64,000 nt of DNA from Nitrospira sp. GTDB lineage: Bacteria > Nitrospirota > Nitrospiria > Nitrospirales > Nitrospiraceae. The DNA lies in contig JARFXO010000001.1 of assembly GCA_029194665.1 (NCBI GenBank), forward strand, positions 1,092,484 through 1,156,483. Reading direction: 5' to 3'. Each line of letters begins with the position of its first letter. Position 1 is the stretch's first letter. Positions 1-64,000 of this stretch are shown in pieces. Below the pieces are notes generated by a model, which ran no database searches, had not been told where the DNA came from, and saw only the letters and a list, made by a program, of their open reading frames with translations. The position numbers and the translations under genes were made by a program.

Positions 1-1
1 G

Positions 2-832
2 GGGCACGCCGTTGTTCAACCCTACTTCTATTTCACACAATACGGTGGATTGTACAATGACAATTGGCGCCTTCAATCAGCGACGGTCTCGGACACGATC
101 GTCCAGCAAACATACCTCATCTATGGCTTAACGAACCGGATCGACGTGGAGATTGCGCCGCAATGGCTCAAGAATTCCGCGGAAGGCGAGTCCATCTCCG
201 GGTTCGGTGATCTGCCGATTCAACTCGGCTTTCAAGCGCTGAGAAGTGGTTCCGATTCCTGGGTTCCCAATGTCCGGATCTGGGTCCAGGAAATCTTTCC
301 GACCGGACACTACAACCATCTCAGTCCCTCCATCAACGGTCTGGCCGGAACCGGAGGCGGCGCTTTCGCGACGACGCTGGGCATCGGAATGCAGAAAGCG
401 ATACCGCTCGGAGGGGATCATGTGTTCAGATACCGTGTGAATGCGACGTACGGTTTCTTCTCGTCCGTCACGGTACAGGGATTCAATGCCTACGGCGGAG
501 GCTTCGGCACGGAGGGTCGTGTGGATCCTGGATCGGTGACGACTCTCATTGTCGCAGGAGAATATAGCCTCACGAAGCATGTGGATCTCGCGCTCGACAT
601 CGGGTTTCAGACGATCAATGCGACGGAGTTTTCCGGAACAACGGGGGTCGGAGTGAACGGTGAAGCGGCGGCGGTTGGAAGGGGATCCGGCAATTTGCTC
701 ACGATCGCTCCAGCCGTGGAATACAACTTCAATCAACACGTCGGCCTGATTGCCGGTCCATGGTTCAGCCTCAGGGGCAAGAACACCACGGAATTCTTCG
801 GCGTTGTGGCGGCTCTCTTCCTGTACATGTAA
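2..832 (+). CDS. Outer-membrane beta-barrel protein, MetA/transporter-like (5' partial)
   Basis: The reading frame is open to the left edge, so the true start and signal peptide lie outside the window; a TTG at 50 is an internal codon, not a convincing start. The visible 276 residues alternate short hydrophobic and polar strands with Gly/Asn-rich turns and end in an aromatic/hydrophobic strand (LFLYM). This suits an outer-membrane beta-barrel of the Phenol_MetA_deg/transporter type. That family is a general porin-like group and the substrate cannot be read from sequence. The gene is followed by a repeat-bearing gap and a convergent gene. The barrel call is fairly secure; the family is probable. 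Confidence 0.7.
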   Translation, partial: GHAVVQPYFYFTQYGGLYNDNWRLQSATVSDTIVQQTYLIYGLTNRIDVEIAPQWLKNSAEGESISGFGDLPIQLGFQALRSGSDSWVPNVRIWVQEIFPTGHYNHLSPSINGLAGTGGGAFATTLGIGMQKAIPLGGDHVFRYRVNATYGFFSSVTVQGFNAYGGGFGTEGRVDPGSVTTLIVAGEYSLTKHVDLALDIGFQTINATEFSGTTGVGVNGEAAAVGRGSGNLLTIAPAVEYNFNQHVGLIAGPWFSLRGKNTTEFFGVVAALFLYM

Positions 833-952
833 CCCCTTGCCTGCGCAATAGTCATGGCACCGACAGATTCCGTGGTTGAACGGATGTGATCAGGGGCTAG
901 CGATCAGAACCTGTCGAAAACTGCGGGTAATGACGCGGTCTGCCGGAGGAAT

Positions 953-1028
953 GGTCATGCCCGCCGAGGCGGGCATCCAGTCGTTCAGGATTTTCCTGGA
1001 TTCCCGCGTGAAACATGCGGGAACGACG
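953..1028. repeat. Intergenic REP-like inverted repeat
   Basis: Two short hairpin units sit side by side: GCCCGCCGAGGCGGGC at the left and a TTCCCGCGTG...CATGCGGGAA unit at the right, joined by CATCCAG...CTGGAT. This is the layout of widespread bacterial REP/BIME-type intergenic palindromes. It lies between convergent genes, where it could also act as a bidirectional terminator. Confidence 0.6.
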
Positions 1029-1087
1029 AGAAGAAAAGAAAATGGTCGACTGCGGAATCAGGGCTCAATTATCGATGCCCCTGGACA

Positions 1088-1432
1088 TCACGGACCTTTC
1101 CGCATCAATGAGCTGTGTCGTCGGGCCAAATCTCGAGCTTCATGGCTGGCTTTCCGATAGTCTTCCGCCATGGCGCGAACATTGTTGATATGCATCTGCA
1201 CAGTCGCGGGGTCGCCGGCAAAATCTTGCGGAAACTTTTCGTAATATTCGGCAATAAACTCCCATCGATCCGCTTTTGTTTTGAGGTTTTGCGCCTCTTC
1301 GCGATAGTACATCTCCAACTTTCGATGGTCGCCGGCCTTGATCATAGCCTCAAGGTCGTCCGAGGCAAGGGCCGGCACGCTCATCAGAAAACCGAGAGCC
1401 AAGCATACGCAGGTCCATTTCCCTATCATCAT
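1088..1432 (-). CDS. Small secreted protein of unknown function
   Basis: This is a 114-residue protein. The start is the first of two adjacent ATG codons because AGGAGG sits six bases upstream; a longer in-frame extension lacks such a site. Residues 1-25 form a signal peptide (MMIGKW, hydrophobic core, ALA cleavage-like site before SDDLE). The mature part is charged and mainly helical, rich in Lys, Glu and Tyr, and may form a short helical bundle. I do not recognise a family. It is monocistronic as far as can be seen and convergent with the barrel gene to its left. Confidence 0.7.
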   Translation of the reverse strand: MMIGKWTCVCLALGFLMSVPALASDDLEAMIKAGDHRKLEMYYREEAQNLKTKADRWEFIAEYYEKFPQDFAGDPATVQMHINNVRAMAEDYRKASHEARDLARRHSSLMRKGP

Positions 1433-1960
1433 CGTAGGCCTCCTGCTATGTTCCGAACAATTCATCGTCTCCAGTACGAAACAGCCAGTCAATTCATCCG
1501 GCTCACAGGTCTTGCTTGCACCCTCCTTTCTGTCGAGCAAGAGCTTGATCGTGGCCTCTCTCGGCCATACCGATGACAATTCATCAACTGAGTCACATTT
1601 CACTCCGACCTGGCGCTGGGCCAAAGCCGCCACTGAACCGCCGAGAGGGGAGGAATATTCGCATGCTCAGCCCCCATGAATCCAGTGGATATTTTGTAGG
1701 CGCAGAACCCTACTTGCTCATCGGTGAGACCCGTCGGAGTCAATGGCAAATTCCCTTGCGTATTGTTGAGCTGGACGATTCCGCGTGGTTTCCATCCTTA
1801 CCGCCTTTGGTCAAAATATCCTCATGGTCTAGAAATGATCACCTCACTCATGGCAAAACCATCCAAACTGGCGATTGGCTGGTCGGCGGCGGGATGGAAG
1901 ATCAGAAGGACTGGGCTCGCACGTGGTGAACGCGGGATCGACACATAAAAGAGTAGAGAG
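1433..1960. other. Long intergenic gap
   Basis: No convincing gene is seen here. Short open frames occur on both strands but lack ribosome sites and family-like sequence. The gap should hold the promoters of the small secreted protein (leftward) and the PAS kinase (rightward). Confidence 0.5.
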
Positions 1961-4777
1961 ATGAGAAAGGAAGGCTCCGGTCCGAAACAACATCCACATG
2001 AGTCGGGCGACGGCGGAGAAGCGACCGCGCAAGGGCGAGTCGTCGAAGAACCGTGCAAGAGCGAAGCCCGCTTTCGCAATTTGGCCGATACCGCCCCGGC
2101 CATGCTGTGGATCACCGAACCGGACGGCTCCTGCTCGTTCCTCTCGCGCGGGTGGTACGAGTTCACCGGGCAGACGGAACAGGAGGGACTGGGTCAGAAC
2201 GGGTACGGCTGGCTCGACGCAGTTCATCCCGACGATCGCGAGCGGGCCGGACGCATGTTTCAGGACGCCAACAAAGCCGGCCGGCCGTTCAGCCTCGACT
2301 ATCGCCTGCGACGGCACGATGGCGAATATCGCTGGGCGATCGATGCGGGAGGACCTCGTTTCGGACAAAACGGTGAGTTTCTCGGGTATATCGGGTCGGT
2401 GCTCGACATCACGGAACGGAAGGAGGCGGAGAAGGCGCAAACCCTGCTCATCGAAGACCTGAACCGGTCGCAACAATATTTTCGCGCGCTCTTCAACTGG
2501 ACTCCCTCCGCTGTCGGGATCAGTACCGTGGCGGAAGGCAGGTTGTGTGATGTGAATGAGGGGTTCAGCCGATTGACCGGGTATACCCGAGAAGAACTGC
2601 TCGGTCGGACAACCTTAGAATTGGGGTTGTGGGCCGATCCATCGGAACGTGCAACCGTGATCCAGGAGCTTCAGGAGCAGGGTTCTCTCCACAATCGGGA
2701 AGTGCCGCTCCGGACCAAGTCCGGCGAGATCCGCTGTCTCATGGTCACAGTCGATTCGATCCGACTCGGGTCCACTCCCTGCTTGATCTATGTGGCCCAT
2801 GACATTACCGAGCGCAAACGGGTGGACGAGACGCTCAAGCAGAGCGAGGAGCGGTTCGGGTCGTTCGTCCGGTCCACCGACGATGGTATCGTGACGTTGG
2901 ATCGTCTAGGGCTGATCACATCTTGGAATCCAGGGGCGGAGAACCTGTTCGGATACGCCCAGGACGAAGTCCTCGGCAAACCGATGACCCTGCTGATGCC
3001 GGAACGATTCCGCGAGAGGCACGAGCGAGGGATCGAGCGGGCGAGCGCCGCCGGTCATCTCGCAGCTGCGGGAAACATGTTCGAACTGGCGGGCCTCCGC
3101 AAGGACGGGACGGAGTTTCCAACCGAGATCTCGCTCTCCTCCTGGGGCACGAGGAACGGGGTCTTTTTCACCGGCATCGTACGCGACATCACCGAACGCA
3201 AGCGGGCCGAGGCACTCCTGGAGGCGGAGAAGAAAGTCCTCGAACTGATTGTGACTGGAGCGGCGATGCCCGAAGTACTCGACAAGCTGATGCGCGAGAC
3301 TGAAGCGCAGTCCACCGACGGCATGCTTTGCTCGGTGCTGCAGGTCGATGAGACAGGACAACGTCTATTGCACGGCGCGGCGCCGAGTTTGCCCGAAGCC
3401 TACAACGCGGCCGTTCACGGCCTTGTGATCGGGCCATCTGCCGGGTCTTGCGGCACGGCGGCGTTCGAGCGCAAGCCGGTGTTCGTCACCGATATTGCCG
3501 CCGACCCGCGGTGGGCCGGCGGCAAGGACTTGGCGGCGACCCACGGATTGGGCGCCTGTCACTCGGCGCCGATTCTATCCAGCCAGGCCCGGTTGCTCGG
3601 GACGATCGCGATGTATTATCGCCGGCCGCACAATCCCAGCGCTCATGATCGGCAACTGATTGAACGGGCAACACACCTGGCGGGCATCGCAATTGAGCGC
3701 AAGCAGACGGAGGAGGCCTTTCGCCGTAGCGAAGCCAATCTCCGCGACTTCGTTGAAACGGCTATCATCGGGCTGCACTGGCTGGGACCGGACGGTATCA
3801 TCCTTTGGGCAAACCAGGCCGACATCGATTTACTCGGGTACACGCGCGAGGAATACATCGGACATCACATCGCCGAGTTTCACGCCGACGCGCCGGTGAT
3901 CGAAGATGTTGTGGCCCGCCTCGCTCGCCACGAACGATTGCGCGAGTATGAGGCGCGCCTGCGCTGCAAGGACGGCTCGCTCCGCCATGTGCTCATCGAC
4001 TCCAGCGCTCTATTCGAGGACGGCAAGTTCATTCACACGCGATGCTTCACGCGCGACATCACCGAGCGCAAAATGGCCGAGCTGTCGCTGCAGCAGAACC
4101 AGGAGGAGTTGCGCCGTCAGCAAGCGCAACTGCATGAGCTGACCGCGAACCTTCTCATGGCGCAGGAAGAGGAACGGAAACGGATTGCCCGCGATTTGCA
4201 CGATGAATTCACCCAGCAGCTGGCCGCCTTGACGATCGACCTGCAAAGCCTGTCGCGCGAGGCGTGGGAATCGGATGCGCCGCACTCGGACCGCCTCACG
4301 CGGTTGGGCGACAGAGCGGAGCAACTCACAACCGATCTGCAGCGCCTGGCGCATCAGCTTCATTCCTCTCTCTTGGAACAAGTGGGCCTGGAAGCGGGCG
4401 CGCGCGAACTCGTGGAAGAGTTCTCCGCACGAACGGGAGTGACGGGAGAGATCGTCGTTCTGAATTTGTGGGACGCTGTCCCACTCCAGCCGGCGACCTG
4501 CCTCTATCGTGTGCTGCAGGAAAGTCTCCAGAATGTCAGGAAACATGCCGAAGCCTCCGGGGTCTTGGTCCGTCTCGTAGGAACGGCGCGTGGTGTGGGA
4601 CTATGCATCCATGACGACGGGCGAGGATTTGAACGGTCGCCGGATGCCACGAAGCAGACGGGTCTGGGTTTGACCAGCATGGCGGAGCGGGTGAGGTCGC
4701 TCCATGGCACGTTTCACGTGTGGACCAAAGCCGGACAGGGTACGGAGATCCATGCCTGGGTGCCGCTGCGGAAGTGA
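1961..4777 (+). CDS. Soluble multi-PAS/GAF sensor histidine kinase, NarX-type (HisKA_3)
   Basis: This 938-residue kinase has no membrane segment, so it senses cytoplasmic signals. Domains in order: PAS around 35-150 (starting MLWITEPDGS), PAS around 175-290, PAS around 300-420, GAF around 425-580, PAS around 590-710, then a HisKA_3 dimerisation domain with the phospho-acceptor motif ARDLHDEFTQQLAAL near 745, and a C-terminal HATPase with DDGRGF and GLGLTSM. Each PAS ends with the usual DITERK sequence. HisKA_3 kinases normally phosphorylate NarL/LuxR regulators, and one follows after a repeat at 5117, so the two are probably partners. The signal is unknown; the GAF and PAS sequences show no obvious haem or flavin signature. 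Confidence 0.9.
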   Translation: MRKEGSGPKQHPHESGDGGEATAQGRVVEEPCKSEARFRNLADTAPAMLWITEPDGSCSFLSRGWYEFTGQTEQEGLGQNGYGWLDAVHPDDRERAGRMFQDANKAGRPFSLDYRLRRHDGEYRWAIDAGGPRFGQNGEFLGYIGSVLDITERKEAEKAQTLLIEDLNRSQQYFRALFNWTPSAVGISTVAEGRLCDVNEGFSRLTGYTREELLGRTTLELGLWADPSERATVIQELQEQGSLHNREVPLRTKSGEIRCLMVTVDSIRLGSTPCLIYVAHDITERKRVDETLKQSEERFGSFVRSTDDGIVTLDRLGLITSWNPGAENLFGYAQDEVLGKPMTLLMPERFRERHERGIERASAAGHLAAAGNMFELAGLRKDGTEFPTEISLSSWGTRNGVFFTGIVRDITERKRAEALLEAEKKVLELIVTGAAMPEVLDKLMRETEAQSTDGMLCSVLQVDETGQRLLHGAAPSLPEAYNAAVHGLVIGPSAGSCGTAAFERKPVFVTDIAADPRWAGGKDLAATHGLGACHSAPILSSQARLLGTIAMYYRRPHNPSAHDRQLIERATHLAGIAIERKQTEEAFRRSEANLRDFVETAIIGLHWLGPDGIILWANQADIDLLGYTREEYIGHHIAEFHADAPVIEDVVARLARHERLREYEARLRCKDGSLRHVLIDSSALFEDGKFIHTRCFTRDITERKMAELSLQQNQEELRRQQAQLHELTANLLMAQEEERKRIARDLHDEFTQQLAALTIDLQSLSREAWESDAPHSDRLTRLGDRAEQLTTDLQRLAHQLHSSLLEQVGLEAGARELVEEFSARTGVTGEIVVLNLWDAVPLQPATCLYRVLQESLQNVRKHAEASGVLVRLVGTARGVGLCIHDDGRGFERSPDATKQTGLGLTSMAERVRSLHGTFHVWTKAGQGTEIHAWVPLRK

Positions 4778-4935
4778 CAGGCGCCGGCGGATAGCCGATC
4801 GCTCACGCGGCATGTCCGGCTGTATCGGGACCAGCGGCCGCATGAGGCGGTGCGCCGTAGCAGGTTGCGGAAAAACTCGGTTGATGCCGAAAATATGGCC
4901 GGAAGTGTCCGTTCGGGGCTAACGCCAGAGTAACT

Positions 4936-5103
4936 CAGGATGCTCAAAAAGGCTGTCCAGCAAGGCCGCAGCGAGCGAGGGGGCGAGGCGTATCCTTTTC
5001 TCACCCGGCCCGCCCCGAGCTGCTCTTAGCAGCTCTTACCCGGTGGTACGTTGAGCCTCTGAGCGATGCGAGAACGCCGCTGGCGGGCTTTTTCAGCATC
5101 CTG
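4936..5103. repeat. 168-bp palindromic intergenic element
   Basis: The ends are inverted repeats: CAGGATGCTCAAAAAG at 4936-4951 and CTTTTTCAGCATCCTG at 5088-5103, mismatched at a single position. The interior is GC-rich and itself partly palindromic. The form is that of a miniature inverted-repeat element or large BIME. It fills most of the gap between the kinase and its likely response regulator, and the regulator's ribosome site lies just outside it. From general memory, closely similar sequences are scattered in Nitrospira genomes; a search would confirm this. Confidence 0.7.
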
Positions 5104-5116
5104 ATAGGAGACAATC

Positions 5117-5773
5117 ATGATGAAGCAGCCCCGCGTCTTAATGGCCGATGATCATTCGATCCTGCTGGCCGGCGTGCGAAAACTGATTGAGGACCGTTGT
5201 GACGTTGTTGGAACAGTCGAAGACGGCCGGGCCTTGCTCGAGGCGGCGGATCGGCTTAAACCGGACCTGATTCTGATGGATATTTCCATGCCGCTGTTGA
5301 ATGGGCTGGATGCCGCCCGCCAACTCAGGAAATCGCACCCCGACGTGAAACTCTTGTTTCTCACGATGCATGCGAGTCCACGGTATGCCACCGAAGCCTT
5401 CAAAGCCGGGGGAAACGGCTATCTCTTGAAGCAATCCGCTGTGTCGGAATTGCCCCAGGCGATCGAGGCCCTGTTGCAGGGGAAATGCTATCTCACTCCC
5501 TCCATCACCAAGCCGGTGATCGACCAGGCCATTAAGGCCAAGAACGAGCCGGCGATCAAGGGGGCCCTCACGGAGCTGACGCCGCGTCAGCGCGAGGTGC
5601 TGCAATTGATCGGCGAAGGCAAGGGAACCAAAGAGATCGCTGCAGTCCTGCATCTCTCCGTGAAGACCGTCGAGTTTCACAAGACCAGTCTGATGAAAGA
5701 GTTAGATCTCCATACCACCGCGAAGTTGATGCAGTACGCCATCACCCAGGGTCTGGCCAGCGACCAACCGTAG
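5117..5773 (+). CDS. NarL/FixJ-family response regulator
   Basis: This 218-residue regulator has a complete receiver (acidic pair D11-D12, phospho-acceptor D55 in LILMDISMP, conserved T and K near 83 and 105) and a LuxR-type helix-turn-helix from about 150 (LTPRQREVLQLIGEGKGTKE). It is a DNA-binding transcription factor activated by phosphorylation. ATG follows GGAG at seven bases. It is the probable partner of the PAS kinase upstream, from which a 168-bp repeat separates it. Target genes cannot be told from sequence. Confidence 0.9.
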   Translation: MMKQPRVLMADDHSILLAGVRKLIEDRCDVVGTVEDGRALLEAADRLKPDLILMDISMPLLNGLDAARQLRKSHPDVKLLFLTMHASPRYATEAFKAGGNGYLLKQSAVSELPQAIEALLQGKCYLTPSITKPVIDQAIKAKNEPAIKGALTELTPRQREVLQLIGEGKGTKEIAAVLHLSVKTVEFHKTSLMKELDLHTTAKLMQYAITQGLASDQP

Positions 5774-6148
5774 CCGGCTCCTGCTTCTTCCTGCCGCTCG
5801 TCGTTGCTCCTCCAGCAAGTACCTGTGCAAGGGAATCAATCGCTCGACCTTGGTCCTGGGAACTTTGGCTGTGAAACCAGTGTGCACCCCTAGTGTCAAT
5901 ATACTCCTGCTCTCAAATAGAGTGCTGTGCCAGGGGTGGAGATCGGACCATTCCGGCCCATCTACATCTTCCAGGTGACAAGGTTGGGAGGACTGCTCGA
6001 TGGGAGGGGAGTGAAGAGATAGACGAACATGCGAAAAACAATGAACGGGTCTGGTCAATTGTCCTGGCCGGGGGCGACGGTGAGCGGCTCAAGCTGATAC
6101 GGCACTCGGGGCGGGGGCCTTGCGGAACATATGGTTGAAGGAGACGCC
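5774..6148. other. Intergenic gap with gene remnant
   Basis: No intact gene is seen. The right part holds a fragment resembling the start of a sugar nucleotidyltransferase (see 6010-6105). The rest shows no recognisable feature. Confidence 0.4.
6010..6105 (+). pseudogene. N-terminal fragment of a sugar-phosphate nucleotidyltransferase
   Basis: The frame reads ...ERVWSIVLAGGDGERLKLIR, which matches the nucleotide-binding start of NTP-transferases such as mannose-1-phosphate guanylyltransferase (LAGG-G-RL signature). Similarity ends within about 20 residues and the frame soon stops. It is either a leftover from a deleted gene or chance. The match is to one short but characteristic motif, so confidence is low to moderate. 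Confidence 0.35.
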
Positions 6149-6835
6149 ATGACCGACCGCAGCACTGCGACGCCGACCCTCACGATCGCGATCCTTACCA
6201 GTCAACGCCTCATATGGTTTGGCTTGCAGAAAATTCTCGAGAGGAGCACGACCCTCCCGATGGTCCTGCGCCCCTATCCCGAGAGAACATCGGACCTGTT
6301 CCGCGCCGAAAGCCGACCAGACCTGTTCATCCTGGATCTGGGTGTCGAGCGCGACGCCATCGACACCATCACTCAGATTCGGGAGGCTGCCCCGACCAGT
6401 AAGGTCGTGTTGTTGTGTGGACTCGAGGACAAGGACCGTGCGCGCGAGGCGTTTACCGCCGGCGTCGACGGCATCATCCTCAAGGTGCAACCGCCCGCCG
6501 TCGTACTCGCGGTGATCGAAACGCTGTATGCCGCTGCGAAGCTCCCGGCGCCCGTGGAACGGAATGGCGCGAGAGGGATGAGCCTCGGGACCGACTTCCT
6601 GACAAAGGTCGAAGCCAGCCCCCCGCCGCCGGTGTGGCCCGAGGCCTTGACTGAACGAGAACGTGAGATTATCCGCTTGGTGGGCCAAGGCCTCTCGAAC
6701 AAAGATATCGCCCACAAGTTGTCGATTAGTGACAGCACGGTCCGACATCACATGACGAGCATTTTCGACAAGGTCGGCGTGCCTAATCGACAAAAGCTCC
6801 TGGTCTACGCGCATCAGGTCCGCTCAGGTTTATGA
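6149..6835 (+). CDS. LuxR-type regulator with degenerate receiver domain
   Basis: This 228-residue protein has a receiver-like N-terminal domain (10-125) and a LuxR helix-turn-helix (from about 165, LTEREREIIRLVGQGLSNKD). ATG 6149 was chosen because AAGGAG precedes it; an upstream in-frame ATG at 6131 lacks a site. The usual acidic pair after strand 1 is replaced by Thr17-Ser18 (AILTSQR), while the acceptor-like D63 remains. Without the acidic pair Mg2+ binding, and hence standard phosphorylation, is unlikely, so it may be controlled by ligand, dimerisation or protein contact. It is not obviously co-transcribed with the upstream regulator. Confidence 0.85.
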   Translation: MTDRSTATPTLTIAILTSQRLIWFGLQKILERSTTLPMVLRPYPERTSDLFRAESRPDLFILDLGVERDAIDTITQIREAAPTSKVVLLCGLEDKDRAREAFTAGVDGIILKVQPPAVVLAVIETLYAAAKLPAPVERNGARGMSLGTDFLTKVEASPPPPVWPEALTEREREIIRLVGQGLSNKDIAHKLSISDSTVRHHMTSIFDKVGVPNRQKLLVYAHQVRSGL

Positions 6836-7058
6836 ATGAACGGTATTGGCGTTAGCCGACTCCGTTCCTCGATAATTTCCAGCTCCCCTCCATTCATTAC
6901 CTCATCATGCCGACGCTTGCCTCACATCACTCGTTAGCTCCTGCCTACCAGGTATGTCCCGGCAATCTTCACATCGAAAACCGAGCCGATCCCTAGTTTC
7001 TACTGATTCCCCTCTGTACTAGACAAGTACCGACAGAGAACGAGTACGGGGATGACCT

Positions 7059-7304
7059 ATGGGCATGGCACCGCTCCTTGATCGAGTCCGAATTGCGTTG
7101 GAGCAACATGGGATGGAATGCCCGATAGAAGCAGTAGTGAGGCTCTGTCCGGGGTTGACTTGGAATCAGGTGTTCCTGGCCATCCACCACCTAAGCAGGA
7201 CGGCACAGGTTCGTGTGACGTTTGGATGCCGGCAGGACCTACAGGATGCAGACCTACCGTCCAGCGGAGTAGGGGCGTGCTTGCCCGTTGTACAACACGC
7301 CTAA
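7059..7304 (+). CDS. Small protein, possible C-terminal frameshift
   Basis: The 81-residue frame starts MGMAPLLDRVRIALEQHGME and continues with a winged-helix-like sequence (LTWNQVFLAIHHLSRTAQVRVT). The last third looks out of frame. Around 7220, one extra T in GTGACGTTTGGATG would explain it: the next frame continues LDAGRTYRMQTYRPAE and stops, which reads as a natural end with a beta-hairpin wing. I infer a short DNA-binding-like protein of about 70 residues, common in this lineage from memory, that is frameshifted here or affected by a base-calling error. Confidence 0.55.
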   Translation: MGMAPLLDRVRIALEQHGMECPIEAVVRLCPGLTWNQVFLAIHHLSRTAQVRVTFGCRQDLQDADLPSSGVGACLPVVQHA

Positions 7305-7403
7305 ATCATCCGGTGGAGGACGCCTTCGTCCTACCTATACGAACGGCCTGCCGGGATGTGTTGCTCAACGTGATCTCATGAGATACCCGGCCGGAGAATC
7401 TCA

Positions 7404-7652
7404 ATGAAACGATCTCAAGATGTACCGCGGGATGATAATTCGATCCATGCGGAGACATCCATGAAAACCCCGGTGGTTCAGAACGTCGGGCACGAAACCA
7501 GCATTGTCGCTCGCAAAACGAGCTGTGTCCATCAGCGCCTCATCGAAACCGTTCTAACAAGAAGCGGTGAGCGAACCGGCAAGGTTCGTTGCCTCGAGTG
7601 CGGCGCCCTGATCGACGATCCGTATCTCAGTCGGCAGCAATTGCCCTCCTGA
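7404..7652 (+). CDS. Small protein with CxxC pair (putative zinc-ribbon knuckle)
   Basis: This is an 82-residue protein with GGAG seven bases before the ATG. The N-terminal half is polar and probably disordered. The C-terminal half carries C52VH, a CLEC motif (VRCLECGALIDDPY) and a basic stretch, which could bind one metal ion as a zinc knuckle. The function is unknown. It lies 13 bases before a lone receiver gene, so the two are probably co-transcribed. Confidence 0.65.
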   Translation: MKRSQDVPRDDNSIHAETSMKTPVVQNVGHETSIVARKTSCVHQRLIETVLTRSGERTGKVRCLECGALIDDPYLSRQQLPS

Positions 7653-7665
7653 ACCGGAGGTCTCT

Positions 7666-8130
7666 ATGTCGGCACAGGCAGTCTCCCATCCCCAGCAGTC
7701 AACATATCATCCACAGCCGGTGAGGCACATTCGCATCTTGCTGGTGGATGATCAGTTTCTCGTCCGGCAAGGGTTACGGAAATGTCTCAGCCATCATTTC
7801 GACATCGAAGTGGTGGGTGAGGCGGCGGATGGTGAAGAGGCGGTGATGATGGCGGACCTGCTCAAGCCCGATGTCGTTCTGATGGACATTCACATGCCCA
7901 GGATGGATGGCATCGAAGCGACAGGCTCCATCATGCGAGCCCATCCACGTCTGGTCATCATCGGTCTCTCGTTTGACATGAGAAAGAGGAATCGGGAGGC
8001 GATGTTGCAGGCCGGCGCCCGCCTGTTGCTCGACAAGGGAGCGGCGCGTGAACAGCTGTATCATGCGATTTATGAGGCTGTGGGGACAAGCATGGATACC
8101 CGCTCGTCTGGCGACGCTACCGTCGCATAG
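7666..8130 (+). CDS. Single-domain response regulator (receiver only)
   Basis: This 154-residue protein is essentially one receiver domain (22-140) with acidic pair D28-D29, acceptor D74 in VLMDIHMP, and Lys near 124 (LLLDKGAA). There is no output domain. Its sequence resembles the C-terminal receiver of the convergent hybrid kinase at 8157-9842 (IIGLSF...LLLDKGAA versus VIGLSV...LLTKEAAV). The two may share a phosphorelay or come from duplication. Its stop lies 26 bases from the convergent gene. Confidence 0.85.
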   Translation: MSAQAVSHPQQSTYHPQPVRHIRILLVDDQFLVRQGLRKCLSHHFDIEVVGEAADGEEAVMMADLLKPDVVLMDIHMPRMDGIEATGSIMRAHPRLVIIGLSFDMRKRNREAMLQAGARLLLDKGAAREQLYHAIYEAVGTSMDTRSSGDATVA

Positions 8131-8156
8131 CGAAGGGAGCTGAAAGCGTAAGAGGC

Positions 8157-9842
8157 TCACGCCACAGGGGAGATGTTCTTTAACACCGTCTGCACGGTCT
8201 GGTAAAGCTGTTCGACCGCCGCTTCCTTTGTCAGCAGTGTTGCGGCGCCTGCCTTCGCCATCGCGTCACGATTCTCATGTTCGGCGTTGACGGATAGCCC
8301 GATCACCGCGATGTTGGGATGGCGGGCTTTGATCTCGCGCGTCGCCTCGATGCCGTTCATCGTCGGCATGTTGATGTCCATCACCACGATAGTGGGCCTG
8401 AGCTTCTCGACCAACCGCACGGCGTCTCTGCCGTCCACCGCCTCTCCCACGACTTGGACATCCTCGTACCCCTCCAACATCGCACGGAGCCCCTGCCGCA
8501 TCATGGCATGGTCGTCCACCAACAATAACCGAATTCGCGCAGCAGGGGGCTGCAAAGTTGAAGAAAGGTTTTTGTTCACTCCCTCAGCCTGCACCTTGAC
8601 TCCAACCTCGCCGGTCTCAGCCAGCGGCAAGCGCAGCGTCCCCCTGGTCCCCTTGCTCGGCGCCGACTCGATCTCGAACGAGCCGCCGATCGCAGTCATT
8701 CGTTCACGGATGCTGAAGAGACCGAATTTTGATGACAGGCCTCCAGCGGCAGACTCCTCCGCCGCAGTAAGATCAAAGCCGGCGCCCTCATCAGACACTT
8801 GCACCAACAACTGACTCCCTTCATGTCGCATCGTGACAGTCGCTTTGCCGGTGCCGGCATGCTTCCAGGCATTCATCAAGAGTTCGCGGGTCGACTGAAA
8901 CAGCAAGGCGATCTGATCTTCGGGCAAGTTCAGGGTCTGGCCTTGCGGAAGCTCCACGGTAACGGCCAAGTCGTGCTTTCCCATATATTCGCCCAGCCAT
9001 GTGAGTCCGGCGGCGAGGCCATGGTCCCGCAACACCGGCGGACTCAACTCAGCCACGAGCGAGCGCGTGTATTGCAACGCCTCCCCAAAGATCTCTTCCG
9101 TTTCGTGAATCACCATTTCCACGGAGGGCTGTCCCACGACCAGCCGTTTGGCGCCGCCGAGTTTCAGCTTGCCCAGCACCAGCGTTTGCTGCAAGTGGTC
9201 GTGCATTTCCGTGGCCAATCGCGCTCGCTCGCGTCGCTCGGCCAGATTCAATTCCAGCGCCAAGGCGCGCAATCGTTGCTGGGACTCCACCAGTTTCTGG
9301 GTCCGCTCAGCGACTCGCTGTTCCAACCGCTCGTTCGCCTGTTGCAGACGCTGTTCACTTTCGCGGACTCGGCGCTCCGCCTCCGTGCGTTCCGTCAGCA
9401 GTCGGGTGAGCTCGCGACGCTGCCGATCGATCGCGAGGAATACGTTGACTTTGCTCTTGAGCACGTCCGGCTCGATCGGCTTGTAGAGAAAATCCACAGC
9501 GCCCGCCTCGTACCCCCGAAAGCGGTATCGCTCCTCGCGCGATCCGGCCGTGACGAAGATGATGGGGACCTGTTTGGCCCGCTCCACACCGCGCATCAAC
9601 TCCGCCAGCTCGAAGCCGTCCATCTCGGGCATCTGTACGTCGATGAGCGCCAAAGCCACGTCGTGCAGCAACAACAGTTCCAGCGCCTCGGCCCCGGACT
9701 TGGCGCACAGCAATTTCACGTCATCGCGGCGCAGCAATTCAGCGAGCGCCGCCAGGTTGACCGGATGGTCGTCCACGAGCAACACCTTGGGATGGCCCGG
9801 CGATGCATCGGTCCGGCTCTCGATCACATCCGGTTTGTGCAT
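8157..9842 (-). CDS. REC-HisKA_3-HATPase-REC hybrid histidine kinase
   Basis: This is a 561-residue cytoplasmic kinase. An N-terminal receiver (18-135, acceptor D68 in ALIDVQMP) is followed by a coiled coil (about 140-200), a HisKA_3 domain (ATEMHDHLQQTLVLGKL), HATPase (about 310-405, with DEGAGFD), and a C-terminal receiver (from about 435, acceptor in VVMDINMP). The N-terminal receiver suggests control by another kinase, possibly the 905-residue kinase transcribed upstream. The kinase is preceded by a cheR remnant whose end overlaps its start by 19 bases. Such REC-HK proteins commonly accompany CheB/CheR in chemosensory-like modules; here the methylation genes are gone. Confidence 0.88.
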   Translation of the reverse strand: MHKPDVIESRTDASPGHPKVLLVDDHPVNLAALAELLRRDDVKLLCAKSGAEALELLLLHDVALALIDVQMPEMDGFELAELMRGVERAKQVPIIFVTAGSREERYRFRGYEAGAVDFLYKPIEPDVLKSKVNVFLAIDRQRRELTRLLTERTEAERRVRESEQRLQQANERLEQRVAERTQKLVESQQRLRALALELNLAERRERARLATEMHDHLQQTLVLGKLKLGGAKRLVVGQPSVEMVIHETEEIFGEALQYTRSLVAELSPPVLRDHGLAAGLTWLGEYMGKHDLAVTVELPQGQTLNLPEDQIALLFQSTRELLMNAWKHAGTGKATVTMRHEGSQLLVQVSDEGAGFDLTAAEESAAGGLSSKFGLFSIRERMTAIGGSFEIESAPSKGTRGTLRLPLAETGEVGVKVQAEGVNKNLSSTLQPPAARIRLLLVDDHAMMRQGLRAMLEGYEDVQVVGEAVDGRDAVRLVEKLRPTIVVMDINMPTMNGIEATREIKARHPNIAVIGLSVNAEHENRDAMAKAGAATLLTKEAAVEQLYQTVQTVLKNISPVA

Positions 9843-10018
9843 AGGTCTTCTCGCTTGCGATAGATGCGTTCCTCATGTGCGCCTGCCCGTGCCAGACGAC
9901 GAGTCAGTGACGGCCTGGCATAGCCGCGAAAATCATCCTTACAAGCCCGGCACAGCGCATCGAGCAACAGATCGATTTCGAGCACGTCGATAACACATGG
10001 TTCCTGACCAGTCTTCAC
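9824..10018 (-). pseudogene. Remnant of CheR-type methyltransferase N-terminal domain
   Basis: A 64-codon frame from GTG 10018 contains VLEIDLLLDALCRACKDDF followed by RGYARPSLTRRLARA. This matches the alpha-helical N-terminal domain of CheR methyltransferases (LL-AI---YG-DFR-YA--SL-RR). The S-adenosylmethionine-binding domain is absent. The frame ends inside the start of the hybrid kinase gene. It is most simply read as a deletion scar of a cheR gene that once linked the two kinase genes. It may still be translated as a short peptide. Confidence 0.6.
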
Positions 10019-10034
10019 CCTAACCTCAACCTCT

Positions 10035-12752
10035 CTATTTCGGCATCCAACTCCGCACCAGCGACACCAGTCTCTCCACCTCCAACGGCTTGGTCATACA
10101 ATCGTCGGCGCCGGCGGTCAATGCCTGCTGACGGTCCGCTTTCATCGCCTTGGAGGTGAGCGCGATGATGGGCAAATGGCGCCATTCGGGTCGCTTGCGG
10201 ATTTCGCGCATGGCAGTCAAGCCGTCCATTTTCGGCATCATGATGTCCATCAGGACCAGATCGATCGGAGCGCCTTCCGACTGGAACGATTCTTCCAGCG
10301 CAGTCAGGGCCTCTCGGCCATTCCGGGCTACCTGGACTTTGGCGCCGCGTGGTTCCAACAGACTCATGAGCGCGAACAGGGTGCGGACGTCGTCTTCCAC
10401 CACCAACAGCCTGACCCCGTTGAGGTCCTCGTCTCTGCAAGGCGCTCGGGTGAGCAGGGTCTGCGGCACAGGCGGCAGGTCGGCGACCACCTGATGCAGG
10501 AAGAGCGTCACCTCGTCCAACAACCGTTCGGGCGACTTGACGCCCTTGATGGTGATGGACTTGGCGTAGCGACGGAGGCGCTGCTCTTCCTCCGGCGAGA
10601 GATCGCGGCCCGTATAGATGACGACCGGCGGACAGGAATACTGCTCCTCATGGGTCAACGTTTCCAAGAGGGCGTAGCCCTTCTCATCCGGGAGACTCAC
10701 ATCGAGCACCATGCAATCGAACCTCGTCGCGCCAAGCTGATCGAGGCAGTCCGCAGCGGTCCCTACGCCGACGGCTTCCACGTCACGTGAGGTCAACAGC
10801 GCTGTGATAGCTTCTCGCTGCGTCGGATCGTCCTCGACGATCAAGACGACGCGTCGGTCGCCAGACAGCCGTTCGCGATCGTCGGGAATTCGAGCATGGC
10901 CAGGGTCAGGAACCGTTGGCGCGAAGTGTCCTTCGAGTCTTCCAGACACAGAGGTTTCGACAGGCTCCGAAGCCGCCTTGTACCGTTCCGGCAGGAGCGC
11001 CGTGAACGTGCTGCCCTGCCCCGGTGCACTGGTCAGTCGTATTTCTCCACCCAACAGCCGCGTGAACTTCCGGGCGATGGACAGTCCCAGACCGGTTCCG
11101 CCGTACTTCCGGTTGATCGTGCCGTCGGCCTGGTGGAACGGCTCAAAAATAGCTTGGTGCTGGTGGTCCGTGATGCCGATACCTGTGTCGCGGACCGCAA
11201 ACGCGATCCGACCATCGGACGCGCGGCTGATCTCCAACCGGACTTCGCCCTGGTCGGTGAACTTGATCGCGTTTGAGAGCAAATTATTGAGTACCTGCTC
11301 CAGTCGCTGCTGATCGGTCTCGATCGTCTCCGGCATCTCGTCCGCAAGCCGGACGCGTAGGCTCAAGCCTCTGTCCTCTGCCACCGGCTGAAACATGGCC
11401 GTCACATGTTGAGCCAAGGCAGCCACACACACTGGAAGCGGATGCACCTCCATGCGGCCGGCTTCCACTTTCGCCAGATCCAGCACTTCATTGATCAGCG
11501 CCAAGAGATCCCGGCCGGCCGATTCGATGTTTCTGGCATTAGCCACCTGGTCACGCGTCAGGTTGCCGTCGGCGTTGTCGCCAAGCTGCCGAGCCAGAAT
11601 CAGCAACGCGTTCAACGGGGTGCGCAGCTCGTGGGACATGTTCGCGAGGAATTCGGATTTGTATCGGCCGGCCTGCTCCAATTCGCGGGCCTGGGCTTCC
11701 ACGTCGCTCTTGGCGCGGGTCAACTCATCGTTCTGCGCCTCCAGCATGGCGGTCTGCTCTTCCAACTGCGCATTGCTCCGTTCCAGCTCAACCTGCTGCT
11801 TTTCCAACCTGCCGTGAGAGTCCTCGAGACTGGCGCTTCGCTCCGTCAGCTCCTCGTTCGCCGCGCGGAGTTCTTCGCTCTTCGCCTGAAGCTCCTCCGC
11901 CTGACGTCGGGTTTCTTCCAGCAACGCGAGGATGTGGACACGAGCCTGCGCCGAGCGAATCGCCACGGCGATCGACTCGGACACCCGGGTGACGAATTCC
12001 TTGTCCGCCTCGTTCACCGGATGAAGGAATCCCAGTTCCAGCACCGCTTTGATCGAGTGCTCCGCTGCCAGCGGAGCAATGAGCAGATGTCGCGGGGCAC
12101 TACGGCCCAGTGAACTTCCGATGGTCAGATAGCCCTCCGGCACGTCGGGTACCACGATCACTTTGTGTTCAACGAGCGCCCGGCCGAGCAAGCCGTCTCC
12201 GGATCGGACCTCCAGGGGGAGACGGGCATCGGCCGGGACACCATACGTCGCCGTCCGGCGAAACGCCGGGCCGTTTTCGATGAACAAGGCGCCGGCCGGA
12301 ACATCGAGATACTCGGCAATGGTGCCAATCACCCGCGATCCGAGCTGGTCAATATTCGGATCGCCCGCCATCCGCTCGCTCAGGAGAGTCTGGCCGGATT
12401 GCAGCCATTCCTGTTTGCGAACGGTGAGCTTATTGGTGATGAACTGATAGCCGAGCGCCGCCAAGGCCCAACTGGTCGCCACCCCGAAAATGCGATTCTG
12501 CATCGCAAGGAACGGATCGATACCGTGAGAGCTCAGGAAAAAGCCGACGAGTATCAGCAGCGTCGTTGCCATGGCCGTGTAGGCCGGCACAAGCGGCTTC
12601 CAGGTCAAGTATGAGAAGACCAACGGCAGGATATAGAAGACCCAGACAGCGATGCCGAGCTCGGTCAAAAGACCGCTGATGAATACGGCGCCGCTCGACA
12701 GAACGATGGCGCCATAGACCAGAGGCGTGGGAGTCCGTTCAAAACGAGTCAT
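10035..12752 (-). CDS. Membrane-anchored GAF hybrid histidine kinase with two receivers
   Basis: This 905-residue kinase starts with four to five hydrophobic segments (about 12-110), a MASE-like membrane domain with very short loops. A GAF domain follows (about 135-275), then a long Glu/Gln-rich coiled coil (280-370), HisKA with the H box FLANMSHELRTPLNALL (near 385), HATPase (NLLSNAIKF, DTGIGI, GGTGLGLSI), and two receivers (about 645-760 with acceptor in MVLDVSLPD, and 785-900 with VLMDIMMPK). It probably signals to the downstream REC-HK at 8157. The start ATG lacks a strong ribosome site, so a nearby alternative is possible. Confidence 0.9.
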   Translation of the reverse strand: MTRFERTPTPLVYGAIVLSSGAVFISGLLTELGIAVWVFYILPLVFSYLTWKPLVPAYTAMATTLLILVGFFLSSHGIDPFLAMQNRIFGVATSWALAALGYQFITNKLTVRKQEWLQSGQTLLSERMAGDPNIDQLGSRVIGTIAEYLDVPAGALFIENGPAFRRTATYGVPADARLPLEVRSGDGLLGRALVEHKVIVVPDVPEGYLTIGSSLGRSAPRHLLIAPLAAEHSIKAVLELGFLHPVNEADKEFVTRVSESIAVAIRSAQARVHILALLEETRRQAEELQAKSEELRAANEELTERSASLEDSHGRLEKQQVELERSNAQLEEQTAMLEAQNDELTRAKSDVEAQARELEQAGRYKSEFLANMSHELRTPLNALLILARQLGDNADGNLTRDQVANARNIESAGRDLLALINEVLDLAKVEAGRMEVHPLPVCVAALAQHVTAMFQPVAEDRGLSLRVRLADEMPETIETDQQRLEQVLNNLLSNAIKFTDQGEVRLEISRASDGRIAFAVRDTGIGITDHQHQAIFEPFHQADGTINRKYGGTGLGLSIARKFTRLLGGEIRLTSAPGQGSTFTALLPERYKAASEPVETSVSGRLEGHFAPTVPDPGHARIPDDRERLSGDRRVVLIVEDDPTQREAITALLTSRDVEAVGVGTAADCLDQLGATRFDCMVLDVSLPDEKGYALLETLTHEEQYSCPPVVIYTGRDLSPEEEQRLRRYAKSITIKGVKSPERLLDEVTLFLHQVVADLPPVPQTLLTRAPCRDEDLNGVRLLVVEDDVRTLFALMSLLEPRGAKVQVARNGREALTALEESFQSEGAPIDLVLMDIMMPKMDGLTAMREIRKRPEWRHLPIIALTSKAMKADRQQALTAGADDCMTKPLEVERLVSLVRSWMPK

Positions 12753-13454
12753 GTCACATTCGCATTATTGATCGAAGTGGAAAGACCGGCCTCACACCTC
12801 ATCACCTCAGGTGTGCGGAGGGGCGTTGAGTCTACAATGAATCAGCGTCTTCAGTCCCTAGGAAAAGCCCTGGCCAAACTCAACGGATCGGTTTGAGGAA
12901 GGTGGAGGAGCAAGTTGGGCGACCGGTACCTCCTTCCGGCATGTGGGAGGCAGCAACGATCGGGCGAAGCGGCATCGACGTTTCTGTCGACGGCCTGATA
13001 AATCGCTTGAGACAGGTGTTGATACGCGGGTTCTTTGCGGGTTCTTTTTCGAGCAAATCGATGAGTGTCCTGTCCATGGAATTTCCCCCTTGCATGTTGG
13101 CCCTGGACCCTAAGAGAAAGAGGAGCCTTTATGAACTAGTAAGCAGCCTAGTTTGCCCGCTACGTTACAATGACTGAGCACCTTGATAAAGGTTCGGCGG
13201 ATCACAGCGCCTCCTAAGGCTAAGCCGGCGCCATAGCCCACATCGGTCATTCTGCAACTTGCCGTGGTAGACCTTTGCAGACTCCAACTCATCAACAACC
13301 TCCCATACTATCGACCGCACAGACCGCTTTATGCGGAGGCTGCATTATGCTATCTTTCCGGTCACGAAAGCTGTATTCACGACGGCGGCCTGTATGCTTT
13401 TCCGAAATGGAAGGCCCACCGTCACAGGCAATCACAGCTGGGAGGGAAACGCTC
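12753..13454. other. Intergenic gap with one doubtful small ORF
   Basis: About 700 bases lie between divergent genes. It should contain the promoters of the hybrid kinase and of the SUMF1 protein. The only candidate gene is the weak minus-strand ORF at 12880-13077. Confidence 0.4.
12880..13077 (-). CDS. Doubtful small ORF
   Basis: A 65-residue frame begins MDRTLIDLLEKEPAKNPRIN after an AAGGGGGA ribosome-like site. The first 25 residues look protein-like (charged, helical); the rest is Pro/Ser/Thr-rich and not convincing, so the gene may be truncated or frameshifted. No family is recognised. Confidence 0.3.
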   Translation of the reverse strand: MDRTLIDLLEKEPAKNPRINTCLKRFIRPSTETSMPLRPIVAASHMPEGGTGRPTCSSTFLKPIR

Positions 13455-14693
13455 ATGAGGCAGACCCTTGGGGTGCTGGGTTTTCTCATATGCTTGACCG
13501 CGACCACGGTCTCCGTGGCGGCGCCGGAAGCCGAGACAGGCGAGCAAGACTTTGCCAAAGGGGAAGCCCTACTGAAGAAGAAGCAGTATGCGGAAGCACG
13601 CGCGGCGCTGGAAGCCGGCATCACGAAGAACTCCTCGAATGTGCAGGCTCATTTCAACCTGGCTGAGGCTTGTCGAGGCTTAGGAGCCTGGGCCTGCGCG
13701 GAAGAACATTACGAAGCCGCCTTGCATCTGGATGCGAAATCCAGGACCACCGGGATGAGAGACCTGCGGTTACGCAGGTTGGAGGTGTGGCGCTCGCTGG
13801 AGGAAGTGACGGCCTGGCGGTTGCTGGATGAAGCGAAAGATTTGATTGCCGGTGGACATGCCGACCCTGACCAAATGAAGAAGGCGGAGGAGGCGCTGGA
13901 CGGCGCCAATGAGCTAGGGCTGAACCAAGAGCAACAGGCGGTCTATCAGCAGTTACAAGCGAAACTTCCTGGGCGGCGTCCGACCACCGTGCTGGATAGT
14001 CTGAAACCGGCTGAGACGCCGCTGGCGCTGGTGCCGGCAGGGGAATTCACGATGGGAAGCACCATGGCAGACGATGAAAAGCCGGTGCATCGCGTCTACC
14101 TGGACGCCTTCTACATGGACAAGTACCACGTGACCGTGGGGCAGTATGCCAAGTATCTGGAGGCGACGGACAAGGAGGCGCCCCCGGAGTGGGATATCAT
14201 GAACCAACCTCACCATCAGAAACGCCCCGTCGTCAACGTCAGTTGGTTTGACGCCGCCACCTACTGCAAATGGGCCGGCAAACGCCTGCCCACCGAGGCG
14301 GAGTGGGAAAAAGCGGCACGAGGGACGGATGGCCGCCTCTATCCATGGGGCAACGAGGCACCCACGAGGCTCCACGCGAATTTCGGCAAAAAGAAATGGG
14401 CGAATCATATGGCCTTGGTTCCGGTGGGGATGTTCGAACTGGGCAAGAGCCCGTACGGCATCTATGACATGGCCGGCAATGCTTGGGAATGGGTCAACGA
14501 CTGGTATGACCATGACTATTACAAGAAGAGCCCGGGAAAGAATCCTCAAGGACCGAAGACGGGTAAGTCAAAAGTCGTGCGGGGTGGGAACTGGCTCTAT
14601 GTTCAGGACTTTCTTCGTTCTTCCTTCCGTTACAATGCCGAACCATCCGGTCGGCAGTTCGGCTACGGGTTCCGTTGCGCAAAGAGTCCGTAG
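13455..14693 (+). CDS. Secreted TPR plus SUMF1-fold (FGE-like) protein, non-catalytic
   Basis: This is a 412-residue protein. ATG 13455 follows GGAGGG and gives a signal peptide (hydrophobic core LGVLGFLICLTATTV). TPR-like helices span about 25-120 (two repeat-like units around LLKKKQYAEARAALEAG and the AHFNLAEACRGLG region). The SUMF1/FGE-sulfatase fold runs from about 190 to the end (PAGEFTMGS, RLPTEAEWEKAARG, YDMAGNAWEWVNDW, VVRGGNW, YGFRCAKS). The two catalytic cysteines of true formylglycine-generating enzymes, after RGGSW, are missing (RGGNWLYVQDFLRSSFRY). It therefore more likely binds a ligand or partner in the periplasm than oxidises sulfatases. It leads a rightward unit opposite the respiratory-type genes. 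Confidence 0.85.
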   Translation: MRQTLGVLGFLICLTATTVSVAAPEAETGEQDFAKGEALLKKKQYAEARAALEAGITKNSSNVQAHFNLAEACRGLGAWACAEEHYEAALHLDAKSRTTGMRDLRLRRLEVWRSLEEVTAWRLLDEAKDLIAGGHADPDQMKKAEEALDGANELGLNQEQQAVYQQLQAKLPGRRPTTVLDSLKPAETPLALVPAGEFTMGSTMADDEKPVHRVYLDAFYMDKYHVTVGQYAKYLEATDKEAPPEWDIMNQPHHQKRPVVNVSWFDAATYCKWAGKRLPTEAEWEKAARGTDGRLYPWGNEAPTRLHANFGKKKWANHMALVPVGMFELGKSPYGIYDMAGNAWEWVNDWYDHDYYKKSPGKNPQGPKTGKSKVVRGGNWLYVQDFLRSSFRYNAEPSGRQFGYGFRCAKSP

Positions 14694-14787
14694 CTATTGA
14701 ATATCAATGGGAAGGGCCACGCCAAAGATTCATTCTACTCAGGCTTCGCCGCTCCTGCTTGTACTGAACCTTCGCACCGCTGTGCCT

Positions 14788-15255
14788 CTATTTGTTCGCT
14801 CCGAATCTGTACATGTCATGACAGGTGGTGCAGCGAGCGGTCATGCTCGATAGGCGGTGCAAGATTTGCTGAGGCGTCTCGTGCCGCGCGATCGCGTCCG
14901 CCAACGCATCCATGTCTTTGTGGATCGACATGCCCATCTGCTTGAACGGTAGCGGCAACTTGGCCATGATCGTCGGCTCTACATCCGCCGCCATGCCCAT
15001 TCCAACCGCTCTCGCCGTTGCTTCCATGTGCTTTGGATCAGGATCGGGCTCTCCCAGTCCCCTGATAAGCCCATCCACCGCTTTCAAGAGCAGGCGCATT
15101 TCAGCGAGGATTTGATCGCGTTCTGCCGCTGCCAGAACTATTTCCGTCCGGCCATCGCTTCCCGTTTTCGTCACGCCCTTGACAAAAAACCATCCTCCCA
15201 CGCTCAGCGTGACGACCCATAAGGTGATGGCGGTAATACAATAATTTCGCTTCAT
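14788..15255 (-). CDS. Membrane-anchored cytochrome c'-like protein
   Basis: This 155-residue protein has one N-terminal membrane helix (about 7-28), a helical domain and a single haem-binding CTTCH near residue 142, close to the C-terminus. A C-terminal CxxCH on the last helix of a four-helix bundle is the layout of the cytochrome c'/c556 family. It would sit on the periplasmic side, anchored in the membrane. It is transcribed leftward, 300 bases downstream of a CopD-like gene, in a group of redox genes. Confidence 0.75.
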   Translation of the reverse strand: MKRNYCITAITLWVVTLSVGGWFFVKGVTKTGSDGRTEIVLAAAERDQILAEMRLLLKAVDGLIRGLGEPDPDPKHMEATARAVGMGMAADVEPTIMAKLPLPFKQMGMSIHKDMDALADAIARHETPQQILHRLSSMTARCTTCHDMYRFGANK

Positions 15256-15556
15256 CCTATTCCTTTCACGAGTCGGCCTCTCAGGCTACTGCAAGAAAAG
15301 AACCGAATAGCCCAAGCTGTCATAAGGTTTTACGGAGAATATTCAGACGCTTAGCTGAATCTCGTGAGTGAGACGGTGGCTCTTTGCTACAAGCTGCCAA
15401 GAGTCCCTGTCGCAGAAGGCGACAACGATAAGAGTTCACTCACCACCAAGCTGATGTTGTCGGGCGTCGATCACTTGCTCCGCAACCCATTCCTCCGGTG
15501 AAACCACAAGCGGTGAGATAGGAGTGCGTTGACTGGCGTGGATTGTTCTCGCTCAG
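15256..15556. other. Intergenic gap
   Basis: No gene or clear signal is seen in this 301-base gap between two genes of the same direction. It probably holds the promoter of the cytochrome c'-like gene. Confidence 0.4.
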
Positions 15557-16033
15557 CTAGGACCGAGCCAGCATCGTTGCCGCGATCACCACAGCTAATG
15601 CGACGAGCAACGAGACACGCGGCAGCCAACGGGCGGTTTTGAAGACAAGCTGATCACTGGGAGTTCGCTGGGAATCTGGTATGGCACTGACCCGACTGAC
15701 CTGAGGACCAAAGACAAGGTCATGGAGGAGGGTCAGGAACAACAACAGGGCGACCAGCATCAACTTCACGGTCACAATCCCCGGCCACGAGGCAGGGTTG
15801 GTCACATGCACACCCCGTAGGGACAATAACATCGGGCCGGTGATGAGCAATACTGCAATGGCAACCCACACGATAGGGCGAAATCGTAGCGCCGCAGAGC
15901 GAAACAGCGCCATGAATTCCGGCGCCGCCTTCCGGCCTCTGACTAACGGAGCCAGGACCAACGAGAGAAACATCATTCCGCCGATCCATGTCACGGCGGC
16001 GAGGATGTGAAGGACAACCAGGGTTGAGTACAT
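15557..16033 (-). CDS. CopD-like four-helix membrane protein
   Basis: This 158-residue protein has four hydrophobic helices (about 5-25, 48-70, 85-105, 135-155). The first starts VVLHILAAVTWIGGMMFLSL, where the His and the WIGG motif are typical of the CopD family and of related haem- or copper-linked membrane proteins. The function may be copper or haem transfer across the membrane. Its neighbours are a cytochrome c'-like gene and a five-haem cytochrome gene in the same direction. Confidence 0.75.
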   Translation of the reverse strand: MYSTLVVLHILAAVTWIGGMMFLSLVLAPLVRGRKAAPEFMALFRSAALRFRPIVWVAIAVLLITGPMLLSLRGVHVTNPASWPGIVTVKLMLVALLLFLTLLHDLVFGPQVSRVSAIPDSQRTPSDQLVFKTARWLPRVSLLVALAVVIAATMLARS

Positions 16034-16124
16034 GCAGCCTCAGTCGTTGAAGAGCGCTATCGTTATGACATGAGACAAGAGACAATGAACAAAGATGATT
16101 TGCTCTTTCCCGGCGTTGTGAGTT

Positions 16125-17390
16125 TTAGCTGTGACTTGGTGCGGCGCAGGCGAGGCCGGTCTGTTGTCCAGTCTGCTCGAAGGAATCCGCCAGATTGCCG
16201 GTTAAGGGGACCTGTCGTTCATACAGGGTGAAGTGATAGGGATCCTTCGCCGTGAGACCGTACTTGTCGATGAGCATCTGATGTTGCCCTTCCGTCTGGA
16301 TGTGGTAGCGCACCTTCGTGTTTAATTTGAGCCCGGCGCTATCTTCTGGGAGTCGATACTCGAACGTATAATCCCGGCTGGCCAACGGCACGAGACGATT
16401 GTCATACAGCTCGATGATCGCCGGCTGCCACATGATCCATCGACCCATCGTATCCGATTGCTGTTCCAACACTTTTCCGTTTTGATCCTCGACGGCAAAC
16501 TCGACCGTGAAGTGGCGATCAGGGTCTCCCGTCGGGAGTTTATGTCCTGCGCCCGCATTGATCAACGTCAGCGTGACGCGGACCCTGTCGCCGGGTTTGG
16601 GTTCCGCCGGATCAGCCACCACTTTGACGTCGATCGCCCGCTTGACCATTGCTGGGTCGTGTCCGCCACGCCAGAGATGTTGACGGCCCTGGCGGATGGG
16701 ACCGCCCACGACGAGCGGCCGTTCGACCTCCGGCATGTGACAGTTTTGGCAGATGAAGCCTCGCTCCTTACTCCAGTAGCCGTCTTCAAATTCAGGATAG
16801 GTGCCGCATGGCCCTCCGTTATAAAACTGCGCCGGTCCCCCCACGACGCTATGGCATCGATAGCACATCTGGGTCGTGCGAAACATAGGATCGTACTTCG
16901 TCGGATGGGGAGCCTTGGCATCCTCGAACGGTCCCAGGATCACTCCGTCTCGGACATGGCAAGCAGCACAGGTCACGCCTTCCCGCTGGTAGTTCGCATC
17001 ATAATGGGGATTCGGCTCCTGCACGGCGCGTTCGACTCGGTCTCGCGGGATCTCCTTAATCAACGTCGGTTGCTGATTTTCCAGCGGCGTATGACAGTTG
17101 AGACAGACCCACGTGTGTTTATCCTTCGTCCAATAAGCCTGGAAGAAGGGATCGTCGTAGGCCTGTGCATGAATAGTGGTTTTCCACTCCTTGTAGATGT
17201 CGACATGACAGGTTCCGCAGGACTCGGCCTTGAGGCTTGTCAAACCTTCCGGAATCCTTTGATGGGGAATGGCAGAGGCATAGTCCGACCGTAGTCCAAA
17301 AATGACGACCGGCTTGACCTCGGTGTAGTACAGGTATGTGAGCCCCCCCAGGACGACGAGCCCGATCAAGATTCTCTTGAACCACTGCAT
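16125..17390 (-). CDS. Membrane-anchored pentahaem c-type cytochrome
   Basis: This 421-residue protein has an N-terminal signal anchor (about 5-25) and five haem-binding CxxCH motifs: CGTCH at 58, CLNCH at 96, CAACH at 141, CYRCH at 176 and CQNCH at 214. The haem part resembles the cytochrome c554/multihaem family. Residues from about 245 form an Ig-like beta-domain (PKPGDRVRVTLTLINAGAGHKLPTG), as seen in several multihaem proteins. It is probably a periplasmic electron carrier or oxidoreductase fed from the quinone pool. The partner is unknown. The start follows GGAGAG. Confidence 0.85.
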   Translation of the reverse strand: MQWFKRILIGLVVLGGLTYLYYTEVKPVVIFGLRSDYASAIPHQRIPEGLTSLKAESCGTCHVDIYKEWKTTIHAQAYDDPFFQAYWTKDKHTWVCLNCHTPLENQQPTLIKEIPRDRVERAVQEPNPHYDANYQREGVTCAACHVRDGVILGPFEDAKAPHPTKYDPMFRTTQMCYRCHSVVGGPAQFYNGGPCGTYPEFEDGYWSKERGFICQNCHMPEVERPLVVGGPIRQGRQHLWRGGHDPAMVKRAIDVKVVADPAEPKPGDRVRVTLTLINAGAGHKLPTGDPDRHFTVEFAVEDQNGKVLEQQSDTMGRWIMWQPAIIELYDNRLVPLASRDYTFEYRLPEDSAGLKLNTKVRYHIQTEGQHQMLIDKYGLTAKDPYHFTLYERQVPLTGNLADSFEQTGQQTGLACAAPSHS

Positions 17391-17445
17391 CGATCTCTCC
17401 GTTTCCCTGCCCCACGATCGACATCATAGGGTACGGGCCTCTCTG

Positions 17446-18180
17446 TTATCGGTCGGGTTGCGAAGGAGGAACAAACTTACGATACACCACGGGCATGAGA
17501 AATAGCAGACCCAGCAGCGTGAACGCGAAGAGGAGCCGAGGAGAAGCCAATTCGGCGAGCGAATTGATCGTACCCAATTGACGGCCGGCAAAGGTGTAGG
17601 CAAGACTGCCTGGGATAATGCCGAGCGCTGTCGCGGCGACGTACGTCCCTACGTTCACTCTCGTCAATCCGGAGAGGAGGTTCACGAGAAAAAAGGGGAA
17701 CAGCGGAATGAGCCGCAACGTGAGAAGATAATTGAAGGCGTTCTGGGCAAAACCCTCCTGAAAACCCGAAAGCCGGTCGCCGAACCGTCGTTCCACCCAG
17801 CCACGAAACAGGTACCGAGCGGCCAGAAAGGCGACTGTGGCTCCCGCCGTGGCTCCGATATTCACATAGAGCGCGGCCCACAGAGTCCCAAAGAGAAACC
17901 CTCCGGTAAGCGTCATCAGGGTCGCTCCCGGCAACGAGAAGGCGGTTTGGGCGACATAGGTCAGGATGAACAATGCCACGGCCGATACGTAATGCTCTTC
18001 GGTAAAGGTGAAGAGCTTGTCCCGATTGGCCTTGAGTACGTCGAGGGAGACATAGGCCATGAGGTCGAAAAAATAAAAGGCGCCGATTACGACCAGAAAG
18101 ACTGCGGCGACGACGGCCTTTCCTTTCATTGAGGCCTGGCTCCGTAGATCAGGTGTAAGGATCTGTTCCTCAGCTGCCAT
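17446..18180 (-). CDS. TVP38/TMEM64 (DedA-like) membrane protein
   Basis: This 244-residue protein has about six hydrophobic segments and the SNARE-associated/DedA core: a re-entrant segment FSLPGATLMTLTGGFLFG and a distal RLIPLFPFFLVNLLSG motif. Relatives act in lipid scrambling or membrane-stress functions at the inner membrane. Start ATG follows GGAGGG at five bases. It leads the leftward group with the pentahaem cytochrome (55 bases downstream) and is divergent, by 39 bases, from the membrane SUMF1 gene. Confidence 0.85.
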   Translation of the reverse strand: MAAEEQILTPDLRSQASMKGKAVVAAVFLVVIGAFYFFDLMAYVSLDVLKANRDKLFTFTEEHYVSAVALFILTYVAQTAFSLPGATLMTLTGGFLFGTLWAALYVNIGATAGATVAFLAARYLFRGWVERRFGDRLSGFQEGFAQNAFNYLLTLRLIPLFPFFLVNLLSGLTRVNVGTYVAATALGIIPGSLAYTFAGRQLGTINSLAELASPRLLFAFTLLGLLFLMPVVYRKFVPPSQPDR

Positions 18181-18219
18181 TGCAACCCTCCGTCCGACTC
18201 CGTACAGTAATCCGTCACG

Positions 18220-19512
18220 ATGTCGGGAGCCTCACATCTCGTGAAGCATGTCCTGCTGGTGGTGACGAGTCTCCTCCTGACCTATATTCTCGCCTTTATC
18301 ACGCTGATGATCCGCTGGATGAATTTTTGGATCCGCGGGTCCTACTTTGCTTCCTATCAAACTATTTTCTTGATCACACTGACGATCTTCATGCTGTGGT
18401 GGTTACGTCGACATCATACGGGACCACTTCCCGTTTCCTCAACCATCCTGTACTCGATGGTCGTGGGATATGTATCGGGGTTGATTGCGATGACGCTGTA
18501 TCCCATCACTCAACCGGATGGGCTTCAGCAGGTGGCCATGGGGCTCCGCTTTCCCACACCTGGAGCCGTTGCAGCGTTCTTGTGGTTCCCCGTTCGGATG
18601 CTGGCCTGGCTGTTTGGCGGCATTGCCGGCTTGATCATCCTCACGATGAGCCGACGATTCAAGTTTCTCTACCTCGTAACACTCACGGCATTCCTGTCAA
18701 ACCCGATGACCGGAAGAGCGGGGGAGGAACCACCCTATCAGCGTATCGCTGCCCTCGCTCACGGCTCCCCCATGCTAACCGTCGGCGAAGGGTTGTTTTT
18801 CATGGGAACTCCTAAGACGGGGCATGACCCATACAGCCTTGATCTTCCTTATGATGACACCGAACAACCACAGCGTCGCGTGTGGTTGGATCAGTTTGAG
18901 ATCGATCGAGACGAGGTCAGCCTTGGAGAATTTCTCCTGTGGCTGAACCGACAGCACCGTTCCATTCCAGCCGAGATACGTAAACTGATCGACCACATGG
19001 TGACCGTCCATGCCGCGTTGCCGGATACCCTCGCCCGTTGGCCGGCACTCTACGTCACCTGGACCGAGGCCTCGGATTTTTGCCGCGCACAGGGCAAACG
19101 CCTTCCGACCGAAGCCGAGTGGGAAAAGGCCGCCCGAGGAGAGAAGGGTAATCTCTTTCCTTGGGGTCACACAGCCCCGGCAATGGGATTGGCTATGTTC
19201 GGACAGTACCATGTCCACGAAATACCCATCGTGGCTTCTGTCGAGAGTGGCGAGTACGGCCGAAGTCCCTATGGCCTGCATCACATGGCGGGGAATGCCG
19301 CCGAATGGGTCGAAGATTGGTTTGGGATCGATTACTATGCGACCATGCCAGACCGTAACCCGCGGGGAGCAAGGCAAGGGCGCTACAAGGTGGTGCGGGG
19401 TGGATCCTGGAAGAGCGCTCCTCCATTGCTGCGAACGGCCACGCGAAGCGGCGCCGCTCCGGAGCAGAGAGCTGCGACCACCGGGTTTCGTTGTGCCAAA
19501 TCGATTCGGTAG
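18220..19512 (+). CDS. Membrane-anchored SUMF1-fold protein, non-catalytic
   Basis: This 430-residue protein begins with four membrane helices (about 8-30, 45-62, 72-95, 105-150) not typical of the family, followed by a SUMF1/FGE domain from about 190 (EGLFFMGTPKTG, RLPTEAEWEKAARGEKG, HHMAGNAAEWVEDW, VVRGGSWKS, TTGFRCAKS). The cysteine pair needed for formylglycine formation is absent. It shares its C-terminal domain with the 13455 gene, so the two could act on one process around the cytochrome genes between them. The next gene starts 19 bases downstream. Confidence 0.82.
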   Translation: MSGASHLVKHVLLVVTSLLLTYILAFITLMIRWMNFWIRGSYFASYQTIFLITLTIFMLWWLRRHHTGPLPVSSTILYSMVVGYVSGLIAMTLYPITQPDGLQQVAMGLRFPTPGAVAAFLWFPVRMLAWLFGGIAGLIILTMSRRFKFLYLVTLTAFLSNPMTGRAGEEPPYQRIAALAHGSPMLTVGEGLFFMGTPKTGHDPYSLDLPYDDTEQPQRRVWLDQFEIDRDEVSLGEFLLWLNRQHRSIPAEIRKLIDHMVTVHAALPDTLARWPALYVTWTEASDFCRAQGKRLPTEAEWEKAARGEKGNLFPWGHTAPAMGLAMFGQYHVHEIPIVASVESGEYGRSPYGLHHMAGNAAEWVEDWFGIDYYATMPDRNPRGARQGRYKVVRGGSWKSAPPLLRTATRSGAAPEQRAATTGFRCAKSIR

Positions 19513-19531
19513 CGAAGGAGAAGTCTGCCTT

Positions 19532-20161
19532 ATGAAAACGCTGATGATGATGGGATATCTTGTGTGTGCCCTAGCTGCTACGGATCTCGCCTCAAACGCT
19601 ACACCCTCTCTGGGCGCAGCGACCAGCCCGACCGATGGGATCGGTTGGAAGCTCTATACGAACGATCGCTTCGGTTTTTCCGTTCGTTATCCGGACGACT
19701 GGCGCCTTGGCAACCCGCTGCCGGGCGGAATCGGAGTGACCCTGTTTCCGCCGAGCGAGCACAGCCTGGTCGCATTATCCGGCCACATGAATGTGGTCAG
19801 CGGCAGCAGCCAGGACGGGCGACAGACGCTTGACGAATTCGCCGCATCACACCGGCGCGTCATTACGCAGCTCTACGACAAGAAGAAGATGGAGATCACC
19901 TGGCAAAAGGATGCGAACACCAGCCTGGCCGGTTTTCCCGCAAAGCGCCTGACCTTCACCTATCAAGACGACCGGCGCAATGCGATGCTGGAGGTCCACA
20001 TTTTTTCATTGGGGCGCAACGAAGGGCGCGGCGTGCGGATTAAGATGCCCGTCGATCGTACAGCCCAACTGATGCCGACGATCAGACGGATGTTGCAATT
20101 CTATGAAGCGGGCAGAGATCAGAATGCTGTGAGCCCGATCGTGCCGAAAGAGAAGGGTTGA
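19532..20161 (+). CDS. Secreted PsbP/DUF1795-like protein
   Basis: The 209-residue protein starts at ATG 19532, after GAAGGAG, with a signal peptide (MKTLMMMGYLVCALAATDLA). The mature part contains FGFSVRYPDDWRLG, a phrase common to PsbP-like and DUF1795-type alpha/beta domains that are often secreted or lipoproteins; no lipobox Cys is seen. The role is unknown. It lies in one unit with the membrane SUMF1 gene and ends convergent with hsdR. Confidence 0.7.
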   Translation: MKTLMMMGYLVCALAATDLASNATPSLGAATSPTDGIGWKLYTNDRFGFSVRYPDDWRLGNPLPGGIGVTLFPPSEHSLVALSGHMNVVSGSSQDGRQTLDEFAASHRRVITQLYDKKKMEITWQKDANTSLAGFPAKRLTFTYQDDRRNAMLEVHIFSLGRNEGRGVRIKMPVDRTAQLMPTIRRMLQFYEAGRDQNAVSPIVPKEKG

Positions 20162-20241
20162 GGCCAATGTACGAAATCTTCACTGACTGCCTTCTTCCCG
20201 GAATAGAAAGAAGCTGATTTCGCCACCCTGCTTGCCGGCGA

Positions 20242-23200
20242 CTATGCCTCCAAACCAGGACCCGTCGCGCTCAGCTGCCAGATGTAGTCGTATACCTGTC
20301 CGGCCACCGTCTCCGTTTCTTCTTCTGTAAACGGAGGCCGCGGCAAGGCCTGCCAGAGGTTGTCGAGGATAAACACTTTCACTTCCGCCTGCGTCGTCGT
20401 ATTTTCCGTCCAGTTGCGCATGGGCTTGAGTAGTGACTGCAACGAGGAGAATAATGCTTTGCTGGCTTGTTTGAGCCGTTCACGATCCGCCTTGCTGATG
20501 TGATCCCTAAGGAGCAAATCAAAGAGGGCAAGTTCCTCTTCGCTCAGGCCTTCCTCTGCCGCCCGCCGTTGTTCCGCATCAAGGCTGTCTGCCAGCTCGA
20601 CAAGCCTGGCGAAGGTTTCTTCAACCGTAATGCGGTCTTTCTCTCGGTTATAGTCGGCGACGATTTCCTGATACTTCTTGTAATAATCCATCCGCATGGG
20701 ATTTCGAGCGAGCATCTGCGCCAGCTTTTTCTCAACCACATCACGGATGTCTTGCAAGGCAGCGTGCTTACGTCTGACCTTTGCTGCAAACTCGTCCCGC
20801 AGCCTCGCAAAGTCCACGAGGCTGAGATCGACTCTCAGCCCCTCGGCCTGGTCGCCGCCCGGAGCCTGGGCCTGGATCGCCTCGTTCACGATGCGGTGCA
20901 GTGCCTTGAGGACTTCAGTCACGTCGGCGGTGTCGTGCCGCTCATTCAGTTTCTTGTAGATGGCCTCAATATTGTCGTGACGTTCCGCATAGGTGAAGAC
21001 GCTCGGCTCCATGAGCAGCGCTTTGAACCGGGCGAAGACCTGCCGGGCCATGATCTCGAAGCGCCGCTTCGCGTCATCGGACTGGTAGAGCGCGTCCACG
21101 GCATCACGCAAGGCTTCGATCCGCATGAACCCTGTGGCTCCTTGCAGTCTGGCTGGGTCGAAGTTGAGCGTCTTCAGATGATTCTCTGTCGCTTTAATGG
21201 CCTGCAGCAGCAACGCCACAAGCTCCTCGATCGGCGCCACAACGGTATCCGCTCCATCATCTGCATCCTCATCGCCGATGGCATACTGCGCCAACGCCTC
21301 ACGAAGGCTCTTCAACATGCCGTTGTAGTCCACGATGACCCCGCATTCCTTGCCGGGATACACGCGATTGGCGCGAGCGATCGCCTGCATCAGCGTATGG
21401 GCTTTCAACGGCTTGTCGATGTAGAGCGTCGCCAGACATTCCACGTCGAAACCGGTCAGCCACATGGCGCACACGACGGCAATCTTGAACGGATGCTGCG
21501 GATCCTTGAAGGCGTCGTCCACGGCAACCCGCCTGCCGTCCGGCGTCTGAAAGCCGGACTTCATGACCACGCGATGGGGGATGATGTCGAAGTCCCACTT
21601 GGCGAAATCGCGCACTTCGTTCTGCGCGTCGCTGATGATCATCTCAATGAGCGTCGTTTCCATCCAACGAACCTGACCGCGCAAAAACTCCAGTTCTTTC
21701 GTCAAGCGCTCCTGAGCTTCTTCGTCGGCGGCCTTGGCCAACTCGGCTTCCTTTACCGGAATCGATGCGCGCACCTGCTTGAGTTTGACCTGCCAGCGGG
21801 ACTCGATTCGCTGAAGCATCCGGGCGCAGGTGATCTTGTCGATACACACGAGCATGGACTTTCCGGTTTCCCAACGGGTCGAACAATGTTCGACAAAGTC
21901 ATCAGCCAGCTTGTCGAGGCGGTCACCTGCTGTAATCACCTCATAGTCCTTGCCCAACAGCTTCTCAAGCAGCGAGATTTGGTCCGGGTCAAGTTCCGCG
22001 TTCTCGATCGCTTCGGCAATCCGGTCGTTCAAATCGAGCCGGGCGATCCCCAGCTTCTCGCCTCTATTTTCGTATACCAGCTTGACCGTGGACTGGTCTT
22101 CTTCGGATCGCTTGAAGTCATATCGCGAGATGTAGTCGCCGAAGATGCGCTTGGTCAGCTCGTCATGTTTGAACAGCGGCGTGCCGGTAAAGCCGATGAA
22201 CGAGGCGTTCGGCAGGGCCAGCCGCATGTTCCTGGCAAACTTCCCCGCCTGTGTTCGGTGCGCCTCATCCGAGATCACGATAATGTCGTCCCGCTCACTA
22301 TAGGGTACGGTCACCGGCTGGTTGAACTTGTGAATGAGGCTGAAGATAAACCGGTGGTTGCCTCGTAGCAGCCCTTGCAGTTCTTTCCCAGACCCGGCCC
22401 GAGGCGTCTGATCGTTGATGACGCCGCATCCGACGAAGGTCCGCCAAATCTGATCATCGAGATCTTCTCGATCGGTCATGAGAACGAAGGTGAAGGTACC
22501 GGGCACCACGCGCCGCACCTTCTCGGCAAAGTACGCCATGGAATAGGACTTGCCGCTGCCCTGCGTATGCCAGAACACGCCGAGCCGGCCGAGGTCGGGA
22601 TGAGCGCGTTTGACCAAAGTCAATTCGCGGCTTTCCTCGAACAGCTGTCCGGTTGCGACATGGGAAGAGGGCTCTTCACGATGAACGTCCGCCGCCAAGA
22701 GATGTTCGCTGGATACTCTGTACTCAACCAGCCGCTCACGAACGGGAATCGACCGCTTCAACTCCTCCTGCCGAATGACAGAGGCGACAGCGTTGTTGAC
22801 GCCCAACACTTGTTGGTTTCGCGCCACAATCTTGCGCGTGCCGCCGGCCCGGCTGTCGTCGAACAGAATGAAATTCTCGATGATGTCCAATAGCCGTTCC
22901 TTGGCCAACATGCCTTCCAAGAGCATTTGGGCATCCACTCGACCCGATTCGTGTTCCTGGTTGCGTTTCCACTCGACGAAATGCTCCCACTGGCTGGTGA
23001 TGGAGCCGTACCGGGCGCGGTCACCGTTGCTCACGACGAGAACGGCATTGTGATGGAAGGCGTGGGCGATGCTATGGTCGTGCAGGTAATCAGTCAGGTT
23101 GTCCTCGAAACCGGCTCTGATATTCCGATAGACGGCTTTGAGTTCAATGAATACCAGCGGCAATCCATTCACGAAACAGACGAGATCGGCCCGCCGGTTG

Positions 23201-23646
23201 TAGTGCGGCACCCGCACGCCTTGGATCTTCAACTCGCGGACGGCGAGGAAGCGGTTGCTGTCGGCGATACGGAAGTCGATGACTCTGGCCCGTGCCCGGC
23301 AGGTCTCGCCTTTCGGATCGCGCCATTCGACCGGCACCCCGTTGCGAATGAAGTCGTAGAACTCGCGGTTGTGCTGCATCAGCGACCGCGCGACATCGAT
23401 CCGCGTCAGCTTGTCGAGAGCTTGTTCTCTAGCCGAAGCAGGAAGCTCAGGATTGAGGCGCTCTACGGCGCCACGCAGATCGCGTACCAATACCACATCT
23501 CGCTCGGACGCACGCCCAAGCGTGCCCTGTGGTCCGAACGTCTCCTCGTTATAGGCATAGACGCTCTCCCAGCCGAGCCGATCGCGGAGGAAATCGGCGA
23601 AGGTTTGTTGAACCAAGCGATCTTCGCTGTGGATGTCGGTGATCAT
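20242..23646 (-). CDS. hsdR: Type I restriction enzyme R subunit
   Basis: This is a 1134-residue translocase/nuclease. The N-terminal PD-(D/E)xK nuclease core is around 150-175 (RRADLVCFVNGLPLVFIELK). The SF2 helicase follows: Walker A in FWHTQGSGKS near 357, DEAH near 457 (VISDEAHRTQ), GFTGTPL near 486, and a later motif region GFDVECLATLYIDKPLK. A C-terminal helical region contacts the M2S core. With HsdM and HsdS it cuts unmodified DNA away from the recognition site. Its ATG overlaps the abiEii stop by four bases, so it is the last gene of a five-gene operon. Confidence 0.95.
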   Translation of the reverse strand: MITDIHSEDRLVQQTFADFLRDRLGWESVYAYNEETFGPQGTLGRASERDVVLVRDLRGAVERLNPELPASAREQALDKLTRIDVARSLMQHNREFYDFIRNGVPVEWRDPKGETCRARARVIDFRIADSNRFLAVRELKIQGVRVPHYNRRADLVCFVNGLPLVFIELKAVYRNIRAGFEDNLTDYLHDHSIAHAFHHNAVLVVSNGDRARYGSITSQWEHFVEWKRNQEHESGRVDAQMLLEGMLAKERLLDIIENFILFDDSRAGGTRKIVARNQQVLGVNNAVASVIRQEELKRSIPVRERLVEYRVSSEHLLAADVHREEPSSHVATGQLFEESRELTLVKRAHPDLGRLGVFWHTQGSGKSYSMAYFAEKVRRVVPGTFTFVLMTDREDLDDQIWRTFVGCGVINDQTPRAGSGKELQGLLRGNHRFIFSLIHKFNQPVTVPYSERDDIIVISDEAHRTQAGKFARNMRLALPNASFIGFTGTPLFKHDELTKRIFGDYISRYDFKRSEEDQSTVKLVYENRGEKLGIARLDLNDRIAEAIENAELDPDQISLLEKLLGKDYEVITAGDRLDKLADDFVEHCSTRWETGKSMLVCIDKITCARMLQRIESRWQVKLKQVRASIPVKEAELAKAADEEAQERLTKELEFLRGQVRWMETTLIEMIISDAQNEVRDFAKWDFDIIPHRVVMKSGFQTPDGRRVAVDDAFKDPQHPFKIAVVCAMWLTGFDVECLATLYIDKPLKAHTLMQAIARANRVYPGKECGVIVDYNGMLKSLREALAQYAIGDEDADDGADTVVAPIEELVALLLQAIKATENHLKTLNFDPARLQGATGFMRIEALRDAVDALYQSDDAKRRFEIMARQVFARFKALLMEPSVFTYAERHDNIEAIYKKLNERHDTADVTEVLKALHRIVNEAIQAQAPGGDQAEGLRVDLSLVDFARLRDEFAAKVRRKHAALQDIRDVVEKKLAQMLARNPMRMDYYKKYQEIVADYNREKDRITVEETFARLVELADSLDAEQRRAAEEGLSEEELALFDLLLRDHISKADRERLKQASKALFSSLQSLLKPMRNWTENTTTQAEVKVFILDNLWQALPRPPFTEEETETVAGQVYDYIWQLSATGPGLEA

Positions 23647-24509
23647 ACGCGCTCAGTCAAGCGATCCGCCATGTTTGCTACCGTTCGGAATGCTCGATCC
23701 AGATCAAACGCCTGAAAGTCCCGCTCGCGAAGGACAGGTCTCAACTGAGCGTCTACTTGCTGTCGAAGAATAGCAAGACGTTCGAGACTCACATTGACCG
23801 GCTCATTGCCGGGCACAGCTAGTTTTGCCTGAACCAACTCGACCAGACCCTCATCGTTCGGCTGCAACCCGAGTGTACGGACGGCATAGTCGATGTCGAA
23901 GAAATCCCGGATCGCCACCTCTCGACGGCTTAACGCCGCGCGAAATTTCTCGGCGAAGGCCTCTCTCTGGGAAATACATCGCACCTTCGTGGGACTCAAC
24001 GCCTGACCGGACACTGGGTCGAGCAGTATCGTCTTCGCTTCGCCGTTCAGAGGCGGAAGCAATAGCGGCTCGCGGAGGCCCACTTCGATCTTGATCGTTT
24101 CTTCTCTCCGCCCGATGGAAGACGTATAGCCGATCACGGCATTGTATTGCGTGGAGTTATTCGCGCCGGTCAACGGCTCGATCACACGCACAAAGGGCAA
24201 TTGCTCCGGAAGCGCGCTGATGATGCCTTTTAGACTCTTGGCCTGCACGCTCTTCTCTGAGCGAGACGCATCGACCGGCATAGGAATGACGAAATCCAAA
24301 TCTTCGCTCAGGCGGTAGAATTCGGCGTACACCTTGGCCAGGCACGTCCCGCCTTTGAACACGAGGTCGCCATGAGCGCTACCCAGCAACTCAAGCACGA
24401 GCGAACAGAAATAGTCTTTTTCGATCAGCCGCTCAGGGAATCCATATTGTTGCTGCGTCATGATGAGGGCTTCTCGAAAGAGTTCGACGTCTCCATACAG
24501 ATCGCGCAT
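23643..24509 (-). CDS. AbiEii/AbiGii-type nucleotidyltransferase toxin
   Basis: This 288-residue protein has the AbiEii nucleotidyltransferase core: LVFKGGTCLAKVY around 50-62, then RLSEDLDFVI around 67-76 (GG(T/S)-x10-DxD), the Mg2+-binding catalytic motif. Family members inhibit growth by transferring nucleotides to RNA targets such as tRNA acceptor ends and act in abortive infection. It is translated with its neighbours: six bases after the abiEi-like gene and overlapping hsdR by four. It is the toxin half of a pair carried inside the restriction operon. Confidence 0.85.
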   Translation of the reverse strand: MRDLYGDVELFREALIMTQQQYGFPERLIEKDYFCSLVLELLGSAHGDLVFKGGTCLAKVYAEFYRLSEDLDFVIPMPVDASRSEKSVQAKSLKGIISALPEQLPFVRVIEPLTGANNSTQYNAVIGYTSSIGRREETIKIEVGLREPLLLPPLNGEAKTILLDPVSGQALSPTKVRCISQREAFAEKFRAALSRREVAIRDFFDIDYAVRTLGLQPNDEGLVELVQAKLAVPGNEPVNVSLERLAILRQQVDAQLRPVLRERDFQAFDLDRAFRTVANMADRLTERV

Positions 24510-24515
24510 GGCGGA

Positions 24516-25355
24516 TTACACTCCGTCGTTGATGACGACACCCCAGCGCCGATCAACCGTGCCGCGTTTAGGAGCGACCGGAATCCATGGAATCATTCCC
24601 GTCGAGGAGGGCAACGCCTCTTCGAGTTTCGTGAGCAATGGCTGACGCGCCCCTTCTCTTTCCAACAACACGCCCACCCGTCTGATTGTGCCGATGTCTC
24701 CATAACGGAGCGTCAAGGTCACCAGGTCTGCCGCCGTCAATCGCTTCTTCTTGAGATCAGCGCGAACCCATTCGTAGGCCCTCGGGAGCGAGCCGAATCG
24801 CGACCAATCATAGACTGCGTCGATTAATGTCCGCGCTCGTGAGGAATAGACTGCCGTCTGGCCCTCGGCAGTCTTGGTCTCTTCCGTGCTGCCGAGTCTG
24901 GCATCGGCCACTTTGATGAGGTGAAACACGATCGATCCAATCGTGCGTTCACCGGAGATGCGATTGTTGTAGGCATACACGCGAACCGGCACCTGCTCGT
25001 CGAACCCATAACGATTAAACGTATTCGGCCCACAGATCTGGTAGCGGCCGTTCCGATCCTCCATCAGGGTGTTTAAGGCGAGAATCTCGTTAGGCGCCCA
25101 GACTCCACCGAGGGGCAGATGTGCCGGGACGAGGTACAGGCCCGGCCGGACACGTGCGATGAGACGGCCACGGGACAGCCGGCGGAACAGCTCACGTTCT
25201 TGGTCTCGGCTCAGGCGTAGGGGGTCTGTCAGTTCCCCGGTCCGGACAGTCCGCCGCTTTCTGAGCTGAAGATAGGCAAGGAGTTGGGTTTCCTGCCGCC
25301 CAAGCCTTGTTTTCATGGATGCATTATACTTCTTCTCGATGGCTTTAGAAACCAT
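24516..25355 (-). CDS. AbiEi-type antitoxin with winged-helix domain
   Basis: This 279-residue protein, or 266 if ATG 25316 is used (MKTRLGRQETQLLAYLQLRK), fits AbiEi. An N-terminal winged helix is followed by a C-terminal antitoxin domain. Phrases such as GLYLVPAHLPLGGVWAPNE and YNNRISGERTIGS fit the family. AbiEi proteins neutralise AbiEii and repress their own promoter. No clear ribosome site favours either start; the second resembles the usual family start. It lies 24 bases after hsdS. Confidence 0.82.
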   Translation of the reverse strand: MVSKAIEKKYNASMKTRLGRQETQLLAYLQLRKRRTVRTGELTDPLRLSRDQERELFRRLSRGRLIARVRPGLYLVPAHLPLGGVWAPNEILALNTLMEDRNGRYQICGPNTFNRYGFDEQVPVRVYAYNNRISGERTIGSIVFHLIKVADARLGSTEETKTAEGQTAVYSSRARTLIDAVYDWSRFGSLPRAYEWVRADLKKKRLTAADLVTLTLRYGDIGTIRRVGVLLEREGARQPLLTKLEEALPSSTGMIPWIPVAPKRGTVDRRWGVVINDGV

Positions 25356-25379
25356 CTTGAAGAAATAGAATGCACCAGA

Positions 25380-26516
25380 TCACACGGCAATCTCTCCGCT
25401 CATCAGGCGGGGAAACAGCAGATCGCGGGCGGCGCGGAGCTTGCCCTTCATTTCATCAAGCTTTGCAATCTGATCATGCAGCGGGCCAGCGTATTCGAGG
25501 AAAAGTCGGACTATGCGAGATTCAGGTACCAGAAGTGGTCGACTATAAGCGAAGTCCCTGTTTAGCCCAGGTACCGCGACATCGGTGCTGATAAAGTGCA
25601 TATGCTGGAGTGCATAGTACAGCCATAGATTACTCGTCCCTGTATCGATGAAATAGACCGTATCGATTGGCCAGTAACCTTTCGAGCACCAGTAGACACT
25701 TCCGACGTTCCCTTTGCGGCCGACAATGATCCCTGGCCCCTGAGCCAAGCACTTCTCATGCGCGCCAACTATTCCGCTTGACCCATAGACAAGAAACGGC
25801 CCATCGCTACGATCATCTGCTTTCAGCGCCTTGCCGTAGTTTAGCGTCACGCAATCGCCGAGTGTTTTCCGCTTCCACCCCTCCGGCACGCCGTTGGTGA
25901 TGCGGGTGTGCTCGTGGCCGGGGAAGCGGAGGCGGATGAACCATTCGCGGTAGAGCTGCCGCGCCGCTTCTTCCAACAGCACCATCCGCCGCCGGTTGTT
26001 CTCGATCAGATCGTCGTAGGCGGAGAGTAGTTCGGCCACACGTCGTTGCTCGGAGATGGATGGAATGGGTATGTCGAGTGAACTAAGAATCTCCTGGTTC
26101 AGATTGTTGATGTTGGTGCCCTTGCCTAGCAGTGAGAGTTCTTGGCGGAAGCTCGGCGCCCTGAAGAAGTACGAGAGGAACAAAGGATCGACAATAGGAC
26201 TTGTTGCACGAAACCGAATGCAGAATGCGGAGAAAGACAGGTCTTCATAATTATGGTCTATCCGCATTGATCGCCCCACAAGTGCCCTGTTCCCGTTTGA
26301 TCGTACGAACAGAATGTCGTCCTGTCTCAGCAGAGCTTTGTCTATGGATAGACCCGTGGGATTGATCTCGTCGACAACTGACAACTCAGGAACGATCCGG
26401 TCACCAAAGTCCTTGACGTTGATCACTTTGAGGCCGACGCCAGAATTGGCCTTCGTGTAATTCAGACCGTTCCTGAACTCGCCAAGCGCGCCGAGCTTCA
26501 CCGTGGTGGTCGTCAT
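25380..26516 (-). CDS. hsdS: Type I restriction specificity subunit S
   Basis: This 378-residue protein has two target-recognition domains (about 5-175 and 210-350), each followed by a conserved helical spacer: ISEQRRVAELLSAYDDLIEN... near 155-190, and IAKLDEMKGKLRAARDLLF at the C-terminus. It sets the bipartite DNA target of the methyltransferase and nuclease. It overlaps hsdM by four bases (ATGA). The recognition sequence cannot be predicted from this. Confidence 0.92.
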   Translation of the reverse strand: MTTTTVKLGALGEFRNGLNYTKANSGVGLKVINVKDFGDRIVPELSVVDEINPTGLSIDKALLRQDDILFVRSNGNRALVGRSMRIDHNYEDLSFSAFCIRFRATSPIVDPLFLSYFFRAPSFRQELSLLGKGTNINNLNQEILSSLDIPIPSISEQRRVAELLSAYDDLIENNRRRMVLLEEAARQLYREWFIRLRFPGHEHTRITNGVPEGWKRKTLGDCVTLNYGKALKADDRSDGPFLVYGSSGIVGAHEKCLAQGPGIIVGRKGNVGSVYWCSKGYWPIDTVYFIDTGTSNLWLYYALQHMHFISTDVAVPGLNRDFAYSRPLLVPESRIVRLFLEYAGPLHDQIAKLDEMKGKLRAARDLLFPRLMSGEIAV

Positions 26517-28657
26517 GCCCCCAATTCCTCGAAGTTCTCTTGAATTTTCGCGGCTAACTCCGTCGCTTCTTTGTTGAGATCCGCCAGTTCGGTGTGGATA
26601 TCGCGCAGGGTCTGCTCGAAGTCGAAGTCTTCATCTTCTTCCGGTGGCGCGACGCCGACATAGCGGCCTGGGGTGAGGCTCCAGTCGGCGGTCTCGATGT
26701 CTTTTCGGTCCACGAGTTTCACCAGCCCTGGTACCGTTTTGAGTTCGGCCTTCGGGAAACGCTCTTGCAGCCACACAACCTGCCGGTGGAAATAGACGGC
26801 TTGCTTGAGTTGCTCGACAGCAGCCTTCCGTTGCCCATCGAGCTGCTTGAAGAGCTTCCCTGTCGCACGGCGATCGTAGGCTTCGGCGATGACTTCATTA
26901 CCCGCTAATTCTGCGCCGTGATCCGAGACCTGCGAAGCGAGCTTATAAAGCAGATCCACCTGTTTGATGAGGCCCCGAATCGCTTCCGCGATGGGATCGA
27001 ACACCTTGCGCGCGGCATGCTGCACCTCGTTCTTCTCGGGTAGCGCCTTCGCGTACTTCTGGCCGAAGGCCGATAAGCTCGCGAGGAGCTTCTTGGCATC
27101 GACCTCATAAAGCTTGTGCGCTTCGCGCAACTCGGTCACGGCGTTGGCGACCGACTCCTTCTTGTCGGCGTCAAGATCAGCCTGTTCGGCCACTGCCTTC
27201 GCGAGCACATCGAAACGTACGCGCAGATCGTCGAGCGTCTGCTCGAAGGGTGACAGTGCCCCGGATACGGCCGCGCTCTCGCCGCAGATGCGGCCAAGGT
27301 AGTTCTTTATGAGCCCAAGGAACCGCTTCTGCTGGTCACGATACAGCCACACGATTGCCGCGAGGTTCTGCATCTGCTCGGGTGAAAAGTCGTAAATCTT
27401 GCGCGTGACTTTTCGGTACACATTGCGGGCGTCCAGCATCAAGACGTTGTTCTTGCGCTCGGGCGGCTTATTCCGGTCGAAATGCCAAAGCTCACAGGGA
27501 ACGGTGCGGGTGTAAAAGAAGTTCGACCGGATCGAGATCATGACGTCCACGTCACCGGTCTCGACAATCTTCTTGCGGACTTCTTTTTCACCATGCCCAG
27601 CGCTCGACGCCTGAGACGACATGACGAAACCGACGCGGCCCTTCTCATTCAGGTAACTCCAGAAATATGAGATCCAGAGATAGTTGCCGTTGCTGACCTT
27701 CTTCTGTTTGTTGACGCCCGGCAGACCGAAGGGCAGACGCGGGTCGCCTTTGATGCGCTCCGCATCCACCAGATCCACGTTGAACGGAGGATTCGCCATC
27801 ACGAAGTCGCACTTGCCCGGCTCCAAAGCTTTCTTCGGCGCTAGATTATGTTCGTCCTGGTAATAGGTGAGCGCCTCGGCGATCTTCCCTTCCAGCCCAT
27901 GCACGGCGAGATTCATCTTGGCGATGCGGATCGTATCGCCGTTCTTCTCCTGCCCGTAAAAGACAACCTTCTTCGCCGTGTCGCCTCCCTCGTGCTCGAT
28001 GAAGTGGCTCGATTGTACGAACATCCCACCCGAACCGCAGGCCGGATCGAAGACCGTGCCATGGTTCGGCTCGATCACGTTGACGATCATTTGCACCAGC
28101 GACGACGGCGTGAAGAATTCACCGTTGTCATGGGCTTTTTGAATGGAAAACTCAGCGAGGAAATATTCGTAGATGCGCCCGAACACGTCTCCGGAGGCTT
28201 GCCGGATCTGCTCGCTGTTGAACAAGCGCATCAGATCTTCGAGTACCTTCGGCTCGAAAATGCCGTAGTCCTTCGGCAAGATGCCTTTGAGCGGCACGAA
28301 CTGGTCCTCGATAGTTGTCATGGCCTCCGTCACCAGCTTGGGCAAATCCACGCCGCTCACCGCGGCTTGCTGCATCAGCCAGTCGTAACGGGTTTTCTCT
28401 GGAAGGTAGAGAGCCCGGCGGGCGATGTAGTCCGCCGGTAAGACTCGGCGCCTCGGCATTTTGCCGCCGGCCTGATCGGCTTCAATCTTCTGCTGAGCGG
28501 CCTCGAAGCGATTGGCCGCATGGCGCAGGAAAATCACACCCAGCACGGGCATGAAATAGTCGCTTGATGTGAGCTTGGAATTGGCCCGGAGATTATCAGC
28601 AGCGTTCCAGAGGTCGGATTCGAGCTTCTCGATGTCTTTGAAGCTACCGTCCGTCAT
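26513..28657 (-). CDS. hsdM: Type I restriction-modification methyltransferase M subunit
   Basis: This 714-residue adenine methyltransferase contains an N-terminal HsdM_N helical domain (LESDLWNAADNLRA...), the AdoMet motif FDPACGSGGMF near 205, and the catalytic NPPF near 285 (VMANPPFNVDL). The C-terminal 200 residues are a long helical region, making it longer than classical HsdM proteins. It begins the operon hsdM-hsdS-abiEi-abiEii-hsdR. The promoter should lie in the 200-base gap upstream. Confidence 0.93.
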   Translation of the reverse strand: MTDGSFKDIEKLESDLWNAADNLRANSKLTSSDYFMPVLGVIFLRHAANRFEAAQQKIEADQAGGKMPRRRVLPADYIARRALYLPEKTRYDWLMQQAAVSGVDLPKLVTEAMTTIEDQFVPLKGILPKDYGIFEPKVLEDLMRLFNSEQIRQASGDVFGRIYEYFLAEFSIQKAHDNGEFFTPSSLVQMIVNVIEPNHGTVFDPACGSGGMFVQSSHFIEHEGGDTAKKVVFYGQEKNGDTIRIAKMNLAVHGLEGKIAEALTYYQDEHNLAPKKALEPGKCDFVMANPPFNVDLVDAERIKGDPRLPFGLPGVNKQKKVSNGNYLWISYFWSYLNEKGRVGFVMSSQASSAGHGEKEVRKKIVETGDVDVMISIRSNFFYTRTVPCELWHFDRNKPPERKNNVLMLDARNVYRKVTRKIYDFSPEQMQNLAAIVWLYRDQQKRFLGLIKNYLGRICGESAAVSGALSPFEQTLDDLRVRFDVLAKAVAEQADLDADKKESVANAVTELREAHKLYEVDAKKLLASLSAFGQKYAKALPEKNEVQHAARKVFDPIAEAIRGLIKQVDLLYKLASQVSDHGAELAGNEVIAEAYDRRATGKLFKQLDGQRKAAVEQLKQAVYFHRQVVWLQERFPKAELKTVPGLVKLVDRKDIETADWSLTPGRYVGVAPPEEDEDFDFEQTLRDIHTELADLNKEATELAAKIQENFEELGA

Positions 28658-28855
28658 CTGCGTTCGCTGATCATTTCGTCCATATGTCCCACTCGAATTC
28701 GACGCAGTGTACCCGGTTTCTCTCAGGAAATCAGGCTGCTGAGGATGGAGGCTGGACTCGTAAGCGTGATGAACAGGTTGGAGCAGTGGAAGAAACGAAA
28801 CATGTGGACACCGGGGCAGGACCGGTTCCGCCGGGGCCAGTCCCGATCGGGCCTG

Positions 28856-29263
28856 CTACGCCCCGCCGTCGCGCATGGCCGATAGATGCTTCATCGCTTC
28901 ACGTGCCGCCGCGCGCGCTTTCGTGGCTGGATTCAAGCTCGCGCCGGGATCGACTTTGTCGCCCATGTCCGCCACCCGCTTACAGTGGGTGATGGCCTCC
29001 TTGAGGAACGGCGCCGCCGCTTGGCCGTGCGGATCATCTTTGGGCAGGAGGCCGAGAATCGCCGTCGCATGTTTGGTCACTTCTCCGCAATGGTGGATGA
29101 TCGCCCCGCCATCACCCATGCCTCCATGCATGACCATTTCCTCGGCATCCCGAAGCATCGCCTGACCATGGTCCTGAATAACTTTCGCTGGCCCTGCCAA
29201 TACCAGGCTCGCGCCGGCGGCAACTGCCAGGAGAGTCGCGACGAAGATCTGCACGGATTTCAT
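28856..29263 (-). CDS. SmbP-like His-rich secreted metal-binding protein
   Basis: This 135-residue protein has a signal peptide (to about 24, ALAG...), then helices with regularly spaced His, Met and Asp/Glu residues (QDHGQAMLRDAEEMVMHGG, IIHHCGEVTKHATAIL, KEAITHCKRVADMGDKV). This resembles SmbP, a small periplasmic copper/metal-binding four-helix protein of nitrifiers. ATG 29263 overlaps the stop of the upstream gene in TGATG, so translation is probably coupled. A TTG at 29266 is a less likely start. It fits a copper buffering role beside the multicopper oxidase. Confidence 0.7.
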   Translation of the reverse strand: MKSVQIFVATLLAVAAGASLVLAGPAKVIQDHGQAMLRDAEEMVMHGGMGDGGAIIHHCGEVTKHATAILGLLPKDDPHGQAAAPFLKEAITHCKRVADMGDKVDPGASLNPATKARAAAREAMKHLSAMRDGGA

Positions 29264-29772
29264 CAAAAGACTCGGCCTTTCTTCACTGGTGCCTGATCGA
29301 CCGGCGTGAGCCGGCGATACAGCGCGTGAAATTGCTCCGTTGTGAGCGCGGGATTTTCCAGCTCCATGAGCTGCTCGACAGTGACAGGATATTCCACGGT
29401 ATCGTCGAAGCTGGAGGACGCGATCGCCACATAATGGGGCGGGAAGAGACGCTCCGGCAACAAAATGCTGACATCCCGATTGTACTTCTTGGCCATCCGG
29501 ATGGCGGCGCGGGCCCGCTCCGCAGTGACCGATGGACCCAGGCCGATATTGGTCGGCGGTTTCCCCGCCTTCATGAATTGCACGTGAAGGTTCGTGAGAC
29601 CCGCCTCGGCGAATTCCTTCTTGATCTCCTCCAGGTCCTTACGATGTTCGTTTGCCAAGACCACTTCAACCCGTCCCGACGATGTGACATTGTCCGGTTG
29701 CTCGGCGAGTGTACTGATCGTCGGCATGCCGAGAACCATCGCGAGACACAACCCATGGAGACCTCTTTTCAT
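29263..29772 (-). CDS. Secreted protein of unknown function in copper cluster
   Basis: This 169-residue protein has a signal peptide (about 1-23) and a basic-acidic mature domain with VEVVLANEHRKDLEEIKKEF and ISPE-like alpha/beta pattern; one central segment (NIGLGPSVTAERARAAIRMA) suggests a small alpha/beta fold. No family is recognised. Its start overlaps the end of the upstream gene by four bases, and its stop overlaps the SmbP-like start, so all three are likely co-translated. Confidence 0.65.
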   Translation of the reverse strand: MKRGLHGLCLAMVLGMPTISTLAEQPDNVTSSGRVEVVLANEHRKDLEEIKKEFAEAGLTNLHVQFMKAGKPPTNIGLGPSVTAERARAAIRMAKKYNRDVSILLPERLFPPHYVAIASSSFDDTVEYPVTVEQLMELENPALTTEQFHALYRRLTPVDQAPVKKGRVF

Positions 29773-30554
29773 TCGAGGACTCGTTTCGCATCAAACAACC
29801 AGTCAAGCGAGAGGGTCTCGTTCGGCTTCACGGTGATATCTCGCTCTTGACTCCCCAAAATCGGGTGCCAGGCCTTGAGGTGGTATGTGCCTGCTGGGAT
29901 GTCGCCGATGGCAAACGATCCACTGCTGTCCGTGACAGCATAATACGGATTGTCGATCGCGTACCCCCAATTCTGCATGTAGGGATGCATGCCGCACTGC
30001 ATGGTAAACACTTTCCGCCCTTTGACCAGATTCACGATGTCGGTGGTCCCGCTCTCATGCAGGGCGGGCCGATGGAGGACAATATCGACCCCTGCTTCAT
30101 TGTACGCATACCCTTGAATATCATGTAATACCGGATCTCGATTGAACACCGTGACTCGACGCTTGTCGCTGACCACGGTGACGAAGGGTAGGAACTGACA
30201 AAGGCTTGCTTCCACTTCGGCATCGGTGAAGGTGAACGGCTTGCCTCTCTCGATGCCCTCCAGGACCACCACCACATCTTTGAGCCCGCCGTCCGGCCCG
30301 ATAGTGACTTCCTTCAAAAGCCGATGCCCATTCCCGTCCGACACCGCGCTGCAGAACTCTTGGTCAGGAGACCGACGCAGCTCGAACTCTTTCGGATCCG
30401 GCACGGTTCCGGTGAACGTGACTTTACCCCGCACGACTGCGCCATTCTCTACAGTCGCTGATTCATACGCCCCGGCATCTGCTTGAATTCCCAACATCAA
30501 GATAGCCGACATGGAGCCGGCTAACGACAGTTCTCTCAGATACGGTTGTCTCAT
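29769..30554 (-). CDS. Secreted carboxypeptidase-regulatory/cupredoxin-like protein
   Basis: This is a 261-residue protein. ATG 30554 follows GGAGGGG; an earlier ATG at 30569 is less well placed. After a signal peptide comes a beta-rich domain (VVRGKVTFTGTVPDPKEF) with the redox/copper-type features CQFLPFVTVV, VLHDIQGYAYN and MQCGMHPYMQNWG (Cys-Gly-Met-His). The C-terminus has a SFAIGDIPAGTYHLKAWHP segment typical of transthyretin-like CarboxypepD_reg domains. Proteins of this plan occur with methylamine-utilisation and copper genes. It may bind copper in the periplasm. Confidence 0.75.
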   Translation of the reverse strand: MRQPYLRELSLAGSMSAILMLGIQADAGAYESATVENGAVVRGKVTFTGTVPDPKEFELRRSPDQEFCSAVSDGNGHRLLKEVTIGPDGGLKDVVVVLEGIERGKPFTFTDAEVEASLCQFLPFVTVVSDKRRVTVFNRDPVLHDIQGYAYNEAGVDIVLHRPALHESGTTDIVNLVKGRKVFTMQCGMHPYMQNWGYAIDNPYYAVTDSSGSFAIGDIPAGTYHLKAWHPILGSQERDITVKPNETLSLDWLFDAKRVLE

Positions 30555-30573
30555 ATCCCCTCCGATCATGCAT

Positions 30574-31167
30574 TCAGGGTTGCGTGGCTGCTGGATTCGC
30601 GTTATCCAACCGTCGCGGAAGTTCAAATAGTAGCGAAGATTGCTCAGCGAAGATCAGTCTGCGAAACTCTTCCGACCATTGCCCCTGCTTGCTCACCGTC
30701 TTGAGTGGAAATCGTTCGGCCTTGGTTACCCATCGGTAATATTGTCGGATTTCACCATTTTCGACGATGGTCACTTCGAACAACTCGGTTGGATGGCCGT
30801 TCAGCGTCTCATCCCCCACGAACTCTCGGGAGACCTCCCCATCCATCTTCTCGGTCACCGTCAACCGATGGTCGCTCGCAATCGGGACTTCAAGGTACTG
30901 GCGTCGTTTCGAAAAAATGAGCCACGACTGCTGCTTGTCCATTCGAACGATCATGATGCTTGCCCCGCTTTGGGGTTGAGCGTACTCAAACCGCCAGCGA
31001 TCGTTCTTGGCATTGACGTGAGCGGTCACAACCGATCCTCCACTTTTCACGACGCGATCGGCGGAAAAATCAAACGCTGCGGCCGTTTGTGCCGGATTGC
31101 TCATAAGGGTCGCTGTCAGCCAGATCAGGGGTAACCCGGCTGAGGTGCGCGGTCGGCGCCTGCTCAT
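30574..31167 (-). CDS. LolA-like/DUF4412-type secreted protein
   Basis: This 197-residue protein has an N-terminal signal peptide and beta-strand pattern FDFSADRVVKSGGSVVTAHV, with WRFEYAQPQSGASIMIVRMD and YYRWVTKAERFPLK. This is the pattern of the LolA/LppX-type half-barrel proteins that hold hydrophobic ligands or outer-membrane lipoprotein precursors. It lies 20 bases upstream of the cupredoxin-like gene. It may be a ligand-binding or assembly protein for this cluster. Confidence 0.65.
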   Translation of the reverse strand: MSRRRPRTSAGLPLIWLTATLMSNPAQTAAAFDFSADRVVKSGGSVVTAHVNAKNDRWRFEYAQPQSGASIMIVRMDKQQSWLIFSKRRQYLEVPIASDHRLTVTEKMDGEVSREFVGDETLNGHPTELFEVTIVENGEIRQYYRWVTKAERFPLKTVSKQGQWSEEFRRLIFAEQSSLLFELPRRLDNANPAATQP

Positions 31168-31288
31168 GGATTATTTCTACCGCATGAATCAGATGGGTTC
31201 AAGACACTGTTCACGGCCGACAACGGAACGGGGGAACCCGACCCTCACCTGGCCTGGCTCCCCCGCCTGTTAGGTCTCCAATTGAGGC

Positions 31289-34200
31289 CTACTTAGCCTG
31301 CAGGGACACCGGTATGGACTGCGCAGGAGTCTGGTCTCCGGCCTGTTGGGTAGCCGGAACCTGACTGCCTAACGGTAGGATTGTGCGACTGTCACGACTC
31401 AGGACCCTCAGCATCCCCCAGTGACCGGCATCGAGATACCCGGGGCGTTGGTTGAGCCAGAGATAGTCGCCGGGAATTCCGTTCGGCCCTCCCGCTCCAC
31501 CATTGAGCCAGGCGTTTATGACCTCGGACCCACCAAACTCCATGGTGCTCACGAGATCCGCTCCCGCCAAATAAGGCTCATGTTTCCATTCATGGCCCGA
31601 AACGCTAAAGAGCTGCACCTGCTCGCTGAAGGCACCTAGGACGTGAATGACGACCGGATCCCCGACGTGCGCCGCGATGGTCGGTGTCACCGGCTGATCG
31701 CCCGTTTTGACGCAGACGAACACTTCGCTATACGCACAGCCCTTCTCGGTCCGGTAATCGGTCGGCTCCGACCGATAGTTCACCGCCGTCACGCCGGCCA
31801 CCTTTTGGATGTACGGCATGAAGCTGGTGCCGATTTGGTTATCTTCGTCCTGGAACAGCAGCGCGAACGACCGGTAGTTCTGCTTGGTTTCGTTCCCCGG
31901 CGCGTTGCGATCCACCAGCACATCGGCGCGCCATGAGCTCTTCTGCGCGAGGTCCTCGCCGCTGACCGGATCGCGATACTGCGATCCCCTCGGACCGATG
32001 ATAATCGCTCCGAAGAGCCCGTTCCGCGGGTTCTCGATCACGTTACCCCAATCCTGGATCAGAGCCGCGTTTTCCCCAAATTCCGGATGGGCGTAGAACG
32101 TGTAGGTCCGGCTTTGTCCCGGTGCGACCGACTGATCGCCAGGGTTGTTACCGACGTTGATGCCCATCGACTCTTTCGGATCGTACGCCAGATTGTCCAC
32201 GTGGAACCCGGCCCGCTCCCTGGCCATGTCGTTCTTGAGATTGACCTTGATGCAGTCGCCGACGTTGACATGGAGGGTCAACGGACTCGGCTCAAGACTT
32301 CCCGAAGCGACTTTCGTCTTCTCGCCTTCGAGCACATACATCTTGCCGGTTTCGTTCCCCAACACCATCTTTCGTTCAAGGTCCACCTCCATCACACCGG
32401 GCGTTCCTTTGTTGTAACGGATCCCCTTATCGATGGCGGAGACGTTGAAGCTTTTTATCGGAGCGTCGGCAGGACAGACTGATTTGGCAGGCTGTGGAAT
32501 CTCGGTTCGGCCCGGCAGCGGCTGCAAGGTACCGTCGACCTTGTCCAAGATCCGGAAGAGTCCCCAACTGCCTTCCGCAAAATGCGACGCGCGACCGCTG
32601 TGGTACAGATAGTCGCCAGCCATCTGCTGCGGTCCGCCTGCGGCCGGAATGGCCGCGTCATACCGCTCCCCGATGACTACGTGCAGCGTGCTCCGTGGTA
32701 TGGAGTTTTTGCTGTATCGTTCCATCGGGAACCAATGGCCGCTGATGTGCCAGGAATGGACTTCGTTCGCCGACCCTTCGAGCAACCGGACCACCACCGG
32801 ATCACCCAGATAAGCTCTGAGCATCGGCGTTTCAGGATCTCCATGAATCCGGCTGTTGAACAGCTGTGACGGATCGGGATTGTTCGCCAACCGGACCGAA
32901 AGAGGCTCCACACGCATGTTGTACCCACTTCCGGTGGTCGCTTCACCGCCGCTCAGGAACTTCATCGGCGACACATTGAGCTTGGCCGGATACACCGCGG
33001 AGGGCGTCCCGTCCACAGAAATCGCACCGGCTTTCGCCTGAGGATTGTCGGTTGTGATCAATTCTGCAGCCCGAGGATTGGAATCCATGACATGCGTCAC
33101 GATCTCGCGGAACGAGCCGGTGATATGCGCGGACACCGGTTCCGTGGTGTGAATATCGGCTATGGGTCCGCTACGGATTTCCTTGCCGGTCACTGGATCA
33201 TGATAGGTGGACCGGGGCGGCTCAGCGATGAACGTCGCGAACTGCCCGTGGCCCCACGAGTCCAATCCGAACACATGGTCATGCCAGAAGGTGGTCCCGA
33301 AATCGGCATCCACATACCACCGTTCGCGGATCCATTCAACCGAGACGATCTCGCCCTTCTTATGGTGATACTTCAGCGGGCGCTCGAACGTGATGTGGTT
33401 GCCGTCGATCTTACTGATCCGAGCCGACTCAAACCGGCCCACTTCGTCCATTCCCACCCCGAGTTCAGTCTTCACGTGAAAGCGCGACGCATTCTTGACC
33501 GTGATGGTCGTCGTCCCCTTCGCCACGTCGGCTTCGATCGTCGTATTCATCGGCACCGGCATCCCCTTGCCGGGATGCTCATCCTTCAGGATCGTGAAGG
33601 GTCGCAACGACATCTCGTAGGAGAAACCGATGATCGGTCCGTCGGAGGCCTGCGTATCGAATTGGAACATATGCGGATGCAGGTTCGTCTTGCTCGAGAA
33701 CCCTTGCCGCTGGTCGTCCTTGAGTTCGCTCTTATACACGACGTCGACGCAGTCCTGCACGCTGCCGCGGATCACCAACGGCATCTGCTTGGCTGGATTG
33801 TTTCGAACCTCGGCCTCCTCTTCATGCAGCACATAGAGCAATGCGTCCGGATCCACGATCGCCGGCGTCTTGGCCGTCGCCTTTTTCAGCGTGACCGGCA
33901 ATGTGATCGCGTGGATGTTGAACTCCTTGAGGGGCGCCCCTTGCGGGCAGAGGCTCCAGGGCCCGTTCTCGCCCGGCTTGGCCGGCTCGGTCGAATTACT
34001 GCCGTCATCGCGACGATGGATCGGCTCCAACCAAGGTGCGCCGCTGTGGCTCGGCGAGAAAGGCACGCGCCGGCCGAGATGAGGCCGCAGCCACGGCCAC
34101 GAGACTTTTCCGCTCCGAGGATCGAAGAGGATCTCCTGCCGCTTGCCCGGCGTCGCCGACTTATAGTTCACCCATTCGTACGCGGTTTCAGGCTCGGTCA

Positions 34201-35998
34201 TCGCCTGAGTACCGTTCCAAGCCCAGTCGTTCACTGTGGAGTCGTAGGCCAGGGACTGCTCCTTCTCCGTGTTCTTGTGTCCCGGCTTGCCTTGCGGCGG
34301 CAATTGCATCTCCACCCAATCCTTCACGGACACCCTGGCCGGATTGGCCTTCCAATCGGTCTTATCTTTGGTGATTTCGAACTTCTTGCCGCCGTACCAG
34401 TCCACCGTCGTACCGACGAGCTTTTCGCTGCCGACTCCCATCTTCATGCGGCCGATTCGATCGGGCAATTCAACCAGCGGCTTCATCACGTCGGTCTGAA
34501 AGCCAGGCGCCTGCAGCGAGTTGTACACGCGCCAAAACCCCCACATGCCGGTCACATAGTGCTGAGGAATGTGGCAATGGAACACGAACTCCCCGGCTAA
34601 GGCCTGCAAGCCGCCGGACCCACCCTCGATCACCTGATCGTAGATCTCCGTCGGACCGATGGATTGCACATCGACACGATCCGAGGTGTCGCTGATGAGC
34701 GGAAACTTCACCGGTCCGTTCTTCGACGCAGCGAAGTCCAGATTGCTGTTTCCCGGCTGTCTGGCCCAGCGGATGGACCCGCCGTGCAGATGGTGGGAGT
34801 GGACGATTTCCGACCCGCCCGCCATCCGGAATTTGGCCGGATCGCCGAGATACGACCGAGGAATGGTCGTGGCCGGATCCCCGAACGTGTACGACCCGTA
34901 GCCCATGGACTCATCGGCATAGAAGCCCATGTGGGCTTGCAGTTCCAGGCGTGAGCCGTGCGGCTCGCTGCGATAGTTCAGCAGCCGCGCACCAGGACGG
35001 TACGAGTCGGTGTGAGGATCGCGCTGAGGCAACATTTCGCCCTTCTTGTTCAAGAGGCGGAAGGCTTCGTCTCCCGCCTCATGATAGAAGATTGCGAATT
35101 CGCGGAAATCCGCGCCGTTCGGATCTTCAATCATCGCTTCCCAGCCGCTGGGCATCGGCTTGCCGTCGAATGGACTCAAGTACCGGGAGCCGCGCGGCTC
35201 CACGACGAGCATGCCGATCAAGCCCTGATTGAACTGCTCGCGTGAGGCGTGTGAGCGGAAGAACCGCGCCCCTTCCTGCGTGTCGGGCCTGATGTACCAT
35301 TCGAAGCTCTGCTGCTTGCCCGACGCCACAGTCGTGTCCGCGTTCGACGGCGTCGCCGGCTTGCCGCTGGACGACACGACCATCGACGAGCCATTGATGA
35401 CAAGATTCGTCGCTTCATCCGGGATGTCATTGTGCAGGGTGAGTTTAAGACAATCTCCCTGGTTCGCGCGGATTACGAGCGGCTGGATGACATCACCTTG
35501 CAGGCCGTTCGATATCGCACCGGGGTCATTCTCTTTCTCACGCGCCTCCCTGTTGGCTGTTTCCTCTCCCCGCGCCTTCTCCACGTTTTCGGTCAACACG
35601 TACATATAACCGGGGAAATAATCGAGGAATCGGCTCAGGGTGATTTCGACGTTGATGGCTGAGACGTGATACTCTTTTACCGGCACATTGGCCGGGCAGC
35701 GCTGCCCGTTGTTCACCGCCACCTTGGACGGGTCTTCTGCTACCAGCAACACACCCTGTTGGAGCATGTGGCTGTTGGCGCCGCTCGTGTACCCGCCCTT
35801 CTCTCTGATGAATTCTTGCTGTCGCTTGACCTCGTCCATCATGCGGTCGTGCAGGATCGACCCGCCTTCACGATAGATGACCTTTTCCGACGACGCCTGT
35901 CCCGCATCTGCGTGATGATTGTGCCGCTCTGCCGCGAATCCTATCGGCGCGAAGGCGAGGCTACTCGCCAACGCCAGGCCTTGGAATCGCCGCATCAT
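31289..35998 (-). CDS. Giant multi-cupredoxin multicopper oxidase, secreted
   Basis: This is a 1569-residue protein; ATG 35998 follows AGGAG and gives a signal peptide (GLALASSLAFAPIGFAAE). Several cupredoxin domains carry copper ligands: HSHHLHGG near 398, FHCHIPQHYVTGMW near 471 (T1/T3 type), HPHMFQF near 769, FWHDHVFG near 903, HSWHISGH near 1078, and YHSGRASHFAEGSW near 1130. Size and motif order are far larger than laccase-type CueO and recall the large MnxG/McoA-type oxidases, so Mn(II) or another metal is a possible substrate (inference). It leads a minus-strand cluster with copper-binding proteins and has a sigma-54-like promoter upstream. Confidence 0.85.
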   Translation of the reverse strand: MMRRFQGLALASSLAFAPIGFAAERHNHHADAGQASSEKVIYREGGSILHDRMMDEVKRQQEFIREKGGYTSGANSHMLQQGVLLVAEDPSKVAVNNGQRCPANVPVKEYHVSAINVEITLSRFLDYFPGYMYVLTENVEKARGEETANREAREKENDPGAISNGLQGDVIQPLVIRANQGDCLKLTLHNDIPDEATNLVINGSSMVVSSSGKPATPSNADTTVASGKQQSFEWYIRPDTQEGARFFRSHASREQFNQGLIGMLVVEPRGSRYLSPFDGKPMPSGWEAMIEDPNGADFREFAIFYHEAGDEAFRLLNKKGEMLPQRDPHTDSYRPGARLLNYRSEPHGSRLELQAHMGFYADESMGYGSYTFGDPATTIPRSYLGDPAKFRMAGGSEIVHSHHLHGGSIRWARQPGNSNLDFAASKNGPVKFPLISDTSDRVDVQSIGPTEIYDQVIEGGSGGLQALAGEFVFHCHIPQHYVTGMWGFWRVYNSLQAPGFQTDVMKPLVELPDRIGRMKMGVGSEKLVGTTVDWYGGKKFEITKDKTDWKANPARVSVKDWVEMQLPPQGKPGHKNTEKEQSLAYDSTVNDWAWNGTQAMTEPETAYEWVNYKSATPGKRQEILFDPRSGKVSWPWLRPHLGRRVPFSPSHSGAPWLEPIHRRDDGSNSTEPAKPGENGPWSLCPQGAPLKEFNIHAITLPVTLKKATAKTPAIVDPDALLYVLHEEEAEVRNNPAKQMPLVIRGSVQDCVDVVYKSELKDDQRQGFSSKTNLHPHMFQFDTQASDGPIIGFSYEMSLRPFTILKDEHPGKGMPVPMNTTIEADVAKGTTTITVKNASRFHVKTELGVGMDEVGRFESARISKIDGNHITFERPLKYHHKKGEIVSVEWIRERWYVDADFGTTFWHDHVFGLDSWGHGQFATFIAEPPRSTYHDPVTGKEIRSGPIADIHTTEPVSAHITGSFREIVTHVMDSNPRAAELITTDNPQAKAGAISVDGTPSAVYPAKLNVSPMKFLSGGEATTGSGYNMRVEPLSVRLANNPDPSQLFNSRIHGDPETPMLRAYLGDPVVVRLLEGSANEVHSWHISGHWFPMERYSKNSIPRSTLHVVIGERYDAAIPAAGGPQQMAGDYLYHSGRASHFAEGSWGLFRILDKVDGTLQPLPGRTEIPQPAKSVCPADAPIKSFNVSAIDKGIRYNKGTPGVMEVDLERKMVLGNETGKMYVLEGEKTKVASGSLEPSPLTLHVNVGDCIKVNLKNDMARERAGFHVDNLAYDPKESMGINVGNNPGDQSVAPGQSRTYTFYAHPEFGENAALIQDWGNVIENPRNGLFGAIIIGPRGSQYRDPVSGEDLAQKSSWRADVLVDRNAPGNETKQNYRSFALLFQDEDNQIGTSFMPYIQKVAGVTAVNYRSEPTDYRTEKGCAYSEVFVCVKTGDQPVTPTIAAHVGDPVVIHVLGAFSEQVQLFSVSGHEWKHEPYLAGADLVSTMEFGGSEVINAWLNGGAGGPNGIPGDYLWLNQRPGYLDAGHWGMLRVLSRDSRTILPLGSQVPATQQAGDQTPAQSIPVSLQAK

Positions 35999-36300
35999 CT
36001 CGGCTCTCCTCCGTCTCCGACTCTGTTCAAACTGAGTGGACCTCATATCTCGGCCTCCTCTCCCTGGTATATTCGCCTCATCGGGCGGGTTGTTGATGTC
36101 TGCTCCTTGATAGGCATTTCACTCGTCCTCTTCATCATTTCATTATTGCTATTGGGATTAGGACCCGGCCTCCGAACCACTTCCGGCCTCTTATCTCGGG
36201 AGGATTAAGAGCTGGTGAAGGGTTCCTTCTTACGAAGGAATGGGTCATTCGGAGGCCGGTCCAAAATCACCCAAACCCTCACCAGCAACTTTTTCATAGG

Positions 36301-36316
36301 GCAAGCGTCGTGCCTT
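36301..36316 (-). promoter_or_regulatory. Sigma-54 (-24/-12) promoter for the multicopper oxidase cluster
   Basis: Read on the minus strand the sequence is AAGGCACGACGCTTGC: GG and GC separated by exactly ten bases, close to the consensus TGGCAC-N5-TTGC. It points toward the multicopper oxidase, about 300 bases away. Two sigma-54 activators are encoded within 8 kb. The match is strong; function is inferred. Confidence 0.55.
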
Positions 36317-36624
36317 TCCACGGCAACAGGTCGCTCTGCCTCGATTCTTTTCGTTGTAACGCGGAGTTACAGAATGTTCGACTGTGGAGAAGGAATTATT
36401 TCAATTTGAGGAATTCTTCTACGGAATGAGACAACAACGGGAATTTCAATGTGTCTATGGAAAGAAATCAAAGCGTTATGCTGTCCAAGATCTTGGACGG
36501 TGTCTATCGGCAAAATGGGGCATGACGGGGCAAGATCGAAGCGTTAATAAGTTTGTGCAAGCGCGTCCGTCGGCTACTTTTCATGTTCGTGGCAGTGATT
36601 GTTTCTGTCGCGTCGGCAGCACGC

Positions 36625-36646
36625 ATGGGGACGAGTTCGTCCCCAT
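36625..36646. promoter_or_regulatory. 22-bp palindrome (possible operator or activator site)
   Basis: ATGGGGACGA-GT-TCGTCCCCAT is a perfect inverted repeat with a two-base centre. It lies about 310 bases upstream of the sigma-54-like -24/-12 element, a usual distance for an enhancer-type activator site. Confidence 0.35.
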
Positions 36647-36778
36647 GATGCACGCCGCCTATCAGGGCAGGAAAAAGTATCATGTATCGGCCTACGGTCG
36701 TCACTACGCTATTGCAACGGCTATAGAACGACGATTGCCCTTCAGCATCCCTGAGGCCGTCTTGTGATTACAGTATCC

Positions 36779-37285
36779 TTAAAACCCAACGGCCGCATAG
36801 ATACCGGCCGTCCAGAAATTGTTCACCGTGTTGGTTTGACCGGAGGCCAGGTGGAATCGGCTGTCGAGACCCAGCCACAACTCTTACCACACGCGAAACT
36901 CAGCACCCCCGCCGAACTGAACCCCGATATCCAAATAATTGATCTGACTCGATGTCGGGCTGATGACGTGGAAATCCAACCCGGCTGGAATAATCCAGGG
37001 CTGGAGATCGGTTCCCTGCCTGAACTTCACCTTGGGAGACACACTGGCGGTGAGCATGGTCATCTGCACCTTAGCTGGCCCCTCCAAATTAGCCAAACCC
37101 TCGGCGGCGCTGGAACTCCACCGCTTGAATTCCAATCCGATCTCGCCGACGAGCGCGACGCCCTCCGCCATGCCCCACAGATCTCTGGTGACCATAAGAT
37201 CCGTTCCATCGCCCTCTTGGTGCATGGCGTCGCCACACAAACACACCATGCCGGACAAACCCGCCTCACCATCACCAGCCTGCAC
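36779..37285 (-). pseudogene. Outer-membrane beta-barrel protein, interrupted fragment
   Basis: The minus-strand frame from 37285 reads strands such as VSPKVKFRQGTDLQPWIIPAG and YLDIGVQFGGGAEFRVW, then meets TAA at 36884-36886. The same frame continues with ELWLGLDSRFHLASG...NNFWTAGIYAAVGF and stops at 36779. The final Phe and alternating pattern are typical of a barrel C-terminus. The upstream part before 37285 does not align cleanly, so the N-terminus and signal peptide are lost or out of frame. A nonsense mutation plus 5' loss is the simplest reading. Confidence 0.6.
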
Positions 37286-37489
37286 GCCAAGCAGTCAGCC
37301 ATCCAAGCCGTGCTCACCAGCTTGGCGGGCTTTCTGCAAACCCGCAAAGCCACTGTGGAGCAGTGGACTGAGGCCGATCGTCAGCAGGCCCTCCGGCTTT
37401 GCCGACCTCAGAAGCTGCGCCGACCCGACACGTGGACTGCCGTTTGTAGGTTCATAGACGTAATGAGCCCCCAACCGTCGACTGACTGC

Positions 37490-38044
37490 TCACACCTTCA
37501 CCTTTGTAAGGTGCAGGTTCGGACACCAGTCCACTTCCGCGTGGCGTGCCAGTTCCATGAGCTGAATCGGAACCGGACTGGCTGGTCGATCGTGCGATAC
37601 TCCTACACATCTCGAACAAATAAACTGACAGTGAGACAGACAGGATCGATCAGGACAACCTCCGTCAGCACCTACTTTGGCCGACTGCTGAAGACAATAG
37701 GCGACCGCATTCGGCGCGCCGAGACTTTCCTGATAGCATCGGAGGGCGATGTAGAAGTTGATCCGGCTCGCGACGGGTCTATCTTCGAGCAGAATCTTAA
37801 CGTGATGCAGGTCCCAGGCTTCCTCGAGCAATCGAGCAACGGTCTCGGCCGACTTTGGAAAATCATCGAAGAGGGCAACGTACAGCGCGCCTTCTTCATC
37901 AGCCTCTACGTCGTAGGTCGGCGCCATTCGGACCAGCCCGAGCAAAGCCGGAGCTTCGACCACCTGAGCCTCAGGAATGGCGATTGAGAGACGCACCGCC
38001 GGCTCCCGCGAGGAATTGTAATGTGGGATGATCCGACATCGCAT
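37490..38044 (-). CDS. Cys-rich protein of unknown function (putative metal-cluster site)
   Basis: This 184-residue protein has an acidic N-terminal domain with hydrophobic helices (VRLSIAIPEAQVVEAPALLG, DFPKSAETVARLLEEAWDLH) and a cysteine group near the C-terminus: GGCPDRSCLSHCQFICSRC (five Cys in 17 residues), followed by a last Cys in WCPNLHL. Such spacing could bind zinc or an iron-sulfur cluster. The start ATG 38044 lacks a strong ribosome site, and an overlapping frame (37971-38204) occurs upstream, so the true start is uncertain. No family is named with confidence. Confidence 0.6.
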   Translation of the reverse strand: MRCRIIPHYNSSREPAVRLSIAIPEAQVVEAPALLGLVRMAPTYDVEADEEGALYVALFDDFPKSAETVARLLEEAWDLHHVKILLEDRPVASRINFYIALRCYQESLGAPNAVAYCLQQSAKVGADGGCPDRSCLSHCQFICSRCVGVSHDRPASPVPIQLMELARHAEVDWCPNLHLTKVKV

Positions 38045-38563
38045 CGGACCCCGATGTCATAGAGCCGCCGATCGATGCCCGCTCCGCCCTAGCCCGGTGT
38101 ATCAAGGCGTCCGGCCCGAGGCAGGCGAAGGCGTCCTTCAGGTTCGAGAATGCGCGCTGAAACGGCCCCATTTTCTGATCGGTCACATATTGCAACGTGA
38201 GCACGATCCGTTCTTATCGAGGCCCGCGGGATTTGTCAGGCAGTGACGGTGAAACTTCCTCATGCCAAGCCCTGAGCCATTTGCAGAGGGTAAATCTGTT
38301 TCTCAGTCAAACAGCTCAACGACTGCTGTGTGAGATGAGCAAGGTTCGTGCGCGGGAATCAAGATCGAGCATTGGCATTGAGTGAAGCGGCAATCCTGAA
38401 CATCTTCATCCGGTCAGGATCGTTTCTGCGGGCCAGAAAATCTAAGCATCTGGACAGTTCCGACATACAGGAGGGCCCTTGTTCAAGATTCCAATGGGTT
38501 GGACTATCTAGAGTCCTGGACAGTTACGACCGGGGAAAGAGGCGGAAAGGGGCAGACAAACGG
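38045..38563. other. Intergenic gap
   Basis: About 520 bases with no convincing gene. A 77-codon minus-strand frame at 37971-38204 overlaps the Cys-rich gene; it may be an upstream extension after a frameshift, but this is not supported. Confidence 0.35.
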
Positions 38564-39973
38564 CTATTCGATACTATAGGCACGGAGTTTGTTGTAGAGA
38601 CTCGCTCGGCTGATTTTCAGCAACTTGGCTGCTTTCAATCGGTTTCCTGCAGTTTTTTGCAACGCGTCCACGATCCGAGAGCGCTCGGTCTGAGCCACAG
38701 CCCCGCGTGACGCGGACCGTAAACTTTCGCGTTCAGGAACGACGCCCCCTGAAACCAAGTCATCGCACACAAGCCATGGCCCGGCGGTCGTTACCACAGC
38801 CCGTTCGATGTAATGTTGCAATTGTCGGACATTGCCGGGCCAAGGAGCGTCACGCATAGCCCGCATCGTTTTTTCCGCAACCTGCCGCACCGCTTGGTGG
38901 TGTCGAGCGCAGGAAGCGGCGACGAAGTGCTGGACTAACAGCGGGATGTCTTCCCGCCTCTCCCGAAGCGCCGGCAAAGAAAGCGGCAGCACGGCCAGTC
39001 GATAGTAAAGATCCTGCCGAAACGTCTTGGCCACCACCAGTTCAGCCAGATCCTTGTTCGAGGCAGAGATGACACGTGCGTGAATCTTGATTGTTCGCGT
39101 TCCGCCGACCGGTTTGATCTCGCCCTCTTGCAGAACACGGAGCAGCTTCGCCTGAAAGGTCGGCGTGGTATCGGCGATCTCATCAAGAAAGATTGTTCCT
39201 CTTTCAGCCTCCTCGAACAGGCCGCGCTTGTTTGCCACCGCCCCGGTGAAGGCTCCTTTGACATGCCCAAACAGTTCGCTTTCGAGCAACGTCTCGGGCA
39301 ACGAACCGCAATCAATCACGACAAATGGTCGATCCCTCCGGTTGCTGAGCCCATGAATCGTTTTCGCCAGGAGTTCTTTTCCCGTTCCGCTCTCCCCTTG
39401 AACGAGAACGGCCGCCGAACTGTCCGCCACCAGGCTGGTCATGTCGAAAAGCTGCTGCATGGCCGGACTCCGGCCGATCAGGCCACCCAGCGATTCTCGC
39501 ACGGCAGAGGGGGGGTGTTCCGTTTCCGCAGGCATCACCTCTCGCGTCGTCGGAGCCGGCTCCTTCTTAAACAGCACCAGCATGGAGCCGACCTCGCCTC
39601 GACTCGAAGCTAAGGGAAACGCCTGCCTCATCCCGCAGGCCGTGCCGTCTCCTCCACTCGAACAGGACACGCACTCCACCCCAGGCGCCTCAAACACCTT
39701 TATGGCCGGACAAGTCCCGCAAGGGTCCGTCCGGTGCGCAAACGCTTCGTAGCACTTGGCGTGAGACCGGTTACTTTTTGCAGCTTGGTCCGCTGACCAC
39801 GCCGCGTCGTTCGCGTACACGACGTTGAACGATCGGTCCATGACCGCCACACGATCGGACAGTCCCTGTGCTAATTGCTTAATCGCTTCGACTCGTGCGG
39901 TAATGACGGGATCGACCGACAAAGGTTCTGCGGGGATTTGTGCATCGGACACGATGAGCTCGCTCCCCAACAT
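38564..39973 (-). CDS. Sigma-54-dependent transcriptional activator with Cys-rich PAS domain
   Basis: This is a 469-residue bEBP. A PAS-type sensor domain (about 35-145) contains [18 protein letters not shown] and further Cys ([14 protein letters not shown]), a spacing found in redox- or metal-sensing PAS domains. The AAA+ domain follows (about 165-385), with Walker A GESGTGKE, the sigma-54 contact GAFTGA ([11 protein letters not shown]), Walker B IFLDEI and the arginine region RREDIP. The Fis-type helix-turn-helix is at the end ([20 protein letters not shown]). It lies about 100 bases downstream of a lone receiver. Likely targets include the nearby sigma-54 promoter at 36301. Confidence 0.9.
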
Positions 39974-40073
39974 GAAGAGCTTACGGAAGGTGGTTGATGG
40001 TCTATGCCATGAAAACGAAGGTCACGGCCGAAACCATCGGCGTTTCTTCATTTCCGCCATACGTCATATGCCA

Positions 40074-40472
40074 TCAACTCTCAGCTCCCTGCTTGTGGTC
40101 GAGCAATTGTTGCACACAGTTCTTGAGGTCTGCAATGCGGACCGGCTTGTCGAAGTAGGCGCTCGCACCAGCTTTCACTACCTGCGCTTTCAGGGTCGCG
40201 TCGCCGAACGCGGTGATGACGACAATGGGACACTTGGGCGCTACTGTCCGGAGCCGGCTGATGTAGTCATCTCCTCCCGCCGGCATGCGCAGGTCGGTAA
40301 GGATCAGATCCGGTTCGGATTGCAGGACCGCCACAAATGCTTCGTCTCCATTCCTCGCTTCGCGCAGCTGGTACCCCATTCCGCAAAATTCATCGCACAG
40401 CAAGTTGCGCATCTCTCGGTCGTCCTCGACGATCAGGACCCTGGCTGTTGTTCTGTTTTCCACCAACGCCAT
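40074..40472 (-). CDS. Single-domain response regulator
   Basis: This 132-residue protein is one receiver domain: acidic pair in VEDDRE (D17-D18), acceptor D60 in ILTDLRMP, Thr near 87 in VITAFGD, Lys near 109 in FDKPVR. No output domain is present. It lies between the kinase gene at 40672 and the sigma-54 activator at 38564, in the same direction, so it may pass the kinase's phosphoryl signal on. Confidence 0.85.
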   Translation of the reverse strand: MALVENRTTARVLIVEDDREMRNLLCDEFCGMGYQLREARNGDEAFVAVLQSEPDLILTDLRMPAGGDDYISRLRTVAPKCPIVVITAFGDATLKAQVVKAGASAYFDKPVRIADLKNCVQQLLDHKQGAES

Positions 40473-40671
40473 CCTCTTTCCCCTCCCTTACGCGACTCCA
40501 TCAGCATACATATTATGAGGCTTCAAGCAAAGAAGATGCCGATTAGCGGGCACCCAAGATGCCCATGAATTCAAGATATTCTGATGATGGCGAATTTGGA
40601 CAAACCTACAGTGGTGATAAACACCACGATCGGAAAGAGGCTGGCCGGTGCAAGATGCTACAGTGCTCTGA

Positions 40672-42186
40672 CTATTGGCTCATCGGCAGCAGGACGGTAA
40701 AGAGGGTTCCGCTCCTTTCCTTGCTCTCTACAGCAATGGAACCTTGGTGTTCTTCAATGATCCCTTTCACCACGGTCAACCCCAGGCCGGTTCCTTTCCC
40801 GAACTCCTTCGTGGTAAAGAAGGGATCGTAGATCCTCCTGATGACCTCCGACGGAATTCCGTGACCGGTATCAGCGATCGTGAGTTTCACCATCGCTTGC
40901 TCCGGCTCCAAACCGACTCGAAGCGTGCCTCCTTCCGGCATCGCATGGAGGGCGTTCATGATGAGGTTGATCAGGACTTGGCTTATCTGGTCCGCGTCGG
41001 CCAACACCATGGGGCAAGGGTCGACCATTTCCATGTCGACCCGAATCTGATTCGTTGCGAGACGCTCCTGAAACATCTCGATGCTGTCCTCGATCACTTT
41101 TTTGAGGTCAAGCGGAACGCGCAGCGGAGCTTTGCGACGAGCAAACGAGAGCAGTTGATTCATCACCCGCGTAATCCGCTCAACCTGCGTGATGATCGTC
41201 TGAAGGCCTCTTTTGATCGGCTCCTCCGTCACACGATCCATCAGATATTCAGCTCGACCAAGAATCACGTTCATCGGCGTCCCGATTTCGTGCGCCATGC
41301 CGGACGCCAGCGTCCCAAGTTCAGCGACCCGCTCAGTCCTCCGCAATTGTTCTTGAAGCCGTTTCCTCTCGCTGACATCTCGGAGCATGATCAAAATTGC
41401 CGGTCCCTCTTCGTCGACAAATCGAGCTCCACTGACTTCTACATGCGCAGTCCTTCCGTCGAGCGTTTCGATTTTCTCCTCAAGGATGAGCCCTTGTGCC
41501 CCTTCTTCAAACAGTTCGTCGATCCGCTGTCGAACGATGTCATGGTCATCGGCATGGAACAGGTCCATGGGCGACTTATCGAGGATCTCCTCTGCCTTCA
41601 CTGCCCCGAACAACTTGATCGCCTGGTCATTAGCAAAGATGATCCGGTTGCCCCGATTCACGAGGATCGCATAGGGTGAGATGGCAATCAGACGCCGGTA
41701 ACGTTCTTCGCTTTGGCGCAGCAAGCGTTCAGCACGCCTACGTTCGGTGATGTCTCGGAGAATGACGGTATAGTATGTTTGTCCCTCTACGACGATATGC
41801 GAAATAGCGGCCTCAATCGGAAACTCTTCACCATCGGCTCGCAGCCCCGACACGGAGCCTAAGCGACCCATTTTCCGACTCGTGACACCGGAGTGCCCGA
41901 AATCCTGAACTTGGTGATGGTGTGCTTCGCGGAAGCTGGCGGGCAAGAATCGATCGAGCGGCTTGCCGATGGCATCCTCGATAGAACAACCGAACATCCG
42001 TTCGGCAGCTCGGTTGAACAACACCACTCGTTGGTCCTCATTGACGGTGATAATCGCGTCCATCGCAGATTCAACGATGCCTTCCAGCCTAAGTTGGCTG
42101 ACGAGGAGCTGTTGCTCCGCCTTTTGACGGTCGCCTCTAGCGTCACCTGTATCTGAGGTCGATTGCGCCTCGTGTCTCCCCATCAC
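40672..42186 (-). CDS. PAS-PAS sensor histidine kinase
   Basis: This is a 504-residue soluble kinase. A first PAS spans about 30-150 (SAMDAIITVNEDQRVVLFNR, ends VILRDITERRR), a second about 160-280 (ISPYAILVNRGNRIIFANDQ, ends IMLRDVSERKR), followed by HisKA with the H box MAHEIGTPMNVIL near 298 and HATPase (NLIMNALHA, DTGHGIP, GTGLGLTV). The fold and ending (FFTTKEFGKGTGLGL) are of the NtrB/HupT kind that pairs with NtrC-type regulators. Its partner is probably the NtrC-type gene transcribed just upstream (gap 155 bases). Confidence 0.9.
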   Translation of the reverse strand: MMGRHEAQSTSDTGDARGDRQKAEQQLLVSQLRLEGIVESAMDAIITVNEDQRVVLFNRAAERMFGCSIEDAIGKPLDRFLPASFREAHHHQVQDFGHSGVTSRKMGRLGSVSGLRADGEEFPIEAAISHIVVEGQTYYTVILRDITERRRAERLLRQSEERYRRLIAISPYAILVNRGNRIIFANDQAIKLFGAVKAEEILDKSPMDLFHADDHDIVRQRIDELFEEGAQGLILEEKIETLDGRTAHVEVSGARFVDEEGPAILIMLRDVSERKRLQEQLRRTERVAELGTLASGMAHEIGTPMNVILGRAEYLMDRVTEEPIKRGLQTIITQVERITRVMNQLLSFARRKAPLRVPLDLKKVIEDSIEMFQERLATNQIRVDMEMVDPCPMVLADADQISQVLINLIMNALHAMPEGGTLRVGLEPEQAMVKLTIADTGHGIPSEVIRRIYDPFFTTKEFGKGTGLGLTVVKGIIEEHQGSIAVESKERSGTLFTVLLPMSQ

Positions 42187-42341
42187 GGGTTCCTCAATAG
42201 CAGGCTACGGTCATCCTGTGATTGCCTGTGCTTCGGCAGGCTTGTCTCGCGCCATGCGTACTCGTCCAGCGCATGGTGCGTTCGGCGTCACCGGTCACTG
42301 TTGTTGTGCGATCTCGCTTTTCCATGACCGAAAGACGCGCG

Positions 42342-43721
42342 TCATTCCTCCGGATGAGGCTTGCCCTCGATTTCGGCGAGTTTACGATACAGGGTCTTGC
42401 GGTCGATGCCAAGGGCGTGAGCGGCCTGATATTTATTCCCCCCGGTCTTTTCGAGAATCTTCTTAATGTACTCTTTCTCGAGCTCATGCAACGGCAGAGT
42501 TTGCTCGGATGCTTCGTCCAGTACACGCCGGTCGCCACGGGCTCCTTGCACCGCCGAGGGCAGATCATCCGGAGAAATCTTCTCCCCCCGGCTGAGCGTC
42601 ACAGCCCGTTCGACGACATTCTCCAGTTCTCGCACGTTACCGGGCCAGGTATAGTCCATCAACATCGCGAGGGCGGCCTCACTGACACCCTTGACCTCCT
42701 TTCCTCGCGCCTCTCCGCACTTCTTGAGAAAGGCCTCTACCAGGAGCGGAATATCCTCACGTCGCTCCCGGAGCGGCGGCAACTTCAGCTCGATCACATT
42801 GAGTCGATAATAGAGGTCCTCGCGGAATCGCTTGGTCCTCACTTCTTCACTGAGGTTCAGGTTGGTGGCCGCGATGATGCGCACATCCACCGAGATGGGC
42901 TTGGTCGCACCCACCCGTCGGATTTCTTTTTCCTGAATCGCACGAAGAATTTTCGCCTGAAGCATGAGCGGGAGCTCACTGATCTCATCCAGAAACAACG
43001 TGCCTTTCTGTGCTTCTTCGAACAATCCCCGCTTGTCCATCTTCGCGTCGGTAAAGGCGCCTCTCATATGCCCGAACAGCTCGCTTTCCAGGAGCTGCTC
43101 CGGAATCGCCGCACAGTTAACCGGGATAAAGGGAGCATCCTTTCTGTCACTATTGTAGTGGATCGCTTTGGCGACCAGTTCTTTCCCGGTGCCGCTTTCT
43201 CCTGTGATGAGCACGTTGGTCGGACTATCGGCCACGCGCCGGATTAAATCGAACACCGCCTGGATCGCCTTGCTCTTCCCCAGGATATGGTGGAAGCTGT
43301 ATTCCTTTCGGACTTCTCTCCTGAGCCGGCTGACTTCCCGCCGTAAGGCCGCTTCCCTCATCACCCGTTCGACGACCCGGATTAGTTCGTCTTTCTTGAT
43401 CGGCTTGGTAAGGTAGTCGCTCGCCCCGTGTTTCATGGCTTCGACCGCTGTTTCCACCGACCCAAACGCGGTCATGAGGATCACGTTGATATCGGGATGG
43501 TCTCGTTTGATATGAGTCAGCAACTCAAGTCCTTGCATGCCTTTCATGCGAAGATCCGTAAGGACGACTGCATGGTCTGTTTCGGTCAATCGTTTCAGAG
43601 CTTCATCACCGCTTCCGGCCATCGTGACCTGATGACCTCGGTCTTTCAGCATGTCCTGGGCCAATTCCCGCATGTCGGCGTCGTCATCGACGACGAGGAT
43701 CGCGCGCCATTCTTCAGTCAT
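42342..43721 (-). CDS. NtrC-family response regulator with GAFTDA variant
   Basis: This 459-residue regulator has a receiver (acidic pair D12-D13, acceptor D56 in VVLTDLRMK), an AAA+ domain with GESGTGKE and FLDEI, and a Fis-type helix-turn-helix (GGNKYQAAHALGIDRKTLY). The sigma-54 contact loop reads GHMRGAFTDA rather than GAFTGA. A change of the second Gly to Asp is seen in some regulators and can alter sigma-54 interaction, so it may be an activator with different properties. It probably forms a pair with the kinase downstream at 40672. Confidence 0.9.
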   Translation of the reverse strand: MTEEWRAILVVDDDADMRELAQDMLKDRGHQVTMAGSGDEALKRLTETDHAVVLTDLRMKGMQGLELLTHIKRDHPDINVILMTAFGSVETAVEAMKHGASDYLTKPIKKDELIRVVERVMREAALRREVSRLRREVRKEYSFHHILGKSKAIQAVFDLIRRVADSPTNVLITGESGTGKELVAKAIHYNSDRKDAPFIPVNCAAIPEQLLESELFGHMRGAFTDAKMDKRGLFEEAQKGTLFLDEISELPLMLQAKILRAIQEKEIRRVGATKPISVDVRIIAATNLNLSEEVRTKRFREDLYYRLNVIELKLPPLRERREDIPLLVEAFLKKCGEARGKEVKGVSEAALAMLMDYTWPGNVRELENVVERAVTLSRGEKISPDDLPSAVQGARGDRRVLDEASEQTLPLHELEKEYIKKILEKTGGNKYQAAHALGIDRKTLYRKLAEIEGKPHPEE

Positions 43722-43995
43722 GCAGCACCTATGAACCCTGAAAGAGGATAAGTGTGTCTTGAAGTGAGCTTTGGCTTATTGTCCCAGATTGCCACGGCCC
43801 GCCTCGTAGGTTGACGAATTATGCCCCATCTGAGGTCAGTTCGGCATCCTTACACCGAACGCAGGCAAGGGTAGCGCCAGAAAAAGTGGAAGTCCCAAAT
43901 ACCGGAAGTACTGAACCGGCAGCCGGATAAAAGAGTCGAGTTGCTGAAGCCGCTAAATGGCTTATTCCTTGCCGACTGAAGTCAATGGCCTCGCC

Positions 43996-45159
43996 CTAGA
44001 CGGAGGATAATGGAAGGGTGAAGCTGAATGAGGATCCATTCCCCGGAATTGATGTCACCCAAATGCCTCCCTCATGGGCTTCAACGATCCATTTGGCTAT
44101 AAAAAGCCCAAGGCCAAGCCCTTGACGGTCGGCCACATTGAGTTGAGAGAACCTTTCGAAAATTCGGGCCTGTTCCTCCGCTGAGATCCCCGGTCCGTTG
44201 TCGGTTACCGAGACTTCAACGAAAGTCTCTCGTTTGCGCACAGACAGATCAATGGCGCCTCCCCTGGGTGTAAACTTCAGTGAATTTCCGATCAGGTTTG
44301 ACAGCACTTGAAGAATTCTATCGTGATCGATGTCGACGAATAGAGGCTCAACCCCTGCCTCAATCCTCATGGAAAGCCCCTGATTTGACGCGAGTGGGGT
44401 GAAGAGTTCACGACATTCTCGTAACAGAGATCGAAGGTCGACCCTTGCAAGGTGGAGCGTCAGTTTGCCCTGTGCCATTCGCTCTACATCAAGCAAATCG
44501 CTTATCATTCGACCCATGGCGTCTGCGCTGTGTTGGATTCGTCCAAGGTGTTCTAGAAGACTACCGGTCTCGCCTTTGGAAAGGCTTTTTCGCATCAAAC
44601 GCGCGCTGATCCCGATAGCGGCGAGGAGGTTCTTTAAATCGTGACTGACTATGGAGAGAAAGTGTTCCCTCGTAATAAGCTCGCTATCCTCGTGGATTCG
44701 CTCATCGAGGAGATGGCTGTCGGTTTGTTGACGTTCATGTTCGAGGAGTGCGCCGACGAGTAATTGCTTTTGAGCGCCTTCCTCTGCGCGAATACGATCC
44801 ACGGCTTGTCGCTCAGCCGCTTGTAATTCGTCGAATCGTTCTCGCTCCTCAGACAAGAGTTCATCATCTATCTGTGACAGGAGAGTATCGGCGCTTGCAC
44901 GGAAGTGTGCTTTGTCGTCGTCCAGGGCCTCACGTTGACTTTCTTTAGCCTGATCAGCGGCATGCCGAATCGAATGGACTTTCTCGCGAGTCTTTTCTTC
45001 GACCGTTTGAAATGGGTGTGTCAAATATTCATCCGTCTTGTCACGTTCCTCCTCTAAACTCCGGTCGGTCTTCTCTCGCAGCTCCTCAGTGGATGTTGTT
45101 CCCGTAAACTCCATGGATCGACGTTTCTCCTCTTGATGCTCGGGCAATGGCGGGATCAT
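43996..45159 (-). CDS. Histidine kinase with long N-terminal coiled coil
   Basis: This is a 387-residue kinase; an alternative start is ATG 45114 (MEFTGTTST). The first 150 residues are almost all charged helix (SLEEERDKTDEYLT, KAHFRASADTLL, ERERFDELQAAER), probably a coiled coil without membrane segment. The kinase core follows: HisKA H box FLSIVSHDLKNLLAAIG near 172, HATPase with NLIGNSLKF, VTDNGPGIS and GLGLGLFIAKW. No regulator lies in the same unit; its promoter region is the 120-base gap before 45283. Signal and partner are unknown. Confidence 0.85.
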   Translation of the reverse strand: MIPPLPEHQEEKRRSMEFTGTTSTEELREKTDRSLEEERDKTDEYLTHPFQTVEEKTREKVHSIRHAADQAKESQREALDDDKAHFRASADTLLSQIDDELLSEERERFDELQAAERQAVDRIRAEEGAQKQLLVGALLEHERQQTDSHLLDERIHEDSELITREHFLSIVSHDLKNLLAAIGISARLMRKSLSKGETGSLLEHLGRIQHSADAMGRMISDLLDVERMAQGKLTLHLARVDLRSLLRECRELFTPLASNQGLSMRIEAGVEPLFVDIDHDRILQVLSNLIGNSLKFTPRGGAIDLSVRKRETFVEVSVTDNGPGISAEEQARIFERFSQLNVADRQGLGLGLFIAKWIVEAHEGGIWVTSIPGNGSSFSFTLPLSSV

Positions 45160-45282
45160 ATCCTTACGAGGAGGTTAGGATGAACTTCAGCCTGCTTGAA
45201 AACACAGCATACTAGGTGCCGTTGTTCCAACATGTCAACAATGCGAATTGCGCCTCTTTCTACTCACCTGTAGACTGAACAC

Positions 45283-45513
45283 ATGGGGTCTCCCCAAACC
45301 TCAACAGATACGTGGTGGCTCCGCGGCGTCATCGCGCGATCAGTCGGCATCGTTGCGGTTGCCCTTGGGTTTGTCCTCGGCATGTACGGGCTCGATCACC
45401 CTGCCTCAGCCTGGCTTCCGACGGCGCTTGGGTTACTCGTGACCGGGATGGTGGCCCAAGGCTATGGCCTATACTGCTCGATCAAACGGATGCGGCAATT
45501 GAACTCCCGATAA
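45283..45513 (+). CDS. Small two-helix membrane protein
   Basis: This 76-residue frame has two membrane helices (about 14-36 and 42-66: GVIARSVGIVAVALGFVLGM and WLPTALGLLVTGMVAQGYGL), then a basic tail. The ribosome site is weak. The hydrophobic pattern and its placement in an otherwise empty stretch argue that it is real. The function is unknown. Confidence 0.55.
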   Translation: MGSPQTSTDTWWLRGVIARSVGIVAVALGFVLGMYGLDHPASAWLPTALGLLVTGMVAQGYGLYCSIKRMRQLNSR

Positions 45514-45613
45514 GGTTTCCCTCGGCTCGCGTGGTCCATGGCTGTAGAGGTTACGAGGAGCCCGACATACATAGATATGGCTTGCCTAGGTATTATTGAA
45601 AGGAGGCACAGAG

Positions 45614-46603
45614 ATGTACGTCGGACCGTTGATGTGGGTGCTCCTGCTTTTCCTCTCCTCTGGCTGCGCGATTGGACAAGTCCCGCTTGTTCATCCCGAA
45701 GCTGTCGAACGACGATGCGGGCCGGTCTCACTGGTTCAACGAGTGACCGATCAACATTTATTTCGCCTTCCTGCCGACAGAGCAATCCTGCCCGGCGATC
45801 CCGATGTGTTGGCTGGGCGATTCTCTCCGCAATCTCAGAGTATCGCCGAGCGCATTGGCGTGAAACACCTTCTTGTGCGAGCGGCGGTGCTCGAGGGTAA
45901 TACGGATCGAGATGTAGCCACAGCCGTCGAACGCCTCCACGTGCAACAACAGATCTCGAATCGCATTGCGCTGGCGTTACTCGATGTTGCCAGGACCGCG
46001 GCGGAAGCGGATTGCGAAGAAAAACGAGCCGATCAGCTCGCCGAAGTGTTGGGAGAAGAGCGCGACAAACACATTCGACGACTACTCCTCATCTCTATCG
46101 TGGGTGATGCCATGATCGGCATCGTCGCGGGAGGCTTGAATCTGGCGGTGATGGAAACGGCCGCGGCGGCCGCTGAGATATTCGGCGGAGCTGTGGCCAC
46201 CTGGTTTGGCGTCGCATCCCTTTCCTTATCCGACGAAGCACGCCATGACTTCCGACATCGACGTAACCTCTTGCAGGAGGTGTGGACTGGGCCGAAGGAA
46301 TCCGCCCTGATTCCTCCCTCGGTCTGGCGGCACATGACCCGTCCGCTCCCCGAGGATCCTGAGAACTACTCCTTGCGCGAATCGCTCATCAGGCGCTGGC
46401 GGCAAGACGGTCGTCTGGGGGAGGCAGGTTCGGAACCGGAACAGCGGCGCATTGACCTCTACTTCGGCGAGGGTGGCTCTTATAGCATTGGAGACCTTCG
46501 AGACCGAGCCGCGATGCTGGAACTCCTCAAAACAGATGTCAATCTCATGAGTCAAGATCTCGAACGACTCATGGAAGAAATTCTTTCACAAGGTCCTGCA
46601 TGA
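45614..46603 (+). CDS. Lipoprotein of unknown function
   Basis: The 329-residue protein starts at ATG 45614, seven bases after GGAGG. A signal sequence ends in a lipobox, LSSGC (Cys at 17), so it is lipidated. The mature protein is mostly helical, with a hydrophobic middle (GDAMIGIVAGGLNLAVMETA...) that may form a membrane or bundle helix pair. No family is recognised. It is the last gene before the tRNA-Lys-associated region. Confidence 0.75.
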   Translation: MYVGPLMWVLLLFLSSGCAIGQVPLVHPEAVERRCGPVSLVQRVTDQHLFRLPADRAILPGDPDVLAGRFSPQSQSIAERIGVKHLLVRAAVLEGNTDRDVATAVERLHVQQQISNRIALALLDVARTAAEADCEEKRADQLAEVLGEERDKHIRRLLLISIVGDAMIGIVAGGLNLAVMETAAAAAEIFGGAVATWFGVASLSLSDEARHDFRHRRNLLQEVWTGPKESALIPPSVWRHMTRPLPEDPENYSLRESLIRRWRQDGRLGEAGSEPEQRRIDLYFGEGGSYSIGDLRDRAAMLELLKTDVNLMSQDLERLMEEILSQGPA

Positions 46604-46725
46604 GGGTAAAACCATTGTTTGTTCGTTCGTCTGGATGTGCCACGGACCGCTACCACATGGCTCATGGTGCTTCTGAACCAGTACTAACCGGGCTTGGTGA
46701 GTGATCCTGACCGGTTGAAACTGCT

Positions 46726-46767
46726 GAGCCAGCTGGGACTCGACCCCAGGGCCCTCGCCTTAAAAGA
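46726..46767 (-). repeat. tRNA-Lys 3'-part remnant, outer copy (att-like)
   Basis: This 42-bp segment matches the 3' part of the tRNA-Lys gene at 53316-53391 except at two bases (CAG for CGG in the acceptor part, ACC/AAC in the T arm). It covers discriminator, acceptor 3' strand, T arm, variable region and anticodon 3' strand, but the 5' half is missing. It is most simply an attachment-site copy left at the far end of an integrated element. Confidence 0.75.
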
Positions 46768-46905
46768 TCAAAGATAGGTCTCAGGAAGCCCGGCGGTCGC
46801 AATGGTTTCCCCCGATCAGCTATCAGCAGGCTGAGGAAAAACTCCATTTGTGCGCTTCGATTAGGTTCAGCACGAACGGAAAAGCTCAGTATATTCAATC
46901 ATCGC

Positions 46906-46940
46906 TCCGTTCGTCCTGAGGCTCTCGAAGGATGAACGGA
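46906..46940. repeat. Inverted repeat (REP-like)
   Basis: TCCGTTCGTCCTGAG...CTCGAAGGATGAACGGA form a near-perfect hairpin of the type often scattered in intergenic DNA. A related unit lies at 58258-58301. Confidence 0.6.
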
Positions 46941-47117
46941 GGATTTCTCCGCAGCCTGTCAGGTGCTCAACTGTATCATCATGAAACACTGGCAGCAGTG
47001 CTACCCCTACTCAATAGCTTTCCTTGTTGTTTATTCTTCCTCTCTATGTCATATAGTGCAACCCTTAGATCAATCATACTTATGTATTCAAGTGGAGAGC
47101 AAACGAGGGAGGACGTT

Positions 47118-47360
47118 ATGATCAAAGTCCAGAGTCAGTTCGTCCAGCAGACGTTGGGGGCGCTCGCGCTCGTCCTATTTCTCGGTGCACTGGCGATGAT
47201 CTGGCCCACCATCATTGCCCTATTACTCGGCGCACTACTGCTTCTCCAATCTTGCGGTGCCGAACAGGAGATTACGGTGCTGTCGTGGACCGAGGTCGGT
47301 AATTGGCCGATCGTGTTGGCCTCTCTTCGGCGACCCGGTCTTCCGGCGATTCTTTCGTGA
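47118..47360 (+). CDS. Small membrane protein
   Basis: This 80-residue protein starts at ATG 47118 after GGGAGG. One or two hydrophobic segments (LGALALVLFLGALAMIWPTI and IALLLGALLLLQSCG) make it an inner-membrane protein. The C-terminal part (SWTEVGNWPIVLAS...) may face the cytoplasm. No known family. Longer in-frame start codons upstream lack a site. Confidence 0.55.
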   Translation: MIKVQSQFVQQTLGALALVLFLGALAMIWPTIIALLLGALLLLQSCGAEQEITVLSWTEVGNWPIVLASLRRPGLPAILS

Positions 47361-47497
47361 TGAGTTCGAGCGGCGTCTTCGGCTACCGAAAGCATTTCGC
47401 TAGAACAGGATGGGCTCCGGAGTGATCCTGAACGGCAACACGCACCTACGGTTTGCCTGGCATCGGTAGGGATAAGACGGTCGGAAGCATCCCTCGA

Positions 47498-47653
47498 TCA
47501 CGCTTCGATCAAGATGGCTCGCCGTACCCGTGGTGCCCCAGCCTTGCGGGCTTGCCACAGGTCATAAGCGGCCTGCTGGGCCACCCACACATCGGCACGG
47601 CCTCCGTGTTTCGCGCCAAGCCATCTTTGCGAGTCGTCTGGTTGCTCATTGTG
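47498..47653 (-). pseudogene. Short coding-like remnant beyond vapC
   Basis: A 52-codon minus-strand frame just after the VapC stop, without a start codon, reads DSQRWLGAKHGGRADVWVAQ then QAAYDLWQARKAG and ends RRAILIEA. The composition is protein-like and follows the GC-rich codon pattern of the region. It looks like the tail of a lost gene. I cannot name a family. Confidence 0.3.
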
Positions 47654-48164
47654 TCAGGGGTACTGGCACATCCGAGGGGACATAGATTTTCAATTCCGTC
47701 AGAGCGAGGAAGCCTCGATCCGAGGTAATCAGGGCGTCAGCTCCGATCCGCAGCGTGATGGCCGCGATGAGAGAGTCGTTCATCGGCAGTCCGTAGCGTT
47801 CCTGAAGTTCCAGCGCTTTTCCCATCAAGTCCGGCTCATGGCACGGTTCGAATCCCAATCCGAGCGTCACCAATGCTTTCACCTTGTCTCGATACATCGT
47901 CAGGTTTTTTACAATATTGGGTTTGCCTGACAACTGACGGGCCGGGTTGGTTCCACGCACATGACCAAGCAAGGTGGCCTCGATGATCATCAAGCGGTGG
48001 ATCGTTTCCTGCCAGACCGGTTGGGGGAGCACACCCGACAGGTCACGGTCCTCAATGCGACGGAGAAGACGCTGGGCTTGCAGCGATGTTCCTTGTTCCG
48101 CATAGATCAAGATGTTCGTATCCAGCACGCACAAGCTTCCGCTCGGGATATCGTCGAGGTTCAT
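47646..48164 (-). CDS. vapC: VapC-like PIN-domain toxin
   Basis: This is a 172-residue PIN-type ribonuclease. Acidic catalytic residues are in SLCVLDTNILIY (D16), around E52, and near the C-terminus (MNDSLIAAITLR and ALITSDRGF). ATG 48164 overlaps the antitoxin stop by one base (ATGA), which is the usual coupling. It is a paralogue of the decayed copy at 52312-52820. A VapC RNase targets tRNA or rRNA; the target is unknown here. Confidence 0.82.
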   Translation of the reverse strand: MNLDDIPSGSLCVLDTNILIYAEQGTSLQAQRLLRRIEDRDLSGVLPQPVWQETIHRLMIIEATLLGHVRGTNPARQLSGKPNIVKNLTMYRDKVKALVTLGLGFEPCHEPDLMGKALELQERYGLPMNDSLIAAITLRIGADALITSDRGFLALTELKIYVPSDVPVPLTQ

Positions 48165-48403
48165 AGCTCCCACATGTCCTCTTCAAGCACGTGGCGAAGC
48201 TGCTCCGGAGTCAGCTTCATCGGTCGCTCGCAAAATACGTGGTACGCCATCCGCCTCTCACTCGGTGCGGCCGCGTCCTTACGGAGATATTGGACCAGCG
48301 CATCCTGTATCAGATGGCTGATGGAGCGTCCCTCCTCCGCAGCCTTGCGCTTGGCCAACTTCATGATCGCTTCTTCTATTTGAGTGCCGATTTTCTGTTT
48401 CAT
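48161..48403 (-). CDS. vapB: VapB-like antitoxin (ribbon-helix-helix)
   Basis: This 80-residue protein has a ribbon-helix-helix N-terminus (KIGTQIEEAIMKLAKRKAAE, SISHLIQDALVQYL) and a C-terminal toxin-binding part (ERPMKLTPEQLRHVLEEDMW). An IS element is inserted seven bases upstream of the ATG, between it and its ribosome site (AAGGGAG now at the other end of the IS). The original promoter, conserved in the second copy, is also displaced by 875 bases. Expression of this antitoxin, and of vapC, must therefore depend on other signals. Confidence 0.8.
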   Translation of the reverse strand: MKQKIGTQIEEAIMKLAKRKAAEEGRSISHLIQDALVQYLRKDAAAPSERRMAYHVFCERPMKLTPEQLRHVLEEDMWEL

Positions 48404-48484
48404 GGCCTTAGAGCCTGTTTATAATCTTTCACTACATATGCAGTATGTCTGATTGTCCATTCACCTCACGGAGGGTCATCAGAC

Positions 48485-48817
48485 ATGCGTGCCACGTATC
48501 CCAGCGATATCAGTCGGAAGCAATTTTCTGTGATCGTGCCGATTCTTGAGCACGCCCGCAAGAAAACCCGCCCCCGTGAAGTGGATTTATATGAGGTCTT
48601 CTGCGGGGTGCTCTATGTGCTGAAGAGTGGGTGTCAGTGGCGGATGCTGCCCTCGGATTTTCCGGCGTGGGAGGTGTGCTACTCGTATTTCCGCCAGTGG
48701 AAAGACAAGGCCACGCCGGAACACGACAGCCTCCTGGAAGAGGCCTTAAAAAAATGTGGTTGGCGTGGTCAGACAACGCAGTGGTCGGACCGAACAAACC
48801 AGCTTCCTCATCGTTGA
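48485..48817 (+). CDS. IS5-family transposase, first frame (DDE N-terminal part)
   Basis: The 110-residue first frame contains the DUF4096-like N-terminal domain of IS5 transposases (SDISRKQFSVIVPILEHARK, SGCQWRMLPSDFPAWEV). Near its end is a seven-A run (48748-48754). The second frame lies at +1 relative to it, so a full transposase needs a frameshift there, as in several IS5 elements, or the element has mutated. Confidence 0.85.
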   Translation: MRATYPSDISRKQFSVIVPILEHARKKTRPREVDLYEVFCGVLYVLKSGCQWRMLPSDFPAWEVCYSYFRQWKDKATPEHDSLLEEALKKCGWRGQTTQWSDRTNQLPHR

Positions 48818-49277
48818 TGCGCAGAGCGTCAAGAACACGGATACCGCCGAAGAGAAGGGCTACGATGGAGGGAAGCAGGTGTCAGGCATCAAGCGCCATC
48901 TCGCCGTGGATACGCAAGGCCTGCCGCATGCGATTCACATCACGACCGCCAACGTCACCGACCGAGCCGGAGCGCTGGCCGCATTCGGCCTCCATAAACC
49001 CCGCCTCTCCGAGGTCAAGAAGGTGCTGGCCGATGGGGGCTATACGGGCGAGACATTTGCCGAGCGTGTCCAGGAAATTCTTGGCTGTTCCGTTGAAATC
49101 GCCAAACGCAGTGCACTTCATACCTTTGCCGTCATCCCGAAGCGCTGGGTGGTGGAACGCTCCTTCGCGTGGTTGGAAAAATGCCGCAGACTCTGGAAAA
49201 ACTGCGAACGCAAACTCGCCACCAGCCTCAATATGGTCGTCCTGGCGTTCCTCATCATCGGCCTGAAAAGATTATAA
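48756..49277 (+). CDS. IS5-family transposase, second frame (DDE catalytic part)
   Basis: This 173-residue frame holds the catalytic part: FLIVDAQSVKNTDTAEEKGY with first Asp, ADGGYTGETF with the second Asp, and the Glu region PKRWVVERSFAWLEKCRRL (Y-R-E signature). It starts with a GTG that need not be a real initiation codon, as the natural product is probably the fused frame. The stop lies eight bases before the right repeat. Confidence 0.85.
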   Translation: MVGVVRQRSGRTEQTSFLIVDAQSVKNTDTAEEKGYDGGKQVSGIKRHLAVDTQGLPHAIHITTANVTDRAGALAAFGLHKPRLSEVKKVLADGGYTGETFAERVQEILGCSVEIAKRSALHTFAVIPKRWVVERSFAWLEKCRRLWKNCERKLATSLNMVVLAFLIIGLKRL

Positions 49278-49428
49278 ACAGGCTCTTACTCCCTTGCCCC
49301 AAGCACCAGCCGTGGCGTGAGCATCTCCAGACGCTGAGACCGCCATGCCGGTACAGCGATTGATTCGATCCGTCTGACGCGCCGTGTAATTTTCAAACAC
49401 AATCTAGGCTACTCTAGAAGTCTAGAAG

Positions 49429-49434
49429 TGTCAG
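49429..49434 (-). promoter_or_regulatory. Putative -35 of the displaced vapBC promoter (CTGACA)
   Basis: On the minus strand CTGACA is followed by TTCTAGA repeats (TTCTAGACTTCTAGAG) and TAGATT. The second copy has TTGACA in the same place. The TTCTAGA palindromes are candidate VapB operator half-sites. Confidence 0.35.
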
Positions 49435-49542
49435 GACGCACGATTCGTCAATGGGTTCGAGGCCGTGGATGTCGGAAGAAGCACTGGTGGGATTTATCCG
49501 TGCGCCGTTATTATGAGGCGCACGGCGCGAGCAAGCTTGATG

Positions 49543-49585
49543 TGGTGAGCCGGCTGGGACTCGATCCCAGTCCTCGCCTTAAAAG
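49543..49585 (-). repeat. tRNA-Lys 3'-part remnant, inner copy (att-like)
   Basis: The 43-bp segment matches tRNA-Lys (53316-53360) from the CCA end through the anticodon 3' strand, with a two-base loss and a few changes in the T arm/variable region. It lies between the outer copy and the intact gene. Nested copies like this are a mark of repeated integration at one tRNA site. Confidence 0.75.
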
Positions 49586-49817
49586 TTCGAAAGAACGGCT
49601 TTTGACAAGTGCTCGCTATTGCACCGGTTTCCCCATTATTCGTTGCAATATTGACAGATTAGCGCATTCCATTGATTCTATGCGGTCCCGCCTCTTTCCT
49701 TCCATTCCTGAGGGACTTGGTTGCTGTTTGTTGTGTGTCCACCGAGATTAACGGATATTGTATTGTCGAATGGCTATCCCGGTTCATGAACCCCTTTGCT
49801 GAGACAGTTTGGAATGA

Positions 49818-50300
49818 CTAGGGGAACTCTAGGGCGGGTTCTGGCGAGCGGATAGCTTGCGACTCAGCTGCTAAGATCTGTGCGATCGATTGCTGCTTTT
49901 CTTTCTCCGGTGGCCATCCGACAATGTTGGCATGACGCGAGCGACGGTCCGTATCGGCATTGAAGCTGAGCTTTTGGTCGTAAACGAGACCTGCATTCAG
50001 ATCGAAGCGTCCCAACAGTGGTCGGTTCCTGACACGAGCGACTTTTTCTAGTCCAAGACTCCATATTTCAGAATCTGGCAACCCTGAAACGCGGAAAACA
50101 GACCTAGCCCCATCCGAAGCCGGCATAAAAGCACTGTGGCGCACCGTACCATTGGCTCTAATATCTCTCTTCTCAAGTTGATACTTGCAAACGGTTTCAA
50201 GGCGTGAAACAACGGGGTCAAGTTCGAGGTTAGGAGAGGACCCGGCGAATATTCTCGACAATAGACGAAGGAATCGCTTCAGATATGAACTCAGTTCCAT
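49818..50300 (-). CDS. Unknown protein of the TIGR04255 gene set
   Basis: This 160-residue protein starts at ATG 50300 after AAGAGGG; a TTG at 50321 is less likely. It overlaps the upstream gene by about 70 bases. Phrases such as GTVRHSAFMPASDGARSVFRV and NAGLVYDQKLSFNADTDRRSRHANIVGWP give it an alpha/beta look and recall small proteins that occur near mobile-element defence loci. No name is certain. It is the last of three genes transcribed together. Confidence 0.6.
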   Translation of the reverse strand: MELSSYLKRFLRLLSRIFAGSSPNLELDPVVSRLETVCKYQLEKRDIRANGTVRHSAFMPASDGARSVFRVSGLPDSEIWSLGLEKVARVRNRPLLGRFDLNAGLVYDQKLSFNADTDRRSRHANIVGWPPEKEKQQSIAQILAAESQAIRSPEPALEFP

Positions 50301-50703
50301 ATGTTTTTTGCCCTCTTCCAAATAGGCCAGCGTAAGTGATAACGCCCTTTCCGGAGAATCCGACTAAGAAAGAGCAATAGTTACTAACAAACCATTCCAA
50401 AGCGAGATCTCCATTGGGCTCAATAATTACTTCTGGAATTGGGAGAGTGGATGGAAGCTTTCTGAGAAAATCGATTGTTTCTTTGCAAGTGAGTTCGGAA
50501 ATTGGTGCAATCTCTCCGCCTTGTCGGGATTCAGCATAGGCGTCCATCACAGAATCTATTGCTTCTTTCCTTTTTTGTCTGCTGGCTGGGAGTTCAAAAT
50601 CCTTGAAAGTTGTTGGAAGAAAATTCAGAACAGCATCCTGGCTGCTCGGACCGGCATATCCCAGGAGATTAACCAGTGGATAATGAAATGCTGCTGTAGT
50701 CAT
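50230..50703 (-). CDS. Unknown protein following TIGR04255 gene
   Basis: This 157-residue protein has an N-terminal hydrophobic patch (HYPLVNLLGYAGPSSQDA), a basic-acidic helical part and a C-terminal domain (LALEWFVSNYCSFLVGFSGK, GVITYAGLFGRGQKTYG). Its start overlaps the stop of the TIGR04255 gene by four bases. I do not recognise a family; it is one of the AT-rich genes of the island. Confidence 0.6.
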   Translation of the reverse strand: MTTAAFHYPLVNLLGYAGPSSQDAVLNFLPTTFKDFELPASRQKRKEAIDSVMDAYAESRQGGEIAPISELTCKETIDFLRKLPSTLPIPEVIIEPNGDLALEWFVSNYCSFLVGFSGKGVITYAGLFGRGQKTYGTEFISEAIPSSIVENIRRVLS

Positions 50704-51464
50704 TCGAGTAGCCCCGCTGTAGTCTCAGTAATGCTTTCGAAAAAGACCCGGTTCTTGATAGCTCGCAACGTATCTATCCTATCCCATGCCATTCTATCCC
50801 AAGAATCCGTCCGGTTTTCAAACAATTTCTCCATGAAAACATCTATATCAATCACAACCGGAACCAGTGTTGGCTTGACTCCCGGCTGGAATGACTGAGT
50901 AATGATGATCATGACCTGGTTCTTTTCGTCTGGAATAGCCATCCTGGTAAGAAAACTTGAGTATGCTTGTGGAAGTGCGTTTGGAATTACCGGAGCTGCT
51001 GTTAAATAGTCGTCGAAATCGATCAGAGGTCCAGGAAGTTCAACTTGATTAATGAAACGAGTAGCAATGCGAGTTATCGCTTCGGGTTTCATTGATTCCC
51101 GATAGACTTGCCACGCGGCATAGGCACCTTTTCGGAGGGCTTCCCAGTTATCATATGGCTTGAGACAGCTAAAGGTGAAGCTATCCAGCTTTGCTTGGAT
51201 GACGCGTTTGCCATCTTTGCTGTCATATCGGTAACCAACATGACTCGATATAGTTTCCTGTCGGGAAGGAGGGCCAACCTCAAAGAGCATTTGCACAGCT
51301 CGCAGCTCTTTTTCTTCTGGAAATTGCCCTGGCAATTGTTCCTGTATTGCAAGGGTAAAACGCTTAATAAGAGCTGGGTCTTGCTTGTCTGTAGGGAGCT
51401 TAACTCGAATATCAATAACTGCCTCTGTTATTGGAGCCTTTGTAAGATGACGCTCTCTGGCCAT
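50700..51464 (-). CDS. TIGR04255 family protein
   Basis: This 254-residue protein begins MARERHLTKAPITEAVIDIR, the typical start of TIGR04255 proteins, and contains ITRIATRFINQVELPG, common to them. These proteins are of unknown function, often in genomic islands, with a partner gene downstream, and have been noted in defence neighbourhoods. The local DNA is AT-richer than the neighbouring genes, which supports recent transfer. The three genes read as one operon. Confidence 0.75.
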   Translation of the reverse strand: MARERHLTKAPITEAVIDIRVKLPTDKQDPALIKRFTLAIQEQLPGQFPEEKELRAVQMLFEVGPPSRQETISSHVGYRYDSKDGKRVIQAKLDSFTFSCLKPYDNWEALRKGAYAAWQVYRESMKPEAITRIATRFINQVELPGPLIDFDDYLTAAPVIPNALPQAYSSFLTRMAIPDEKNQVMIIITQSFQPGVKPTLVPVVIDIDVFMEKLFENRTDSWDRMAWDRIDTLRAIKNRVFFESITETTAGLLE

Positions 51465-52004
51465 GGTAGGAGCGCATTATACAGACTCTGCTGTGAAAAG
51501 TGTCTGGCCGTGTCATGTCCGTTAGCTATTTACTATTCGTCCCAATTCTAGAGACCATAGGAGTGAAAACTTTCTCAAGGAAGCCCAGGGAGTGCCGGAG
51601 GCTTCTCTGTGAAGCACCTCAGCGCTTTAGTGTGTGAGCGGTCATCCACTCCTTCGCCTCACAGGCGACATTCATAAGTGCCGCGAGATCGTTGAGACCG
51701 AATGAGGTGCTGTTGCGCCACATGCCGGACCGATCCTTGAATGGTCGGGAAAAGGTCGTTGAGAAGAACGGGTCGTTCTCGCTGACATTCTGCCAGATCG
51801 TCGCCTTGATGTTCCCGCGAGGCAGGGGCCGGAACCGGAGTGCCGGAGAGGATTATGCAGCGAGGGTGACAGTGCGCGAGTGATGCGCCTCGGAGTTGAT
51901 AGCCGGACACTTGTTGCCGCTGGCGACTCAGAAGAACCCTATTCACTTCCGCCTTGGGCTGACAAACAGGTCCTGATGACTCATACAGATGAATGAGAGG
52001 ACCT
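51465..52004. other. Gap with gene relic
   Basis: No intact gene is seen. The left part has the relic at 51619-51852; the rest shows nothing recognisable. Confidence 0.45.
51619..51852 (-). pseudogene. Relic of a mobile-element-type small protein
   Basis: An open minus-strand frame without a start codon reads RPLPRGNIKATIWQNVSEND, SFGLNDLAALMNVACEAKEW and ends MTAHTLKR. The phrase GNI-A-IW-N---- and the later S-S-FG--DL--L--VA---W pattern recall small DUF736-like or related proteins of plasmids and conjugative elements. The N-terminus is lost. It fits the view that the region is a decayed integrated element. The family is a tentative reading. Confidence 0.4.
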
Positions 52005-52247
52005 TCACTGTCCTTCGATTCTCACGCCGCGACCGTAGGGATTGGTGGGACTATCAGAGCGAAAGGGACTGCCTGCACCGTAAGGATTGTTGATGGAGTC
52101 TGGCGAAAGCGGAGACCCGAACCGACCGTAGGGGTTGCTGGTCGAATCAGGATCGCAGGGGTTGGCGCTCAGCTTGCCGAGGTCTTCGGCTGCGACCGGC
52201 ATCGTGAAGGCACAGAGTGCGATGGCGGTAAAGATGGCTTGCTTCAG
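52005..52247 (-). CDS. Secreted NPYG-repeat protein (CTG start inferred)
   Basis: The 80-residue frame is read from CTG 52247, six bases after GAGAGGG; the next ATG is inside the signal peptide (52202). It gives LKQAIFTAIALCAFTMPVAA as a signal sequence. The mature part repeats ANPCDPDSTSNPYGRFGSPL, PDSINNPYGAGSP and SDSPTNPYGRG, ending RIEGQ. DS-x-NPYG repeat proteins of this kind are known in several bacteria as small secreted proteins of unknown role. A normal start codon appears to have been lost or is CTG. Confidence 0.55.
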   Translation of the reverse strand: MKQAIFTAIALCAFTMPVAAEDLGKLSANPCDPDSTSNPYGRFGSPLSPDSINNPYGAGSPFRSDSPTNPYGRGVRIEGQ

Positions 52248-52311
52248 GCCACCCTCTCGATTGCTATTCAGGCTGCTGTCTCTTCAGATCCTCCTTACGC
52301 GGCTTCACCTC

Positions 52312-52820
52312 TTAAGCCATCTTGAAATCCAAGAGAGCATAGACTTTCAGATGCTTGACGACTTTGAATCTTGTGTCCGCTGAAACCAAGGCAGCGACTT
52401 CGAGGCGGATGGCTACGGCAGCTATAACAGAGTCGTTGGTCATCAGACCATAACGCTCTTGTAGCGGCAGGGCCTTGTCGAGCAGGTCAGTCCTTGTGCC
52501 GACTTCAAACCCCAACCCAATGTGATGAGTGCGGCCACCTTCTCGCGATAGATCGTGAGGCGCTTGAGCACGTCGGGCTTGGCCGCGAGCTGTCTCGCAG
52601 GATTCCCGCCTGAAATCTTCCCTAACACTATCGCTTCAGCCAACATGAGTGTGTGAGGCAACTCCTGCCGAACCGGCTGCCGGGCCACACCGATCAGTTC
52701 TCGCCGCTCGATTCGTCGCAGCAGCCGTTGGGCTTGTGCCGATATCCCTTGCTCAGCGTATAGCAAGACGTCCGTGTCAACGACGCACAGACTGCCGCCG
52801 GGAATATCATCGAGATTCAT
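52312..52820 (-). pseudogene. Decayed VapC-like PIN toxin, frameshifted
   Basis: It starts MNLDDIPGGSLCVVDTDVLL and matches the vapC copy at 47646-48164 over the whole length. Around 52505-52515 a missing base (ACATTGGGTTGGGGTTTG, where the intact copy reads LGLGFE) shifts the frame. The rest (LLDKALPLQERYGLMTNDSV, ...YALLDFKMA) continues in another frame. The PIN catalytic set is split, so the toxin is very likely inactive. Confidence 0.8.
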
Positions 52821-53059
52821 TGATCCCATACATCTTCTTTGATTACTCGCTGGAACTGCTCGTGCTTGAGCTTGATCGGTCACTCACAAAATGACTGATG
52901 GGCCATCTCTCACTCTTTCGGGCTCGTGGGACCGGCGCTGAGGTATTGGACCAGGGCATCCTGGATAAGATCGCTGATGGAGCAACCCTCCTCTGCGGCC
53001 TTGCGCTTAATCAGCTTCATAATCTCTTCTTCTATTTGCGTGCCGATTTTTAGTTTCAT
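52821..53059 (-). pseudogene. Decayed VapB-like antitoxin with two nonsense codons
   Basis: From ATG 53059 (MKLKIGTQIEEEIMKLIKRK) the frame matches the intact antitoxin up to ALVQYLSAGPTSPKE, then stops with TGA. It continues EMAHQSFCE, TGA, PIKLKHEQF... up to the toxin start, which corresponds to the C-terminal part of the intact copy. The DNA-binding half could still be made and bind operators shared with the other copy. Confidence 0.75.
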
Positions 53060-53202
53060 CGCGGTTACCCCTGTTGCCGAAGCGCCAATCAGGGTGTGAG
53101 CATCTCCATCACACACACTGACACACCATGCCCGCACAGTGATTGGCTCGATCCGGCTGTATCGGTTGATAATTGTCTACCACGATCTAGGCTATTCTAG
53201 AA

Positions 53203-53208
53203 GTGTCA
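53203..53208 (-). promoter_or_regulatory. -35-like TTGACA of the decayed vapBC copy
   Basis: On the minus strand TTGACA is followed by CTTCTAGAATAGCCTAGATC, with palindromic TTCTAGAA. It occurs in the same place in the other copy (49429), so this promoter and operator were part of the duplicated unit. The -10 box is not clear. Confidence 0.35.
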
Positions 53209-53270
53209 AGAAGGGTTCGGCGAAACCGTTGCGGGCGCTGAATGCTGGAAAAAGTACTGGTGGGATTTAT

Positions 53271-53298
53271 CCGTGCGCCGTTATTATGAGGCGCACGG
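53271..53298 (-). terminator. Hairpin downstream of tRNA-Lys
   Basis: A nine-base-pair stem (CCGTGCGCC...GGCGCACGG) with a ten-base loop lies 18 bases downstream of the tRNA end, without a clear T run. An identical 28-base hairpin occurs in the inner copy at 49498-49525. It may end tRNA transcription. Confidence 0.5.
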
Positions 53299-53315
53299 CA
53301 CGAGCAAGCTTGGTT

Positions 53316-53391
53316 TGGTGAGCCGGCTGGGACTCGAACCCAGGGCCCTCGCCTTAAAAGGGCGATGCTCTACCGACTGAGCTACCGGCTC
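53316..53391 (-). tRNA. tRNA-Lys (anticodon UUU)
   Basis: It folds as a standard cloverleaf: acceptor GAGCCGG/CCGGCTC, D arm with TAGCTCAGTCGGTAGAGC, anticodon loop CTTTTAA (TTT), T arm with GGTTCGAGTCC, discriminator A and encoded CCA. It is transcribed leftward. Its 3' half is copied at 49543-49585 and 46726-46767, so it serves or served as an integration site. Confidence 0.95.
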
Positions 53392-53471
53392 ACAGTGAAG
53401 AGGCGGAATCATAATCTTATTTCTGAAACGACTGGGTGGGACCAGCCAAGAACACTGCCGCATCATAGCAT

Positions 53472-53506
53472 TGACCAATGACCGATGACCGATGACTATT
53501 GACTAT
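53472..53506. repeat. 7-bp tandem repeat (five units)
   Basis: TGACCAA, TGACCGA, TGACCGA, TGACTAT, TGACTAT follow one another directly, three bases downstream of the purA stop codon. Simple repeats like this vary in copy number and may affect mRNA ends. Confidence 0.6.
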
Positions 53507-53509
53507 TTT

Positions 53510-54826
53510 TCACGAGCGTTTGGGGCTTCGACGGGAACAGTCTAAGGGATTACGCAACATGATCGTCTCCGCGCGCTTGGACCCAGTCGAAATCATATCG
53601 ATTCGGCACTGCGACAACTCTTCGATTCGAGCCAAGTAACGTTTCGCTTCGACGGGGAGGCGCTTGTAGCTGGTCGTCCCTGTCGTCGCAGTGGTCCATC
53701 CTTTCATCCGTTGATAGACCGGTTCGCAGCTGGTCAATAGGTCCAAATCAGCCGGCATACTCTTATAGATGGTGCCCCCATGTCTGTACCCAGTACAGAG
53801 CTTCAACTCCTTACAGCCGTCGAGCACATCGAGTTTGGTCAGAGCCAGGGACGTGAGCCCATTCACCAGCGTCGCATGACGAACCACGACCGCATCAAAC
53901 CAACCGCAGCGCCTTGCACGTCCTGTGGTCGAACCAAATTCTCGCCCTCGTTCCTGGAGCCCCCGTCCGACCTCATCAGTCAGTTCCGTCGGAAACGGCC
54001 CACTGCCGACTCTTGTCGAGTAGGCCTTGGCGATGCCCATGACCGCGTCAATCATCGTGGGACCGACACCGGTGCCCGTACAGGCCCCGCCTGCGGCGGC
54101 ACTGGACGAGGTCACATAGGGATAGGTGCCGAAGTCCACATCCAGGTTCGTGCCTTGAGCCCCTTCAAATAAGACCGTCTTGTTCTTTTCTATCGCGCGA
54201 TTCAACAGCAGGGTGGTATCGACGATGTGGCTCCTGAGTCGATCGGCATAACCCATGTACTGCTCGAAGACTTTGTCGACCCGAAACGTCTCGACTTTAT
54301 ACAATCGCTCTAAGAACCAGTTCATCTCGACAAGATTCTCTTCGAGTTTTCTCTTGAACAGCGATGCGTTCAGCAGATCCCCCATGAGAATGCCGATCCG
54401 CGCCATTTTGTCAGCGTATGAGGGCCCGATCCCCCGTCCGGTCGTACCAATCTTCCGTGATCCCTTCGATTGTTCCGACGCGCGGTCGATCGCCTTATGA
54501 TAGGGGAGGATGAGGTGCGCCCGCTGACTGACGGCGAAGTTCTTGCCGATCGCGATGCCCTTCGTCTGGAGCAGATCCATCTCTTCGATCAGAGACCCTG
54601 GATCGACGACGACACCGTTACCGATGACACAGGTCGTCCCTCGATACAAAATTCCCGACGGGATGAGATGGAAAATATAGGTCCCCCGCTCGTTAATCAC
54701 GGTATGCCCGGCGTTGGAACCTCCTTGATAGCGTACGACGATATTGGTGCCTCGGGCCAAGATATCGACGATCTTGCCCTTACCTTCATCGCCCCACTGA
54801 GCCCCGATAATGACGAGATTCCCCAT
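53510..54826 (-). CDS. purA: Adenylosuccinate synthetase
   Basis: This 438-residue enzyme forms adenylosuccinate from IMP, aspartate and GTP in AMP synthesis. ATG 54826 gives the family start MGNLVIIGAQWGDEGKGKIV with the GTP loop; longer in-frame starts are not typical. Other family marks are GGSNAGHTV, GTTGRGIGPSYADK and the C-terminal TGSKRAETI. It is monocistronic in this view. Confidence 0.97.
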   Translation of the reverse strand: MGNLVIIGAQWGDEGKGKIVDILARGTNIVVRYQGGSNAGHTVINERGTYIFHLIPSGILYRGTTCVIGNGVVVDPGSLIEEMDLLQTKGIAIGKNFAVSQRAHLILPYHKAIDRASEQSKGSRKIGTTGRGIGPSYADKMARIGILMGDLLNASLFKRKLEENLVEMNWFLERLYKVETFRVDKVFEQYMGYADRLRSHIVDTTLLLNRAIEKNKTVLFEGAQGTNLDVDFGTYPYVTSSSAAAGGACTGTGVGPTMIDAVMGIAKAYSTRVGSGPFPTELTDEVGRGLQERGREFGSTTGRARRCGWFDAVVVRHATLVNGLTSLALTKLDVLDGCKELKLCTGYRHGGTIYKSMPADLDLLTSCEPVYQRMKGWTTATTGTTSYKRLPVEAKRYLARIEELSQCRIDMISTGSKRAETIMLRNPLDCSRRSPKRS

Positions 54827-55083
54827 AGTTGAGAAAGTCCACAGCCTGCGTCGGCACGAAAAAATGGCTCTGACCGATTGGGAGATCAGAGCCAAGGGGG
54901 CTCATGGTAGGTGCAGCCTATTCGTTTGTCAAGTTGCTCGTTGGGTATTGCTCATCGAGTATCCGCATTGTTGCCGTAAAAATCCGATAGTTACGGAGAA
55001 TAGGGCGGTATCCGAGGTGTTTGCCGATAACGATTAGACAGGAATCCTGGAAGCGCAGAAAGCGGATGGGGATATGGAGAGCA

Positions 55084-55158
55084 TGGTGGGCGATACAGGT
55101 ATCGAACCTGTGGCCTCTTCCGTGTGAAGGAAGCGCTCTACCACTGAGCTAATCGCCC
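55084..55158 (-). tRNA. tRNA-Val (anticodon CAC)
   Basis: It folds as a cloverleaf: acceptor GGGCGAT/ATCGCCC, D arm TAGCTCAGTGGTAGAGC, anticodon stem CTTCC/GGAAG with loop TTCACAC, T arm GGTTCGATACC, discriminator A and encoded CCA. Anticodon CAC reads GUG. It lies between purA and an orphan antitoxin gene. Confidence 0.93.
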
Positions 55159-55266
55159 GACCGACGAAGCCGGTCTAAAAAGAGGCCAAACTCTAGCACT
55201 GCGCCACGGGACCAGTCAACGCAGGGATTCCAACACGAACCATCTCCATGAGAAAGGGGAACAAAC

Positions 55267-55554
55267 ATGAGCGCCAAATCTACCAAGACCCTGTCAAAAC
55301 GGCGTCGCGCGGGATGGGCGAAACTGCAGGAGATGACAGACCACGAGATTGATTACTCAGACATCCCGCCGACGGACGCCAAGTTTTGGGAAAAGGCACA
55401 GGTCGTGCTTCCGCCCGTCAAAACCCATTTGTCCTTACGGTTGGACGAAGATGTCGTGGAGTGGTTTAAGCGGCAAGGAGGCGGATATCAAACCAAGATC
55501 AACGCCGTGCTGCGATCCTATGTGCAGGCACATTCGGCCAAGAGGAAGGCGTAA
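55267..55554 (+). CDS. BrnA-like (DUF4415) orphan antitoxin
   Basis: This 95-residue protein has the BrnA/DUF4415 ending: LPPVKTHLSLRLDEDVVEWF and QTKINAVLRSYVQAH, a ribbon-helix-helix DNA-binding part. The usual partner, BrnT, normally lies immediately upstream; the gap to the tRNA has no room for it and no such frame follows. It is thus an orphan, perhaps a leftover or an anti-addiction antitoxin. An AGAAAGGGGA site precedes the ATG. Confidence 0.75.
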   Translation: MSAKSTKTLSKRRRAGWAKLQEMTDHEIDYSDIPPTDAKFWEKAQVVLPPVKTHLSLRLDEDVVEWFKRQGGGYQTKINAVLRSYVQAHSAKRKA

Positions 55555-55657
55555 GTCACCGGCAAGCACTCTGGATATGCACGGGCCGGACCGTCGACAC
55601 CATCGCCGCTGACCGAGGCTCTGATCACATTCCCTTGGGTCCATCTAATATGTACCC

Positions 55658-55687
55658 TTGTGAGAGCGTAGAATTCTACGCTATATT
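55658..55687 (+). promoter_or_regulatory. Phd-type promoter with palindromic operator
   Basis: TTGTGA (-35) and TATATT (-10) lie 18 bases apart; between them is a perfect 18-bp palindrome AGCGTAGAATTCTACGCT (55665-55682). It is 35 bases upstream of the antitoxin ATG. A palindrome placed over the promoter is how Phd/YefM antitoxins commonly control their own operon. Confidence 0.6.
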
Positions 55688-55716
55688 ACGCGCATGATTA
55701 ACCGGGGGCCAACACC

Positions 55717-56010
55717 ATGCCCGTGGCATACAAGAAAGAAGAAATCCTCAGCGCATCTCGCGTCGCGCGGTCCTTCGGAAAAGTGCTGACCGATTTGAAA
55801 GCACAGCGCCGTCGGCGGGTGGTCGTCCTGAAAAATAATCACGTTGAAGCCGTGATCGTGCCGGTGGACGACTATGAAAAGATGGCGGAGGCACTCGATC
55901 TTTTGGAGCACATGGAGATCCATCGCCTTGTCACACAACGGGCACGCAAGAAAGGGAAGAGGCTCATCACACTGGAGGCGTTGCTGAAGGAGCAACGGGT
56001 TGCGGTATAG
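55717..56010 (+). CDS. Phd/YefM-type antitoxin
   Basis: This 97-residue protein has the Phd/YefM N-terminal fold (SASRVARSFGKVLTDLKAQR, RRVVVLKNNHVEAVIVPVDD, YEKMAEALDLLEHMEIHRLV). It would bind DNA as a dimer and neutralise the toxin encoded just downstream. The toxin TTG start lies inside the antitoxin's last codons, so the pair is coupled. A promoter with palindrome lies upstream (55658). Confidence 0.82.
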   Translation: MPVAYKKEEILSASRVARSFGKVLTDLKAQRRRRVVVLKNNHVEAVIVPVDDYEKMAEALDLLEHMEIHRLVTQRARKKGKRLITLEALLKEQRVAV

Positions 56011-56310
56011 CGTTGTCTTGACCGCGGCAGCGGCGGAAGATTTTCGGCAACTCGATGGGTCGTTGAAGCAGCCGGTTGCCAAGCAGCTCCGAAAACTCGA
56101 AACCGTCCCACGACTCGGCGAGCATCTTGGGAACCGAGCAGGCTTGACCTTACCGGCTACTACAAACTCTACGCCGCCAAGAAATCCATCCGTATCGTGT
56201 ACCGGATTCTCGATCAAGAGATCCTGGTTGAAGTCGTGGCCATTGGAAAGCGAGAAGACCTCGCCGTCTATGAGGAAGCCCTCAAGCGGCTGAAGCCACG
56301 GGACCGATAG
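56000..56310 (+). pseudogene. RelE/ParE-type toxin with frameshift
   Basis: From TTG 56000 (after GGAG) the frame reads RYSVVLTAAAAEDFRQLDGS, PVAKQLRKLETVPR, LGNRAG. After a likely one-base loss near 56145 the next frame continues with LDLTGYYKLYAAKKSIRIVY, RILDQEILVEVVAIGKREDL and ends at 56310 (LKRLKPRDR). The combined protein is a normal RelE-type RNase. As it stands the toxin is frameshifted, so the antitoxin alone is intact. Confidence 0.75.
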
Positions 56311-56365
56311 AAGAACGCACAAGGCGGGTGAAACCGCAAACGTTCAAAGCACAACGCGCATAGGG

Positions 56366-57061
56366 TTAGGGAAGGTCTTGAGCAAGACGGAAGCCAAGGT
56401 CATGATTTCGAAAGTCAGCAACGCCCCAGATCCGTGTCGAAGTGCGCATGTTCACCGGCATGTAGCCCCAGGAGCCTCCACGGATTATGCGACGACCACA
56501 ATCACCACCACCGTCTTCGAGCCAAGGCTGGCCATCCGCTGGGACACCTTTGTAATTCTCGTGCCAGCAATCCTCCAGCCATTCCGACACATTGCCGCTC
56601 ATATCGTAGAGCCCAAGTCCATTGGCTTGCGTGCGGCCAACCGGCTCGGTACGTTTCGCGCCATACACCGCATAATCCTTCAATAGACTCTCGTCAGAAG
56701 TCCCAGGCCACATCTGCTCCTGCCCACCGCTTCGCGCCGCGTACTCCCACTCAGCTTCCGTGGGCAACCGATAGCGTTTGCCGGTTCGTTGGGATAGCCA
56801 ATGGGCGTAGGCTTTCGCATCGCCCCAGGACACGTTGACGACCGGTCTCTGACCACGTCCCCAACCCTCATCCTTTGGCAATTGGCGATCAGTCATCTGG
56901 GCAAAGAGGTCGTACTCGTCAAAGGCATTTTCATACCGTGCCATGGCAAATAGTTTAGTGAATTCGACTTGGTGTTTAGGAACTTCAAACACTACAGAGC
57001 CCCCCATCATGAACGACCCTGGCGAAATCAGTATCATTGCGGGCTGGGGCGGGCTTCTTCG
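56366..57061 (-). CDS. SUMF1-fold domain (3' part of the TIR-TM-SUMF1 gene after TAG)
   Basis: The 223-residue frame from ATG 57037 is a SUMF1/FGE fold: ILISPGSFMMGGS, RYRLPTEAEWEYAARSGG, LGLYDMSGNVSEWLEDCW, IIRGGSWGYMPVNMRTSTR, GFRLAQDLP. The true catalytic cysteine pair is missing. It lies in the same frame as the TIR gene upstream, separated by TAG at 57062-57064 and eight codons, so it is best read as the downstream half of one gene. No ribosome site precedes the internal ATG. A read-through or a separate start would be needed for its expression. Confidence 0.8.
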   Translation of the reverse strand, partial: RRSPPQPAMILISPGSFMMGGSVVFEVPKHQVEFTKLFAMARYENAFDEYDLFAQMTDRQLPKDEGWGRGQRPVVNVSWGDAKAYAHWLSQRTGKRYRLPTEAEWEYAARSGGQEQMWPGTSDESLLKDYAVYGAKRTEPVGRTQANGLGLYDMSGNVSEWLEDCWHENYKGVPADGQPWLEDGGGDCGRRIIRGGSWGYMPVNMRTSTRIWGVADFRNHDLGFRLAQDLP

Positions 57062-58102
57062 CTATGGCCTGCGCTCCACGGGTTCAGCCTCTTTGCGCTG
57101 CTTGATTTTCTCTTTGAGCTGCTCGACTTGCTCTTTCATTTTCTCTAATCGCGGCGAAGGGGCATAGACAGGCGAAGGTTTCGGCTGAAAAATCAAGAAC
57201 GCAGCTATAAGGACGATGATAAAGACTATCAGGCCGATGCCACCGACCAAATAGGATGGGAACCCTTCCGTTGTTGTCCGGGAAGCTACTGTCGAAGAGG
57301 CTGGTTCTTCTTCACCCGGCTCCAGCTGTGGTTGAGAATCAAGTCTTGATGGAGGAACCGCTGCCTCGACACTCTCCTGTTCTCCTCGATCGACGCCGCA
57401 ATCGGGTTCCTTCCCTGTCGCGCTTCCATCCCTTACGGTACTGTGCGCGTCTGAGAACGCAATTGGTGCTTCCTCATGGGATGGCGGCACCTCTGGTTGG
57501 GATTCAAGACTGGATGGAGGAACCGCTACCTCGACATTCTCCTGTCCGGGTCCCTTAACTTCGGAACGGGCGGCCGCCTCTGTCGCTATTGCTTCCGTGA
57601 CAGTGTGTTGCGCATCCGAGGGCGGGAGGTTCTCCCGCTCACTCTCTATTTGTGCTCGCAAATACTCAATGAGCCGGTCCATGTCCCGATGAAAATCGGG
57701 GTCAGAACGTACCACGACGCTGTGACGGTACGAGAAATCTCGCAGACTAACTGGCAACCGATCGACTGGCGGGATTACAGCCCCACTCACCAGTACCGGA
57801 ATAACTGGAATCCGACGCTTTAGCGCCGATTCGATTTCAATCCGGACAAAATCTCCTTGGTCTTCAAGTCTGGACTTTCCCGTTCGGCCCTTGAGCTTCA
57901 TCCAGTTTCGCCCGATTACGGCGAGGAATACATCGCATTTTGCCACCTGCTCATCCAAATGGTGACGAAAGTCGATACCAGGAGGCATGGAATCCACATC
58001 CCGAAAGACCGCCTTTGGAAACGCTTGGATGAGCCGGTCATAGATTCGACCAGTGACATCCGCACTATCCTCGCGGCGATAGGAGATCAGGATCTTGCTC
58101 AT
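57062..58102 (-). CDS. TIR-domain protein with membrane helix (5' part of TIR-TM-SUMF1 gene)
   Basis: This is a 346-residue protein. The TIR domain spans 1-150: SKILISYRREDSADVTGRIY, FRDVDSMPPGIDF, KCDVFLAVIGRNWM, and the catalytic-type glutamate region FVRIEIESALKRRIPVIPVL. A Pro/Glu-rich linker with two similar stretches (VEVAVPPSSLESQPE, VEAAVPPSRLDSQPQ) is followed by one membrane helix (GGIGLIVFIIVLIAAFLIF) and a basic-acidic coiled coil ending ERRP then TAG. The SUMF1 domain continues in the same frame after the stop. TIR proteins of bacteria are often NAD+-cleaving effectors. The inverted repeat at 58158-58201 lies just upstream. Confidence 0.85.
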   Translation of the reverse strand: MSKILISYRREDSADVTGRIYDRLIQAFPKAVFRDVDSMPPGIDFRHHLDEQVAKCDVFLAVIGRNWMKLKGRTGKSRLEDQGDFVRIEIESALKRRIPVIPVLVSGAVIPPVDRLPVSLRDFSYRHSVVVRSDPDFHRDMDRLIEYLRAQIESERENLPPSDAQHTVTEAIATEAAARSEVKGPGQENVEVAVPPSSLESQPEVPPSHEEAPIAFSDAHSTVRDGSATGKEPDCGVDRGEQESVEAAVPPSRLDSQPQLEPGEEEPASSTVASRTTTEGFPSYLVGGIGLIVFIIVLIAAFLIFQPKPSPVYAPSPRLEKMKEQVEQLKEKIKQRKEAEPVERRP

Positions 58103-58157
58103 GGTCAAGTTACTCGCGCTGGCATCGAGCTTCCTGAGGCACCAGTCAACTTCCCAG

Positions 58158-58201
58158 GCGCCACCTAGTCATAGTGCTTAGTAGGGAGGTCTAGGTGGCG
58201 C
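58158..58201. promoter_or_regulatory. 11-bp inverted repeat upstream of the TIR gene
   Basis: GCGCCACCTAG at 58158-58168 and CTAGGTGGCGC at 58191-58201 are perfect inverse copies with a 22-base centre. They lie 56 bases upstream of the TIR gene start, at a place suitable for an operator, or could form a hairpin in a leader. Confidence 0.4.
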
Positions 58202-58257
58202 ATTCTACCCGTTCGCCCGACAAAGGCAAGAACCCTAGGCGGTGAGTGGTGAGTCCG

Positions 58258-58301
58258 AGGAGTTCGTTCGTGGTTCGACAGGTCTCACCACGAACGGAGT
58301 T
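58258..58301. repeat. Inverted repeat (REP-like)
   Basis: TTCGTTCGTGGTTCGACAGG...CACCACGAACGG contains hairpin-forming CGTGGT/ACCACG and is of the same kind as the unit at 46906-46940. Confidence 0.5.
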
Positions 58302-58394
58302 TCTAGACCCAACAGTAGCTCGCCATCGTTTACCTTGACTTCACCAAAAGATGATTTCTAGAATGAGCGCCTTCCACTGTAAGGAACGTGAATA

Positions 58395-59711
58395 ATGAGA
58401 GATGATGTCGTCATCGTGGGGGGTGGTCTGGCCGGCTCGGAAGCCGCGTGGCAAGCGGCGAATCGTGGTGCCAAAGTTACCCTCTACGAGATGCGCCCGA
58501 AAGAGATGACGAAGGCGCACAAGACCGGAAACTTGGCCGAACTCGTTTGCTCGAACTCGCTCGGTTCCGCCGATCCTCTGAATGCGCCGGGTATTTTGAA
58601 GGAGGAACTGCGTCGCTTGAATTCGCTCGTCATTGCCGCAGCCGAGCAAGCCAGAGTTCCCGCCGGGTCGGCGCTGGCTGTGGACCGTGACCAGTTCTCT
58701 CAGCACATTACTCGAGCGCTGGAAGGGCACCCAAACATCCGCATCCTGCACGAAGAGACCACCGACATTCCGACAGATTGCCTCTGCATCGTCGCAACAG
58801 GTCCGTTAACCTCCGATAAACTGTCTCAGGCCATCCGTGCCGTGACGCAATCCCAGCATTTATATTTCTACGACGCCATCTCGCCGATCATCGATGCGGA
58901 CTCCATCAATATGGAGGTCGTCTTTCGTGCCTCTCGCTATGACAAGGGCGGAGATGATTATTTGAATTGCCCCATGACGGCAGAACAGTACAATGTCTTT
59001 TACGATGCCCTGATGGCCGCTGAAAAAGTACAGCCGAAGGAATTCGAGAAGACACCCTATTTTGAAGCCTGCGTGCCGATTGAGGTGCTGGCAGAACGGG
59101 GCCGCCGAACGATGCAGTTCGGCCCGATGAAACCAGTGGGGCTCAAAGATCCACGAACCGGGATTGAGCCGGCGGCGGTCGTGCAGTTGCGGACAGAAAA
59201 TGTCCATCGGACCTGTTACAACCTCGTCGGCTTTCAGACCAAACTGACTTATCCGGAGCAGAAACGGGTGTTTCGCATGATCCCCGGGCTTGAGCAAGCC
59301 GAGTTCCTCCGGTACGGGAGCCTCCATCGCAACACCTTCATCAATTCTCCTCAGCTCCTCCTCAACACGCTGCAATTCAAAGCTCGCGGCACATTGTTTT
59401 TCGCCGGGCAGCTCGTCGGCGTCGAAGGCTATACGGAATCGGCTTCAATGGGAGGCTTGGCCGGCATCAATGCAGCGCGGGCCCTTGCTGGACAATCTTT
59501 GATCACACCTCCACCCACGACCGCGCACGGCTGCTTAGTTTCTCATATCACCTCGTCGGATCCTCGCCATTTCCAGCCAATGAACACCAATTTCGGTCTG
59601 TTCCCTCCCTTGGCGAGTTCTCCGAGGGACAAGGATAAGAAGCGACGCGCCTTGAGCCTGCGGGCCCTTGAGGATTTCGACGCATGGACGATGAAATCAA
59701 GGCTTTCATAA
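58395..59711 (+). CDS. trmFO: Methylenetetrahydrofolate-tRNA-(uracil-5-)-methyltransferase
   Basis: This 438-residue flavoenzyme forms m5U54 in tRNA using methylenetetrahydrofolate and FAD. The FAD-binding start VIVGGGLAGSEAAWQAANRG at 5-24 and later TSASMGGLAGINAARALAG are family marks. AAGGA lies nine bases before the ATG. It begins the group trmFO-xerC-hslV-hslU, the same order as gid-codV-codW-codX in Bacillus subtilis. Confidence 0.95.
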   Translation: MRDDVVIVGGGLAGSEAAWQAANRGAKVTLYEMRPKEMTKAHKTGNLAELVCSNSLGSADPLNAPGILKEELRRLNSLVIAAAEQARVPAGSALAVDRDQFSQHITRALEGHPNIRILHEETTDIPTDCLCIVATGPLTSDKLSQAIRAVTQSQHLYFYDAISPIIDADSINMEVVFRASRYDKGGDDYLNCPMTAEQYNVFYDALMAAEKVQPKEFEKTPYFEACVPIEVLAERGRRTMQFGPMKPVGLKDPRTGIEPAAVVQLRTENVHRTCYNLVGFQTKLTYPEQKRVFRMIPGLEQAEFLRYGSLHRNTFINSPQLLLNTLQFKARGTLFFAGQLVGVEGYTESASMGGLAGINAARALAGQSLITPPPTTAHGCLVSHITSSDPRHFQPMNTNFGLFPPLASSPRDKDKKRRALSLRALEDFDAWTMKSRLS

Positions 59712-60625
59712 TGTACCTGCAGGTTGAACGGAACGCGTCACAGGAGACGATTCGCAACTATCGATCCGACCTTCATCAGCTGGCGAGGTTCCTCCAGCGA
59801 ACCAAGAAGGATGCTGCGCCCAGTCGCGTCGAGGAGGTCACGAGAGACGATATTCGCGCCTATCTGCACAACTTGGATCAACAAGGCGAGAAAGCTTCGT
59901 CCTTGGCAAGAAAACTGGCTTGCCTCCGCAGTTTTTTTCGTTTTCTAGTACGTGAAGAAGTCCTGCGAACGGATCCTACCGAAATCCTGCGAAGCCCCAA
60001 GCGACCAAAGCCGCTCCCTCGCGTGTTGACAAAGGACGATGCGGCGGCACTCATGGAGTTTCCGACCGGGCCATCGTCCTTGCCCTTGCGAGATCGCGCC
60101 CTGCTGGAAACGATGTACTCGACCGGGGCTCGGGTGAGTGAGGTCGTGGGGATCAATCTCGATGACCTGAACGAGGCGGACGGGATCGTGTGTTTGAGAG
60201 GGAAGGGTCGCAAGGAACGGATGGTGCCGATCGGGGATCTGGCGCTTCAGGCAATCCGGCAGTATCGCAGGTCCTTGAAACCGCCGGCCCGAAGCGGTCA
60301 TCTGTCGTCTCCGATTTTTTTGAATCATCGTGGGGGCCGGATCACCACGAGGAGCGTCGCTCGAATGGTTGCTCGATACTCCAGCCGCCTCGTTGGTGGG
60401 GCGGTCAGTCCTCATGCCTTGCGGCACTCGTACGCGACCCATCTGCTCGACGAGGGAGCGGACCTCCGGTCGATACAGGAAATGCTCGGCCATGCCTCGC
60501 TCAGCACAACTCAAAAATATACACATCTGGCGATGGATCAACTCCTCGCGGTCTATGATCGAGCCCACCCTCGAGCACGAGAGGCAACGACTCCCTTGCC
60601 CGGAAAGGACCGAAAATCGTCATGA
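59684..60625 (+). CDS. xerC: Tyrosine recombinase XerC
   Basis: This 313-residue recombinase resolves chromosome dimers at dif sites with XerD or acts alone. It contains an N-terminal SAM-like domain and a catalytic domain with R ([12 protein letters not shown]), K ([12 protein letters not shown]), H-x-x-R ([13 protein letters not shown]), H ([12 protein letters not shown]) and Y in KYTHL. It overlaps trmFO by 28 bases and the hslV start by four. Position in the core gene group supports the cellular XerC role rather than a mobile-element integrase. Confidence 0.93.
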
Positions 60626-61158
60626 CGATTCGATCGACCACCATCCTTTGCGTCCGACGCGATGGACGGGTCGCCATGGGCTGCGACGGCCAAGTGACCG
60701 TTGGAACCACCGTGATGAAACACAACGCCAAGAAGCTGAGACGCTTGCATCATGACCAGGTGCTGGCCGGATTTGCGGGAGCCACTGCGGATGCCTTCAC
60801 CCTGTTCGAGAAATTCGAGAGCAAGTTGGAGGAGTATCGAGGCAACCTGACCAGGGCGGCAGTGGAGCTCGCGAAAGATTGGCGAACCGATCGTGTGCTT
60901 CGCCGGTTGGAGGCGTTGCTTGCCGTCGCCGGCCGTGAACAGTCGTTCATCATTTCAGGAACCGGCGATGTCGTCGAGCCGGAAGACGGCATATTGGCCA
61001 TTGGATCGGGTGGACCCTATGCCCTGGCGGCTGCACGAGGACTTCTCCGCCATTCCCAACTCGACGCCCCGGCGATCGTCACTGAAGCCATGAACATCGC
61101 AGGTTCTATTGACATCTACACCAACCAACAGATTATTGTTGAAGAACTCCAAGGATAA
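60622..61158 (+). CDS. hslV: ATP-dependent protease peptidase subunit HslV
   Basis: This 178-residue subunit forms the peptidase rings of HslVU. The mature N-terminal threonine motif is [20 protein letters not shown] near 6-25; the Thr is preceded by five residues (TIRST), so processing or a different N-terminus is needed. HslV usually reads GGDGQV; here a Cys occurs at the second Gly. It overlaps xerC by four bases (ATGA) and precedes hslU by six. Confidence 0.93.
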
Positions 61159-61164
61159 CTCACG

Positions 61165-62565
61165 ATGATGAAGCCGCTCACAAGCGATGCCGAACCACTG
61201 AATCTCAATAGTCTCACCCCGCGTCAGATCGTCGAGGAGCTGAATCGCTACGTCATTGGACAAAAGGATGCCAAACGGATGGTCGCCATCGCTCTTCGCA
61301 ACCGGTGGCGCCGCCAGCAGGTGTCTCCCGACCTTCGCGACGAGGTGATGCCGAAGAACATCATCATGATCGGGCCGACCGGCGTGGGCAAAACGGAGAT
61401 CGCCCGACGGCTCGCCAAACTGGCCGAAGCCCCCTTCATCAAGGTCGAAGCGTCGAAGTTCACCGAGGTCGGCTACGTCGGGCGTGATGTGGAATCGATC
61501 ATCCGCGACTTGACCGAGCTGGCCATCAATATGGTCAAGACACAACGGCTGGCGTCCGTTCAGCAGAAGGCAGAACAACAAGGCGAGGAACGATTGCTCG
61601 ATCTGCTCTTGCCGCCGCCCCCCCCTCGACCGGGCTTCGTGGACAGCGCGAGCGAGCCGGTCGCTCAAGCCCCTCAGGACTCCCACGAAACGACCAGATC
61701 GAAGCTGCGCCTGCAGTTACGGGAAGGGAGGCTGGATGAACGAACGGTGGAGTTAGAAGTCAAGGAACGAAGCCTTCCCGTCGGCGTCATTTCCAACGTG
61801 GGTGGACTTGACGACCTCGAGAGTAATCTCCGAGACATGCTGGGCGGCATGTTTCAAGGCAAGAAGAAGAAACGACTGATGAAAGTGCCGGAGGCGCTCA
61901 AACATTTGACGCAGGAAGAAGCTCAGAAACTGATCGATATGGAAGATACTACGAGAGAAGCCATCACCAAGGTGGAACAGGCCGGTATCGTGTTCCTCGA
62001 TGAGATCGACAAGATCGCCGGCCGCGAGCGCACCATGGGTCCGGATGTATCGCGAGAAGGTGTCCAGCGCGACCTCCTCCCCATCGTGGAAGGCTGCACG
62101 GTCACCACCAAACATGGGCCGGTCGTGACGGATCACATCCTCTTCATCGCCGCCGGTGCCTTTCATGTGGCGAAGCCGTCGGATCTGATTCCGGAACTCC
62201 AAGGACGATTTCCGATCCGCGTCGAGCTCAGCCCGTTATCAAAAGACGATTTCGTCCGCATTCTCACAGAACCGAAAGGGGCGCTGGTCCGGCAGTATCA
62301 GGCCTTGCTGGCCACGGAAGGCCTCACCATCGAGTTCACTACGGACGGTCTTGAAGAAATCGCCGAGGTCGCAGTGCAAGTGAATGAACGGACCGAGAAC
62401 ATCGGCGCGCGCCGCCTGTTCACCATCATGGAGCGGTTGCTTGAAGACATTTCATTCGAGGGACCAGGCTGGCCCGACAAACGGATCAGCATCACCGCGG
62501 CCTATGTCCGGGACCGGTTGAAAGACATCGTCAAGGATCAGGATCTGAGCCGGTATATTCTCTAG
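61165..62565 (+). CDS. hslU: ATP-dependent protease ATPase subunit HslU
   Basis: This 466-residue AAA+ unfoldase has Walker [11 protein letters not shown] (near 68-77), the large I-domain insertion (with a Pro-rich stretch PPPPRPGF), Walker [11 protein letters not shown] (near 275), sensor GRFPIRVEL and the C-terminal RYIL that docks HslV. It feeds substrates to HslV. The next gene, argB, starts 83 bases on. Confidence 0.95.
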
Positions 62566-62648
62566 GCAGGACGAGCGCGGCGGGCAAGACTCGGTCGCGT
62601 TTCTCGCGGATCACGCCCATCGCGCCCTTCCCGCAGCGGGAGCACCGC

Positions 62649-63545
62649 ATGAACAAACTCATCAAGAAAGCCAACGTCCTCATCGAAGCCCTGCCGTACA
62701 TTCGCGCGTTTCGAGGAAAGACCGTGGTCGTCAAGTACGGCGGCCATGCGATGACGGACTCGTCGCTTAAGGAACGGTTTGCTCAAGATGTCGTACTGCT
62801 CAAGTACGTTGGCATCAACCCGGTCATCATTCACGGCGGTGGGCCTCAAATTGATAAGATGCTCGACCGACTCGGCATCGAGGCCAAGTTTCGGCACGGC
62901 GTCCGGATCACCGATGAAGCCACGATGGAAATCGTGGAAATGGTCCTGGCAGGAAAAATCAACATGGAGATTACGGATCTCATCAACCGTCATGGTGGTA
63001 GCGCCGTCGGGTTGAGCGGCAAGGACGGGGGGTTGATTCTCAGCAAGCCGCTGACGGCCAAGGCTTGGGCAGAAAGTCTGGACCGGGATTTGGATAGGGA
63101 AGACGGCGAAGGCGACTTCGGACTGGTGGGCGACATTGAAAAGGTCGACCCTGGTTTGTTGCGCAACCTTCAGGACGACCATTACATCCCGGTGATCGCT
63201 CCGATCGGAACGGATCGTGAGGGTAATACGTACAACATCAATGCCGATCTCGTCGGCGGATCCGTGGCCGGGGCCCTGCGCGCGGAGAAGCTCCTCATGA
63301 TGACCGATATCAAAGGCATTCGCGACGCCAACGGGCGTCACCTCTCCACCGTGTCGCGTAAAGATGTGCAGCGCATGATGAAGAAGGGGACTATCACGGA
63401 GGGGATGATCCCGAAAGTCCGTGCTTGTTTGGACGCATTGGCCGAAGGGGTCGGAAAAGCTCACATTATCGACGGGCGTATCCCCCACGCCATTCTGCTT
63501 GAAATCTTCACGCACAAGGGCATTGGGACCGAGATCGTAAACTAA
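62649..63545 (+). CDS. argB: Acetylglutamate kinase
   Basis: This 298-residue kinase phosphorylates N-acetylglutamate in arginine synthesis. Typical motifs are VVKYGGHAM, VIIHGGGPQIDKML, INRHGGSAVGLSGKDG, NINADLVGG and the C-terminal GKAHIIDGRIPHAILLEIFT. GGGAG precedes the ATG by six bases. It follows hslU and precedes an M28-type peptidase gene. Confidence 0.96.
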   Translation: MNKLIKKANVLIEALPYIRAFRGKTVVVKYGGHAMTDSSLKERFAQDVVLLKYVGINPVIIHGGGPQIDKMLDRLGIEAKFRHGVRITDEATMEIVEMVLAGKINMEITDLINRHGGSAVGLSGKDGGLILSKPLTAKAWAESLDRDLDREDGEGDFGLVGDIEKVDPGLLRNLQDDHYIPVIAPIGTDREGNTYNINADLVGGSVAGALRAEKLLMMTDIKGIRDANGRHLSTVSRKDVQRMMKKGTITEGMIPKVRACLDALAEGVGKAHIIDGRIPHAILLEIFTHKGIGTEIVN

Positions 63546-63568
63546 TTCTCCGTTGACGGACCACCCAC

Positions 63569-64000
63569 GTGCCCGCTGATCGCAACCGCCTCAAAGACGA
63601 CCTGCATCACCTCGTGGAAGAGCGGCATCCCCTGTCCTCTCCGGTCCGCTTACAACAGACAGAGGTCTATCTGCGTCGCCGGTTCTCGGAGGCCGGGCTC
63701 GCCGTCACCGCACATGAATTCGAGGCATTGGGCAAGACCTATCGTAATGTCATCGGAACTGCGCGTTCCACCTCCCTGCACGACGAACAAGCGCCTCCCC
63801 TGATTCTCGCCGCACACTTCGACACAGTTGAAGGCTCTCCCGGCGCTGATGACAACGCCAGCGCCCTCGTCGTGCTGCTGGACGTAGCGCGCCGGATCCG
63901 ATCGCTAAAGCTAGCGCGACCGATCCGCTTCATCGCCTTCAATTTGGAGGAACACAACCTACTTGGCAGCTTGGCCTATACCTCATTCCTACGAAAGAAC
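63569..64000 (+). CDS. M28-family metallopeptidase (3' partial)
   Basis: A frame from GTG 63569 runs off the right edge. It shows the M28 aminopeptidase zinc motifs: ILAAHFDTVEGSPGADDNAS (His and Asp ligands) and FNLEEHNLLGS (catalytic Glu and next ligand). The N-terminus has no signal peptide in the visible part. The GTG start follows a weak purine-rich sequence, so a different start is possible. The family is secure; the start is uncertain. Confidence 0.8.
   Translation, partial: MPADRNRLKDDLHHLVEERHPLSSPVRLQQTEVYLRRRFSEAGLAVTAHEFEALGKTYRNVIGTARSTSLHDEQAPPLILAAHFDTVEGSPGADDNASALVVLLDVARRIRSLKLARPIRFIAFNLEEHNLLGSLAYTSFLRKN

Follow-up and report, generated by a model that had tools for sequence, protein, structure and literature searches.

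A giant six-domain multicopper oxidase of comammox Nitrospira encoded behind a predicted sigma-54 promoter and a conserved leader RNA

Members of the genus Nitrospira are the dominant nitrifiers of soil, wastewater and drinking-water filters. Whether they also oxidize manganese is an open question (PMC12070406), and a locus of a comammox Nitrospira encoding a giant multicopper oxidase (MCO) raises the question of what this enzyme might oxidize and how its synthesis is controlled. Within the analyzed window of 64,000 nucleotides, the MCO gene is followed by four small open reading frames on the same strand, as had been proposed in the original prediction:

31289..36046, minus strand: giant six-domain multicopper oxidase of 1585 aa, predicted to be secreted (open reading frame, Pfam, alignment to MnxG)
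30574..31167, minus strand: secreted protein of 197 aa, a conserved member of the operon, match to DUF4412 below cut-off (profile and neighbourhood comparison)
29769..30554, minus strand: secreted protein joining a cupredoxin domain of the blue-copper type to a CarboxypepD/transthyretin-like domain (P0003; fold and ligands)
29263..29772, minus strand: secreted 169-aa protein of no known family, retained in the two main MCO clades
28856..29263, minus strand: small metal-binding protein of the SmbP family (Pfam PF16785)

The start codon of the MCO is very probably the ATG at 36046 (1585 aa) rather than the one at 35998 (1569 aa), since a Shine-Dalgarno (SD) sequence GGAGGCC and a Met-Arg-Ser start at this position are kept in relatives. 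The earlier description of a secreted oxidase of about 1569 residues thus holds for the long open reading frame and its predicted secreted-type N-terminus, with the length to be corrected. The protein displays the general hallmarks of MCOs (HxxHxH, HCHxxxHxxxxM/L and two HxH groups), and both Cu-oxidase_2 and Cu-oxidase_3 of Pfam score above cut-off. Its putative T1 ligands, H416/C491/H496/M501, reside in domain 2 and the putative trinuclear ligands, H419/H421/H490/H492/H790/H792/H922/H924, in domains 2 and 3. Together they form the four groups H416xxH419xH421, H490-C491-H492xxxH496xxxxM501, H790xH792 and H922xH924, found in the motifs HSHHLHGG, HCHIPQHYVTGM, LHPH and WHDH. Three of these had been recognized before, whereas LHPH had been overlooked and HSWHISGH was wrongly counted in its place among four groups. 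We rejected the latter as a copper site of the MCO set: it belongs to domain 4, which has YLYHSGRASH in place of the Cys motif that would pair with it, and with histidines kept in at least 52 of 55 relatives it constitutes a conserved remnant. A lack of the T1 Cys-His pair or of trinuclear ligands had been named beforehand as grounds to abandon the assignment; at the level of sequence all of them are present, and the 12 ligand residues are without exception invariant in an alignment of 55 relatives. An AlphaFold2 model of the MCO domains (residues 105-1185) was poor (pLDDT 48.5); the ligand sites are assigned by sequence. Because the ligands are invariant and the gene order of the operon is conserved across dozens of genomes, both the MCO and its operon are beyond chance.

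The sole full-length relative of known structure is MnxG from Bacillus (PDB 9bxa; E 2e-98, and 1e-122 in a profile search), which makes a metal oxidase a fair reading of the MCO. The two proteins are co-linear at about 30% identity. In each, six cupredoxin domains follow one another in matching order, domain 2 holds the T1 site and the trinuclear site lies between domains 2 and 3. The sequence thus appears to conform to the bacterial six-domain, MnxG-like pattern, in which, as described earlier (PMC3600357), domains 2 and 3 supply the trinuclear ligands and domain 2 the single T1 site. However, the Nitrospira protein is larger, it carries HCHIPQHYVTGM near the T1 site where MnxG contains HCHLYPHFxxGM, and its partners are a cupredoxin and SmbP, with neither MnxE nor MnxF seen. 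It scores 121 bits against the MnxG equivalog NF041487 (NCBIfam), whose cut-off of 3100 excludes it from membership, and in a tree it separates from MnxG proteins on long branches. The suggested resemblance to Mn oxidases is therefore borne out by the closest solved relative and weakened by the score, the tree position and the surroundings of the T1 site. A closer counterpart is found in Ca. Manganitrophaceae (PMC9040806; L063), a Mn-oxidizing lineage of the phylum, whose MCO belongs to the same family at 60% identity.

An MCO in Nitrospira and Nitrospina was noted in 2013 (Luecker et al., PMC3578206) and a role in Mn chemistry has been proposed earlier (PMC3578206, PMC12070406). The enzyme of Nitrospina gracilis and Ca. 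Nitrospira defluvii, characterized in the relevant passages of the former report as periplasmic and MnxG-like, very probably represents the same family; the operon, its promoter and the leader RNA are not described in those passages. The same authors suggested that the MCO produces Mn(III), which would consume superoxide. The similarity to MnxG and the reported lack of superoxide dismutase and catalase in both organisms (PMC3578206) agree with such a defence against reactive oxygen species, but at the present locus neither regulators nor partners show any link to it, and we regard this function as improbable.

The MCO family is present in 191 of 196 Nitrospirales genomes and, within our sample of the phylum, is confined to the class Nitrospiria. 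Given its occurrence in nearly every Nitrospirales genome, the MCO is not the marker of a special Mn-oxidizing strain. A comammox-specific role of the clade A copy was rejected, as several clade A genomes contain no match to amoA. This broad distribution would also suit a general role in nitrifier electron transport, where the cupredoxin draws electrons from the nitrite or ammonia chain and hands them to an MCO that acts as soluble oxygen reductase or overflow valve, with metals not being its substrate. A cupredoxin gene adjoins most MCO copies, deep paralogs included, and the MCO of N. gracilis and N. defluvii was described within a cluster of NXR and a bd-like oxidase (PMC3578206), both of which point in this direction. 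Yet the closest solved relative is a Mn oxidase, the SmbP of the operon hints at metals and a soluble oxidase would not conserve energy, leaving a function in electron transport rather unlikely.

The downstream genes were largely identified as anticipated. The cupredoxin, whose likely start is the ATG at 30554, was modelled with AlphaFold2 at a pLDDT of 80.6, and its residues 80-171 match plastocyanin, nitrosocyanin and Cupredoxin_1 (Z 9-11). Besides this fold, it contains the His and Cys-x-x-His-x-x-Met ligands of a T1 site (H168, C211, H214 and M217, numbered from the start of the open reading frame at 30626). Of the same-family cupredoxins in this genome, three out of four are located beside giant MCOs. 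The SmbP assignment was confirmed with 37.7 bits in PF16785 against a cut-off of 29. Also as proposed, the last three genes show the signature of translational coupling: the cupredoxin stop overlaps the start of the 169-aa protein in ATGA (29769-29772), and the stop of the latter overlaps the SmbP start in TGATG (29263). The label LolA-like for the 197-aa protein (P0002) was not sustained, since it matches no LolA profile and its best hit, DUF4412, is below threshold.

The elements that may govern expression are located, as are the regulators encoded upstream, beyond the stretch covered by the original prediction (leader RNA 36211-36286, regulators 38564-45159). Around the start of the transcript we find:

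36300..36315, minus strand: predicted sigma-54 (-24/-12) promoter AGGCACGACGCTTGCC, kept in relatives (motif conservation)
36211..36286, minus strand: predicted structured leader RNA of 76 nt, three-way junction (covariation)
36251..36262, minus strand: near-invariant hairpin GGACCGGCCTCC of the leader RNA, in which GGCCUCC complements the ribosome-binding site of the MCO gene
36183-36190, minus strand: GAGGCCGG, shorter copy of the loop complement
36165..36176, minus strand: TTCGGAGGCCGG, another sequence complementary to the RNA loop and possible competitor of the ribosome-binding site
36052..36058, minus strand: MCO ribosome-binding site GGAGGCC

The regulators are encoded further upstream:

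38564..39973, minus strand: sigma-54-dependent activator with a Cys-rich N-terminal region
40672..42186, minus strand: soluble PAS-PAS histidine kinase
42342..43721, minus strand: NtrC-type response regulator
43996..45159, minus strand: soluble histidine kinase

The conserved sigma-54 promoter of clade A is a new observation. A site scoring at least 9 out of 11 precedes 26 of 28 clade A relatives, compared to about 5% of shuffles, and operons of this clade are often close to an NtrC-type two-component locus, whose response regulator is 84-96% identical in most of the neighbourhoods possessing one. In clade B, the site accompanies all eight copies that have an NtrC system beside them and none of the 11 that lack one (p 1e-5), an association that reflects only three independent changes in the tree and is thus weaker than its p-value looks. 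With a GG-N10-GC promoter, and with rpoN and an NtrC-type activator in the genome, the locus has the predicted makeup of a sigma-54 operon. The soluble nature of the kinases, with no hint of periplasmic metal sensing, was counted against a metal oxidase under two layers of control. A giant MCO controlled by a pair of sensor kinases together with a single response regulator is known from Pseudomonas putida GB-1 (mnxG/mcoA and MnxS1/S2/R; PMC11930936, PMC8218464), likened here by description, although its MCO is only remotely related. The regulators also bear on a role in copper homeostasis, where a large cuprous oxidase, with SmbP and the cupredoxin, would shield a copper-rich nitrifier from Cu(I). 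The presence of these two proteins in the operon, and of the copper resistance protein CopC both behind a relative on a Streptomyces plasmid and near an MnxG-like gene of Priestia, would fit this role, which we nevertheless consider unlikely, as the operon lacks a copper pump or copper regulator and is linked to sigma-54/NtrC and soluble kinases instead.

From the position of the promoter, transcription is expected to start near 36289, and the MCO transcript is predicted to begin with the three-way-junction RNA. In the alignment of this leader, 94.4% of cells are paired and double-sided changes occur at 22 of 28 pairs (146 cells), a result obtained in 0 of 500 shuffles, with slid controls being far lower. 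The leader is found in 151 of 196 genomes. Of 18 further contexts of sufficient length, 17 show a giant MCO open reading frame behind it, as does one partial case; one copy (L053) precedes a different gene. Unlike in Nitrospirales, it was not detected (R1/R2) in Ca. Manganitrophaceae L063, nor in 15 Nitrospiria genomes outside Nitrospirales. Its position in the 5' leader and the base-pair covariation are those of a cis-regulatory structured RNA, which probably helps to control the MCO gene. This conserved leader is previously unlisted: the stretch in the window has no same-strand match in Rfam at E<=1, and the copies L064, L111 and L022 have none at the gathering score.

A function as translation switch is likely, because the loop and the ribosome-binding site of the MCO gene have complementary sequences. 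The pairing between the loop and the SD region has a median of -19 kcal/mol and beats about 99% of shuffles. GGAGG is contained in 62 of 63 MCO SDs and is extended to GGAGGCC in 37 of these 62, as opposed to 13 of 147 control open reading frames with a GGAGG SD, the former count being too low, as overlapping GGAGGAGGCC or GGAGGGAGGCC were scored on their first five bases. The SDs of clade B often have only the CCUCC/GGAGG core in common with the loop, in three clade B copies the loop reads GACCTCC but the SD has not changed in step, and the competing loop complement is absent from part of the leader copies. As in translation-controlling riboswitches and anti-SD leaders, a covarying 5' structure exposes a loop able to cover the ribosome-binding site, whereas no family in Rfam matches the leader. 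We tentatively suggest, as a possibility short of even odds, a new class of metal- or metabolite-sensing riboswitch that is mostly dedicated to one enzyme family, its invariant GGAYYGRCCUCC loop covering the ribosome-binding site of the giant MCO in most Nitrospirales, atop a sigma-54 promoter. The element could instead act as DNA or as a plain 5' structure that stabilizes the mRNA, in line with P1 being a long inverted repeat directly past the promoter and with the protection that a stable 5' hairpin may offer. Since all three stems P1, P2 and P3 covary, with the sequence of P3 changing freely, and since the loop hardly varies and complements the SD, we find this explanation doubtful.

Taken together, our preferred reading, to which we assign a probability of about 0.5, is that of a periplasmic or cell-surface metal-oxidizing MCO under two layers of control. 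The enzyme would take up single electrons from a reduced metal and reduce O2 to water, with Mn(II) as first guess for its substrate, followed by Cu(I) or Fe(II). The cupredoxin may exchange electrons or copper with the MCO and SmbP may buffer copper. The NtrC-type system would switch on transcription, upon which the leader RNA would set translation, with GGCCUCC of its loop pairing either with GGAGGCC at the ribosome-binding site in an off-state or, in many copies, with the nearer GAGGCCGG in an on-state.

A near-universal MCO of Nitrospirales with its own cupredoxin and control at the levels of transcription and RNA is a prime candidate for Mn oxidation or a core redox step. Whatever opens the leader RNA is likely tied to the purpose of the MCO and, if it is indeed a riboswitch, the identity of its ligand would point to the substrate of the enzyme.

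The giant multicopper oxidase (MCO) of the window is preceded on the same strand by a short structured RNA and a candidate promoter:

31289-36046, minus strand: MCO, a single open frame of 1585 codons
36211-36286, minus strand: predicted leader RNA, a 76-nt block between promoter and start codon
36300-36315, minus strand: predicted sigma-54 site with intact GG-N10-GC, conserved in relatives

The oxidase family is already known; its substrate and electron partner we can only infer. Pfam matches Cu-oxidase_2 and Cu-oxidase_3 in the protein, and the NCBIfam model of MnxG reaches 121 bits (2e-35) at a cut-off of 3100. MnxG in the entry 9bxa is the one full-length relative in the Protein Data Bank (2e-98 with a single sequence, 1e-122 by profile), and the alignment with an MnxG-like protein from Priestia is co-linear, with 30% identity. 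Since 9bxa contains Ala340 where Priestia MnxG and relatives carry the T1 histidine, the solved protein is probably a T1-site mutant. In an alignment of 55 full-length relatives of 52–91% identity, the window's own copy being one of them, H416, C491, H496 and M501, which would constitute a complete T1 set, and H419, H421, H490, H492, H790, H792, H922 and H924, which would complete the trinuclear set, are invariant in all 55. These sites were assigned from the alignment, the structure model of the MCO being of too low quality to use, and their order equals that of bacterial six-domain oxidases, where the trinuclear centre resides between domains 2 and 3 (PMC3600357). With both ligand sets found by alignment, the metal-oxidase-like operon of the original prediction is real and intact. 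The proposal of HSWHISGH as a fourth copper motif did not hold, as it is located in domain 4, where the partner motif lacks the cysteine. Its histidines (32735-32758) are retained in at least 52 of the 55 relatives despite the lost copper site, and the motif is possibly another metal site.

Two of the predicted partners were borne out, the SmbP-like protein as SmbP (P0005) and the cupredoxin-like protein (P0003) by its fold and conserved residues. The latter is secreted, and at least 51 of its 53 relatives share His168, Cys211, His214 and Met217; Pfam detects just a carboxypeptidase-regulatory domain, and residues 80–171 of its AlphaFold2 model (pLDDT 80.6) form a cupredoxin matching plastocyanin, nitrosocyanin and Cupredoxin_1. 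The secreted 197-residue protein P0002, described as LolA-like, is conserved yet not recognisable as LolA, and the 169-residue P0004 matched no known family, its single weak match being a designed ferredoxin-like protein. The order MCO, P0002, cupredoxin, in some cases the unknown protein, and SmbP is repeated across many Nitrospira. A second MCO clade (67–72% identical) shows the MCO followed by a cupredoxin or unknown protein, with SmbP frequently next; some of these loci lie back to back with the first-clade operon. The window's genome encodes four P0003-type proteins, three of which adjoin giant MCOs. Its second giant MCO, on another contig (G000:C4:310000-345000; L073, L074) and 55% identical, is followed by two more cupredoxins, a HEAT-repeat-like and a formylglycine-generating-enzyme-like protein; this locus lacks the leader RNA as well as a clear sigma-54 site. 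The window's operon is abutted by a type I restriction-modification-like cluster (20242-28657), which is absent there in most relatives; an hsdM-like gene is also found in the related locus L003.

The leader RNA, which starts roughly 3 nt downstream of where transcription is expected to begin, is predicted to fold into a three-way junction (z -5.3 for the window copy). In an unfitted MAFFT alignment of 32 sequences, 96% of pair cells are standard, with covariation matched by none of 500 shuffles. Across 57 copies from three MCO clades, in an alignment that was fitted to the model and thus leans towards it, 94.4% of cells are paired and both sides change at 22 of 28 pairs (146 cells; 0/500 shuffles). 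Pairing falls to 51–59% when the partner is shifted by one column. Stem P1 is paired in 100% of cells, with both sides changed in 8 of its 11 pairs, and hardly any variation is seen in the terminal hairpin GGAYYGRCCUCC.

The loop sequence GGCCUCC is the exact complement of GGAGGCC, the ribosome-binding site of clade A, which includes the window's MCO, and of clade C. GGAGG is found in the Shine-Dalgarno sequence (SD) of 62 of 63 copies, and GGAGGCC in at least 37 of 62 leader-linked SDs (a script undercount) compared to 13 of the 147 GGAGG-bearing ORFs that served as controls. The leader copies are related and hence not independent, but clades A and C differ at half of their residues and the stretch between RNA and SD is poorly conserved. 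The predicted pairing of loop and SD (median -19 kcal/mol) exceeds about 99% of same-region shuffles. For 41 of the 63 copies, still stronger binding to the loop is predicted for a nearer sequence, GAGGCCGG, located about 20–40 nt past the RNA. Alternative pairing of the loop with the SD or with its competitor GAGGCCGG would thus have the layout of a translation switch, which is weaker in clade B because often only the CCUCC/GGAGG core is shared there.

In the window's genome, the RNA model finds one site, directly 5' of the window's MCO. Among 196 Nitrospirales genomes, 151 contain the RNA; it was absent from the 15 other Nitrospiria genomes searched. Additional contexts were retrieved for copies with no obvious clade A or clade B MCO beside them. 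Wherever the sequence is long enough (L102-L118, and partly L121), the first large ORF on the same strand, starting about 120–300 nt after the RNA, encodes a giant MCO, which mostly belongs to the distant paralogs; the fragment L119 ends ahead of the following gene. Upstream of nearly all of these copies lies a sigma-54-like site, with no match of the simple pattern at L112. One copy (L053:9444-9518) is located before an unrelated secreted, outer-membrane-like protein of 227 residues. Rfam returned no same-strand match (E ≤ 1) for the RNA in the window stretch and none at gathering score for L064, L111 and L022, and our literature search found no description of it; the leader RNA appears to be new.

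The link of the operon to sigma-54 likewise appears new. Of 28 clade A relatives (the window counted once), 26 have a site of at least 9/11 at a similar position, compared with about 5% of shuffles. In clade B, all 8 copies with an upstream NtrC-type system carry the site and none of the 11 without it does, an association for which the tree permits just three independent contrasts. Among 19 clade A copies examined for this link, all contain the site and 11 have a system nearby. The window's genome contains rpoN, and 38564-45159 encodes an NtrC-type regulator together with two soluble kinases, and also a further sigma-54 activator. This arrangement parallels in design the two sensor kinases and response regulator reported to control mnxG and mcoA in P. 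putida GB-1 (PMC11930936, PMC8218464), with homology being only putative. The sigma-54 activator (38564-39973) has a cysteine-rich N-terminal region and a small neighbouring ORF (37490-38044) is also cysteine-rich; a role in redox or metal sensing is possible for both.

Such an MCO was described in 2013 for N. defluvii and N. gracilis, together with a Mn(III)/ROS idea (PMC3578206), Manganitrophaceae have two MCOs each (PMC9040806), and a sand-filter study from 2025 suggested that Nitrospira with 'MnxG' oxidise Mn (PMC12070406). The latter term may denote two different things, since a minority of Nitrospira also contain other giant MCOs with HCHxYPHF motifs (L085-L087; G005, G023, G045), and these lie far nearer than the window's MCO to the MnxG equivalog model. 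The nearest relatives of the window's protein are found in Nitrospira MAGs. A locus labelled Nitrosospira (L018) encodes a typical Nitrospira clade A MCO and is probably mislabelled or mis-binned. In a phylum sample, all family members among the matches listed fall within the class Nitrospiria. The window's genome is that of a comammox Nitrospira and contains an ammonia monooxygenase gene. Of the 196 Nitrospirales genomes sampled, 191 contain the family, as do 148 of the 150 good ones, and it is therefore a core trait, neither the speciality of one strain nor tied to comammox.
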